Source of the DNA: Henricia sp. BOLD:AAB3569
Lineage: Eukaryota; Echinodermata; Asteroidea; Spinulosida; Echinasteridae
DNA length: 64,000 nucleotides
Reading direction: 5' to 3'
Assembly: GCA_037783545.1 (NCBI GenBank)
Contig: JBBELK010000946.1
Location: 1-64,000 of the forward strand
Part shown: piece by piece, positions 1-64,000 of the stretch
Numbering within the stretch: position 1 is the stretch's first letter
How the letters are laid out: each line of letters opens with the position of its first letter
The notes under the pieces: generated by a model
Told to the model about the DNA's origin: nothing
What the model saw: the letters and a program-made list of their open reading frames with translations, nothing else
Database searches by the model: none
Translations under genes and position numbers: made by a program

Positions 1-1170
1 GAAGGGGGGATTGACAATAAGCCTCGATTCGAGCCAACGCGTACACCCAACGTTAAAGCATATGGGTGATGTCACTAATATGCGTACAGGGGGGAAGGGG
101 GTCTAAAAAGTTGGCATTTCGTGCCTACGTACTTTATAGCCGCCTAAACAGGGTTGTAGTCGAGTCCATCACAAGTCTATCACAAGTCCAGAGCTGATAA
201 AATCACAAGTCCGTGACAAGTAACAAGAAGCAAAGGATGAACACGCACAAAAGAATGCCTTTGTTGAAGTTCATTTGAATAGCTTGTGACTTGAGTTAAG
301 ACCCAGGGACTTGTGATGGACTGGACTACAACCCAGCCCATAAAACCAGGAAGTCTAGATTCTTCAGACCCACAAGACTAAAAAATAACACACCTTAAAA
401 TTCCATTAGAATTACACTATTAAAACGCAAGATGAACTAAATATTTCTGAAGCTTCTGAAACAGACTTAAGTGCTTACATTCCACCATTAACAAACATCC
501 TTATTCGAATTCCCCAAAGAGAACACAAACTCCACCCTATGGCTGACTGTAGTATATGGCCTAATTGAATAAACCAAACATGATTGGCCAGTAATTGGTA
601 ATATTGCCAATTTGTAGTCTTTGGGGAAGTAGCCTTCCTTCAAAACAAAGTTGTCAGATGGAAAGTACATACATGTAGGTGTGTTGCTACAGGTGTGTGA
701 ATAACTCCCACAGAAAGGGCAAATTTGATGCTGTAATTGGATTTGCAACTGACAATACGTGGCAGCTACTACTTTATTATGATAAAATTTGAAACTGATG
801 GTAACAATCTGGGTAATATCAATGCTGAGATATAACGTGTTTGTGTCCATGGGCTAGACACTTAATCCCAATTGCCTCGTCAACCTGAGCGATATTTAGG
901 AAGTTGTTTGGGAGAATGCCATAATTTACAGGCAAGTTAGAGTGCACCCACAATGGCAAGCGAAAACAAAATTTGGGACGAGGGAAAAATAACATGGTAC
1001 TCAGTGGGAATTGAACCCGAGACCTGTGACACACTAATCATCCCATGTTCTCATCCCACATTAGCTTTTCCTAAAGAATCAAACTTTCCTTACTGTTGAA
1101 TACATGTATATGTGTCCCACTGAGCAAATTAATAAAAGTAAAACATAATAAGGGAATAGGCCTATACCGA
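1..1170. other. Non-coding left edge (intron 10)
   Basis: No exon of the ADAMTSL gene was seen here on the minus strand. The one clear item is a tRNA-like SINE remnant at about 840-1040. The rest is AT-rich single-copy-looking sequence. Confidence 0.5.
840..1040 (-). repeat. tRNA-derived SINE remnant
   Basis: On the minus strand a box B-like cgggttcaattccc is followed by a body ending in a 'gggattaagtgtctagccc' stretch. The same body layout (gggcaagacactt...) is seen in the copies at 59703 and 42190. Confidence 0.5.
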
Positions 1171-1494
1171 GTATACCACTGTGCCTCATACATGTAGCTC
1201 AGTTGGTAGAGAATCTGCCTGGTGTGTCAGAGGTCTTGGGAGAAAACCCAAGTGAGTATATCACTGTGCCTCATAGCTCAGCTGGTAGAGAATCTGCCTG
1301 GTGTGTCAGAGGTCTTGGGGAAACCTGAGGGAGTATGCCACAGTGCCTCATAGCTCAGCTGGTAGAGAATCTGCCTGGTGTGTCAGAGGTCTTGGAGAAG
1401 ACCAGATGGAGTATACCACTGTGCCTCATAGCTCAGCTGGTAAAGCATCCACCCTGTGCATCAGTGGTCTCGGGTTCAAATCCCAATGAGGACA
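1171..1494 (+). repeat. Four-copy tandem array of a tRNA-like module
   Basis: Copies begin at 1171, 1256, 1333 and 1411 (units of 85, 77, 78 and about 84 bases), each opening with gtat(a/g)ccac(t/a)gtgcctcata. All contain the box A-like tagctcagctggtagag. Only the last has a box B (gggttcaaatccc). The last copy also has a near-complete acceptor stem, GCCTCAT against ATGAGGA. Its D and anticodon arms pair poorly, so it is a tRNA-derived repeat or pseudogene rather than a working tRNA. It lies 20 bases past the exon 10 donor on the opposite strand. Confidence 0.75.
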
Positions 1495-1514
1495 ATATGA
1501 TTTTGTTTACTTAC

Positions 1515-1644
1515 ACCGGAGGACACGCCTCAATGTTGCAAGCTTGCTGCCGAATGCTTGGTTTCCTAAATCCATCACACAGGTTTGGGTCTTGGGTTCT
1601 GAAAGTCTGCCACTCGACGCAGTCTATCCTGGTGTGTTTAATAC
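1515..1644 (-). CDS. Exon 10: remainder of TSR2
   Basis: This 130 nt exon completes Gly725 and encodes residues 726-767, ending phase 2. It holds IDCVEW, then NLCDGFRKPSIRQQACNIEA, then CPP. This is the second half of a TSR in the ADAMTSL4/THSD4 style, where the partner repeat ends CNxxPCP. The acceptor is tctctctag at 1645. The preferred donor is gtaagt at 1514; a donor three codon-steps earlier would be weaker. The next exon is not visible in the remaining 1514 bases and must lie outside the window. Confidence 0.9.
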
Positions 1645-3284
1645 CTAGAGAGAAAGAGACAGTTAAAGAAATATTACAGGATTGGATAACTGTTACAAAT
1701 GGCGTTACGTCCATGCGTGATCGAGGATTTGTATGATAAAAACCAACCTGTGTGTGAGTCAGCTCAGTACCTCATCTACGTTACGTTCCGAGAAAACAAT
1801 GAAAAACTGTGTCCATGCTTTCTATAAATGTTACAAAGCCACCAGCTATTTAAGCGAGTTTCTTTGTCATACTGCACTGAAAATGGTTCCAACCATAGTA
1901 CCTCGATAGTCAGCTAAGCCTAGTTTGGTTCACATGAGGGCATCCTTGTAAAAAAGAGAGAAGACTGTTCGAAACGTCGAGAAACCACACATCTTCAAAA
2001 CAGACTAAATGTTTTTCTCTGGGCGCTACCGCAAATCACCATGCATAGCCTGAAGTCTTACTTGTCTATTTCTTCTTACAAAAATCCCACAGAACAGAAA
2101 TCAGGCACCATATCCCCATAAGAATTCAGGTACCGGTATTGCTTTCCCGTTTTCCTTAATTCTACACATCAAATACTTAAACTAACTTCTTTTTACAACA
2201 ATTCAAACAGCAAAACTGCACAATCATGAGCATTGTGAACTCGGTTTATTATCCTCTGAATGTTCTCAAATACCTTTTGTATATATTTCTTTCAACTGGG
2301 ACCAATGTACGAGTCTTAAAATCGGGTATTTGGTTCCCTTCAGTATTGTCAGTGACAAATGACTAGTGACACTATACACCAATTTCAATTTCTGGACGAA
2401 ATCACAGAACCTTTGGCTCTGAAACCAAACCCTAAGAGATTGTTCGGGCATCGGCTAAGGTTCCCACAGTGTCTAGAAGATAGAATTTTTCAAATCTTCC
2501 CCAATCCAAAAAGAGTTATAAGATGTTGCTCTTTTTTATTGCTTCTGACAGACTGACACCAGGGAACTGATTGAAATTTGTAGATGTGGACATGGGAGGA
2601 GATTTGTTTAGGTTCATTTCAGAAGGGAATTCTGTAATGCAATTGTTTACATGACATTGTCACCTTGTTTTAAAGTTTCGCCTGTGTGAAATTCACAGGA
2701 ATGCCATTTCTTCAGGCTAGAATTACTACCAAGGAGGCTACTTTTGGGGAACAAATAAACGTACAATTTGATATTCTGCACATAACCAAGGGTCCTATTT
2801 GCTGGACAAAGACATTTTGACAAAATGTTTATTGAAGAAATCAGATCTGATGAGATTTGTCTGCATACAAACCTGAGAAAGAAAATGTCTAAACAAGGAC
2901 CAGTGTTTTTCAAAAACTGAGCTCTTGTAAAGACCAAAAATGCTTTAAGAGACGCTAAAATGAGTGACAAATTAATTATTGCCTACTATCTGAAGATTGG
3001 CAGATACATTGTAGGACAAGGGGAATTATATGTACCTCGCAAAGATATCCTGAGATAAAACAAAGACCAAATACTACCTTTTTGCCAATTTTACCAGAGA
3101 TTGGTCAAATATAATATATTGGTTATATATTGAGATGTTAGTTGGATTATGATGACTGAAATCAACCTGTTCAGTAGCATTGAGCCTAAAAATACACATG
3201 AAAGAGTAGGCTTTAGGCCTACATGTACATTCTCTGCTATCCCATCACACACACACCCCACCTCTCCCAACTCTCCCCCCCCCC

Positions 3285-3322
<38 letters not shown>

Positions 3323-6300
3323 ACCAGCCCCTATCTTGATCGATGAGTTCCCAGTCTAATATCCTCCAGTGAAAGTTCTTCCTCTACAGAAACATCGTCT
3401 TCCCACCCCTTGTAACACCTGAGTAGGCCTAAATGTAATTAACTTCCTCAAACTGAACAAGCATACTGTAGGCCTGACAGGTTGTGCTAATTCTTTAAAG
3501 CAAAATGTTGGGTTTCAATTTACGGAACTCGAGTTCCCGTCCCCTAATATAATAAAGCAAACCAGATAATCTGCTAACAATTTTATGATTTATTCACTGG
3601 CAGCAAACAAGGTTATATTTAGCTTAAAAACCCCAGACTAAACAGGAAAGTGGGGATTTTTGTAAACAGTTTTCATCCATCGTTGGCCCTGTGTACACAT
3701 GTTTTTAACAAGACCTAAAATACACATATGTAGGGCCAATGACAATTTGACTGTTGTCTCACATTCCCACCCTCGCCAACTCTTCCTAAAATACCAAATC
3801 ACAGGTAAAGACACACGACGCTACACCAAGCAGTAGACACGAGAATAAGACATTAATATCTTCCCGAGCAGCCGCCGAGATGAAGCGAGATGATTCTTAT
3901 GGCAAGAATTACAATAGCAACAGCGTTTTGATACTTTGGAAATAAGGCGCTATACAAAACCAGCTATTATTTTTCTCAGCACTTGTCCAAAAGATTTCTT
4001 GTTGTCGTCAAAATCAAACAAAGAGTTTATTTTGTAAAATCTCTAAAATTTGAGACGTACCCCAACATTACAACTCTGCTCTTTTTTACTTGACATTTTT
4101 ATAAAATGCCAAACATGGTGACAGACAGAACTTTAGACATCTGCCTAGCTTGCAGGAGGTCTTAGGTTTGAATCCCACATGTGCACACAATGAAGTTTTT
4201 CTCATTGTGTCTTGAGAAAGCACTGAGTGTACAAACCCTAACATTCATTTTCCCCAATGCAAGTTAAAATTAATTTCTCAGATAGAACTTTTTTGTTAAG
4301 TTCTTAAATAGCGCAAACAAGAAGACACTTTTAATGCATGCCAACCTGTCACAAACATGTAACGTTAATAAGAAGTATTGGGGCTACACCTTACATCCCC
4401 CTCCTCCTCCCCCCCCCCCCCCCCCCCCCCACCCCCTAATCATTCTGCAATAATATTGGGTCCTCTCCTTGACCCAGAAACAACACATTTATCATTCTAA
4501 ATCACTGCTAGAGTGAACATATAGTTTATCACTCTTCCCATCTGTTGCTTAAATTTCCCCTGATAAAGCAGTTTCCAATGTATGTAGCCAAAACAAGTCT
4601 TTGATCACAGAGGTTTGTTTGGTTATGTTGCAGCAGTAATTTGGAGGAAGGAAATTTGCCAAGGACAGACAAACACCAATGCATCAAATCATGCCATTTT
4701 GGAGGCCTTTCAGGAAGTTACATGTACTACGCCTCACTCAAAACTCCAAAATACATTCTGTTCAGGCAGCACTCTGAGACATCTTACTTATTCTAATGTA
4801 ACCAAATAAGTATCTAGCCAAACTTAGTGACGCAACAACAGCTGTATCCAAGCGTGCGCATGCTTAACCACGCCACAACCGTAAAATAGCGCTTAACTCG
4901 TCTGCTACAGTAAGCACGCCGTTACTGCTTGTGCTTAAGCAGTGCTATGAAATTGCCCCTGGCCTGTCAAATCACATCATCAAACCATGGAGCTATAAAA
5001 GGCTCCATGATCAAACAAAGGGAGCTTTCTTTTCTTAATTGAATGAAGCAATCTTCTTATCAGATGAAGCTAATTTGGAGACATTTTAATCGGCGTCAAA
5101 TGAAGAGGCGTGTATTCGCATTAGGAAATCTCTTCGTTTAATCATCGGCAAATCTTTGAACAAAACAATTTTCCTAATGTGAACGAGTTCAATGTTGCAG
5201 AACTTGTTAACATTGCCAGACAAAACCCAGCAACGTGATGCTGTAATCCATCACATTTTGACCCCCGTGACCTCTCTCATTTGTTTGGAGATTATGTCAC
5301 TTCATTTACCAGCAGGGCCCAATTTCATAAAGCTGCTTAAGCGCTAGCTGAAAACGTGTGCTTACTGTAGCAGAAAAGTTGTGCTAACATTAAGGCTATT
5401 TCACGGCCGTGGCGTGCTTAAGCATGCATGCGCGTCACTATCTTCAGCAAAATTTGGCTCTGCGGTTAAGGCAGGTTTTCAGTTGCTTACCGTTAACGAT
5501 GTATATGAAATAGCCTGACGCTCGGTTAACGGAAAATGGGCTGTTAAACAGCTCTATGAAATTGGGCCCAGGTCTATCTTATCATATCTGTGTCTACTTT
5601 CACTGCACTGATGATAGTATTGCAGTGAATGGAACACAATCCATATTCACTCAACTAACCGGACATTGGCAATCTGAGGATTACAGGCTAATCAAGCATG
5701 ATATGGAGTTTTCCGTTTTCACGATTAATATTAAACAGCTGCAATGACAGACAGGCAGACAGACAGGCAGACTTCCTACATGCACCGTGTTTACACTCGA
5801 ACCGGTAAAGGTGGATACAGACCCAGCATTTTTATTGCGGCCGCAAAACTGAACATTTGTTGCGTTTACACTATACACCTTGATTCGGCTTCAACTCGCC
5901 TTCAGAAACCGCAAAAGTCACCACTAATTGTAACTGCAGCGCATGGCGCCAGATTGGTCAAATAAATCTACCACACGGCGGGCACCGCCCCAAGGACACT
6001 CAAATTGCCGAATCTGTATTCGGGTAGCGTTTACACTACAAGTGACCTTGACAGTTGCGGGGTTGGACCCCTCAATTGCGGGGTTCAACCCTACCCCAAA
6101 GGTGACTTGAATAAGGCAAATCAGACCCGGGTCTGATCCGCCTTTTTCAATTTACCTTTTGCATTTACACTTAGCGCCTACCCGGCTTCAACTCCCAGAT
6201 TCAGCAAAGGCGAATCGAGTGTAAACGGGCCTATGGCAGCATCATTAAGGTTTTACTCCTGATCGAGTTTGGCACCAGCCGGTGCCTCAGTCTGACTAAA

Positions 6301-9300
6301 AAAAAGTTCAAATTTGAAAAGCCTAATTACAGTAACATTAAAAAGGCAACAATTGCTTTACGCCAAATTTGTTACTGCATTGCTAATTTTGGTTGAACTA
6401 CTGATAGCATCCAGGTGGGATCAAGAGCCTTTAATAGAGTGACTGAGAAAATTAAGAACTGAAAATCTGATACTGTCACGTATGGGTCCGACTTTGGCTT
6501 TCAGTAATTGTTAATACTGCCTCGTTGATTCTGGCTTTGCTATAGAGAGAGTTAGTGCCCTGGAAATAGCCAAGTAGGCGCCTCCAATTTGAAATGCAAA
6601 CAACACAAGTGGAGTTGTAAAAAGTGTCTCCTTCCACGACACTGACTTTGGATTCAACAATCGTTATTACTGGTTGGTTGATTTTGGTGCACTATTGATA
6701 TAGTTCAGGCACTTAAAATAGTCTAGTACAAATGTAGGACCCTAATTACGGTAGCTTGGCTGGGTAAGTTAAAAACTGAAAAAGCAAAAGTCACAACAGT
6801 ATTAAAGGGCCCGTGACATGGTAAACAACTTTGTGCTTAAGCTTTGCTTCATAATGACGGATTACTTGTTCAGCAAGACATACTATTGTTCGTTCGGATG
6901 TAAAATCAATAAAAGGTGGCCTTTTTCAACTTTGAAGATTTCATTGCAATAAATCACAGACAGAGGGCGCTGTTTTGAGTGCATCACATAAGGAAGACAG
7001 AAGGGAAAAGTTAAGAAAAAACATAAGACTTCAAGTTGGACTTGTGGCAAATTGCTGCAGTTTCTACCCCCAGTTTTGTCATGGCTTACAGCAGGCAACA
7101 TGTAAAACAAACTCAAACAGCCATGGATTACAAAAGTTTCAGGAAAATTTAGAAAAAAAAGTGGAATCTTTTGTGCACAGTTGAATGTGATTTTCCTGTG
7201 TTTGCCTCTTGTGACATCGTGACCTTGGTCATGAATATGCATATTTTCATTAGCATAAAAACTAAAAACCTTTGTTTTAACCCCCAAAGCAAGCTCCAAA
7301 TAGGATTTTTATGGCTTTAACCGAGTATAGTGGTTTTAAAGCATAGATTTCATTGATAAAAATCATAAATAAGGGTCCCTTTAAGTGGCATTAAGTATCT
7401 CCTTCGGCTTTCAGTAATTGTTAATACTGCTTGGTTGATTTTGGTTTTACATTGATAAAGTTCAGGTGCTGGGAAAAGTTGAAAACTGGAGGGAAGAAAA
7501 AATGAAGTGTCTCCTGTCGCGACTTTGTGCCTTTTAGAAATCGTTACTTTTACTGCTTGGCTGATTTTGATAAAGTTCAGGTTGTAGAAACAGCTGGAAA
7601 GTAAAACAAACTGAAAAGCCAACACCACAACAGTAAAGTACATGCATGTTGTAACAAGTGTCCACGTGTACTTCCGTGACTGGCTTTTAGCGATGGTTAA
7701 TACTGCGTGGTTGAATCCGGTTTGATAGAATTCTACATGTGCCAGTACAGAATGGCACTGTTAACAATTGGAAAATCTCTGCAGAAAAAAGCAATTAATT
7801 CGCTCTTTCATGGGTAAAGTATTTAAAGCCGAATGTTTTCACAACAATTTGTTCAGAAAAGGATATGCTCACTGTGCCGTGAAATTACACCCTGAATTGA
7901 AAGCAAAAGGATTTGGAGCTGCTTCAAGCGTAGAATAATTCAGAAATATTTCCCTTGCTTTCTTGAGAGACTACTGGTATCGTTTGGCGGCAGCAATGTT
8001 TGGTGTCAAAAATTCTTGTTTCTCCATTATACACATTTCTGTACCATTTTACTATATGTTCAGAAAGTTCCATCTACACTTATAGATCATGTATGCTCAA
8101 ACACTCCACACTACGGTACATGTTCTTACGTCAACAGTAAAGAGCCGACAGCCATTTGGTATTTTTCAGGTAATATACCAGTATCTATACTGCCTTATTT
8201 TGCCAGAATGGTTGTTCCCAAGAGTAGCTTTTGTTGACAACTTACTTCATTGTTTCTGAACCATAAAAAGAAACTTGAAGGAATTCCTATTCCAACCAAC
8301 AGGAAATTGTTAATTATTCTGACCACGACTGTATCCGTTGAGGGGCGCTATCTTCTAGCATGTCCGACCTTTAAGTTTCCTGCATGGAAGCTTACATAAC
8401 GCTATCACTCGTAGAATCAAGACTAGGATAAAAATAGCACCCCAGTCTCTGTGCGTTTATGTGAGCTGTTCAGTTTATCGGGGGAAACTTAGCTAGGACC
8501 AATCCGGTAACTAAGGCCTCCTTCCCTGTATATCTGCCATAGCTGGGGGGCTTGGACTGTGCGTTATATGTTGCTGTTGGAACGAAAAGTGCGCATCCAT
8601 TACATGTACATGTATACACGTGATGAGCCCCCTTCGCATACACATCCTACAAAGACGCGCTTCGAACAAGTTGCGCGTCTTTGTAAGATTGCGTATGCGA
8701 AGGGGGTGCATCGCATGCATGTAATGCCAATGGATGGGCACTTTTCGTTCTAACAGCAACACAAAACGCACAGTCCATGCACTGGACGCCCCCCAGCTAT
8801 GGCGGTAATACAGGGAAGGAGACCTTAGTTACCGGACTGGTCTATATGTAATTCTCTAAAATATTTGGGCTCCATTTATAGTAAAAAGTATGTCACTTTA
8901 GCAAAATTCGTCAAACTTTTCCACAAAAATATGTACATGTACTCCACAGGGGTCATATAGACAGCAAAGCACTGCCCATAGAAGACAATATAATAGACTA
9001 ACCCAAAAATGATAAAGCCACGCCCCCATAAATAATTTTGAAAGACAATGGTGATCCATTTGGTCTTTTGGTGATATAAACAATATAATGATTGTGCGCA
9101 CTTTAAAGTTTCTAGACATGTTTCTATGTGGGCGGAGTTTACTCAATCAGTCTATTGCCGTACTTATTTTGTAAAGCTTGGAACACCTTTTCGGGGAGTC
9201 AAATCAAGTTCAAGTGTAATTTGCACTAGTTCATCATATTTTATTTCTTGAGATAGTCTATGCTCTGGAAGTGACTATTTACATGTACTTTGCAAGAGAC

Positions 9301-12300
9301 TGGAACGAGAGAACAGGAAAAAGGATCGTATTTCCACTGGATGAGATCAATTAAAAAACCTCTCGCTCAGTGTTTTGACTGCATCTGACTCCATCTGTTG
9401 CTCTCATGTCAATTTCCAGTCCACGTGTTGTGTTTCCTTTAATTTAGGACAGAGACTGAGACGAGGGAATTACATGTACACATACTACATGTATGTACAA
9501 TTTTCCCCTATTTTCAGCAGAAAGGTCAAATTGGGCAGTTACGGATAGAGAGGCACTCAAGCATGTTGCTCTCAATTTCGGTTTACCAATAGGTGAAATT
9601 GACATTTAGGAATACATGTAGATACAGTCATAAATTGTTTAACTTAGATGCATACAAAAAGAAAAAGAAAAATATCTTGGGGCAAATTGTAAGTTTGTAA
9701 GTTTGTGCACGGGTGTTTGCTGCTTATTTTAGCTGCCTGTTTTACTTTGGTTTTGATTTTTAAATGTGCATACCCTTGGTCCGAGATATCCTGAACTGAC
9801 CCAAAAGCTCTTCTTCTGTAGGGTGGACCAATTGCCTGGGTCAGCAGATTTAGTCTTTTTTTTTTATCTATGTACATGTATATGTATGTTATCGCTTTCG
9901 TTTTTGTTGTTATACTGTAAAGCGCCTAGAGGCCCTGGCATTTGGCGCTATATAAGATTGCTATTATTATTATATTGATTACGTTTGTTTTTATAGTAAT
10001 TAAAAAATCCACTGGGAAACCATTAATGCAAGAAATTAAACATATATAGGGGTCAAAATAGTGGTCTGAGACCACCAGTATAAGATCAGCAGGACTGGTC
10101 ACTAGATCCTTCGGAACACTGAGGGGGCAGTGAAAACACTTCCTGACCGCTGGAAACATTCCCAAACTTGAATCTCACCAAGAAGAACATACATGGAAGA
10201 TATACAGGGCTGTTTTGGGTGCTTTGAGGAGACAGCTGCAGGGCAGTTTTGGGCGCATTGAGAACTAATGGGTTAACTGCTGGTCCTGTTGGCTAGCATG
10301 AAACTCAGGTTAATTTAACCCCTTATGAGTAACTTTGGAGAAATGCAGGATACAAAATTAAAATAGAAGAATATAAGCACTCTAAAACAAGAACCTTCTA
10401 ATAAGACCTCTTAAAGCCTACCGGTATACCTCCAATTAAGCAGGCTGAATATGTTAAGATCGAATTAGTGATTAGACCCTGCTAATTCAATGGTCTTAAG
10501 GCACGTTCCCATTGGACTTCTTTTTACGCGCCCTCGCGGGAACTTTCCGCGACTCCCTGTAAACATTCCTTCCTGTAAATCTCCCGTGCGTTCCTACTAC
10601 CATATATTTTACACGACGCGAGCGGAAAATTTAGCTATTTGGCTGGCCATATGTGGTCAATTGAGGGCGTAGTTTACATAACCTTTGACCTAACAGGAGT
10701 TTCGTTTTCAGGAAACCCAATCAAACTTCTATTAAACTTGCCATTATATTTGCGAAGAAATGAGCATGAAAAAAACACGTGCGTACGTACGTACATGGCA
10801 TGTACAGTACATAATAACGGAACAAGAATTTTCGCGCAATGTGTGGTGGGATTGCACAATGCAGGAAGTGACGTCATCCATTTGGCATTTTACACAGCGG
10901 TAGCGGTAGTTCTACAGGGCGGCGCTGTTCCCATTGGACTTTTTCGAGGGCCCTGTAAAACTCCCGCGGCTGAGCGGAAAGTTTCCGCGGACTCTTTTAC
11001 CCTGTAAGTTTTACATCGTAGTCGCGGTAACTTTACAGGGACGCTAATTCTCCGTGCGTCCCCATTGGACTAAATTTTGCTACTCTCCCGCACAACCACG
11101 GGAGTTTAACCAAAAATAGTCCAATGGGAACACCACTTTAGACTGCTAGTACCAAGACCAGTCTCAGCATATAGTAAAGACCATACCAAATCCACCCTTG
11201 ATTCAATTCAGGGAAGACACAGGTGGTTATTAAACAAAGAGGAATTAAAGTGCTGATGCCATTATTACTGATGCCATTAGGGAATCACCAGAATCATCTA
11301 GGCGTGCTGCCCAGCCATGGAGTACAACCTACATGTACAATGTATCAGCATTCGGGTCTTTCTATAAATTAGGTCCAAAACCGGGGTCCAAAAGTGTGAC
11401 ATTTAGTGTCCCCCCCCCCCCCCCAAGACCCCATTACACCTGACATGTGTTATTTTTCATACAAGAATCATTAAAATGGATTTCAAACTATTTTGTATGA
11501 ACTGTACCCCCGGTACTTTTAAGTACTCACTCTTTGAGGAAGTATTTAAAGAATGTGTCATGAATTTACAAAAATGGACCCAATTGCCGCTTGGGTGGAC
11601 TAAGCAATTTGGATTAAGTGTCTTGCCCAGGGACACAGACACATTGGAACCAACAAATCCATATCATGGGAATTCTCAAACCTAAGCTCAAAACGTATAG
11701 GTTTCCCAAACCACTTGGCCTCAGTACTCCGCCTTTAGAGTCTATGACATCACAGGAAGGGCCCAAGGCATAGGAAATCATGGCTGCAATTGATTTCTGC
11801 CAAACCCAAGGCTTACATCTAGAAGTTCATACTCATGTACGCAATCTCCTATGGCACAGTTTGGCAGAGGGCCTTATCGACTTTTAATGCCAAGTGCAAT
11901 TTCTGGTATGGATGATTGTCCACAGTTAGTCATGTGCACCGAGTCCCAAGTATACCCCCAATGCTGGAATGAAATGGCTTTCAGCTTACATTACACATGA
12001 GCCAATAGAAGCTGGCTTTATCATTACTATTACTCAATTAATAGCTAGAACTAAATACTAGCTGGAACGAGCATAACCACGCCTTCTCATTAGCATAGTT
12101 CTGAGCACCTCATTTGCATAGTTCTGGGCACCTCATCTGCATAGTTTTGGGCACCATTTGCATGGTTTCGGGCACCTCATCTGCATGGTTTTGGGCACCT
12201 CATCTGCATAGTTCTGAGCACCTCATCTGCATAGTTCTGGGCACCTCATCTGCATAGTTCTGAGCACCTCATCTGCATAGTTCTGAGCACCTCATCTGCA

Positions 12301-15300
12301 TAGTTCTGGGCACCTCATCTGCATAGTTCTGAGCACCTCATCTGCATAGTTCTGGGCACCTCATCTGCATAGTTCTGAGCACCTCATCTGCATAGTTCTG
12401 AGCACCTCATCTGCATGGTTCTGGGCACCTCATCTGCATGGTTTTGGGCACCTCATCTGCATGGTTTTGGGCACCTCATCTGCATGGTTTTTGGCACCTC
12501 ATCTACATGGTTTTGGGCACCTCATCTGCATAGTTCTGGGCACCTCATCTGCATGGTTCTGGGCACCTCATCTGCATGGTTTTGGGCACCTCATCTGCAT
12601 GGTTTTGGGCACCTCATCTGCATAGTTCTGAGCACCTCATCTGCATGGTTCTGGGCACCTCATCTGCATGGTTTTGGGCACCTCATCTGCATAGTTCTGG
12701 GCACCTCATCTACATGGTTTTGGGCACCTCATCTGCATGGTTTTGGGCACCTCATCTGCATAGTTCTGAGCACCTCATCTGCATAGTTCTGGGCACCTCA
12801 TCTGCATAGTTCTGAGCACCTCATCTGCATAGTTCTGAGCACCTCATCTGCATAGTTCTGGGCACCTCATCTGCATGGTTTTGGGCACCTCATCTGCATG
12901 GTTTTGGGCACCTCATCTGCATAGTTCTGGGCACCTCATCTGCATAGTTCTGAGCACCTCATCTGCATGGTTTTGGGCACCTCATCTGCATAGTTCTGGG
13001 CACCTCATCTGCATAGTTCTGAGCACCTCATCTGCATGGTTTTGGGCACCTCATCTGCATAGTTCTGGGCACCTCATCTGCATGGTTTTTGGCACTTTTC
13101 CATTGATGCACAATTTTTTAATGTTTGCGACGATTGCGCATGTTATGTTTAAATACAAAACGCGCTACGTGCGCATGCGAACCAAACCGACCTAAACCGG
13201 TTACGGTGGTGTGCCCATTCAATAACACACTTAATGGTTATCTAGCTTATAATGAAAATGTGTGATCACTTCTCATAGAGGTGTGTGTTATTTCTGCCGT
13301 ATGGGTACAAACTCAGAATGAGTTAAAGTACAGCTGCTAATTTTGGGCCTTTCACAATACACAGTACATGTAGCATCACCAAGAGTTCGTTGGAGAGGGC
13401 ATTTTCTGACTATGTGGTCGACATTGGCGCATTTTTACAACCCCACTCTCATTACCCAGTTGCCTTAGTCATATTTACTACGTAAAAAGTGTACAAATTT
13501 TTATTTTTTTTTAAATTGTGAAAATGAGATCATCCATCATACACTTGCAGATTTCTTTTAAAAAAACGAATGTCCCTAATATTAGACCTTTATCACGGCG
13601 CGTCCATCTTTGTCTTGTTCTCCATAGTACGTGTTGGATACGAGCATTGCGATAGCGCGTGGAATCACTGTCCATGCTGCGCGCTCTCTTGATCGCACAA
13701 CACCTGTGCCATTGTGATGCACACAATGATCAATTTCAAAACGGTACAAAACTATTTTTTTCTGCAAGCCTCACTTTGGTTACGTTCATTTTAATAGGAG
13801 AAAAAGGAAGATGGCCGCGCCGTGATAAAGGTCGATCTTTGTTATGTGGAGATTTATTTGAGTACAGTCAAACCTTGTTAATAAGAAATCCTTGTATTAT
13901 CAGGATTGAAAACAAAGAAGAAAAATGAAATAGAACACGTCTACAAAGCAGAATGTTATATTAATAAAAGTGCTCTTAATTTTCAAGGTTCGCCTGTATA
14001 CCGTGGGAAAACAAAAGAAAAAGCTTGAAACTTTTACAATTATGTAAAAAAACAAAAAATAACTGAATTCTTACCTCCTGCACAGCTTGCGGAGCATTCA
14101 GTCATTCCCATGTCGATCCAGCCATATCTAGCTCTATCATCACCACCACCGTGGGGACGATCGTATATGCCTAAGTCTCTGGAGACAGTACTGGACTCAT
14201 CAGTCTCTTGACGATGGGACTCAATGGGGTCAATCTCCAAGAAGGGGTTCTCGTCTTGATGGGTGTTCTGGGTGTTAGGGTAGCGGTTGGGGTACTGATT
14301 GGGGTACGGATTATTGGGGTATGGGTTGGGATAAGGTCTTTGATTGGCGTTGGGGTAAGGGTTTCGATTCGGGATGGGATTTTGATTGGGATAGGTATTA
14401 CGATTTGGGTAAGGATTAGCGTTGGGATTAGGACTTGGGTAGGGATTAGGGCGATTTGGATTTGGATTACGTACGGGGTTTTGATTGGGGTTATGTGTTT
14501 GGTATCTGTTTGGATTAACTGATTGCGGGTTGTATGGGACGTACCCACGACCAGGGTTTGCTTGAGGCGCTGGACCAGTCCCTGTACCCCTCTCTGGGTT
14601 AGGTTTATCCCCTTGGGGTGGTGGGTACCTAGAATCCTGACTCTGGGGTGGATAAGACTGACCCTGGGGTGGATAAGACTGATCCTGGGGTACATATTGA
14701 GTGTTTGTCTGATCCCTAGCGAGGGTCTGTTGGTAAACCGATTCAGGCAACTGTCTAGCTTGCGTCTCCACGCCTCTTGAAGCGGCCACTGGATAAGTTG
14801 GACTCCCGTCTGCTTGCGGTGTCTCCTCAGCAAGATTCCCACCCTTCTCTGTATCGCTTTGACCAATGTCCTTCTGATCATCACCTTGCTGACCTCTCTG
14901 GTGACCTGTATGACCTCTATCCTGTTGACCTGTGTTGACCTCTTGCTGGGGGTCACCCTGAGGCTGCGGATTGGTGGAATCAGCCCCTGCGCTGTGCCCC
15001 GATTGGCTCGGTTTTTGTTGCAGACCAGCGACCGAATCTTGTGAGCTACTTAAGCTCGTACTGCTGTCCTGAGGTAATGCATCTTGTGCTACACCAGGGT
15101 CCTGCCCTCGAGATCCCACTGGTTTGTTTTTAGACACCGTGGAAGGAAAAACAGGTGCTTGCTGGCCGGCACTCAGGAAAGTACTCAGTGAAACACCACC
15201 ACTGACCTAGGGGACAAAAACAGAAGGGGAGAAAGTAGAGCGTGCTCAGGTGTGACTTGAACACATGACCTCCTGCATACTAGGCAGCCGTTTTAACTAC

Positions 15301-18300
15301 TCGACCACCAATCTGGCTGGCCTTGAGTAGCTGGTTCGAATGATCTAGCAAAAGGTACCACAACTGATGAGGGTAGTAGGATTAATACCAGTTGCGCCCT
15401 TGAGCAAGGCGCTTGCCCTAATTACTCCATCCTTCAGATGGGATGTAAAGACATTCGTCCAGTGTTGTGTAATACACTTAAAAGATCTCTGAGCATTAAT
15501 TTGTAAAGAGAAGGGAATTCTCCTGAGTGTCTCTAACTTGGCTGCCTGATGCACCACCTGCCTACATGTAGATGTACCTCTATGTTTAGGCAGTTCCTGA
15601 GAGTTGTAAAGGGGCATTTTCATGGTGTAACTGACGTTACATGTAACGTCAGTTACCGTTAAAATGCATAATGAGAGCTACATGTAGCATACCTTAGGAT
15701 GCAGGATATGTTGTGTCATAGGATGACACCCGTCATGTAGCTTGCTGGGTCAAAGTAACTAAGGTTGCATGTAATATCGCAAACTGCGAAAATGCCTTAA
15801 GTGTTGTCTGCAGACATAGACTGTGCTGTAAGCACTACATGTACATGTAGCTATTACACTACTCACAATAAGTTAGGGATATTTATTGGTATGTTGTCAA
15901 TTTTGGAATTTGTTTTTAAATGACTGTTTTCATCTATTCCTGTGACAAGGTATGTCTGTCATGCAGATACAATTGTCTTATCATATACAAAATCATTCAA
16001 GCCGAATAAAATATCTGCGTACACCCCACAATATCCCTAACTTATTGTGCATAGTGTACTAGTCACATATGCCATATATAGAACAAAAAAGTAATTGTTG
16101 GAAACACAAACCAGCTGACATATTCATCACGGACATAAAGCGTTCAAAATTTCACGGATCCTTCTCAATTCCGACCAGATTTCCCTCCGACCAGCCAACC
16201 TAGGGGAAGCAGCCCTAACCATGACAAAGTTCCCTCAACAGCTAATCTGATAATCAGTCTTTCCTCTTGATGACCTTTTAACCTACATCTAAAGACTGCT
16301 TGTCTTACAGATGGGTTTAAAGGGCTTTGATACAAAGATAGGAGACTAAGCTTGGGATTTCCCTGAAGCTGAAATAGGTTGTTTATCCTGGTAATAAAAA
16401 TGGACAAGGACAATACCGTACGTGCATCCCCACTGGTATACAGAGCACACCCATTGAAACCATCCATATCCGACCGTGCAAAATGAGTCCAATGTCGGTG
16501 GTCTGGGCAGAGTTTTCGCAACCATGACTGAAAATCAGTGAAGGTTCCAGTTCACCGCCTGGACAAAAAACTTGGCTGCCCGGACAAAAATAATAAATTT
16601 TCTCCTAAGAAAACACTTCAGGAGTAAGACCGAGTCATTTCAAAATTAGGTGTAAAGTCACAAAACGTGATTTGCTGATGTCATTATCGTTCACTCACAC
16701 TGAACTGTGCATATCAAACGCATCGGCGACCCAATCTGCGGCCGATCACAGCCATTACAGCTGCATGCATCTGAACAGCGCCCTTACGCGGCAAACGGAT
16801 TCACTAAGTTGGTCAGTGTTTGCCACATGAGGGCGCTGCTCAGTGCGCCCAAACAAGATTTTGACTAGTGGAGAACACTAAGGCCCATTACAATATGAAA
16901 ATACAGTGGAAATTCCTGGCGGTACCCGAAGATTGCAGGCTGTACTCAGGTGCTGCCGAAACTGTCCATTTTATTTTTCTCATTTTAATGAGCCTCCCCC
17001 ACACCCTGTTCGTTTTAATGGCTCCAGACTGTATTCACTTACAGTGACAAGCTAACCAAATGGATAAACTACCTGGTCAGTGGAAGCAGGTGGATCTTGT
17101 CGGATGTTGACTTGAGGCCTCCCAGGGGCGGCGGGAGGTGTCTCCTCCTCCTCCACATTGGGTAGAGGGACAGAGTACTCATAGGCTATGCCGGGATTCG
17201 TCTGTTGCTTTATAAGCTGTTACAAACAAGTTTAAATAAAAAAATTAGAACATTAAAACTACAACGGCAAGGCCGCCATGGCTCGCTGCTTCCTAAAATT
17301 AAAGGAGCGTGTCCAAATCACATTTTTGACCGCCCCATTTTTCCCCATGGGTGTCGATATTTTGATACCATGTGTGTCATATTTTTCTCATTATCATTTT
17401 GAAATTTTGCATTATCAATCTGTATATTTTCAAGGATATCGTAAAAGAAATACCTGATGTTTTGTAAACTAATTTATCTGGTTCCATAAAGCAGTGCAGT
17501 AATTACACTAACCTTTTTGCTTCCACATCCAAATTGGAGATTGCAAATATCCTGTTTTCTTCCCATGGATAGTATTTTGGGGAGGTATTTTATATGATGG
17601 TTAGGTTAAAACGAAATTTCTTTTCTGGAAAAATCTGAACACGCTTCTTTAATATTCCTATGACTTATTCCTGATAAAATAACCCTAACCCCACACCCAA
17701 TCACCCGCACCCCAACCCCCCACCCTTTTGCTCCCACACCAACCCCCATCTCATAACCCTGCGTCCCATTACCCTGTATCTCAACCCGGCACCCCCGTCA
17801 TCCTCTTTCCCAACCCCCACCCCCTCTCTCCAAACGGCCCCCACCTCACAATACAGCAACCAGTCGCAATTTACAAGTCCAACTCACAATCAAGTTGAGA
17901 TCTTCGGTCGTCGGTCCTGTGGCAAGAAGCTGTTCCCCAACTCCCGTTCTCCCAGGCAATCTCTTATAAATGAAGAACGTTCCGGCGATTGAGAAGTTTC
18001 CAGGACGGTCAATCTTCCAGTCCATATTGATGTATTTGTTTCCATTGGTCCCTTCAAGGGCTGTGGTGTAACGATGAGGAAAAAAGAATATATAAGATGG
18101 TCAAATTAAAAACAAAAATGAAATGTGCACAGGGAAAAGCTGAAATGCCGAACTCATTTTACTGGCCTTTAAAAGGATTTTTAAGGTTAGTTTCTCTATT
18201 TTAGGGATGAGAATTTACTGTTAATTCAGAAACCGGTTTAACCGTTTATACCTCTGCACAAGAGAAATCTTACCTAGGTAATTTCTGCTGTTGGTGATTT

Positions 18301-21300
18301 CCGTAATATTGATAAACATGGCTCCTGTTGGTATTGTAATCATTTTGCGGTAGCCATGTCCCAAATTGCTGGTGAAAACTCCCGACATAATCTCGCACTG
18401 CGTGTTGCTTCCACCGCATACCCCGCATTTGTCCAACTTGAGACCTGAACCGAGAATGCCATCGCAGCCAATGGTCTGCACAAAGTAAAAAGGATTGTAA
18501 ATGCCGTTAAGTATGGTATATTAATGATCCGAACCCAGAGCCAGAAAGTGGTTAAGGGGAATGGACTAAACCTACACTCAGTACTAGCAAATACAGTTGA
18601 AGTCAGAAGTATAAATACATGTACACCACTACCATCATCACCCAAACCATTGCAAGGTGTAAAAGCTATGCTTTTAAGTACTGCATGCACGTTAGGAATT
18701 CCACAAAATCAAGAATTTAGTAAAGACTGTTACAAAGCATACCAGTAGGCCTAAGCACACCAGTTTTAACACTTGCATACAGTTGTATTTATACTTCTGA
18801 CTTCAACTGTACATGTATACAGCAGATAGAGAGACTAATGCTGGGACAGCATTCTGGCACCAAGTTCAGTACCAAAAGCCTCCATTTTGATTGACAGTAA
18901 AACCTAAAATGTGGTTAACACATTCATTCATCTTGTTCAATCACTCAGAGGCAATTCACACTGACCACAAGCCACAAATCCATACTGTATTCACTTTGTG
19001 GTTTTGTGGCCAGATGAACATCACCACAAGATACAGGCAATGCCACACAGGCCATGATGCAGGGGAGGGGCAGATGAGGGGCAGGGGAAAGTCGGACTCA
19101 AGGGGCAGGAGGGAGAGGAAGGGGGAAGATGAGGAGAACAGGGAAGAGAATTAAAAGAGCATGTCCACATCACACTTTTGACATCTCTCCATTTTCCCAC
19201 GAGTATTGAGATTTTGATACCATATCAATTTTCAAAAACCCACTGATATTTTGACTTATCTGGTTTCATAAAGCAGTGCAGTAATCACACTAACCTTTTG
19301 CTTCCACATCCAAATTGGAGATTGCAAATTTCCTGTTTTCTTCCCATGGATAATATATTTTGAGAGCTATTTTATATGATTGTTAGGCTAAAACGAAATC
19401 CAATTTTTGAACACGCAGGGGCAGGGAAGGGGGAAGAGAAGGGGAAAGGGGGAGGGAAGGGAAGGGAAAAGGAAACAGGGAAGGGGAAAGGGGCACGGAA
19501 GGGGGGAAAGGCAGGCAGTGAGGCAAGGGCAAGGGGAGGGGGGAGGTAGTGGGGGAAGAAGGCATCCCCTTTCTTCAATCTCTCACTGCCACTGGACACG
19601 AGGATTTTCTCTATTAATCAGAAAGTAGTAAAATCTGGTGTGCAAGCTGTAACCGGCAAGCATTAAGAGCTGTAAAAGCTGTAAATCTCTCTATGGATAA
19701 AACGTGACCTTTCATTGTGACCTGTGGATTTCCGGATAAAAAGGATACGAGGGCTAAGGAAGACCAGGCTATTCTAGGAGATTACAATAACTCCAAGGCG
19801 GTCTTAGGATACATGTAGGGTCACTTCTTCCTTATGGCAACAGTACATACATCTTAGTCTTCTTTAGTAACGAGGGTACAATAATGGGGGCACAGTAAAG
19901 ACTTGGGCGACTCCCCAAGAAATTGAGATTGTACGCCCCTATTTGTATTGTTTTGAAAGGGTTTACACAAAATGATTTTCAACTCATAAGCCAATATTGT
20001 ATGTGTATGTACATATTTGTACATATATTTTTTTTGCGAAATTAGTACAAATTTTAAAAACAGACACTGGAAAAGATACCATACATGTTCGCCAGTGGAG
20101 ACTCTGTGCACTAAGTCTATGGAGCATGACATAAAAATCCCAAGTGTTTTTGGATATTTTCTCATCGCTAAAGTCATGTTTCCGAACCAAATTTACCCTT
20201 TGTGGGGCATTATCATGTCATACCGGTAGTTACATGTAGAATTAGTGGCGAACCTGTATGGTATTTATACTGTTTTGAAATTGTGCAGTTGCTACCGGTT
20301 TAATGGTGTGATCAAAGTGATGCACATTTTTCACATATTTTGTTTAATTTTAACTTTCATGGAAGTAGATTTAACTTCAAAATTCGCAAAAAACAGAACC
20401 TTTAAGTACAAATGTCCACTTACATTGTATACAGCAGAATATTTGCTTGAGAAATCTGGCTTTTCAGCTAAGAAGAAACATGACTGAACATGTGACTGTT
20501 CTGACCAATCAGACTATGTTATCACAAAGTCATAACAAGAACATTTAATGATCAAGACATCAATTTGTATTTATTGGATAAGTCATGTGATGTATTACAA
20601 GCAAACCAACATTTGCAGAAGTTGTCAACTTTACTCATACATGTATACCCATGCTTGTACATGTACCTACTCTAACATTCACAAAAGTAAAGTGTGTTTT
20701 GTAATTTGAATAAAGTCCCCTGTGGCTCTCTTTCTGAAATAATAATAACAAAATTCTGCTTTTTACACGTTTGACAATTACAGAGTTCTCCGGGGATAAA
20801 ATGTGACAATGTGACAAGCAGAATAGAAAACTCTCAAAGGGACCAGGGAATAAATTTGTTTGTCACTTTTTCATTCAAAACGTTCCATTTGAATGACTCG
20901 TCAAAAGGAAATATAAAGCAATGGATGTACATGTACATGTATCTAGGTTAGAAGGGGAGGTACTTTGCTGCACTCAATGTGGAATATTCTGTAGTTATAA
21001 TTCTCAACAATGGCAAAATGAAACAGAACCTACTCGAATGATCTTCCTATCTGGGGAAAAAATAAAATATGTTTGTATTCTAAAGGGATGTGGCATTTTA
21101 ACCAGTTAACGCGGGGAATATTTCAAACATTGCTGTACGCGTAGACGCGGGTTTATTTTTAGTTGAAACAAGGAGGGCGGAAAACAAATAAACACATTAA
21201 CCATGTGCAGTGAAGTATTGTTGTTATTTAAATGTCGATGCACCGTCATTGTACACCATACTGTCGCTTAATAAACTTTTTTTGGCCATTTATCTCGGAA

Positions 21301-24300
21301 ATTACTCGAGTGTAGACGTCAAACGCAGTAACAAACTAATTTCTCCTAAACGTGTTTACTAGTCCTCCGGCCGCTACACCGATACGGAAATCTTGGCGTG
21401 TTTACACGTCCTCTGGCATCAAGTGGTTAAATGAATAGGGGCTGTTCAAAGTTGTCAACATTTTCACGGTTCCACAGAGTGTAGTGTTTTTTTAAGACTC
21501 CCCCTACCTCCCTCACAAAAATATACTACTTATCAACATATTTTTGAAGTTGGAATAGTGCCCTTTGATGAACGCATCTCCTCAAAGAATTCTCTCCTCT
21601 TACATTCTATATCAAAGGAAATGGTCAATTTACTACACTTAAGGGGCGTTCACACTATCGCGGAAAAATCACACTGTTCCATTGGTTTGTACACAAACTG
21701 GTTTGCCGCTTGTGCGCGGCCTATCGCGACGTGCAAAATGTTTTGAGCTGGGTCAAAGTTTAAATTTGTTGAACTTTGACCGCGGGGCGCTGACCTTTCC
21801 AACGCGCAGCCAATGAGGTATCAGAGAAGCCCCAAGTTACTAGAGTGGAATTTTCTATTTTGGAATAATCGGCGATTGGGAGCTCATGCAATGCGGTGAG
21901 CGCAGCGCAAAAGTGTGATTTTTCCGCGATAGTGTGAACGCGCCTTTAGTCTCAGCGTTCTCAAAGTCTTCACGCTAAGATTCATTCCATGATTATTTTA
22001 TCAATTTGCTACGATTGCCTGCAATTCTTTCCCCAAACTGTTTGTTATGAATGACTCATTTGAGTCATTTCCATTTTGGAAGTAATCAAACTCCTTTGGT
22101 TCCGCTCTGTAAAACATACAGCAGAAATTGCATGAGATATGTGGCAAGCTTCCTGACTTATAATTGGAATGATTCTATCATACTGTACATCCAAGAAGGT
22201 TTAATGTTGCTTCGTTGGTAAATTGGCAGTTGGTCTTAGATGGCACTCAGTTCCACCAACCGACACTTAACAAAAATGACGCTTAAATTGGGGCAAACAT
22301 GCCTCAACATGTAGGAAAAACTTACATGAGGAAAAACTTACAAATGTTTTCGAGTTGTCCCAGCTATAGTTTAGTGCAGGGGGCGGGGTGGTGGGAGGTG
22401 CGTTCATTTATACCATGCACGGACACCCAGGATTTGCCTTTTTATGATCTATAAACTGTGTTTGAGGATACAAACTTAAGAGGGGAAAATGTCATAATTT
22501 TACTAAGGAAGAACTTAAATAAATATTGTTTGTCTCGTATCATGTGCAGTGCTTGCCTTGGGGTCCCAGTAGACACTAGATGTCCATGCATGGTAATCTT
22601 TCCCATCACGTATGATGTGTTGTTAAAAAAACAAATTTTGCTGTAGACTCCCCGTGTAAAACTTTAAAGCCTAGCCTAATGGTCTTTTTTATATGTGAAC
22701 TGTTGGCCCTGACAACATACAGTCTAGTCAGACCATAGTGACTACTGCGCGCATAGTGCGCGCAGCGTGTGCGCAGCATACGTGCTGCGCGCTCCTTGCG
22801 CGCTCTCTGTGCGCTCTCGCGTGCTCTGTGCGCTCTCGCGCGCTCCCTGTGCGCTCTCGCGCTCTCCCTGCGCGCTCTCGCGCTCTCCCTGCGCGCTCTC
22901 CCGCTCTCCCTGCGCGCTTTCTGCTTTCTGCGCGCTCTCTGCGCACTTTCTGCGCGCTCCCTGCACACTCTTTGCGAGCTGCCTGCGCGCTCTTTGCGTG
23001 CTATATTTGCGCGCTTTCTGCACGCTCTCTGCAAGCGCTCCCTGCAAGCAGTTCGCGCGCGCGTAATTTTCATGCGCGCAAACAACATGCTTGCAGTACG
23101 CGTGCGAAAGTGGTTGCCATTTTCGTAAGGGTCTCACCCAATCCACATACTGACCCAAATTGGATTCGAACCAGGGTCACGTTGGTGGAAAGCGAGAAAA
23201 GTATGTACGCAAAACTAATGCTGACTTTTTAGACTCCACCTTCCCCTTGTACATGTATGCAAAATTTGTGATGTCACCATTTACATACTATGTAGTAACA
23301 CTGGCGTACATGCAAATTGCATAGCGATTGACCACACAAGTGAAGTCTGTATAGGCTGCACAGGCAAACACTATTGCACAGAGCATCGTACAATAGCAAT
23401 AGAGACTGGACTTGGGACCTGAGCCAAAGGACAAGAGTATCTACTAGTTCTTAAAGGTTCCTGGGATAAAAAACAAGCTGGGTAGATAGGATCAAACATC
23501 TAAGTCACTCGGCTAGCTTGATCTTAGTTATTGTATTGACACAGGTGGGCCTATCTCCCAGTGAAACGGCAACAAAATCCCCATGTAAACTTGGCATGGT
23601 GTAAACAGAGGTGGCTGTTTCCAGCAAGTACTAAAGACCTACAATGAAAAACGTAAAATGTTTGTTGGAATAGCAACTGCACTGATGGAGTTTATTAGAT
23701 ACTTACAAGTTGCAGGTTGTGGAGGTATAGAAACACGCACCTGGTGTTTTGCCAAGATGTGCTAAAAGATGCTCAGCCTTGTACCTTAGACATTTTACAC
23801 TTTCTTTAACTACAATGTAAATTAAAGGGAGAGGACATGCTTGTTTGGAATTACCGCTGAATGTAACAAACAAATGTTTCCTATGTATAGTAGCCTATTG
23901 CCTGAAACATAATCCTCGATAGGAATCTGGGGCACCCGTTTTCAACATCGTCAAAATAATTTTGATAAACTTTGCAACAGATCCGGCTATGCATGTGCTG
24001 CACCATATTTAAACTTTCATATATCCCAAAGTTCAAGAAATGCACTTTTTATTACTGTTTATCTTAAATTACAGTAATTCTGGAATATTCCGCGATAAGT
24101 GCAAGGGTGTACCTGTATATGGGTTAATGTCTAATGGGTACAAAGTTGTTTTAGTGCATGTTGATTTTGGTTATTGAAAAATGTGAATTGTTCCAGGCAC
24201 AATACTCATACTTTTGGGTAAAATAACTACTTTTCAGTTAAACGGGCAATTTTACACTCATCTTGTAGGATATTGAAGGTATACATATACTGTACGGTAT

Positions 24301-27300
24301 GATAGGATTGACAATTGAAAGATGATTATATAAACGATTGTTGGCATGTAGGATATTGCACACTTTCCATTTTAGAGACCTGTAGTAAATTCAATCTCTC
24401 CAGCAAAATTGTTTACATAATTTATTTTATGTACTGCAACAACAAATAAACATCCAATGCAAGAACAATGTTTTGGATGTTTTTTATGTATGTAAGCATC
24501 GCAATAAAACATGTCCATGTCTGAAAGTGAAACAGTTATGGTTCGAAGGGTCAAGTTAGATTATTTGTTTGATTCCTGGGGGTTGCTTTTAAATAATAAA
24601 TCGCAGTTGTAAATTGCATGTTTTAAAGCTTGATTATGTCTAAGAAACTGTGGGCTTGTCAAGAACCAGGCTTGATGTTCATGATATTGTGTTGAGGATC
24701 GGAATTAGTCGACAATGTTAACTTGGGACAATGTTAACTTGGGACAATGTTAACTTGGGACAATGTTAACTTGGGACAATGGTGCCAGTTGGTTTGCAGA
24801 GAACTCGGAAGTAGAGCACTGCATGTTTCAATCATGGGAGAATTAAGGAACATCAAAGTTAAACAAAGGTGTCTTGGACCCTCACGTGATCACTTTCAAA
24901 TGTCTGTAATCAATAAGAAAACCTGCGCCCTAACATGGCTGCTGGTGGAAATGGTTTATAAACTATGTTCCTAGATGAAACATACATGTAAAAACAAGAA
25001 ACCCAAAATGTCACATCACTCTACAACATTGTACCCTTGTACCAGTATGTGGGGAGTGAACTAATCAATCAGGCACATTCTCTATTCCAACTCGGGCATA
25101 AATCACAACCACCACCCCAGGTAGAATACTGTGTAACCCTGGCTCTTGCAATAACAGGTAGATGTCTTAGTCATGTGACAGATTGCTAAACATGTTGGAC
25201 TAAGATTCTAAACATGTACCTGTCATCGCGATCACAACCCACAGTTAGATATAGAAAACTAGAGTGCGCACTCCCAATACATGATGTGCATGCCGATATG
25301 GACGCCGCCATTTTGGCTTAGCGCAAGGGGTGCGCGGGGGGGGGGGGCCAAGGGGTGTTGCCCACTTTGCACCCGTAGCGTTAAGCAAACATGACGCCGC
25401 CCACACGTGACTTGAATGTATGTCACAACCCTAGCTAGCTCTCACAATAACAATGTGTCATTAGTCATGTGACATGATTCTAAACGTCTGTCATGATCAC
25501 AACCCTAGCTAGCTCTTACAACATGTAGACATTAGTCATGTGACATGATGATCCATGACTGGCAGGTCATTCTGGCCTAGTCCCCTGACTCCAACTAATG
25601 AGCATCAACATGCAACCTGTCACCAGTCCCACAAATCTGGCCCCATAATCCATCATTCCAAATCACAATCATATATCCCCTTAGATTAAATGCCCTATGT
25701 ATCATTTGCAAGATAAAACTTTTTACAGTTTCGCAGAATAAGAGGGTAAAATATCTAAAGAAGAATGTTGGTAAAGTAGCCTGAAGAAATGTTAGCTACA
25801 TGTACATACATGTACATGTACATGTAGATGCATCAGTGCTTAAGAAAACCTTAAAAATCTATATGAATTTTGTGTACAAGTGAATATTTAGAAACCCACT
25901 TTCGGTTGTCGAACATGAAATACCATTTTTTACGGAAATAGATTCATGTGGTGTTTGTTACCATTGCTATCAATACTTTGAGTAAGGTTTTTCTTGTCAA
26001 CTCATGAAAAACAAAATTGGGTCATTGCAAAGGATACAACGGGCCTTTAAACAAGGTGTAATTCTCCTGTCCCAGAGACAATAAATCCCATGTCTCTGAA
26101 ACTGGGTATCTTTTTTAATGATTTTTCCCTCCACTGGTCAACAAGGAAACAATCTTCACCTGAAACAAATGGACAAGTGGTATGTTTACAGAGATTTAGA
26201 GTATGAGATGATCATACATGATGTTTACAATGCAAGTGCTTTTCCCATGTCCCATCTTACACTCCTTTCGCAGTGGTTTTGTGCGGTTTGTCCACACTCA
26301 ACCACTGCTCAACTTCGCTTGAAATCCTGCAAATGTGTCAGGTGACATGTTTATTGTGTCAGGTGAACAAATCTGGCCAATCTTGGCAAGTGTTATTCAG
26401 GCCTATAGCCTTGGGTGACGTCAGGCATGCACTTCGCAGGATTTCATGTGAAGTTGAGCAGTGGTTGGGTGTGGACAAACTGCGCAAAACCATTGCGAAA
26501 AGAGGTGTAGTCCCATCTTTGACCAGATTAACTTTTCTACCCACCCAAGTCCATTAGATTCACTGAGCATTTGAAGGCAGAGAATAGCCTCCTTGATAAA
26601 CAGAAATTCTCAGGAACAATAATGGCAACAGTGCCAGGAGTACCCTGGACATATTAAGTGCCATATTCAATCAAGAACACCACATGCCAAATACCATAGC
26701 AATTGCACCAATAATAAAATGCATCTTTTGACAAATTGCCAACCGAATTCCGACCAGTTTTTCTTTGACACCCGATTTAACAAGGCACCATGTTTGAACC
26801 AGCTCTAAGAAAACAGAAGACTCACGACCGGGAATCTGCCTAACACCTTCAGGCCATGGAGTACTGTCAATGAAAACACAGAATAATTCATCCAGGATCA
26901 TCGGAGGGACCCTGCCACCTGTACAGAACGCTGACCTTACACCTCCAACAAATGGACAATGCTCAAAATGTAAACACCACAGTGTAAAACAAGTGGCCTC
27001 AAGTTCAGACCCTAACAGAACCTTCTACTAAAGACAAATTGATGGGACATGCTAAAAGGAACACAAAAAGAAGCATTCAGGCAGAAAGAAGAGTTGGATA
27101 AAAGTAAATACATGTAGCCTTGTGTGAATGCTGGTCATGCCCATTTAGTTTCCCACCAGTGTAATGCGTGACAAAATCCCCACCCCTGGGGCCATATGTT
27201 TGTTTTCATGTGCTGAATATGACAGAGTAAATTTATGATAATGTCACAACATGGTGGCTTGAGGCTTTCGGTCTACTACAGGGTGGGAAGGATACCCGTA

Positions 27301-30300
27301 CATGTACAAATCTGTCTAGAAATCCAGAATCTCTGGAGAGTTAATTATGCACTTAAACAATCTTTTCTTCTCCAGCTCTACCAAGGAGAGCCATACAAAG
27401 GTCCGACAATCTCACTACAATGGCACTAACAAAACCATTTCATTTTCAGAGAAATCTGAGATGTAGTTCCTGTGAAGCCACAAAGCAATCCCGGGTACCT
27501 TTGTTCATTGGGTATTGCTAAAGAACAAATCACAGTTATTCCTTTTAAAAACAGAAATAAATATTGAATCCAGAGGTTATGAATTGTACAAAGTCAGGGG
27601 TTTTCTGAACTTGCATCCTAGCAACGACCAACATTGACAGACTATCTGGCACCAAGGTGGATTTCATTTACATGTATGTAAGGCCAAGACAAAAATAGCT
27701 CTGTTTCTGATTACAGCAAAACTATTTTGAAGGGGAGGTTCTAATTTTTTGGTACAATGTAGGAGCAATAGGTCATATTTCTTGCCCGACAGTTTACAGT
27801 TCAGAGTCCAGATTTACTGTTTGAACAGTTGGGTAATTTGGTAGTTTGTACCAAAAAGCACACATAACAATGAGGTTAATGATACATTCCCCCTTCTTCA
27901 AATGGTCAAATAGCACCGACAGATAAGCAAGGAATTTGAGGAAACAATCGTTTATTTGTGGAGGTAGAATTTATTAAGACAACAACGACCTAAATATGGT
28001 ACATGATACTCCTGGCAAAATGCTGATGAAAGTTAGCCTGTGTGAAGTAAACCTCCTAACAATTCAAGCTTGCTGCAATTAGCCTTTTGCGTTGGGGGGA
28101 GGGGGGGGGGGGGGGTGCTAACTAATCCCCCGATTCTCACCGCCTACATCACCCATGAACCACCCCGAGATTGCTCTTTTCCCGGGGCGAGTTTAACCCT
28201 TCTCGAAACCAGGGTTTGAATATTTCCCCCGGGGCAAGAACGGTAGTGTAAAAAGGTTCTCATAAGTGAGGCACGAGGTGCCAAACTCCGGGGTGAGTCT
28301 GCCCTGGTTCCAGTTTGAGAACAACAAGTGTGAATCGAGGCAGGGTTGAACTCGGGGGGGAGGGAGGGGGTGAGTCACCGTCTCGGGCATGGTTGTTTTA
28401 GTAGGGTAAAGGCCCAAGAGTCCGATATGCATTTGGCAGTACGTGTTATCCCTCATTCCAGCCACTTCCCCATCCTGGATTATAGCATAAACCATCTATA
28501 GTATAGTTTTAAACTTGGAAAGGTACATGTACATGTACATGAACATGTACATATAGGCTACTGTGCAACAGAAAATCCTGAATATCAATCCCATATCAAT
28601 GAGCTACTTAGCATTGGCCTGACTGTAGGTTTACGCTACTTTAAACCTCAACAAAAAGACCCTTTGAGCATGCTGCTTGATTAGATCAGGAATATGCCCG
28701 TCTTGCACAACACAAGAAAACTGTAAAGGTCACGCAAGCAAACATTTCCAGGTGACATATTTAGAATAAATGAACAAGCCCCAATTCTTGTCCTCCATAG
28801 ACCATAGTCTCCTTGCATTACAAAGGCCAAATATCAATGTGTAGATTGTTATCAGTAAGCAAAAACCATACAAATTGGGAAAATATTGTAAATATAAGAA
28901 CAGAAATGATGGAAAGGTTTAATGTGTAGGGATGAAAGTAAAGAGTATAGAAGAAAAAGAAAGCATTTCCTATGGAATTAGCGACTGAAGAAAATCACAA
29001 AAGGTGCATTTTTGGCACGTCGGTACCATTTGTTTAGGTATACAAACACAGTTTTACTAATAATGCATGAGGCGGTTTGTGGGAACTGATGCTTACGTAC
29101 AAAGTGGTTCAGGAATTCACCTTTTGCACATTTCACAAATAGTGTACTGATGTACACTGTACTTTCTTTGACACGCACACTTAATATCCACTTGACCAGA
29201 CTAAATGTTTGCTGCTATGAGGTGCAAACGGCAGGGCGTGACGTACATAATCAACACCTTGTTCACCGTAGGAGAGAATGGCATAAAGCAACCAGACTGT
29301 TTGTTGCTGGGCATTGGCATGCACCACGTAGCAACAAGAGCTTAGTATGCGACATTCTAAACTGCACCTCTGAATGTGAGAATTTGGGGCGCCAGTCATA
29401 ATGCAATGTTACATGCAAAAGGCTAATTGGAATGCATTCTTGAATCTTTCAAAAGTTTGAGAAAAAAAGGTGTGGTATAACTATTTTATTGGATACAAAT
29501 AGAGAATTCCGTGGAAAGTCTGCCCTATCAACTTTCATCGTTGAACTTTGAATAACCTGTCTTATCACAGGTTTCTTTCACCAGCAATGGATGCTTGCAA
29601 TTACCAATTCACACGCAAATGACACGTATCCTAATAAATCAAAAGTTTTGCAGTCTGTGCCAAGTTTTTGCGACCCATTGTATATCAACTTACCAAAGCT
29701 GTTATGTGAAATTTCCTCAGAAACAAGTTTAAAGATATTTGATTAAAGATACATTGTAGTACACATGTATACAAATATTGCTATTTCTTGTTGTTCCATC
29801 GATCTGGTTTTGGTGGAATTGTCAGCCCAAATGGCCAACAGCAGCTACATGTTTTCAACACGTGTCGAAAAAGTCTACACGGGTCGAGAGCTTTCAACCC
29901 ACCTCCCGAGGTGGGTTAGTTTCAACACGGATCGAGCGCTCTACACGGGTCAGTGCTGTGTTGAAATGTTGTAGTGTGAAAAGTCAACACGTGTCAGACC
30001 CGTGTACAACCCGGAGATTTTTCATAGTGTGAAAAGGTTTTTAGACCCACTCCAAGGCTAGTAGAAAAGAATCATACAAAAGAAAAATCCCCCTCTAAAA
30101 ATCAAGTGCTATAACTTATTTAGTTTCAAAAGATGTACCATGAGAAAAGCTACAAAGGGAATTTTTCGTGTTTGAAAAGAAATTTCTGTGAGTGTGCTAC
30201 TGACCAATAGAGGAATTTCAAATTGCCATTAAAAACGAGTGGTCTCAATGGTTTCTTTTGTGATAAAATTTACAACTGAATAGATGCTGACGTAATACTA

Positions 30301-33300
30301 GAATGGCTCAGCATCTGAACAAGGCTACCGGTGCTGATTTGAAATTTGTCCATTGCGGTACTCCGTAAAAAAAGTAATATCGTTGTTGCCTATTCAACCC
30401 ACTGCACCAGCAAAAAAAACAACATGAAAATGCTTCTTCAAACACAGTTTCCTAAAGTAGTGAGAAATTAGGAACTAATTGCTGTAGGTACACTCTAAAA
30501 ACAGATTGGTTAAAAAAACTACCAATCTAATTGGTTGACCCCATATTGGTTGTTTCCAACCAATATATTGGTTAACTAGTGACCAATACGTTGGTTGTTC
30601 AGCAACCAATGGCATTGGTTGGGTAATAAACCAATCCTTTAACCAATACATTGGTCAATCCTGACCAATATGTTGGTTGTCCAGCAACCAATCACATTGG
30701 TTGAGCAATAAACCAATCCTTTAACCAATACATTGGTCAATTGTGACCAATATGTTGGTTGTCCAACAACCAATCACATTGGTTGAGTAATAAACCAATC
30801 CTTTAACCAATACATTGGTCAATTCTGACCAATATGTTGGTTGTCCAGCAACCAATGGCATTGGTTGAGTAATAAACCAATCCTTTAACCAATACATTGG
30901 TCAATTCTGACCAATATGTTGGTTGTCCAACAACCAATCACATTGGTTGAGTAATAAACCAATCCTTTAACCAATACATTGGTCAATAACGACCAATATG
31001 TTGGTTGTCCAGCAACCAGTCACATTGGTTGAGTAATAAACCAATCCTTTAACCAATACATTGGTCAATAACGACCAATATGTTGGTTGTCCAGCAACCA
31101 GTCACATTGGTTAAGTAATAAACCAATCCTTTAACCAATACATTGGTCAATACGACCAATGTGTTGGCTGTCCAGCAACCAATCAAATTGGTTGAGCGAT
31201 AAATCAATCCTTTAACCAATATATTAGTGACCAATATATTGGTTGTTGAGCAATGATGAGCAATTTGTTTAATACATAGGCGAAATGACGGTGACCAATT
31301 AATGTTGGTTATCCGGCAGTCAATCATTGTTTTAGTCATTAACCATTGATTTAAACTTTTGTGATTGGTTGTCAAACAACCAGTCACATTATTCACAATT
31401 TGTGACCAACTAGGCTAGATTCATTATCAGATATCAAGCAGCCTTTCAGCAATTAACCAATCTCCAATGGTTGACATTAGAATTGTGGCACAATCACATT
31501 GGTTCAGATATTAACCATCGTTATATTGGTAATTGGTTCACACATGAGCCAATCTTCAATTGGTTTCAACCAATACCTAATTGGTGCAGAGCTCTGTTAG
31601 GCTGAGTGTCCGGTAACCAATCACATTGGTTCAACTATCAACCAATCGTTGTTGGTTGCAAGTAGGACCTATTCCACTATTTTGGGGGAGGTCACTGGTG
31701 CAAGATGATCCATTCCAAAGAGAAGTAGAACATAATTGTATATTCAAACTTTGTCATGCAATATCAAGGAATTGAAATTATTGAAATTTCAGTCCTATTA
31801 TTTTGTCAAAGATTTTAAGCATTATAGCCTTTATTTACTAATTTTTTAATGCATTTGGAATGACCCTGTATGAAAGTGGAATTACCATGAGCCACGAGGA
31901 GCGCTTCATGCTGTGGTCAGCATTTTTACTGCATGCAGTAGTTTCAAACGTATAGTCAAACTGTTACCTTCGATCCTCTACAATCCGCTGCTTTATTGCA
32001 TCCGGCCGTTGTCAGTTTCCTCTGCTTTTCACCCGCTTTTCAGGTAGGATATATGTTTACATTTTATTTTGTATCAACTTGGACAAAAGTATAGTTATTG
32101 TATAAATTATCTGTGTATCTTCCGAATAGTGTGGTCTAAATTTCACCGTTTTGTAGAGGTTTTGAAATGAGAGCACGAAACAGATAGAATAATGGGAGAA
32201 GCTTTTGGTATATTCATCCCACATAAATGAATATTTGAGAAAGATAAGCGATGTTAAGTTGTAATTTAGTGAGTTTTTACTTTGAGGACAGTTCTGACTT
32301 TTTCAAAGTTGCATGGCATGTACAAAGTACATGTAATTACATTATAATATGGGACGTTCACCCCGTACGCACTTTGTGTTTGTGTTTCTTCCTCCATGGT
32401 ATATTCCTCCATGGTTAGCATGGGTATATGTACAGTGGTCAGTCCAATCCCCTCCAAGGACGGCCACCGTGTGCATGCTGTGTGGAGGCTCATGACCAGT
32501 TCTTGGCATGGGGTCCTGGTTAGCCTTGAATTCTATAGCAGTGCAAACTGCAGTATTTGTGTATCAACTTCCACAGTAATGTTATGAGACAGTTAACACT
32601 TTCTTCCCTGCATATTTTAGCGTGTTTGTGTTGTTGTTGTTCATTTCATATTTATTGCGTATCTCAGATTGACGTGGACTTCGATCTCTTTTCGGGGAAC
32701 AGGCTGACAATCGAGGTACATGTACCAGATCATGGACTTCCATGGGCTAGACTGCTGTAATGACACAGCTGTGCGTCTTGTAGCAGATTTGAATAAACCA
32801 CATGGAACAGAATGATGATGCAGAAGAGGATATGGATGCCGACTACTCCCTATTCCCAGGTTAGTTTTGCTCTCTTTATTAAGCTTACTTTTTTGCACAG
32901 TATTTTTTTAAAAATGACAGAGGTGGTTCGATTTTTAAAAATAATGTTGACATTCACCGTGCACCTTCGGTAGGTGACCATCCTAGCGCCAGTGGATTCA
33001 TAAGAATTGTTCAGAGTTGACATTACACAGAAAAGACTGATTTAGAAGCCCAGGTTGTATGTTTTATATTATACTGGAACTTCTCAGGAGAGGGGCCTCT
33101 CGAGAGGTACTACAGCAGTGCACTTGCCAGACATTGCTTTAAGGAAATTCGCCATTTATTTTGGTGTGACCAATATCTAGTGATATGTTATTAATGCACT
33201 CGTATTTATTATTCCTTGATTGCTTCTCTGCAGAGGACATTATACTACATGTGTAACACCAAGAGCAGAGTCTACCTCGAAGGAAAAAAGGTGGAAGCTA

Positions 33301-36300
33301 GCCAAGCATAGTGGAAAAACGGAGAGCCTTCATTGCACTGAAGGTAATTGGTACCATTGAAGATACTTTGGTTTTTGAGGTTTTGGAAACAAAATGTATG
33401 CGACATGTTAAATGCCGCCAGTTAGCTTAGACAGGGTTGGCAGTCACACACATCAATCTGCATGGAAAACTTGCGGTAGGATACTGTATCTGATAGTCCA
33501 GATGTAAGGAAAAGAGGACCCAATTATAGCAGTTAATGCTTTGCAAGTTTATGATATTTTACATTGTGTGAGCCTGCTGACTAAAAACCTACACCTATGT
33601 CAACAGTTTAACAATTCCGAGTTTCAAATTTGCTAACATATATGAACCTTGCTTTTCAGCGTGGAGCCGACTTTGCTGCCTATATCCAGGTGAGGGACGA
33701 GGAATGCAGAAATCGGGAAGTGACTAGGCAGCTACAGGTCCTCATTCTTAGGAAACTCAATGCTGGATGCCAAGGAATTATTTGTTTGTATTAAACAGTC
33801 AGGTTATCTATAAAGTGAATTATCTTGTGAAGGCAAGAAAAGCCATCATCATGTTTGCCTATTACTATTTCTTAAGGAACAATAACGTTATCAGGATACA
33901 ACAAATTAATATAAAAAAACAAAGTGACCCAATAACGTTTGTTTACAAACACAGCTAGCGCCAATCAAATATGCATGTAACAGCAGTGACGCTCCAGACG
34001 CTTGCGTCTTTTTAAAAATTGTAATATTAAATTAAATGTCCACTTCATGCAGTACAGAGATAACAAATTAATAATCTTTTCAACTCTGCAGCTGTACTGT
34101 ATAGTATGTGAATCCATGCTCGGTGTCCATTTTAAATGTATATGCAGCGATATTCTTTAAAATAAAACATGTACAGGATGAACCCCAGCAATTATGTTGG
34201 TCTATATTAAATCATGTTGTTCTGTAAACAAATTAAACCAAACCACTTGCCTGGCAACTTTAACCAATAATATTGGTCATTCCAGCCATTATAATTGGTT
34301 AATGTTGACAATTTTTTGGTCTTTTGAAGCAATATATTTGGTTATCTTTAACAAATATATTGGTTGTCTTGACCAATATGAAATGGTTAGTATTCTAACC
34401 AATATGTATTGGCTGGGAATTTAACCAATCAAGATTGGTTATGGATTGGTTAAAACGTTAACCGATCTAGATTGGTTAAATAAACAACCAAGATATGTTG
34501 GTTAATATTTTAACCAATATGGATTGGTTAAATAAACAACCAAGACATGTTGGTTAATATTCCAACCAATATGGATTGGTTAAATAAACAACCAAGACAT
34601 GTTGGTTAATATTCTAACCAATATGGATTGGTTAAATAAACAACCAAGACATGTTGGTTAATATTCTAACCAATATGGATTGGTTAAATAAACAACCAAG
34701 ACATGTTGGTTAATATTCCAACCAATATGGATTGGTCAACTAAACAACCAAGACTTGTTGGTTAGTATTCTAACCAATATGGATTGGTTAAATAAACAAC
34801 CAAGAGATGTTGGTTAGTATTCTAACCAATATGGATTGGTTAAAAAAGTAAACCATATCAGATTGGTTATTTTAACCAATAGATTGGTTGGACACATATC
34901 TACCAACCACATTGGTTGAATTTGACCAATATATTGGTTAATTCAACCAATCTGTTTTTAGAGTGTAGACTCAAATTCTTGAAATTACATCTACATTATA
35001 CTTATCAGCCACTTAATGTTCATTGTCCTAAGTTCCCCTTTAAATAGTGGAAGATACACAAAGAAGCATTGCTTTTTAAATTGCCTACAGACACATTAAT
35101 TTTATCTATCCTCAAATCAAAGTATTTGGAGTAATTGCAGAATACCCCGCAACTCGAAAATAACCTTAGTGTGCATGCTGTGTTGTTCATCGACTGGTTC
35201 TCGGACCGTACTTCCCCTAAATAACACAATCCTCCGACTCTACCAAATTCTTCTCAGACCGGGAGTTGTGGGTAATTCTGTAATTGTGCCAAGTATTTTC
35301 CAGCTTACCGTTTGTGGTGTATTGCTTGTTCGTTGACGGTGTGCTTGTGGCTGCGGATAACGCCGGAAGGCCGACACTTCAACCATCCACAAACACATCA
35401 GACTTAAGACAGGAATCGCAAGGTGCATCCACTTGGTCATGTCGATACATTTACATAAAAACACTCCAATCTCTCAAATTAGTCACTAAATCGCAGCACG
35501 ATACATGTACATGTAGGCCAACTTCACAGAAGATTCTAAAGACAAGTTTGGCAAAACCTGAAGTCCAGTTTGATATTGTTCCACTTTTTTATGAGACCCT
35601 CTCAGGTCCCTGCAGGGGGTCCCCGTCCAGCCCTGTCACTCACTCCAAGGTCCAAGTACAGGTGTACATGTACCACCCACGGGATTAATTTGACTGGAAC
35701 ACCTACTGATGAATTACTATAGCATCCAACATTCCTATGCTATGGTGCCCAGCTTGTGACGAAGCGATGCTTCCAATAAAAAAAATCCACAGTCGCTTAC
35801 TGAGTAGCAGTCAGCGAATAAAGCGGTGAAGATTACAATTTGACAAAGCTAATACAATCAGAGCAGTTCTATGCTGAACTTTGAAACTCCGATGATGGTG
35901 TGACACACACAGAGCCTACTTATCCTTCACACAGCATGTACCTGAACTATTGACTGCAAAGTTCCACTATGTAATCTGCACTGCACAAGTTTAATATCCA
36001 CACTTCCTCGTGCCAACAGAAATCACTCCCATGCACTTCAAGCTCATGTTTATTCATGACTCACATCACCACCCGCCAATAGGAAGCCAAGGAAGTGCCC
36101 GAGGAATTTTGATTGGAGGTGAGAAGTTTCACAGCCAACCAATGGGGAAGGTGTAGGTGGATAAAAGGTCAAAGTTTTTGTAGAATTGTTTAAGCCTCCT
36201 CATATCACAAGAGTTTATCAGGAATTGTCCATGTTTCTATGGATTATTTTGGCACTTTAGGGATATTTTATGAGGTCATATCATATTTCTGTGAAAAAGG

Positions 36301-39300
36301 CAGGTTATTGTTAAGTTTCTTGTTAACAGTGGATTCAATAGCTGAACAACAGACCGCTCTGGGTTGATACGCAAATTTTCAACACCGCGTTCAACCCCGA
36401 ATCGTTTAACACTTGTTTCATCTCGCCCCCCGAGACGAACAGTGAAGATTCACACTTGTGCAACGCCAACCCGGGGCGAGCGATAATCGAGCGTTGCGCA
36501 TATATGCGTGGGTGCTGTATCCTGTCATGATCTTTGCACCAACAAGCGGAAAAATCTCAACCCGGGGCGAACTCAACCCTGCTCGTTTCACACTACCGTT
36601 TTCAACCCGGGGCGAGCGTTTCAACCCGGGCCGAAACATTTCAACCCTGGTCCCGAGCAGGGTCGAGTTCAACCCGGGTTGAAATCAATCTCGGGGTTGA
36701 ATCGTCAGTTTTTTCAAAAAGTCCTTATGAGGAGGAAAGTCTGATCCTTTATTTTCTTGAGCAGTGTACCAGTAGGTACATGTAGTGTCACAAACTGGCT
36801 ACACATGTCTTCCAGTAGATTGAGAGGGTGGGCCAGGCAGATTACTGCTGTCAACAGTGTAATGCAAGGCATAACCTTAGGGTGAGGAAGCTATGTTTAG
36901 AGGACAAGCCCTCAGGGATAAGCTCAAATTGAGGGGTGAGTTAAAGGCACAGGCTCGTCAGCAATGCGCGCGCCAAATTCGTGCCACTAAATACGCAGCT
37001 GACGAGCCTGTGCCTTTAAAGGCAAAGTAAGCTAAAAACATAGTCTTCAAGTGGTGAGATTTAAAGTCAGATTACATGATTGGAAAACTTTTAAAAACAG
37101 GAACAACAGTTACATTACTAAAGAATAATGTTGATAAACTGCCTTGTAGAAATTTCAGCCACATAGATGCAGTAATACTTCAGAAAACGGTTTTTGTGTG
37201 TGAATGAATGCTAAAAAAGTTGCCTGCAGACAACTTTAAAATTTTTTTTTTTTTTAAAAGCTAGCACTTTTAGTTGGCAAGTTCTTCCACAAAGGTACTA
37301 TTTTAGATGGGAATAAAATCATGTGATGTTTGTTACCATTGCTATAAACAGTTTTAATTGATCACGTTCAAATAACGTCACTTCCTACAAATCGCCACGT
37401 GCATCAGAATTTTAAGCATATTATTTTGTGACGCGCATCAGCTGCGCCGTATTTCTAACAAATTTAGAGCAACACACGTGCGTGTTTGAAACATGTTACA
37501 ACGTGTGCGTGCGCGTACTTGATAGCGTTTAATACGCGGTAGCATTTTTTCCTACGAAGATGGCGTCTGTGAACGTGATCAATTGGTTTTTCCTTGTCAA
37601 CTTGTGAAGTAACATTTTGGGTAAACTACATGTACCAATGATGTATTGGGGCTTTAGGCAGTGATGTGCCTTGCCTGATTGCTTTCAGTTTCATACAAGT
37701 CCAAGTGAGCACTCAAGGTATTTGAGATCAAAGTCAAGTGCACATAAGAACCATGAGCTCCTCACACTGATAACAGGGGCTTTCTCCAGTAGGGATGGGA
37801 ATTTACGGTTAATTCAGAAACCGGTTAACAATTTGGCTGACACTAAAGATTGTTGCTGGTATTTATAGATCTGCATTTGCAATGCACACAATGCCCCAAA
37901 AATAAACGTTGAACCTTTATTTAGTAAAAAAATATTTTAATTTCATGAAGTCATTACAAATAACTTTCTGAAAACTATTGTAAATTCTTTAAAAATGGGT
38001 TTCGTTTAAACGTTCGACAAAACCAGTTTTTCGTTATTTCTTTTGGTTAAATGGTTAACCGGTTAAACGTCCCATCCCTATTCTCCAGTCTAAAGCCCAT
38101 TTTGGTAATAGGGATTAATCAAATTAATATTGTCCAACAAATGCTTTGAAAACTTGTGTATTACCAGAGCGTGTCCAGGTCACATTTTTAACGCCCCGAT
38201 TTTCCCCATGGGTGTTGAGATTTTGATACCATATCTTTTGTCATTTGTTTTCATTACCATTTTCAATCCTATATTTTCAAGGATATCGTCAACAAACCAC
38301 CGATGTTTTATAAACTAATTTATCCATAAAGCAGTGCAGTAATTACACCAACCTTTTTGCTTCCACATCCAAATTGCAAATTTCCTGTTTTCTTCCCATT
38401 GGATAGTATTTTGAGGAGGTGTTTTATGTAATTGTTAGGTTAAAATGAAATTCATTTTTTTGGGAAAAATCTGAACACGCTCCTTTAATACCACATTTAC
38501 AAACTGCTACCCCTTTGAGAGAAGAGTTTAGCTTATCTGCTAGAATTTGCAGAGTGAGCAAATTTGGATGACAAATTGAACCGTCTAAAATAACTTTCTG
38601 GCATATTCGGTGTCATTTCCAATCTGAAAATCCTGAGACATGTACCACTTTTTCTCATTCTTCAGAGCTACAAGGTGCTTCTTATCCTCAACTGACAATT
38701 TACATGCCAAGGGGAACACACTACAGTACAAACTCATACAGTTCATTGATGATTCTTAGTAATTTGATGGGTTACAGCCACCAGATTTTTCTTTACTTCT
38801 AGGTTGGCATACAAATGCCTGTTTTTCTCTCCATGATGTCTTTTTATATTTAATCAACAAATCCCTAATGATTTAAGAACACAGAAGCCTCCAGAGAAAA
38901 CCTCACCCATGGGCAATGCCAGAAATGGGCAATAACTCCTTCCAAGGGAGAAGGGTCACTTACATGTACTTCCCACTTTAAGCAGCTTGACAAACTTTCT
39001 TATAGAACATGCATTTTTCTTCAATTTTATTTATTTATTTTGTTACCCTCATCCATTTGTTTTTCAAGTTTCCTCTTTAATGAGAGAGAGGGTGAAGTCT
39101 CCCTTTCCCTACTCCACCCCTAGTGACATCAGTTACCTCATTAAGATAGATTTTAATAGTAGGGGCCTACATGTATTTCTTAATCTTGTCTCAGTCAAGC
39201 CTAGCCGAGCCGAGCCATTCCAAAAAGTTTCAACCAATCTGCCATTGAGTATACATGTAGGTCACTGTACACAGCGACAAAAGCATGTGGTGTCTAACTT

Positions 39301-42300
39301 TACGTTACAAAATATATATCTGAGATGGTTTAGCCAAGATAGCCCACATAAATGTGATACATTGACACTATTTCTTGATTTCTGTGTAATCTAAACAGCA
39401 TGAGTCCTTAACCTTGTCACAGACAAATCTGCCAGGGCGACAAGAAGTCAGAGTTATCTTACATGACTTCTGGCTATATTTTGAGGAATTGAATAACCAG
39501 TGTAATGTAACAATCTTACATTCAACAATTTTTCTGATACCCAATTTAAGAGCTGTTTGGTTTTTTTTCTAATAGTTGACTAGAATTCGCGACTAGCCAT
39601 CAATGGACAGAGTTTGCTTGTGCCAAAATGGTTAAACTGTAGTCAGCTACATGTAGGCTCAAAGTTGTCTATGGTGTACAATATTTAACGATGGAGGAAG
39701 GAAAAGAGCCAAACAAAAAGAGAAGATCAGAACATAATTGGTATTTTCAGCCATGACCCAAGGCTACTAGTATCATAAATCAAATCACTTAAGAAAAGCA
39801 TCAACCAATTTAAACCACATATTTTCCTTTTCAATTCGTAGCGGTGACAAGCAAAACTTTCAAAAGTAGGAAATCAGCTTACGAACTGACAAATTGCGTG
39901 CCTGAAGCCAACAGGTCAGTGAACCCTGGTGACTCCAACATTTTCCCAGCAATTTACACTCGTGACAAATGGAGCTTTTCAGACTTTCAAAATCAATGAA
40001 CTTCAAGAGTTTTCCCTCGGAGGAAAGGTGGCACCAAACAAAGACGAGGCTCCTCCGGCTCTTAGAGGGAGAGAAATTGAACTTTTGGTCAAAGAACTCC
40101 AACAGGGACCAAACCACATGGGTTTCAATAGCAAAGGAAACTGCTCGGGTGGCTGTCTTAACTACCATCAACATTTCAGCATTTTTTGTCGTTCTACTGG
40201 TGTTTTATCACCGTTCAACTGCTGCAAAACCACCGCAACACCAATTTTGGACATTGACAGCGTGGACCGACTTTTCTTTTTACCAACATTAGAATAAATG
40301 CCCACATTTAAACTACAGTGAATAGAATGACCGCCGCCCGGAGATACGGCTTAAAAATTACAAAAAATAGTACCAGATCGAATAACCTGATAGTTGAAAA
40401 GTACACCACAGCCAGAATTACTGAGGTATTATAAGGGATGGCCAAGATTGAAAACCCGAACGATATGTACATGTACATGTAATACCCGAATGACGAAACT
40501 TTAAAAGTTACCCCAACTTGTTTAAGTTTTGCTACGCAAGCCCAAACCGTGATAGCCCCTTTAAACTAGAAAAATCTTACTGTTGATGCGGCGTTGACAA
40601 CAAGTTTACAATTCCAAACTACTGGGTTGAAATCTTCACCCCGGCTTGAAATAATGACTGTGAAACAAGCAAGGTCGAGTTTGTCCCCTCCCCATCCCCC
40701 TCCCTGTCCCTGTCTTCTGTCAGTCTGCCCTGGTCTCCCACTTCTGTCCCCTACCCTGTTCCCCTATCGCTGTCTTCCCATCATCCCACCCAGTCATCCC
40801 ACCCTGCCCCCACCCCCAATCCAGTGTTCTCCACTGCTAACAATTTTGTCCGGGCACATTGAGCAGCACCCTCAAGAGAATCTGTGTTCACCGCGTGAGG
40901 GCACTGTTCTAACCGAATGCATGCAACTGCTACCCCCGGTATGGCCGTTATCAACCACGGATTGGGTCGCTGATGCGATAGATATATGCATGGTACATTG
41001 TAAGTGAACGTTAATGACACCAGTGCCTAGCGAATCATGTTTGGTGACTTTACACCTAATTTTGGAATGACTTGGCTGTACTTTCAAAGTGTTTTAGAGG
41101 GGAAAATTTATTATTGTGTGGGCGGCCAAGTTTTTTTATTTTGATGATTTTGTCGGGTGGCACACCCGGCCGGACAAAAATGGTAGTGGAGAACATCTCC
41201 CACCCCAGGGCAGGAAATTCGTCACTTTTGGAGGAGTCTTTTGGAGTTTAGAAAGGGCACTTCTATTGGAAAATGAAAAAGTCTATGGGAGGATTGCAAG
41301 AGGGCACCAAGGCCAAGACCAGGGGCAACGAAGGCAATGGCCTATCCATGCCCTCCATGAATTACCAGCCCTGCTACCCTCTTCCCTTTACCCTACATGT
41401 ATCATCCCACCCCCTATTGTGTTGATTAGCAAGATGCAAACATCTTTAACATTTTCATGCAAACTGGATGGACAGACAGAAATCAGTATTATATAGGCTC
41501 GCCTTTGCTTCACAACGACCGAGATGCATGTATTTTTTTTATTGGAAGGACTTACACTTACAGTGGAATGAGTGGATATATAAAAATCCAATTATGAAGG
41601 CATAACACCCTCCTGACAAGCATAAAGAGACTGTAATTGCCATCCTACGGTTCACAGTCAATTCCCCACATTTTTCCCAAGCTCAGCTTGGCAGGATACT
41701 AACAACTGAGTGGACAAACACATGACCCCCTCGGAAGATGAAACGTAGAGCAATAAAAAGCAACGACACTTCATATCACACTGCGTCCTGTGACGATTGG
41801 TCAGCCTAAAGCTTTCAGGCCAACAAACAGAAACAATTTGATGGATACACAAAATTGACCCTTGGCTACATGTATTTCAATCTCGTCCAATTTTTAAAAA
41901 TTTAATTTTTATTTGCTGCAAATTGGTACAAGGGTCAAATCTGCTACAAAGTTGCTAAGTGATATCTATCTTATAATTAGATTTGGGTTTGAATTTGAAA
42001 TTTTCTAAAGATATTGAGCAAGTCTGAGGGTGTTGGCTGTATACAAAATGTATTTAAGTTGACCCGTGGGGTAGCAAATTTAAAGTCAAATTGTTCCAAT
42101 TTGTGTTTAGGTTTCCTCAACGAAAATTAGAATAAGATGGCCTGGCCTGATTGTGACATTTCCCCTAACAGTTCCCAAAATATTGAGATTCACTGCCTTG
42201 CCCAGGGACACAGACACATTGGCATTAGTGGGACTCAAACCCATAACTTGTGAATCATGAATACAGCTGTGTACCCACTACACCACATATATGTACGCAT

Positions 42301-45300
42301 AGAATAAACTTGCCCTTTAAAAATATATGCTTGAATTCTGGCGGACTGTTCTTGACACTAGTAACTTGTTCTCCATTGGTGTGTGATCAGGTGGTGTGTG
42401 ATCCTGTTCCGAGTGCATTGTTCTCGGGTCGTGTTCCCATCATTTGGGCGCAAGAAACTGAATTTTCCTCTCAGTGCAGTTGTTTGAACTCAGTACCAGC
42501 TGAGTATTATTAGCTAACACCCTGCAATGAACTTCTCCATCTGACGTTATCAATCAGACATGCCTAGCCATTGCAAGAGTGTCAAACAAACAAATCACCT
42601 TACACATAAAAGGGGGTTAACAAAAGGCTGGATCAATTTACAGAAACAGGTGGCCTAATTTGCCACAGTCAATTGACCAGATTGTAAGTTGGATTTCTTG
42701 TAAACCTCCTGATGGGATCAGAAAAGACAGATGATATTCATGAATAATTTCATTTTAGCTTTGAGAAATAAGCTGCTCAGCAGGTCATTTACGAGGCCTA
42801 CATTTCATGAAGTTGGTGTTGTGGTACTTTCCTTGAAGGAATTGCCATAAGAAGCACCAAAAACTTGTCATAAATAGAAACTTTCTAATTTCAAAAGTTG
42901 CCAGGTTTGCACAGAATTATACTTAGAATTATTTGTTTTTAACTTTATTAAATTAGTTAGAGACACAAAACTTTATAGTCTCACTCTGAAATTTGGATCA
43001 AACAAACTTGGTTAATTAAACAAATTCTGTTTTAACTCAAATCAAAAATATATTCCATCAAATGAAGAACAGTCTCCTATGCTCAACTTAAAACTCGACT
43101 TACTCATAAAACTCACTTTTGAAACCCAATTTCATTGAGTTGTCTGTTTAGGATTAAAAAAATGCTTAGCACAAAAATGTTTAGCTTTACAAGTTAAAAC
43201 ATCATGCCATCAGTGTTACTTTTTCATTGGTATTCTACTAGTACATGTATGTACCAATTTGTGCTAAGCACATATTTGGTTGACTTGGTTACTGAAATTG
43301 GCCACCAAATTTGTCTGGGGAGCAAGCTACACCAATTATAATTCAAGTTTACCTGGATCCTTGCTCAGAACGTCAATAACTGCGTAGGACCTACTGCAAA
43401 TTAACTCCTACCAAGAATGTGGCACATACAATTACCGGCATATCTAAACAAATTCAGGAATAGCAGGTGAGCGTACTGCATGCCCTGCATTCTTGGAAGA
43501 CAAAGTTCTCCAGTTTAATACTAGACTTGACACACTGACATCTCATGCAGGTTTTCAATTTAGCCACAGCATCTTGTAGACTATACATACAGGTGCCATC
43601 CAAAGTCAACATTTTCACAGGTCTGCAAAACGTAGGAAGGGGGGGGGGGGGGGTGGAGGTGGGGAGTTGTGGCGGGAGGTGCACAGTGGCGTAACTAGGG
43701 TGAAACATCTGAGGGGGCACCTGGGGGTGCACACAATTATCCAGGGGGGCACTAACCCTCTAAAATGTTGTAAAATAAAAAAAAAATACATATTTTCGAA
43801 TTTCCGGGTCAGGTTTGGTGACCTTGATGCATCTCAAAAAAGACAGAACTTGTTCTTGTCTTTCACTGATGGAGATCTTCGGATCAAAATGTCCGACTCC
43901 TAAAATCAGAAATAGTACTAATAGCTTCTGTTAAACAACACAATAATGAACTGTATTCCTTTAGGCTGACTTACCTTGCACATACCATCCACACATATTT
44001 CCGTTGTTGACGATTTTCGGCATGGCGTACCATCGACCACTTTATCGGCAAGTTTGGCAAAGAAATGTACCCCAACACCTTTGCAGTTCAGCTCACATAA
44101 ATTAGGCTCTGCAAACACAAAGAAAAACGTATATTTTCTAATTGCTAAAATCATGTTTCCTAACCAAATTTACACTTTCTGTGGCAATTATCATGTTATA
44201 TTAGGGAGAATAAGTGGCAAAGGTGTACGGTATTTATACCACTTTGAGTTCTGGTTAAAATCTGGTTTGAAGTTTTGTACAGAGACGTGTATAAGAACTT
44301 TTACGTTTGCAGTAAGAATTGAGAAGTTACCCATTAATGTTTTTCCTTAAAATAACTAATCAAGCATTAGTAAGTGCAGATTTAAGGGAAACTTCAAAAT
44401 TTAAAAATGGGGAAAAAAATTAAATTTTCTAAGGAAATAATGTCTTCCTTAAAATGACTTATTTAGCCATCAGTTCCCAAAACACAGCTCAATAGAGTAA
44501 ACAATCAATAAAAGAAAGCAGTTTGAAGTTTGTCAAAAAGAGTAACGTCAGGCCTAATTTCTCAAATGAACTCCCATTTTAAGATTTGGGTTAACCATGC
44601 ACGGACACCCACAGGATTTGCCTTTTTATGATCCACATGTACATGTATTTATTAGTTTGATGATTAAAAACACAAAATTATGAGGAAAAAATGTCATGAT
44701 TTTGCTAAGGAAAAACTTGTCTCATAGAGGTTTAGAGCGTGGTAATCTTTCCAAAGTATTAAACACAAACGTTGATCATTCATCACCTGTTCATTCAATC
44801 ATTGATCCAGTGGTAGGCTAATGTCCGGAAACTGGGCATCCACAATAATTTAAAGTGTCACCATTCGACTCAACATGTTTACTTAAAATGTATAAATTAA
44901 ACAACTTGAACATATCTTTGAAACATCTAACCATAAAAACTCCGTTTCCTGTATTCATACAACCATCATCATCACGTCAAGAAGTTTGTTTTCCTTACAT
45001 TTTCAGACCTGTTCGAGCATGTGTACGTCAGTGTTGAAGTCGGCAGAGGGCGCCCTTACAGTTTTCCAGTCAGCTGGTATCTTTGGTCAGCTCAGCTGGG
45101 CTCACTGTGAACATCACGGTCCGTCATTTCCAGCCGATGTTGCAATCGATTTTTTTGTTATTTCCAGTTTAAAAAAAAAGAAACATGCCCAATCTCCAAA
45201 TATCCAATTTGCGGCCATCTGTGTTTAATAATTCCGAGCTTTTGTGCCTTAGAGTTCTTACCTTTAACCCTTCTGAACACATAACTTCCGTTTGGGCGAT

Positions 45301-48300
45301 CGAGTCAGCCGCATATTAATTAACCCTTCATTAATTAACCCTTTTATCGCATGCTTATGGCAACTTTTTTTGTTACTCGCTACCCACCTCTTTGTATTGT
45401 TTTCCACTGGTAGAGTTTTCCCATAAACGGTACGTTGTTGTGGCTTTCGCACTGCTCTTGTCTAAAGTCCTTGTTCGTTGGACATAACTTTGGGAGGAAA
45501 AATAGAAGATTATAAAAAGTGCACGCTCGGTGCCGACGCAGATGAAACGTAAAGAAAATAAAACAGGATGTTTTAGTATTGGTTTTAATGCAGTAATTAA
45601 AAAATATTTTAACCAATTATTACTTTGGGCTTACCTCTGAATTGCACAGTTTGTATTGCTTGTAGAGACCCACGCAATGCGTGCTTTCTCTTAATTTTCC
45701 CCTGCGATAAAACCAGATGAAGAAAAAAAAATAGACATTTGTAAATGGCGTCTTTTAGGCCTATAGGCTACAGATACATGTACAATCTAACAGATTAGTT
45801 ATAGTTTGTACTGGAGGCATTTTGTAACTTTAGTAATACGTCAGATACATGTTTTCGGTTATGGTCACGAAAACAAACCCGACAACGCTCTACTGATGAG
45901 GCGAAAGAAGATCGGGAGCTGAGAGACATGCGAGGTGGCAAGGGCGCCCTCGGTCAGCTCAAGACGTCCAGACATTGCAGCCAATCTCGCGATCATGGGA
46001 TTAAGACATCGATGATAAATGAATACTCTTCCTTTGAGGGCCGTTATTAATAGGCTCCACGTGTTGCCCACTGACCAGATAGCAGTTATCATGGTTACCC
46101 AGCGGCTCCTAGTACACCCACCCAGTTTCCGCCTCTCATCCCGGCCCGTTGTTCTTAGCCGTTCAGAACAGTTTAAAATATAATCCCACTTCACGCCCTG
46201 AACTTGAACAAAACTTTCGACCAGTCGGGATACCTTTAGGCAAAATCGGTGGGACAAATCCAAGATAGGATTTAAAAGCGGGGCATTTAATTAAAACAGC
46301 AATATTCTCATTGGCAACGAGATAATTGGTTACTAAACAAACGCATATTGATGAAATAAAATGTCGGTGTCTGGTTTAACAAGGCAATTTTTACTTAAAT
46401 TTGACCCATTTAAAGAGCTAAAAAAAACTATTTCTAACATTCTCTTTCTCCTCTAAATTCAGAGTACTGGTTAGCCTTTTTTATGATTGTGATTTTTAAA
46501 TGATCACTAAAAAAAATACGGTATTTTTATTTGCTGTGGCCTTCAATACAACGTAGTCCTCGGCGCGGACTGCACTGAAGCACGCACCAATTTGAGCTTA
46601 TCGCAAATTGGTGGCGTGCTTCAGCATGCGCACTTTAGAGCAAGTTCGATCAAGCAACTATGAGCAAGTTCGGGTGGGCGACTATAGTTAACTAGACTAA
46701 CCTACCCCCGGGGCTTGGTTCCTCTAGTCAGACTAGCTAGTCAAACGACGCAGCGTTCGGGTGACATAAAGCAAGTTCGGGCGGGCGAATATAGTTAACT
46801 AGACTAACCATATTCGATCTAGATGTCACTCGAACGCTGCGTCGTTTGACTAACTAGTCTGACTTGAGGAACCAAGCCCCGGGGGTAGGTTAGTCTAGTT
46901 AACTATATAGTCGCCCGCACTGCCCATATCGACTATGGTTAAGTCTAGTCGCCCACCCGAACTTGCTCTTATAGTTCACTATAGTCGACTAGAGTCCCTT
47001 GAACAACGGAAATTACTAGTTGCTTGATCGAACTTGGCCTTAGTAGCTCAAACGTGACGTAGACAATGAACAAGTACCGGTTTGTTTGCTGCCACCACGT
47101 GTTTTAAAAGTCTTCCATTGCTACACTATGCTAAACTCATTCACGGGTGGTTCCCCAGCGGCGAAAATGTGTCAAGTTTTCCAATTATTTCCCATTTCCT
47201 ATTCGACATCCGCGATTTTGTTTCAGCCACAAGTGAGTTCCTCAGAATAACAAACACCTAAAGATTTACTTCTAAAGCAACCTGCATTGTTTCAAACATT
47301 GTTTTATTAGCGTTTTATTGTTGTCGCCTCAAAACGGAATTATTGGCTGGCAAAGTAAACTAGTTGCATCGCGGCTTTTGGTGGAACTGCAAAATGGCAT
47401 CAATGCCCATTACTTGTCATCGCTTCAGTTATCGCCTCAAATTGTCGCCTTGTGGAGTTTGAAAAAAACCACCGATAAATTGTTTTTCTCTCTCAAAGCA
47501 AAAAGTTTTGAGCCGATAACTGGAACGATAGTTTGAGCGATTTCAGCAATAACTTATTTTTATCACCTCTGGAAGTTATCGTATAGGCCTATAGACCGTA
47601 TCGAATAGCCGCCATCTTGTACGGCAACCTTTTGACATTTAATTTGGTCAATAATGCGTGCAACCATGTTTATCCCCATGGGACAAATAATTTAACTGCC
47701 CTACAAGATGACAGCTGTTCGATATGGTCTATAATGGGGTTTAGTCTTTAAAGTTGAATACAAAATAACTTTTCCGTCCACTCCCTGATCGTATATGGGC
47801 TATATGATTTATACATTGAGCTATGATTCGGCACGATCGAGACGTTATTCTGACAGTGACCCCACCCCGACTTAGGCCTACCAGATCAAAGTAGGGTGGG
47901 TCTGGGTTCATCGAAAAGGGCAGTCGCCGTCAGACGGCAAGAGGGATCATGCTCTAGGATCAGTGGGGTTGAGATGGCTGAAATTGGCGGGCCATAGGAA
48001 TGCTGCAGAGGACTGATAAACGGCGCGACTCCATTCGATTACCGATTACGCATACATGCACTCGGACAGACCAGGGATTACGCATGCTCTCGGACTAGAC
48101 CAGGGAAAGGGGAAAATGGTGAAAGGTCAGTGGGGATGGGCGGGGCATATAATGTCGTCAAGGATTAGGGTGTAATGCATTTCTTGAAAGGTATGCACAT
48201 TAACGTTTCATAATTGCGTATTTTAGCTCCCAAACCCCCTCTCATTCAAAAGCTATATGATCAGCAAGCCGCGGCCGCGATGCACCCGCTCTGAGCAGTG

Positions 48301-51300
48301 CCCTCGCGCGGTAACAGTGACCAGCCCTATGAACAGATTGCCCCCACGTACATATTTCTTGCACAAGCTTCCCCCCCCCCCCCCCCCCCCCAACATGCTT
48401 AACCCTGCACTGGTATAGTCAATTTTATTTGTCAAATTGAATGACCTGAGTAAATGCAATAATTATTATCTTCAACGATATCACTGGAATGGGCAGACAG
48501 CGCCATTGAGCTAACAACACAAACAAACGAACCAAACAAGAAACGCAGTATACATACAGCTTCAGCTTTGTACCTGATGGCACCCGATATCATCACTTTG
48601 CGCGCAATACACCATATGTCTATATGTGAGTAGTGTGTAAGGCCTTAATGAAACAATATATTGTTCGTTTATGCAAATTTATGCTAACTATAAGCATTAC
48701 ATCGTGCATATAATTTGCATAAATAGAATGCCTCACTACTTTTATATATGAACTTCAAAAAGTCAGCTGAAAGTGCAAGTGAAGCAGCCAATGCAACACG
48801 CAAAAGGCCTGACCGACGCTCCGTGCCAACAACCGAGTTGACAACCGCTCCAAACAGCATGTACTAGATACATCAACACTTGAAATACTTTTTTTCATAT
48901 AATTGATACCACTTAAAATACCCCAACATCACAATCCGTGCGTGTGAAGATAGTTTCATCTCAACCGCTCCTGCACCGGAATGTATAGGCCTACTGTACT
49001 GATGCAGTTCGAGAGGGGAATGTGATGCCACGTCTGTGCTTGCTATTAAAGGTCCGTTGTATTATTGCAATGACCCAACATTTTACTTGAGTTGACAAGA
49101 AAAACGTATTCAAAGTGTTGATAACAATGGTAACAAACACCACATGAATTTTTGCTTTCCAAAATGGCAGATTTGTGTCAACAATTAACACGAAAAACTT
49201 GCATGAATTTTAAAGGTTTTCTTAAACACTGCTGCATCTATAGTTTACCAACATTTTCTTCAGGTATGTAATGATGTTGCTAACTCCAGGAATGCACAAA
49301 AAAAGATTAATTTGCGAATGATACAATGATCTTCAAAGTCGCCATTGCTATCATCAACGAGCTAACGGAATAGATCACGTTGATTTTCCCCGTCATATTC
49401 ACCAACCTCGTTTCTTACCACGTGATCTCTCTCTTGTCCTAATCTCGATTCTCCACCTCGTTCACCGTTTTAACCATTCTCTGTATGTTACCGCTTTGTT
49501 TTAACCAATTACATGACTGAATCCAATCGCTACCTGTTGCCCCTCCCCCCATCTGGGCCCCCTGCTCTTTACCCCTCCCCTCTGCTCCTCATAAGACACG
49601 CCCTATACTATGAGCTGCTACCCATCCTCCACACGTCCTTGAGCACGCAGACCTTGAGCCCCAGTTTGCCCTCCCCTCTGCTGCTCTTTACCCCTCCCCT
49701 CTGCTCCTCATAAGACACGCCCTATACTATGAGCCGCTACCCCTCCTCCACACGTCCTACAACACTTAGACCGTGAGCCCCAGTTGCTCCTCCCCCTCCC
49801 CTGCTCCTTACCCATCCCCTCTGCTCCTCATAAGACACGCCCTACGCTGAGCCGCCACCCCTCCTCCACACGTTCTTGAGCATGCAGACCACGAGCCCCA
49901 GTTGGCCCAGTAGGAGAGAACCGGCAGTCTGTTTAATCCTCGTCTCTGTAAGAGGGAAAAAAAATGAAAGGAAAGAAGACATCGTGAGTTAAAGTCCTTC
50001 AGAATTTGACATTTATACCGAACTGGTCGCTGGTTGCGTTTATCTCTCGTTTTCAAAATCCAGACACTTTTTTCATTTTAGGGATTGTTCGTTTATTATA
50101 CAATGTGAACTTGAAATGAACACTGGCCGGACGTTACCCACAATTACTTGCAATTATTGCGAGCAACTGATGACTCAACAGAAATGAATAAAACTCGCTT
50201 GGGAGCTCCACCAACTATAGTCCGCGTCTGTGAATGAATTTCTCTCTACTAACAGGAAAAATAAACACTGCCACAGATTTCGATCTGTGGGTCATAGCCA
50301 GCCTTTCTTTAAATTGAAAGACTATAGATTAACGGGAAGTTTATATTGAAGGGTACATAGGAGAAATAGCAGCTCCCATGAAACATACAAGCTAGACGTT
50401 CCTGTGACTGCTGTATCGAGGGATAGCAGTTAAAGGCACAGGCTCGTCAGCAATGCGCGCACGCCAAATTCGCGCCACGAAATACGCAGCTTCATGCCTT
50501 TGCTATGGAGCTGCGTATTTCGTGGCACGAATTTGGCGCGCGCGCATTGCTGACGAGCCTGTGCCTTCGGAGTTGGCCGCTTACTCTCCAATGTAAATGT
50601 TGTAAATGTTTTTGTATATGTCCATGAACGAAAATAAATCCTGCAATTAATAAACCCCAATAGGTATGTGGGCATAGGGCCACAACTGTTCGTTTTGACA
50701 CATTCATGTCTAAATGCAACAGGTGCACTAACAGACCACTAACTATTTCTCCGAAGTACAATTTACTGGGACACACTGAATATACAAATATATATACGAC
50801 GGAGGGGGTATTTAATACCGCATGGTGATTGAGTCCCAACGCGAAACATTAAATTAGAAAGAAAAACATTCTCAGCGGTAACCGTTTAGCTGCTTAGGCT
50901 CTGTCCAGCAGGGGATTAACACTCAAGCTTTTTTGTTAGTTTTACCCATTATCACACTTTCCCTGTTCCAAGCGGTATAATCGACATTTTTATCCCAATG
51001 CATGCCGAGCGGATTCCTCAGTCTGTTAAGGTTTTGCTCCCAATTTTCAAAAGCACGCGAACATTTCACACTTTCCGGCCGTAACACAATGCCTCTCCAA
51101 ACCAAAAACCACAGTACTTATCCAAACAGATCATAATTCAATAAAAGAATTCAATTTTAAAAACAGCGGTTACACTGAAACTTTAATTCGTTCACACGTG
51201 ACGAGGTCGACCTTTTAATATTGAAAACTGGACATGTTTTGCGCGGTATCACACCATTTAGGCTACCAAAATATGGGCTAGCTCTTCGAGAAAGATTTGA

Positions 51301-54300
51301 TGCACAAACATGGAATCGGAATTGACGTTTAATAGTGGTTTTTCCTCGCCTTTCACCTCTGGCGTCCCGAGTTCGGGGCGTGCATTTAAATTAGGTTTGC
51401 AGTCCCTACTTGACCACGTGGTTTTTTCCCCTCCCACTTCTAAAAATGCATCTCCTTCTTCGTCACACCGTTGATAGGATAAAGGGCCTTGGTTGCTGAA
51501 GATGCCATGAAATTAACACTTCAACATGGACTCAAAGGGAGATTGATTACAATGGTGCTACCGTAAACACTTATCTATATATCCCCGTGTAATAGTCATA
51601 TGTAGGCCTATGGCTACCAAAACAAAAGATATATAGAACGTAGCCAGAACCGCAAAGGTACACGTAGTTCATTGACTGAGTTGTAAATCAAGTTATGATT
51701 CCACACGGGAGTTTGGAGTGATTGAGAAGTCCCCAGCTGTGAAAGCCGTCCATGTTGGAATCGTGAAAGAAGACGTAAATTGAACGGGTTCGTGGGGTTA
51801 ATGCTATTAGGAAACGAGATTTTACATTAGGGAATTCTCGTATGAACATGAATGAACATTACCAAACTTTCCAGAGTCAAGGCGAAGGCCATTACGGTCC
51901 CCATTTCGTCAATAGGCCTACTGACACCTCGAACAAAATCTACCTCAAACACCGACAAAATAACTTGAAAAGATGTATCTCGTTGTTTAGGTTGAAGACG
52001 CTTAGGGCTAGGGTGGAATCAGTAGGCACAGTACCAACGTTTTTATGTCGTGTGCCGAGAGTCTCAGTTTGCCATATAATCCTGGGGTGGATTGCAATAT
52101 ATCCGTCTTAAAGTCTGAGACACATCATACGTTGTAACTGAATTTAGGTGTCCTAAGTTTTGTGTCTCAAGATATAAGTTATGGCACATGAATGTTTATT
52201 GCAAGACAAAATCGGTCTAAGATGTCTTATAGTTATCACGTCTTAAGAGTTAAGATATCTTAACTTTCTTTATTGCAATCAACCCCTGGTCAAAAGCAAT
52301 TTCTTTATGACGTATATAAAATCCACAAGCTGTATGTTTGAATCCGCAGGTTGTGTCCATTGTACATGTGCCCTTGGGCAAGGTACTTTGCCACAAATTG
52401 TATTCATAACATTCTTGCTCCTGCAGTATACCAGGGGTCGATTTCACTAAACTCTTCGTAAATTAAGGTCCATAATAGGTTTACGATGAATCGTACGGCT
52501 GCGATGGATCGTGGCTACGATGGGTGCTGCGGTGAATTTCACCAAACATATCGTAAGCGCGATGCGTTCGATTATCGATTAGGGCTATTTGCATATTTAC
52601 TCTAAGGCTGTTTGCTGTTCTGAATTAAGTTTTTAATAAAACGGTCGTCGGCTACACGACTTCAAAAAGTCTCCGTGTCCGTTCTGCGTAGTGCAAGCGC
52701 GCGCGTTAAATGTGGCGCGCAGCTTACTGGACGCGTACCATTTCGTTCAGTCACAGAGCGCGTGAGCGCTATTTGTTTTGCGCGTTTTAAAGTCGCGTGT
52801 AGGAAGCGTGTAGAACACAGTGGCATCATTCAAATTGTTATTCCACGCGTACGTACACGACTTTGTGGCCGACGTAGACAATGTAATGGATGGCCAACTG
52901 CATATGTTTCGTGTTTTTGCATGCATGCAGTGAAAACATTGGACACTGAACAGTTAGCGACACTTTGTCCCCAGCTAAAATCGTAGGTACCGGTACCGTA
53001 ATATACATTTTATCTTGTTTATATCGCGTAGCATAGAATCTAGCAAGAGTGGCAATCAGTTTTTGGGGAGCCAGAGTTCGTCTCATCTTCCAAAAACGGC
53101 AAAAACAACGACCATCGTTGGTCAAAATGTACGCTACGATGACCCATTGCCTCATCGTAGCTTACGGTGCGTTGCCATGGCAGATATGCATTGTTAAACC
53201 CATCGCAAGTTTCTTGAAATTGTTCTTAGGACGAAACACGAGTTACGGAGCAGTCACCCATCGCATCTCGAGTTACGAAGAATCGTAAACGTTAGTGAAA
53301 TCGACCCCTGCAAGGATAGCAAAGGTGTTGCACGTTTGATTAGCTCGTGAGTGCCTAACAGGCAGCTGGGACTGTATGCTCCCTAGGGTGTTGAGACGAT
53401 AAACCCATTGGTCCTATGGAGAATCGTGTACAAATTGGAGGATAGGATTTGGTACCGTTAGTTAATGGAGTGGTAACTGTACAAAGTCACTGCTGCGATT
53501 AAGGCCTAACAAATACTTTCTGTTGCCTACCACACGAATACAAGGATTCTTGTGGCACAAAGGAAATGTCCCTTTTTTGGCGAAAATTGGCAGCCTCTGC
53601 TGCGGAGATAACACTGAATGTCCCAAAAGGGTTAGGTACGCGTTTCATTTGAACTAGTAGTACTTTCATGAAGCTGATGAAAGTATACCATTCCGGTTGC
53701 GCCATGGTAGCCGCGGTAATGGCAGGCGGAGCATAGATTTCTCCCACAATTCCTGGAATATTATTTTTCAAGCATTGGTCTTGGCATTTGAAATTTCCGC
53801 GCAAGATACCCACGTGCATGCACGATGCCCACGCCCACGATGTCCACGCGCACCATTTTAAGATTAACAATTCTTTCTGATGTGTTGCGCAAAGTTAAAT
53901 TGCACTTTTATATATTTATTATAAAGAAACAGCACAAAGAATCAAAATTCTATGACCATGGCCATGACATTAAAGAGATGATGACGCTTTATGGCGCAGC
54001 TCGAGGTTGTAGCATTCTTTGCAATTCTTAGTTTGCATTTATTACAATAAATTGCTCTCTGGCAACATATTCTGACAATAATGCCTGATGGGGTTTGCCG
54101 ATCAAATGTGCGCATGCTGTACGCAAGCGAGTCTTCGTAATTTCCCGCCTATACACAACAAACAAAACGGTTACATATCACAGGGCTTCCATAAACGACA
54201 TTATTGTTCGTTTTCAAAAGGCTGCAATTTAGAAAATGCACATTCTGTTCCATACATTCCCATTGATAGGTTTTTTTTAACACTTTCATTCGAAAGCAAT

Positions 54301-57300
54301 AAACCATGACACGTCATTTGAATCGGCCTGTAAATCGGTGTATTTCGTACAGAATTTCCCATGATGGACAAAAGATTCGACCTTGGCCGGAACTGAGTGA
54401 ATTCCCGCAGGAAACCAGCGCAAACGGACAGCGACAACTGTTGACAAATCTTCAGCTCCAGATTGAAATAATTTTCAATAAACCCTTCCTGCAAAATACT
54501 GCCTTGTGGGCGCCGGGGACAATCACACGGTGAAAACAGATCAAGTGGGTAGATTACCAGGGATTTCGAAGATGATTTGTCTCCGCGTCTGGGGAAGACA
54601 AGGTTTTAAACATCCCTACTCCTTGGAAAAAGCAGGTGGGGGTTCAATACCCCGACACCAACTAGCTCCCGTGAGCACAAACCTCTTATTTGTAACGGAG
54701 TTGCAATGACACTCCTCCATCCATGACACTCATCCATCCTCCAAAATCAATGCATAGTTCCGAGATTGCCCAGTTAACCCCGCCCCTTAGATATTGTTGC
54801 TATGTGCTCACAAGCCATCGCAAAAAAATGGTGACTTAACGTACAAAGCAACGGGACTCCGCATTGAAAGCACATATTCATTGAAGAAAACTCAAAGGTA
54901 TTTTATGTTTTAGGGTCGACAGTTACCGTAGCACACACTGAGCAAAGGGCTATAATGCAGGGATGACATATATTCATACAATTACGTACAAATGCGCTTT
55001 TCTACCTGTGAACAGCGAATCGCCCGACATTGAAACCAAAATTCACCCGGTCACTGACGCATACAACATACAAACTGTGTGGGCAGAAAATCGCGTGATC
55101 GATTGCGTGTGATTGCATCACTTTGACCTTTGTGGGCGCCGTCTGCTAGCTCTGTTGTGATTGGTCGGCGGGTTCGGCTTGATTGACAGGTCGGAAAGCT
55201 GAATTTTAAGCAAAGTTCTGACATAAAGTGTCATTTTCTGAAAGAACTGACGCAATAGGCCCACATCGATCTTCTGAAGAAGTATACACGTCCTGTGTGG
55301 TACTTATATTAAAAAAAGAAAAAAAAAAAGAAAAAAAGAAGAAGATATATATTCGCATTATAGGCCTATATCTTCGATTCTTGGGGAAAAACACAGTCCG
55401 ATGCGTGAATATGTACACTGCATGCCTGGCCAGAGGGAAGCGTAAGAAAATATTCTTGATATCAGGTATATACGGGGTTTGCATGGGGGAGGCAGATTGT
55501 ACCATTTTAGACATATTTCAAGTCTGAGATCGCGCATACTTCATAAATTTATGATTATACCTTACGAAACTATAGCAGATTCAGTTTCATTTTGGCGAAC
55601 AAGTGACTTGTAACAGTGAATTGTAACAGTATTTGCAACAATTCCTCAACGCGATACTATATTCGGTATTTGAGCATCGAGATGCATGTTATACCGACCC
55701 AATTCATTAAACTGCCGATGCAAAAAGATCTGCTATGCCCTATCAGTTTTACGCGCGCATGCATGGACTAATGAGACTGCCATGGTGTCCACGTGTTTTC
55801 AATCACCATAATCAACTCGACCCATGAGTCCAATACAATGCCGTCAAACTATATAGCAAGATCAGAGCCCAAATTGGTGTCCAAATCCTGACCAAAGTGT
55901 GTCGATGACTGCGGTCACATTTATTTATGTTCACTTTCTGCAAGTGGTTAAATGAAACGGGTAATCGACAACCCGGGATCTGAGTAGGAAAACACCTCGG
56001 GCAAATCGGGAAAATTTTATAGCAAGCCGTTCGGGAGTCAACTACAAATTTCCTTCCGAGAACCAACGTGTATTAAACTGTTTATGGACAATTTGTGACA
56101 ATTACTATATGGAATTACCTAACATAACAATTTAATATTTTGGTAACTGATAACGCACACTGGGCACCATGAGAGATCGTGGTCAGCAATTACCGCTAAC
56201 CATCGATCTGCCATGTGGCAGAAGGGCCGCCATACAATCATGAAGGTAAAAACGCATGCGCAAGCGCGTCACGCGCCTCAAGAATACGCATAACGCGCAC
56301 GCACATCGTCCCACCAATGAAATGCTTTCGACTTCCAAATTGGCGCATGATACACGTGGTTCCGGTTATGCACATTAGATCAATAGGCTACGCGATTCTT
56401 TTACGATGAGGCTGTTTTAAAAAATAAAATTTAAAATGGTGGAAATCAATGTTTGAGGTATGTGTTTAGCCTGCTTTGTGTCGAATTAATAGAAAAAATT
56501 CTCAATTTCTGACCGCTATTAAACTTGGAAATGCTCTTAGGTATAAGACATGGACAGACCATGGACAGACCACCCAGAGACAGGAACATACTATGCTGGC
56601 CTACTATACAGACCTGTTGAGAAACCCCGGTGCGTTACGTCTGATGTCAAGACTTATTTTAAGAAACACGTGTTGTGCGATGCAGTCTAACGTGCCAATG
56701 TTAAAGTCAAATGACTCACCGCGAAATAGAAGAATTGTCAACTGTCAGGGATTTGCCAGGGAGATCCCGAAATTTGCCAGGGCCTCCAAAAATTATAAAA
56801 ATCCCGGGAGATTTTGGTCAAGTAGGAGAAAATGCATTCATGTTATCGTCTTTCGCGCGTCGTTCTTAATATCAAGATGTCTCTTTCTCTCGGTATATAT
56901 AGCATGTAAAGGGTTTTTGTTTCACAAGGTCTTGTAATTATTGTGCATTTTGTAATTTCGTGCATGCATGTGATTCTATAAGTCAAGCGAATGCTATTCA
57001 CGTTGAGCATAGCTTCACTATGGCTTCAATATGTTGAGAATTCTCTAAAGAAATAGAAACACAAAAGCACATCTCCGTACCATTCACGCAGTGTCGCAAC
57101 CGATCGCCAATTTGGGCTTTCACTGCGCAACTCACACGAAAAACGCCCTTTCGCGCGTCAACGCGACGGACGCGGGTAACAACTTGTAAAATCAGTGCGA
57201 ATCCACTTTCACATAACGGTAAAGTTAAAGGCACAGGCTCGTCAGCAATGCGCGCGCCAAATTCGTGCCACGAAACACGCAGCTCTATGTAGCAAAGGCA

Positions 57301-57469
57301 TGGAGCTGCGTATTTCGTGGGACGAATTTGGCGCGCGCGCAATGCTGACGAGCCTCTGCATTTAAAGCCCATTGGTCCTTACCTGTCGATATTTGTTCTG
57401 GCTATCTAGCGCGCCCGATGACGTCATACATGCAAATACTAAGAGAATGCTGATGGTCTGGAACGCCAT
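1515..57469 (-). CDS. ADAMTSL4/THSD4-like: ADAMTS-like secreted matrix protein (ADAMTSL4/THSD4 type), 10 coding exons, 3' end outside window
   Basis: Joining 57469-57383, 49945-49812, 45701-45635, 45487-45388, 44108-43975, 18475-18274, 18060-17888, 17216-17073, 15206-14075 and 1644-1515 gives 767 codons plus 2 bases. There are no stops and every GT-AG phase agrees. Domains: signal peptide (about residues 1-20), TSR1 (42-99, WxxWxxW then six cysteines), ADAMTS cysteine-rich module (about 105-202, with CELNC and CGVCGG), spacer (about 203-325), low-complexity linker (about 326-705), TSR2 (708-767). No metalloprotease domain is present, which is what separates ADAMTSL proteins from ADAMTS enzymes. 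Known relatives bind fibrillin microfibrils and are secreted. The spacer motif ATGPTTED and the linker leading into a TECSASC repeat fit ADAMTSL4/THSD4 better than ADAMTSL1/3 or papilin. Family members continue with several more TSRs and a PLAC domain, which would lie left of position 1. The family call is strong; the ortholog call is tentative. Confidence 0.93.
3277..3323. repeat. Poly(C) microsatellite
   Basis: A nearly pure run of C with a few A interruptions. The proline-rich and glycine-rich ORFs over it are artefacts. Confidence 0.9.
3907..3972 (+). repeat. SINE/L2-type 3' tail
   Basis: Contains ggcgctatacaaaaccagct followed by attatttt. This is the 'GGCGCTATAnAA...ATT' ending found on many invertebrate SINEs and L2-clade LINEs. 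A second example is at 9880-9985. Confidence 0.5.
4400..4431. repeat. Poly(C) microsatellite
   Basis: A C homopolymer tract with one A near its end. Confidence 0.9.
4800..4967. mobile_element. Partial copy of the GGCCCAATTTCATA MITE family
   Basis: Shares gtgcttaagcagtgctatgaaatt and gcgcatgcttaa-type segments with the complete element at 5316-5568. It retains only one recognisable end (atgaaattgccccctgg-like), so it is a truncated sibling. Confidence 0.5.
5316..5568. mobile_element. MITE with GGCCCAATTTCATA ends and CAG target duplication
   Basis: The left end GGCCCAATTTCATAAAGCTG mirrors the right end CAGCTCTATGAAATTGGGCC. The flanks are CAG on both sides, a 3-bp duplication of the CWG type used by PIF/Harbinger elements. 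It is 253 bp with no coding capacity. Confidence 0.75.
5785..6232. mobile_element. MITE with GTTTACACTCG ends
   Basis: Left gtgtttacactcgaaccggt is mirrored at the right by cgaatcgagtgtaaacggg. The core holds further internal copies of gtttacac in both directions and a ccgggtctgatc palindrome. It is about 450 bp with no coding content. The target duplication is unclear, so the superfamily is not assigned. Confidence 0.65.
6360..7745 (+). repeat. Degenerate tandem repeat (about 120-150 bp unit) interrupted by a TTAA element
   Basis: The phrase ctttcagtaattgttaata followed by ctgc(t/c)tggttgattttggttt recurs, diverged, near 6370, 6490, 6650, 7400, 7530 and 7690. Units also share gtgtctcct and gataaagttcaggt. 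The series is split by an insertion at 6802-7384. Confidence 0.7.
6802..7384. mobile_element. TTAA-flanked non-autonomous transposon
   Basis: The left edge ttaaagggcccgtgac and right edge aagggtccctttaa mirror each other and share the TTAA. It is about 580 bp. A TTAA target is typical of piggyBac and Kolobok transposons. The 138-codon frame inside has no recognisable domain and is probably chance. Confidence 0.7.
8495..8845. mobile_element. Foldback element with arms of about 165 bp
   Basis: The left arm (taggaccaatccggtaacta..., gaacgaaaagtgcgcatcca, cccccttcgcata) is repeated inverted on the right (tgcgaagggggtg, ggatgggcacttttcgttc, gttaccggactggtctata). The loop is near 8660. The opposing ORFs are arm translations. 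Confidence 0.85.
9750..9985 (+). repeat. SINE/L2-type repeat with (ATT)n tail
   Basis: The 3' end reads tgtaaagcgcctagaggccc, then ggcgctatataag, then attattattat. This structure is shared by many deuterostome SINEs and L2-clade LINEs. The 5' limit is approximate. Confidence 0.6.
10499..11137. mobile_element. TTA-flanked MITE with GTTCCCATTGGACT ends
   Basis: Left cacgttcccattggactt is mirrored by agtccaatgggaacaccac on the right, with TTA directly outside both ends, as expected for PIF/Harbinger. Two more copies of (t/c)cccattggact lie inside at about 10925 and 11060, so the element is compound or has duplicated ends. It is 639 bp and GC-rich relative to its surroundings. Confidence 0.7.
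11411..11424. repeat. Poly(C) tract
   Basis: A C homopolymer in an otherwise ordinary intron region. Confidence 0.8.
12083..13096 (+). repeat. 23-bp minisatellite, about 44 copies
   Basis: The unit is GCACCTCATCTGCATAGTTC plus TGA or TGG. Four main variants alternate (ATAGTTCTGAG, ATAGTTCTGGG, ATGGTTTTGGG, ATGGTTCTGGG), which suggests higher-order duplication of multi-unit blocks. Because 23 is not a multiple of three, the array translates as the same peptide in all three frames. The ORFs reading TSSAWFWAPHLHGFGHLIC are artefacts of this. Confidence 0.95.
13585..13833. mobile_element. MITE with GACCTTTATCACGGCGC ends
   Basis: Left gacctttatcacggcgcgtc with catctttgtcttgttctcc is mirrored by ggagaaaaaggaagatgg and gcgccgtgataaaggtc on the right. 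It is 249 bp with arms of about 38 bp and no coding content. Confidence 0.8.
14075..15206 (-). CDS. Exon 9: giant low-complexity linker exon and first part of TSR2
   Basis: This single 1132 nt exon encodes residues 348-724 plus one base. After a short start with VSGGVSLSTFLSAG, residues about 371-570 are rich in Gln, Ser, Gly and Asp with YPPQ repeats. Residues about 573-662 are built from N/P/Y units such as NPYPNRNTYPNQNP. It ends with an acidic patch and YGWIDMGMTECSASCAGG, the start of TSR2, with CSASC fitting the O-fucosylation consensus. The acceptor is ttgtcccctag at 15207 and the donor is gtaaga at 14074. Linkers are variable in this family, but one this long and repetitive is unusual. 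The long frames on the opposite strand and in other phases are shadows. Confidence 0.93.
15235..15560 (-). repeat. tRNA-derived SINE
   Basis: On the minus strand a box A-like tggtcgagtagttaaaa and a box B-like gtgttcaagtcacacc are spaced as in a tRNA. The plus strand continues with gcccttgagcaaggcgcttg and cagatgggatgtaaa, phrases common in deuterostome SINE bodies. Orientation and the far end are approximate. Confidence 0.55.
15857..16056. mobile_element. TA-flanked MITE (Tc1/mariner-like)
   Basis: The left end CACTACTCACAATAAGTTAG and the inverted right end CACTATGCACAATAAGTTAG differ at two positions, both continue GGGATAT, and both are flanked by TA. The 200 bp length and TA target duplication fit a non-autonomous Tc1/mariner relative. 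Confidence 0.85.
16540..16880. repeat. Dispersed repeat, copy 1 (other copy 40822-41200, inverted)
   Basis: Ends in gtggagaacacta and contains gcccggacaaaaat, atttcaaaattaggtgtaaa and a gcatgcatctgaacagcgcc block. All of these recur inverted at 40822-41200. The ends (agtgttctccact) look like short inverted repeats, so a DNA transposon origin is likely. Confidence 0.65.
17073..17216 (-). CDS. Exon 8: end of spacer and start of linker
   Basis: This 144 nt exon encodes residues 300-347. It begins LIKQQTNPGIAYEYSVPLPN, which matches the QxxNPGVxYEY end of the ADAMTSL spacer. It then turns into an acidic and proline-rich linker with a run of four glutamates and PPAAPGRP. The acceptor is tgtaacag at 17217 and the donor is gtagtt at 17072. 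Both ends are phase 0. Confidence 0.92.
17217..17887 (-). other. Intron 7
   Basis: A 671-base intron. More than half is a TTAA MITE (17299-17652), followed by a C-rich stretch (about 17685-17850). Confidence 0.85.
17299..17652. mobile_element. TTAA MITE family A, copy 1
   Basis: Ends ttaaaggagcgtgtcc and gaacacgcttctttaa, flanked by TTAA. The interior (ttttgataccat, aagcagtgcagtaattacac, tttgcttccacatccaaatt, cctgttttcttcccat) is shared with copies at 19151-19407 and 38161-38488. Confidence 0.85.
17888..18060 (-). CDS. Exon 7: spacer domain
   Basis: This 173 nt exon completes Ala242 and encodes residues 243-299. It contains NMDWKIDRPGNFSIAGTFFI and LLATGPTTEDLNLI, the ADAMTS spacer core; family members have NGNWAID, then PG, then GGT, then AEGPT here. 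NFS at residue 263 is a potential N-glycosylation site. The acceptor is caccacag at 18061 and the donor is gtgagt at 17887, phase 0. Confidence 0.93.
18274..18475 (-). CDS. Exon 6: end of cysteine-rich module, start of spacer
   Basis: This 202 nt exon encodes residues 175-241. It reads TIGCDGILGSGLKLDKCGVC and then GGSNTQC, the invariant GCDxxLGS...DxCGVCGG block of the family, then the spacer strand HGYRKMITIPTGAMFINITE with an N-glycosylation sequon at Asn230. The acceptor is ttgtgcag at 18476 and the donor is gtaaga at 18273, phase 1. A 25.5 kb intron separates it from exon 5. Confidence 0.95.
18594..18809. mobile_element. Tc1-like MITE
   Basis: The ends CAGTTGAAGTCAGAAGTATA and TATACTTCTGACTTCAACTG are perfect inverted repeats flanked by TA. 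They closely resemble the CAGTTGAAGTCGGAAGTTTA end known from fish Tc1 elements such as Sleeping Beauty. It is 216 bp with no transposase. Confidence 0.92.
19046..19570 (+). repeat. Purine (G/A) tract split by a MITE
   Basis: G/A-rich microsatellite blocks at about 19056-19150 and 19417-19560 flank TTAA MITE family A copy 2. The long opposing ORFs are low-complexity artefacts. Confidence 0.8.
19151..19407. mobile_element. TTAA MITE family A, copy 2 (right end lost)
   Basis: Begins ttaaaagagcatgtcc and shares the interior of copy 1. It stops at gaacacgc, where purine repeat resumes, so the last part of the right end including TTAA is missing. Confidence 0.8.
20140..20290 (+). repeat. Dispersed repeat, copy 1 (other copy 44130-44260)
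   Basis: Shares atcatgtttcc.aaccaaattta, gcattatcatgt and tggtatttatac with 44130-44260 in the same orientation. The family is unidentified. Confidence 0.6.
21642..21945. mobile_element. TTA-flanked MITE with long inverted ends
   Basis: The left end aggggcgttcacactatcgc and right end gcgatagtgtgaacgcgcct mirror each other for about 32 bases through cggaaaaatcacact. TTA lies outside both ends, consistent with PIF/Harbinger. It is 304 bp. Confidence 0.88.
22310..22620 (+). repeat. Dispersed repeat, copy 1 (other copy 44575-44760)
   Basis: Shares ccatgcacggacaccca, ggatttgcctttttatgatc, aaaatgtcat(a/g)attt and ggtaatcttt with 44575-44760 in the same orientation. Confidence 0.65.
22741..23062 (+). 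repeat. GC-rich minisatellite of TGCGCGCTCTC units
   Basis: About 30 degenerate copies of a 10-12 bp unit such as ctgcgcgctctc, with gcgctctccctgcgc blocks of about 21 bp in the middle. Long frames on both strands (Arg/Ala/Ser/Glu-rich) come from the repeat and are not genes. Confidence 0.9.
24712..24779 (+). repeat. 16-bp tandem repeat, four copies
   Basis: ACAATGTTAACTTGGG repeats four times without change, then breaks at acaatggtg. Perfect copies suggest recent expansion. Confidence 0.95.
25126..25560 (+). repeat. Degenerate tandem repeat with TCATGTGACA motif
   Basis: Three to four diverged units share gatcacaacccta(gctagctctt), ttagtcatgtgaca and ttctaaac(a/g)t. A poly(G) tract lies inside at about 25337. 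Confidence 0.65.
25755..26055 (+). repeat. Dispersed repeat family B, copy 1
   Basis: Shares gtggtgtttgttaccattgc, tttttcttgtcaactc and the end acaacggg(c)cctttaa with an inverted copy at 49040-49270, and in part with 37120-37655. The ttaaagg end suggests a TTAA transposon. Confidence 0.65.
26256..26511. mobile_element. Foldback element with arms of about 80 bp
   Basis: Left cttacactcctttcgcagtg, tttgtccacactcaaccact and gaaatcctgc are mirrored by gcaggatttc, agtggttgggtgtggacaaa and gcgaaaagaggtgtag. It is 256 bp with no coding content. Confidence 0.88.
28095..28116. repeat. Poly(G) tract
   Basis: A G homopolymer with one A early in the run. Confidence 0.85.
28125..28400 (-). repeat. CCCGGGGCGAG-type repeat, copy 1 (related to 36345-36705)
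   Basis: Contains cccggggcgagtttaaccct, ggtagtgtaaaaagg and cagggttgaactcgg, the same words as the copy at 36345-36705 (cccggggcgaactcaaccct, cactaccg). Related weaker blocks lie at 29845-30040 and 40605-40680. Probably MITE remnants. Confidence 0.55.
29150..29410 (+). repeat. Dispersed repeat family C, copy 1
   Basis: Shares tatccacttgacca, gagagaatggcat(a/g)aagcaacc, agactgt and gcaa(t/g)gttacatg with 59495-59705 in the same orientation. A shorter inverted piece is at 61215-61350. Confidence 0.7.
30549..31230. repeat. 82-bp tandem array, left arm of the CCAAT element
   Basis: The phrase aaccaatcctttaaccaata followed by cattggtcaat recurs every 82 bases (30631, 30713, 30795, 30877 and onward). 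Each unit is itself quasi-palindromic through ACCAAT/ATTGGT pairs. Units become irregular beyond about 31220. Confidence 0.92.
32783..33794 (+). pseudogene. Exon-like remnants of a small gene inside the CCAAT element
   Basis: An acceptor (cgtcttgtag) at 32782 precedes an exon with ATG 32802, reading MEQNDDAEEDMDADYSLFP, ending 32859 at a gttagt donor. A second exon-like block 33234-33343 (acceptor ttctctgcag, donor gtaatt) and a third from 33660 (acceptor cttttcag), beginning RGADFAAYIQVRDEECRNRE and reaching a stop at 33792, are in compatible phase. The middle block has two in-frame stops in that phase. A cryptic acceptor at 33311 would avoid them but has a poor pyrimidine tract. A possible 5' UTR exon ends at ttttcag/gtagga near 32043. 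No known domain is recognised. It looks like a decayed element-borne or captured gene. Confidence 0.4.
34460..34870. repeat. 52-bp tandem array, right arm of the CCAAT element
   Basis: The phrase accaatatggattggttaaa followed by taaacaaccaaga(c)atgttgg recurs every 52 bases (for example 34514, 34566, 34618). Units are more alike than in the left array, suggesting later expansion or homogenisation. Confidence 0.92.
35309..35440 (-). CDS. Candidate alternative first coding exon with signal peptide
   Basis: The minus strand from ATG 35440 encodes 44 residues, starting MTKWMHLAIPVLSLMCLWMV, a strong signal peptide with likely cleavage after EVSA, then a basic Q/R-rich tail ending TSNTPQT. It stops exactly at ACG followed by gtaagc at 35308, phase 0. 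Exon 6 accepts phase 0 (from exon 5), so splicing here would give a secreted short form lacking TSR1 and the first half of the cysteine-rich module. An in-frame upstream ATG at 35464 would add eight residues. Vertebrate THSD4 is known to have long and short products, which makes this plausible. The alternative is the first exon of a small nested gene whose other exons I cannot see. Confidence 0.6.
35584..35593 (-). promoter_or_regulatory. TATA-like box upstream of the alternative first exon
   Basis: The minus strand reads cataaaaaag about 145 bases upstream of ATG 35440. This is a weak TATA-type match in a position suitable for a short 5' UTR. Without transcript data it is only suggestive. 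Confidence 0.2.
36345..36705 (+). repeat. CCCGGGGCGAG-type repeat, copy 2
   Basis: Contains repeated ttcaacccggggcgag and caaccc.gggc words plus ttcacact / cacactaccg. Several internal copies of tcaacccggg occur in tandem at 36600-36680. Likely a MITE remnant related to 28125-28400. Confidence 0.55.
36941..37019. mobile_element. TTAA MITE family D, short copy
   Basis: TTAAAGGCACAGGCTCGTCA on the left and tgacgagcctgtgccttTAA on the right enclose a shortened core lacking most of the right arm. The right TTAA (37016-37019) doubles as the start of the next repeat. Confidence 0.85.
37016..37655 (+). repeat. TTAA-abutting repeat related to family B
   Basis: Begins ttaaaggcaaagtaagct directly at the TTAA that ends the family D MITE. 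It contains gtgatgtttgttaccattgc and tttttccttgtcaact, as in 25755-26055, with extra GC-rich sequence inserted at about 37370-37560. Confidence 0.5.
38161..38488. mobile_element. TTAA MITE family A, copy 3
   Basis: The right end gaacacgctcctttaa is complete. The left end (ttaccagagcgtgtcc) is slightly diverged. The interior matches copies 1 and 2. Confidence 0.85.
40680..40830 (+). repeat. C/T-rich low-complexity tract
   Basis: Runs of ccctccc, tgtccc and catcccacc. The ORF here is compositional. Confidence 0.7.
40822..41200. repeat. Dispersed repeat, copy 2 (inverse of 16540-16880)
   Basis: Bounded by agtgttctccact and agtggagaaca. The interior is homologous to the inverted copy in intron 8. 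Confidence 0.65.
42185..42300 (-). repeat. tRNA-like SINE fragment
   Basis: On the minus strand a box A-like tggtgtagtgggt and a box B-like gggtttgagtccca are followed by tgtgtctgtgtccctgggca. Same family layout as 59703-59950. Confidence 0.6.
43639..43654. repeat. Poly(G) tract
   Basis: A G homopolymer close to a further G-rich stretch. Confidence 0.85.
43975..44108 (-). CDS. Exon 5: ADAMTS cysteine-rich module
   Basis: This 134 nt exon completes Glu130 and encodes residues 131-174. It contains LCELNCKG, VVDGTPC and ICVDGMCK, the conserved order of the ADAMTS cysteine-rich region. The acceptor is gtttgcag at 44109. The donor is gtaagt at 43974, phase 0. This phase matters because the alternative first exon at 35309-35440 ends in the same phase and can substitute for exons 1-5. 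Confidence 0.95.
44130..44260 (+). repeat. Dispersed repeat, copy 2 (other copy 20140-20290)
   Basis: Shares atcatgtttcctaaccaaat and caattatcatgt-type phrases with copy 1. It begins only about 20 bases into the intron from exon 5. Confidence 0.6.
44575..44760 (+). repeat. Dispersed repeat, copy 2 (other copy 22310-22620)
   Basis: Shares accatgcacggacaccca and ggatttgcctttttatgatc with copy 1. Confidence 0.65.
45388..45487 (-). CDS. Exon 4: TSR1 end and start of cysteine-rich module
   Basis: This 100 nt exon encodes residues 97-129 plus one base of Glu130. It begins with LCPTNKDFRQEQC, the last TSR1 cysteine followed by the FRxxQC hallmark seen at this position in ADAMTS and ADAMTSL proteins, then VPFMGKLYQW. 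The acceptor is cccaaag at 45488 and the donor is gtgggt at 45387. Intron 3, which separates it from exon 3, is only 147 bases. Confidence 0.92.
45635..45701 (-). CDS. Exon 3: second half of TSR1
   Basis: This 67 nt exon completes Gly74 and encodes residues 75-96, including THCVGLYKQYKLCNSE, the end of the TSR with its fourth and fifth cysteines. The acceptor is tcgcag at 45702 and the donor is gtaagc at 45634, phase 0. It is too short to stand out as an ORF. It was found by following the TSR cysteine spacing from exon 2 into exon 4. Confidence 0.9.
46575..46624. repeat. Near-perfect hairpin, 20-bp stem and 9-base loop
   Basis: CTGAAGCACGCACCAATTTG, loop agcttatcg, then the inverse arm CAAATTGGTGGCGTGCTTCA ending in G. 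One extra G in the right arm is the only imperfection. It adjoins the larger foldback at 46634. Confidence 0.9.
46634..47043. mobile_element. Large foldback element, arms of about 150 bp
   Basis: Left gcaagttcgatcaagcaact, atagttaactagactaacct, acccccggggcttggttcct and aacgacgcagcgttcg recur inverted on the right. An internal second copy of the gcaagttcgggcgggcga start lies near the centre at 46772, so the centre is itself duplicated. No coding content. Confidence 0.9.
47590..47733. mobile_element. Short MITE with TATAGACCGTATCGAA ends
   Basis: Left tatagaccgtatcgaatagc and right gctgttcgatatggtctata are inverted, with ccatcttgtac / ctacaagatg inside. It is 144 bp. Confidence 0.8.
48371..48390. 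repeat. Poly(C) tract
   Basis: A C homopolymer; the opposing glycine run in an ORF is an artefact. Confidence 0.85.
49040..49270 (-). repeat. Dispersed repeat family B, copy 2 (inverted)
   Basis: Shares ttaaaggtccgttgta, caagaaaaacgtattcaaag and ggtaacaaacaccacatgaa with the inverse of 25755-26055. Confidence 0.7.
49563..49800 (-). pseudogene. Two decayed tandem copies of the 3' part of the TSR1 exon
   Basis: Blocks starting at about 49563 and 49681 repeat the segment that begins at 49801 in the real exon 2, with spacing of about 118-120 bases. Each copy keeps the region for NWGS...RTCGGGVAA, the ATGAGGAGCAGAGGGG stretch and a donor-like ggtaaag. Neither carries the acceptor half of the exon. 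Both have changed length in the middle (an AGTATA-type insertion), so the reading frame no longer runs through, and conserved Trp/Cys codons are lost. They cannot be included by simple read-through, because the real exon meets TAA two bases after its donor position. Confidence 0.85.
49812..49945 (-). CDS. Exon 2: first half of TSR1
   Basis: This 134 nt exon encodes residues 30-73 plus two bases of Gly74. It holds WANWGSWSACSRTCGGG, the canonical start of a thrombospondin type 1 repeat. The WxxWxxW array is a known C-mannosylation pattern, and CSRTC fits the CxxS/TC O-fucosylation consensus. The acceptor is ctcttacag at 49946 and the donor is gtaagg at 49811. A dibasic RR opens the exon just after the signal-peptide exon. 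Two decayed tandem copies of its 3' part follow immediately in intron 2. Confidence 0.93.
50430..50567. mobile_element. TTAA MITE family D, full-length copy 1
   Basis: Left ttaaaggcacaggctcgtca, gcaatgcgcgc and cgaaatacgcagct are mirrored by agctgcgtatttcgtgg, gcgcgcgcattgc and tgacgagcctgtgcctt. The arms pair nearly end to end. The right TTAA has been lost. Confidence 0.9.
52434..53308. mobile_element. 875-bp TIR element with GGGGTCGATTTCACTAA ends
   Basis: Left ggggtcgatttcactaaact and right gttagtgaaatcgacccc are inverted. Subterminal regions on both sides are rich in tcgta(a/g) and gcgatg words. Short frames inside show no domain. The flanks do not give a clear target duplication. Confidence 0.8.
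57225..57365. mobile_element. TTAA MITE family D, full-length copy 2, beside the exon 1 donor
   Basis: TTAAAGGCACAGGCTCGTCA on the left, tgacgagcctctgcatTTAA on the right, with arms pairing through gcgcgcgccaaattcgt. TTAA is present on both sides. The right end is 17 bases from the GT of exon 1. Confidence 0.92.
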
Positions 57470-57509
57470 GATCTTCGTCCTGGACAGCTAAAGACACGCT
57501 GTGCATAAT
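57383..57509 (-). CDS. Exon 1: 5' UTR end, start codon and signal peptide
   Basis: The ATG is at 57469. The exon encodes 29 residues: MAFQTISILLVFACMTSSGA then LDSQNKYRQ, a typical signal peptide with likely cleavage near SSGA/LD. It ends in CGACAG followed by gtaagg, phase 0. Upstream, the minus strand reads a pyrimidine-rich stretch ending tttccag at 57510, so 57470-57509 is 5' UTR behind an acceptor and at least one non-coding exon must lie further upstream. The start was chosen because it is the only ATG that gives an N-terminal hydrophobic segment continuing into the phase of exon 2. A TTAA-flanked MITE ends 17 bases past the donor. Confidence 0.88.
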
Positions 57510-59494
57510 CTGGAAATTGAAACATGAAAAGCCATTCCATTAAATGTCCTAAACGATGGATCGGTGATCATGGTGAGCATGTGTATAGGTGTCTTATACC
57601 AGTGACAGGCAGTGTTTCAACCTTTTGATGTCATGTTACAAAGTCAAGGCCAACAGCGACACACTGGTTCATCTATTCTCAATTAATAACGACATGTTAG
57701 GTTTAATCTGCCGCGTAGAGAGACGACCCAGCTTTGATATGGGATGTGACGTGGGTATTTTATTGAAGGCCCATCTCGTCGTCAGAATGTGACAGGCGTT
57801 AATGGAACGCGCACCATCAGACATGAGGCATGTTTTGGCGAGCAATATTAAAATCAATTTTGGTTGTTGGCGACCCGATCTTACCATTGGTTGAATCAGT
57901 GATGACGTCATCTCAAAAATAGGCCCAGCCATCGTCAAAAGACAAAATCACAGTGGGCAAAACTGTGGCAACGTATGATTTGAATGTGGCATTATATTTT
58001 GAACCAAACTTCCCACGTTTCCCACAGCTTGACCCTCTCAGGGATTACAATTTTAGCTGAGCACAAGTATTTTCTAAAAAACTCCATGAAATTTGGCCCA
58101 GATTAGGATAATGTCCAACTGCTTTCGTAATTATATGCATTCCATATAATGTGGTCCGATCTGATTCACGTGACACCATCTTAAGCTGGTGTTATTTCAC
58201 TCAGTTGCGCATGCTGTTATATATGAATGAGAAATATCTGAATCCAAAATGTATAACGTCACTGTCGCGCTGCAAATGGGCCAAACTTGCAGCGTGAGAT
58301 GTTTGTTTATCCTTCAGAATCGCACGGACTAATCTGGCTTGCAAGAAGCAACCATCTGCTTAATAATGAGTTCTGCAGGTTGTCCGTGATCTAGAATTCC
58401 AGAGGAATTCTGCTTGAGGGAGAATCGGAACGTCTCAGGCCAAGTTGACTGTCGGAGTAGCACGTGAGAAGGGACAAACTTCCAGCTTATGTGTCGATTC
58501 AACTGATCTTCTGTCTGTCAAAACCTGACAAGTGTTGCGAGACAGAGTTTCTCAAAAAATATCAACTCTGGCCACGTGGGAGTTGCAGTTTGTCCCAGTA
58601 CAAATCCCCTTTAGACAAAAGATTCTCTGCGGAGGAAGGTTACCGGAGGTCGCGGTAACTTTCCTTGAAGCAGCGGGAAAAGGTTTACTTCAATCGCTGC
58701 TTTTAGGTGTCTTAATCGTTTCATTTACATTTTTTTTCTGCTGCTATAAAAAGACGACGTATACTGTTTTGTTCAGTGCGTAATTGGAGGCTTAAAGTAC
58801 TTCACGAGTTGACAAGAAAAAGAAGCAAAAACGACTAAAAGTATTGACAGCAGCAATGGTTCCTGAAAATATTCCTATTTTCAATCAAGTAGCCTACATT
58901 GTAATCTGTCTTTAAGGCTCTGACAATTTAGCATTTCTTATCAAGAAGAAATATCAGCCTGTTTAAATTACTCGATTCCCGGCTCCAGTATATACACACA
59001 TTATACCAAAGCAAGAAGCATTTCCTACACTTGCAGGTAGGATATGCCACTCGCCGTGGAAATGTGTAGTAATTGTGACAAAGTGTCTTGCTTAGGGTAA
59101 CACGCGATTCACCATGCCGAGTCTTTAAGTCCTATACAAGATACGGAAACACGACATCCGGCGCCTACGGTGTCACCACATGGCGGGTGACGCATGAAAT
59201 GTCACCCTGAACACCTTCAAGACGTATCTACCAAAGGAGCAATCCATCAACCAGAAAGGGTCCTTGTCGTTTTATTGAATTAGGGTTACGGACAAGATAG
59301 GCCTACGACTTTACGATCATTTCTGTGATTGCTTGGATTGTAAACTTGTAAATAATCGACGGACTCATGCACACCAACTCCTGTACGCAGGAAATGATCA
59401 ATTCAAATGGTCAAAAGTTGCAATGCTGAAGTTATTGTCCACCGGCCACCTATAGGAGTTTAAACTCAAACCCATATTTAGCTAGACCCGACAG

Positions 59495-59705
59495 ATTAAC
59501 TTGAGTATCCACTTGACCACAATACATTTTTGTTGCTATGTGGTGCTCGCGGCAGGTGTGAAGTATTTCAACAACATTGTACCGTGTTCACCGGAAAGGA
59601 GAGAATGGCATGAAGCAACCAGACTGTTAATTGCTAAACTGCATCTCATTTGAATGTGAACGATTCGGGGTACCACCCATAGAGCAAGGTTACATGAAAT
59701 ATGTT
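59495..59705 (+). repeat. Dispersed repeat family C, copy 2
   Basis: Same phrases as 29150-29410 (tatccacttgaccac, gagagaatggcatgaagcaa). It directly adjoins the SINE at 59703. Confidence 0.7.
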
Positions 59706-59950
59706 AATTGGAGAGCACGCGTGGTCTAGTGGGTGTACAGCCGTGCTCGTGATTAAATGGTTATGGGTTCGAGCCCCACTTGTGCCACCGTGTTTATGTT
59801 CGTGGGCAAGACACTTGCCCCATCAACCCACGCGATATATGGGGTGATCTGTTAGGGTGAAATGCCACAATCTAACTGCTGATAGGGTTGTGTGCCTTGG
59901 CCAGGTAGCTACCTTGAAGCGAAATGGTTCTGGTGATTTCCTGATGGCCA
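59703..59950 (+). repeat. tRNA-derived SINE
   Basis: Box A-like gtggtctagtgggtgta, box B-like gggttcgagcccca, then the body gggcaagacacttgcccc. Box spacing is right for a pol III promoter. The ORF beginning at 59857 is its tail and flank. Confidence 0.7.
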
Positions 59951-60153
59951 CATCGCCGGATATGTGCACTACTTATTGCGAAAAGGCTTATTCTGTGCAT
60001 ATTACCGTTCTTGGGGTAAAACTGAGTGCGTTTTATTTCTCACAACACTCCCGGTATCACATGTCGAGAATACACATAATCCTTTAATCTGTTTTAATTC
60101 AATTTCCTGCTGTATTTAGCCACAATCTCACCCTATAACTTGGCACTGTGTTG

Positions 60154-60213
60154 AGCGATACTGCAGCGATACTGCAGCGATACTGCAGCGATACTGCAGC
60201 GATACTGCAGCGT
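60154..60213 (+). repeat. 11-bp tandem repeat, about five copies
   Basis: GCGATACTGCA repeats perfectly about five times, then ends at gcgtgcgg. Confidence 0.95.
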
Positions 60214-61214
60214 GCGGCCAAAGGGCTCTGCTACCTCACGGAAAAATAAGACAAACGATCATCCAATCATTACGATTTTGCGTGAGAAAACGTAATTGTC
60301 ATCGGAAACGTAAAGCCCCAGCTTAAAAGGCCCGAGGAATTATGATCTGTATCGACTTCCATGCACTTTTCCTTTTTGATAGTAAGTTACACCATTTTGG
60401 TTCAATACGTTAAGGGGACGTCCAATGATGTCAACATATTTTTCCTCCATGGTTCTACAAAAAGTGCAGGAAGGAAGGGGGAAGGGGGTCGAACTTCACA
60501 GGGGGAGGACTACACTTGATCTGTAAAATGTTGAAATTTCATGGTATATAGTGACAGAAAGATCTTGATGAGTATACTATTTTCGGGGCTGTGAAAATGT
60601 TGACAACTTTGGACAGCCTTTAAGCATTATGTTAAACTATTTTGCTTATCGTGATAAAGTGCAAATATACTGCAGATACCGTGGCAGTTTGAAGTGGACG
60701 CGATGCTTAGGAGTGAATCAACCTAGGTCATTGACATCCTCACGGAGTGTTTAGAGCTTTTCCTTTGCTCGTTTTCTAAAATATCCAGCTACTGATTTGC
60801 CATCATGGAGAAGAACAAAAATAGATAAGGACAACTGTGACTGGAATAGAGTATAGCATGGTTGTAATGCACTGAGTTATATACTCAACTCGAGTTTGAC
60901 CCAAGTCACAATTCTTGGCGACTCGCCTCAGATCACAGGAGCAAATTATTTAATACTTCATTATTTGACTGACGTCTCGACTAAACACGATCATTCGAAT
61001 TCAACGAAGCGATCAGAATTTTGCTTTATGGGCTATTAAAGTTTGACGTCAGTTACCAAGGTAACTGGGTCCAGACATTCGCTGGTAATCTAAAACGTCA
61101 ATTGCTAAACTTGTAGAACAGTTCACTCATGGTTTTAGTGTATAGATCCATTTGTAAACACACACAATGTTTTTACTTTAGAACTCTATTTTCAGAAACC
61201 TGATGACAATGGTG

Positions 61215-61350
61215 CCCTCGAATTCTTCACTTTCAAATGGAGGTGCATTTTAGAAGTTCACACACTATGCTGTTGTTGCTACGTGGTGCACGCCAATGCC
61301 TAAACCAACAGTCTGCTTGCTTTATGACATTCTTTCCTATAAACACGATA
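61215..61350 (-). repeat. Dispersed repeat family C, partial inverted copy
   Basis: Contains ttgttgctacgtggtgcacgccaatgcc in inverse relation to 29310-29340 and a gaggtgcattt stretch. Partial and diverged. Confidence 0.5.
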
Positions 61351-62038
61351 TTGATTCTGTATTCCATACTTGACGCTTAATTGCAGCCGGTCACATTACA
61401 TATCATATATAGCTAATCAGTCATGTAGGCTAATTTGGTTTCTAAGTGTGTATATTTGTTGTTTAAAGCTGGGTTTTTGTAACATCTGTGAAAGGAAATA
61501 TGTCAATACACCAGACGCCATTCTGATGGATAGAACAAATGTCACAGGTACTTTAGATAATTTAAATAGAAAATCTGTCAAAGCCCTGTCTAGGTTCGTT
61601 AGTTTTTTTAAAACGGACACTGCTCAAGAATATGGAATCCGGTGGACAATATTTTTGTATGATCCTCTTTCTCTCTTAATACAAATTTATTTAATTGGAA
61701 CATGTCAATAAAAAGGGGTAGGATTACACATGTTACTGGCACTGAAAACACTATAAACGGGGCTGGTAAAAAATCAGTGCGATAAAAAGACTTAAGAAAA
61801 TACAGTAAAAATTGGATAAGAAGCAGAGAGAAATGTGGTAATTAACATAGCTTTGTGGTGAAATCCGCCGCGTTTCGGTGAACTTGAACTTGCCGCGCTT
61901 GGGTGAACTTGGATCTGGTCTGGTAGTATCAGTCACGACGGGCGGTCCACAGTCAGAGAAAAGGGGGGATAAGGAGGCGAAGAGTCGAATCGGATCGACT
62001 CCCCTAAAAGCGACGACCTGGACAAATAATTGTACTCT

Positions 62039-62136
62039 CTGTACCAAGAGAGCACGTTGGGAAAACGAGATGGGACTAGTTAACAACAGTTAACGAAAAA
62101 CGGGATGTTATCCCATCTCAGATGTCAGTCGCTTCT
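62039..62136. repeat. 98-bp exact direct repeat, copy 1
   Basis: From ctgtaccaagagagcacgtt to gtcagtcgcttct, identical to 63896-63993. It contains the palindromic cgggatgttatcccatc and two gttaac sites. Confidence 0.95.
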
Positions 62137-63895
62137 CAACAAAATAATTTAACAATAATCAAACAAATAATGACGCGGACGGGTAATAACGAAGTTACAC
62201 TTATTCCCATGTGTTTACAAAATAGACAAAGGATTATCAATACACATGTGGTCCTTCAATAAATAAACTTTGGCCGTAAATGTGCAAGCAGCGACTCACA
62301 CCAACACAACTTAACCACAAATGCATTTATAATCCCGTCAAGGTCACTTCTCGTGGCAAGATGGTCTCACGCACGACAAGTGGTAACACATGTATAATAG
62401 GTAGAATTAATTTAGCAACCATGACATGTATTCTAAAACAAGTAAATTAAGCAACTGGTTTTCAAGGGACAACGTGAAATATATAAAGAGGAGCATATTA
62501 AATCAGCGAATTTTAGATGTGCCCGACTAGAACAATTTCATACAATACATTAGTGCAAATGAATCAAAATAACATGAATTTAAAAAGGCGCGTGATAAAA
62601 AATAATAAAACACGAGCTTGCGCAATTGCCTTAAATTGGTTACTAAAGCTGAGTATTCGAGGCAAGTGGTGGAACACTTGGAAAACAATTATGAGTCAGA
62701 AATCTGTGTGTTTGGCTCAAATACTGCCACCCACCACAGACCTAACACAAATGGGATTAACCCTATCAAGGGCGCCTCGTGGTACCGATTAGCAGGGTAC
62801 ACACGAGCTAACAGCAGAGGTCCATAATTTATGAGCTTATTGACCAAAGCCACAAAATGCGATTAAGTGAAAGAATGCAGTGAACTACTTAGAGCTAAAA
62901 ACAAAACAATTGATAAAACTATTTTAAACGAGCGGCAATGTCATTACGCCCAGTAAAAATACAAAATACACAGTGCAGGAATTAGTTTGCGACGAGTGCA
63001 CATGAGAAGCAATTAGGACGCGCAAAAATTACAGTGGTAAATAAAAAAGAGAAACAAAATTATATACAAGAGGAAAAATACTGAACCATAAACTTGTGAA
63101 TTAATCGCGCAGACGGGAGCACCGAAAACGCACTGTTATAAATGACAGTATAGCAAATCGCTAATGCAAAATGTTGTAAACTTAGGATCCGAATCCTATT
63201 ATAGATCGGCAACAGTTGCATTAAAAAGGTAATGGGCATTGTAATGACACAACAATAATCCTGAACAATAGTTGCAATCATCAGATAAAATACACAAAAT
63301 CATTCAAATAATTAATGGCTGATCACACCAAGAAAAGTGCACTTCGAACAAGCAAAACTTCTGTCTGTGATCGTGTACCTCCCAATATATAATCAGTACT
63401 TAAATCAGAAAGCTATAGCAAGGTATTGAACGATCACGTCACAGAGTGCGGCACGCATCATGAGCTTTCGACAACATGAGAATGAGTCGACTGATAAAAA
63501 CACCAACAATTAAGTACGGAGTTAGGAAAAAACGGACTCATCTTAGCGTGATCAGCAAAGTTACAAATAATGCAATAAACAGGAATATTATCGAAGATTA
63601 TCCAACGAGAATGCACGGGTCGTATAACAACAAAAGTACAGTTTAGAAATCCGTGACCACTAAATATCAAAAGGATAAAACATTAAATGGAATACAAAGG
63701 GATAAAATGGTCACGTCGCAAGTTTTAGCAGGAATAATCAAGTTCCTTTTTCCTCAAAAATACTAAGGAGGGATTCATAGGGTTTTACAAGAATTCTCTC
63801 CTCAAACAACACAATCCGACCCGTTTCTCGTTGGGATAACCAGCGATTGAATTAAATCAAATACAATTAAAACGAGCAAGAGGAAGTTGTCTTAC

Positions 63896-63993
63896 CTGTA
63901 CCAAGAGAGCACGTTGGGAAAACGAGATGGGACTAGTTAACAACAGTTAACGAAAAACGGGATGTTATCCCATCTCAGATGTCAGTCGCTTCT
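63896..63993. repeat. 98-bp exact direct repeat, copy 2
   Basis: Identical to 62039-62136, offset 1857 bases. On the minus strand this copy is followed directly by gtaaga, a donor-like sequence, whereas copy 1 is not. Confidence 0.95.
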
Positions 63994-64000
63994 GAGGAAG

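Follow-up and report, generated by a model that had tools for sequence, protein, structure and literature searches.

Does an echinoderm gene of the ADAMTSL6/THSD4 kind hold, inside one of its own introns, a second first exon from which a shorter secreted product could be made? This question is raised by the stretch of DNA analyzed here, which we refer to as the window (64,000 nucleotides, positions 1 to 64000 of contig C946; the genome searched comprises 740.7 Mb on 2104 contigs). In the 25.5-kb intron that separates exons 5 and 6 of the gene, the minus strand reads from 35440 to 35309 MTKWMHLAIPVLSLMCLWMVEVSA followed by FRRYPQPQAHRQRTSNTPQT, and then GTAAGC in phase 0; the whole translation is MTKWMHLAIPVLSLMCLWMVEVSAFRRYPQPQAHRQRTSNTPQT. 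A first-pass annotation of this DNA had proposed a 44-codon exon with a phase-0 gtaagc donor at this place, and its coordinates, strand, length and donor proved to be as described. The in-frame join to exon 6 that it had postulated is likewise borne out, exon 6 being entered in phase 0 at 18475. With a weight-matrix score, cleavage of the signal peptide is predicted after VSA (score 6.2), while the probable leader of the long form at 57469-57383 scores 6.8 and two human leaders that were typed in as controls score 10.0 and 7.3. The scores from the signal-peptide matrix and the donor model are good for ranking only. The sequence thus lends good support to a further signal-peptide exon with an in-frame join to exon 6, and we give a probability of about 0.72 to the reading that 35440-35309 is an alternative first exon of the ADAMTSL6/THSD4-like gene.

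The gene model consists of ten exons that join in frame, with AG/GT borders and without a stop. Pfam recognizes TSP_1 (1.3e-5), ADAMTS_CR_3 (2.5e-12), ADAMTS_spacer1 (1.5e-25) and TSP1_ADAMTS (1e-8) in the joined model, and the leader exon directly precedes TSR1, with no protease domain in the model. The window begins with the contig, but on contig C325, where the locus is present a second time, a PLAC domain lies on the same strand (340487-340576), about 32 kb beyond exon 6; by its position we take it to be the end of the gene. Read through exon 10, the gene thus has the features of the ADAMTSL family, namely TSR1, the cysteine-rich module, the spacer, TSP1_ADAMTS and, by position, PLAC. A human THSD4 sequence that was typed in matches the exons in order in five stretches with 43-66% identity, plus one stretch with 25% identity that runs through an intron. 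Together with the Pfam domains and the PLAC domain on C325, this match supports the earlier assignment of the gene as ADAMTSL6/THSD4-like, which we consider likely but not proven since THSD4 was the one vertebrate ADAMTSL in this comparison. Tandem arrays were also seen in the host gene region. A 119-bp array with 2.9 copies (49559-49908) starts inside the TSR1 exon and repeats the 3' half of that exon and its donor region with decay, the extra copies having broken frames (e.g. WGSRSACSRTCGGWVAAH), and a 23-bp unit repeated 44 times at 12086-13095 is open in several frames.

Features of the host gene and of the candidate first exon. Positions refer to the window.
Feature	Position	Strand	Description
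Presumed 5' UTR or promoter region, candidate	35441..36040	-	Low CpG; 9 ATGs ahead of the start
Candidate alternative first coding exon	35309..35440	-	44 codons with a signal peptide; donor gtaagc in phase 0
Exon 1 of the long form, probable	57383..57469	-	Signal peptide MAFQTISILLVFACMTSSGALDSQNKYRQ, phase-0 donor
Exon 2	49812..49945	-	Thrombospondin repeat 1 (TSR1), PF00090 in the joined model
Exon 3	45635..45701	-	End of TSR1 (CVGLYKQYKLCNSE)
Exon 4	45388..45487	-	Start of the cysteine-rich module
Exon 5	43975..44108	-	Cysteine-rich module, last residues ICVDGMCK, phase-0 donor gtaagt
Exon 6	18274..18475	-	End of the cysteine-rich module and start of the spacer; phase-0 acceptor common to the long and the proposed short form
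Exon 7	17888..18060	-	Spacer
Exon 8	17073..17216	-	End of the spacer
Exon 9	14075..15206	-	Long Pro/Asn/Gln-rich linker and start of TSR2
Exon 10	1515..1644	-	Remainder of TSR2 (together with the end of exon 9 a TSP1_ADAMTS match, 1e-8); the contig starts at this point

In the arrangement that we propose, transcription would start inside intron 5 and yield a transcript with 35440-35309 as its first coding exon. This exon would supply the signal peptide, to be cleaved after VSA, and a basic, cysteine-free stub of 20 residues, and its donor at 35309 would join the exon 6 acceptor at 18475 in phase 0. TSR1 and the first six cysteines of the cysteine-rich module would be missing from the secreted product, which would retain the module's last four cysteines together with the spacer, the linker, TSR2 and anything further down to the PLAC domain. 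We infer the splice to 18475, the secretion and any separate role of the short form from the sequence. The frames fit in that the donor of exon 5 and the acceptor of exon 6 are both in phase 0, exon 6 starting directly after TTTGTGCAG, and a fit of phase by itself has a one-in-three chance. Against the Pfam cysteine-rich profile of 115 positions the long form matches positions 27-115, whereas the short form covers only positions 88-115 with 17.0 bits, below the cut-off of 21. The short product had been described as lacking TSR1 and half of the cysteine-rich module; the former would indeed be absent, but more than half of the module would be lost.

The place at which the module would be cut may not be arbitrary. 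On an alignment with ADAMTS13, provided that its residue numbers are placed correctly, six disulfide cysteines fall before the exon 5/6 border. These form the disulfides Cys450-487, 483-522 and 508-527 according to a structure paper from 2019 (PMC6706451). By this alignment, the exon 5/6 border would also be a disulfide border, the six upstream cysteines pairing among themselves, so that an even number of cysteines, four, would remain in the short form, and these would presumably pair with one another. A solved chain of ADAMTS5 (9rwm) begins 16 residues before the matching GCDG; it has two cysteines more than the short form would and is therefore only an approximate precedent for cutting the module. 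All five other ADAMTS/ADAMTSL loci that were fetched (3 genes, two of them as copy pairs) have, as judged by eye, a phase-0 acceptor two codons before GCD, which makes the exon 5/6 border look like an old intron.

Contig C325 provides a second copy of the locus, with 95% identity over the exon region and collinear with the window across the stretches fetched. We take it to be the other haplotype, a recent duplicate being the alternative. The candidate exon is kept there (386552-386683), with ATG, frame and donor intact and with 43 of the 44 residues identical. The two copies differ at 3 of its 132 bases, in one synonymous and one replacement codon, and the exon is accordingly intact but without visible constraint. 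The same comparison gave 3 synonymous and no replacement differences for exon 6, no differences of either kind for exon 5, and 6 synonymous and 11 replacement differences for the linker exon (exon 9). In the 5' flank (35441-36020) the copies have 5 mismatches in 571 aligned bases (0.9%, with a median of 2.4% over 100 bins), which we do not count as proof of constraint because 23% of the bins are as low or lower. A search of the genome with the 44 residues of the candidate exon returned only the window and C325, and thus no paralogous copy. At the nearest paralog (C478/C1002) the homologous intron measures only about 0.8 and 0.7 kb, and no signal exon was found in it by scan.

About 4.5 kb just 3' of the exon (30500-35013) have no match of more than 250 bases to C325, where the counterpart measures about 1.2 kb (L030:2010-3227), a large structural difference beside the candidate exon. 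A dispersed repeat (35114-35294) starts about 15 bases after its donor. Querying the genome with 1.2 kb of this DNA brought up 130 candidates, of which 40 were scored; all but two of the latter, 38, fell in this repeat, the remaining two being the window and C325. Intron 5 also holds tandem arrays at 30558-31225 (82 bp, 8.1 copies) and 34459-34844 (52 bp, 7.4 copies), which are rich in CCAAT/ATTGG motifs. Elsewhere in the assembly, COX1 occurs once on contig C2104 and three times on contig C955 (L037, L038 and L039; G000:C955) with a spacing of exactly 16,221 bases; the triple occurrence is probably an artefact of head-to-tail mitochondrial assembly, with the spacing as the unit length. Mitochondrial COX1 reads as an open frame under both code 9 and code 5, and AAA read as Asn (code 9) fits positions that are conserved as Asn in animals, in line with, though no proof of, the echinoderm origin assumed in the first-pass annotation.

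The region upstream of the candidate exon is less telling. Within 600 bases upstream of the start there are 9 ATGs, one of which opens an overlapping out-of-frame ORF just before the ATG. The observed/expected ratio of CpG amounts to 0.35-0.54 in the three 500-base bins covering 35251-36250 (window median 0.595), and climbs further upstream to 0.79 and then to 1.11 in bin 36251-36750 (90th percentile 1.07). Near exon 1 the ratio is 1.38, above that of bin 36251-36750. CpG was therefore dropped as a promoter sign, being low at the candidate exon and over 800 bases upstream, unlike near exon 1. A scan for sigma-70-type promoters, of which the consensus is bacterial, returned 3 against 3.1 in shuffled sequences and was likewise rejected. 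The idea of an internal promoter for a short isoform, with which this locus had been introduced, thus holds for a signal-peptide exon that can be joined to exon 6 in frame, but the promoter signs, with low CpG and 9 upstream ATGs, do not speak for it. A transcription start or internal promoter at the candidate exon is a prediction from sequence.

These observations have to be weighed against the possibility that the exon is a product of chance, that is, an unexpressed intronic ORF that resembles a signal exon with a good donor. The 9 upstream ATGs and the low CpG fit with such an ORF, as do the lack of measurable constraint between the copies and of a paralogous exon. We therefore determined how often such exons occur, counting those with a signal-peptide score of at least 6.1, a hydrophobicity of at least 2.0 and a donor score of at least 9.3. 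On the minus strand of the window 2 of 14 candidates pass, both in phase 0; one is the candidate exon (35440-35309), and the other (57469-57383), which could precede the TSR1 exon in phase 0, is probably the gene's real leader. Of the 8 plus-strand candidates 1 passes, in phase 2, and at 25 other loci of the genome (212,250 strand-bases) none of 39 does, which amounts to a single passing exon, in phase 2, in a real background of 276,250 strand-bases. Markov sequences of order 1, 2 and 3 (2.5 Mb each) gave 0, 2 and 1 hits, with 0, 2 and 0 in phase 0, so that 0-0.02 phase-0 exons are expected per 25.5-kb intron. The thresholds were chosen post hoc, about the candidate exon's own values, and this flatters the chance figure. 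The same scan may also miss real leaders, as it detected no strong one within 10 kb upstream of the paralog C478/C1002, where one may exist. In view of the upstream ATGs and the absent constraint, chance keeps some weight, but its low expectation in both the Markov sequences and the real background makes it an improbable explanation.

The main rival to an alternative first exon is a separate nested gene for a small secreted protein or peptide, on the same strand in intron 5, with its acceptor somewhere between 35308 and 18476. The basic stub (FRRYPQPQAHRQR) might be the first part of a peptide precursor, and the link of 35309 to 18475 is drawn from phase and position only; short exons of some nested gene are moreover possible in this interval. 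On the other hand, the interval from 35308 to 18476 holds 100 ORFs with a length of 40 aa or more, and for 10 of them Pfam gave nothing above cut-off (these 10 were picked among the longer ones, and some longer ORFs, in a tandem repeat and elsewhere, were left out). The best matches below cut-off were DUF5845 (16.4 bits versus 28.5) and PAP2_C (13.8 versus 27). Six strong acceptors lead into phase-0 frames with no fewer than 30 codons, and among these frames four are gapped between the copies (one of them with 6 gap positions, possibly whole codons), one is intact (36 codons) and one is only partly aligned. A nested gene seems unlikely to us. Inclusion in the long form as a cassette exon, between exons 5 and 6, would be compatible with the phase 0 of both neighbouring junctions. 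However, a TGA that lies in frame 12 codons before the ATG closes the frame of the candidate exon (in agreement with an open frame of 77 codons), and a signal peptide buried in this way would make little sense. In addition, no acceptor with at least 70% pyrimidines is present in the 600 bases upstream, save for a cut-off fragment at the edge of that stretch, and because no acceptor with a good pyrimidine tract precedes the ATG we regard a cassette exon as very unlikely. An alternative first exon therefore remains the preferred reading of 35440-35309.

What would such an exon amount to? We take the mammalian ADAMTSL6-beta to be defined by an alternative first exon of this type, as its abstract reportedly has it. 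Its own signal peptide, a frame that fits the downstream exon and a common C-terminal part are all found here, at the level of sequence only. According to an abstract from 2010, ADAMTSL6 alpha and beta reportedly differ in their N-terminal sequences and have the C-terminal part in common. The human short form presumably has 658 residues, of which 634 follow the matching border in the sequence typed in, which would leave a unique start of 24 residues at the same border. The long and short vertebrate forms invoked by the first-pass annotation do exist in mammals, where a review describes ADAMTSL6 alpha (145 kDa) and beta (95 kDa), which are located in the matrix and both promote the formation of fibrillin-1 fibrils (PMC10850197). 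The same source states that in mammals ADAMTSL6 proteins contribute to the assembly of fibrillin microfibrils and keep TGF-beta in check, and it connects variants of the gene with aortic aneurysm. A description of the vertebrate short-form junction was not found in the parts of the literature at hand (including PMC8667168, PMC10499240, PMC3252277, PMC4303202, PMC11645155 and PMC11905124), and no title among the literature matches listed concerns echinoderm ADAMTSL isoforms.

Outside the vertebrates, Drosophila loh (lonely heart) had already pointed to control by two products. This gene is described as probably orthologous to ADAMTSL6, and its long transcript, A, and shorter transcript, C, appear at different times in development (PMC3708815). 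In that paper, ADAMTSL6 is presented as the only family member then known to have two transcriptional isoforms; a later review mentions a short variant of ADAMTSL1 (PMC10850197). Given that two-product genes are known from mammals and the fly, the exon described here is a candidate echinoderm member of a known long/short ADAMTSL6 kind, and control by two products may plausibly be older than the vertebrates. More tentatively, a second promoter in the intron between the two disulfide blocks of the cysteine-rich module might be a deep bilaterian feature that vertebrates, echinoderms and flies have retained, or evolved anew more than once, because the old phase-0 border allows a restart without orphan cysteines; we consider this possible but doubtful. 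Should the reading of 35440-35309 as an alternative first exon be true, the long/short layout in an echinoderm would extend two-product control across the deuterostomes, and would offer a test of whether the border in the cysteine-rich module fixes the restart points of such genes.

Three known systems can be set beside the echinoderm gene. Mammalian THSD4 is one gene with a long and a short form, and the same layout is predicted from sequence for the echinoderm gene. LTBP1 and LTBP4, which are associated with microfibrils, each occur in a long and a short version with different N termini, as is proposed here, but belong to another protein family (PMC6943813). The fly gene loh and the echinoderm gene are both ADAMTSL6-like with a long and a short product, that of the echinoderm being predicted, and the role of the fly LohC is called elusive in PMC3708815.
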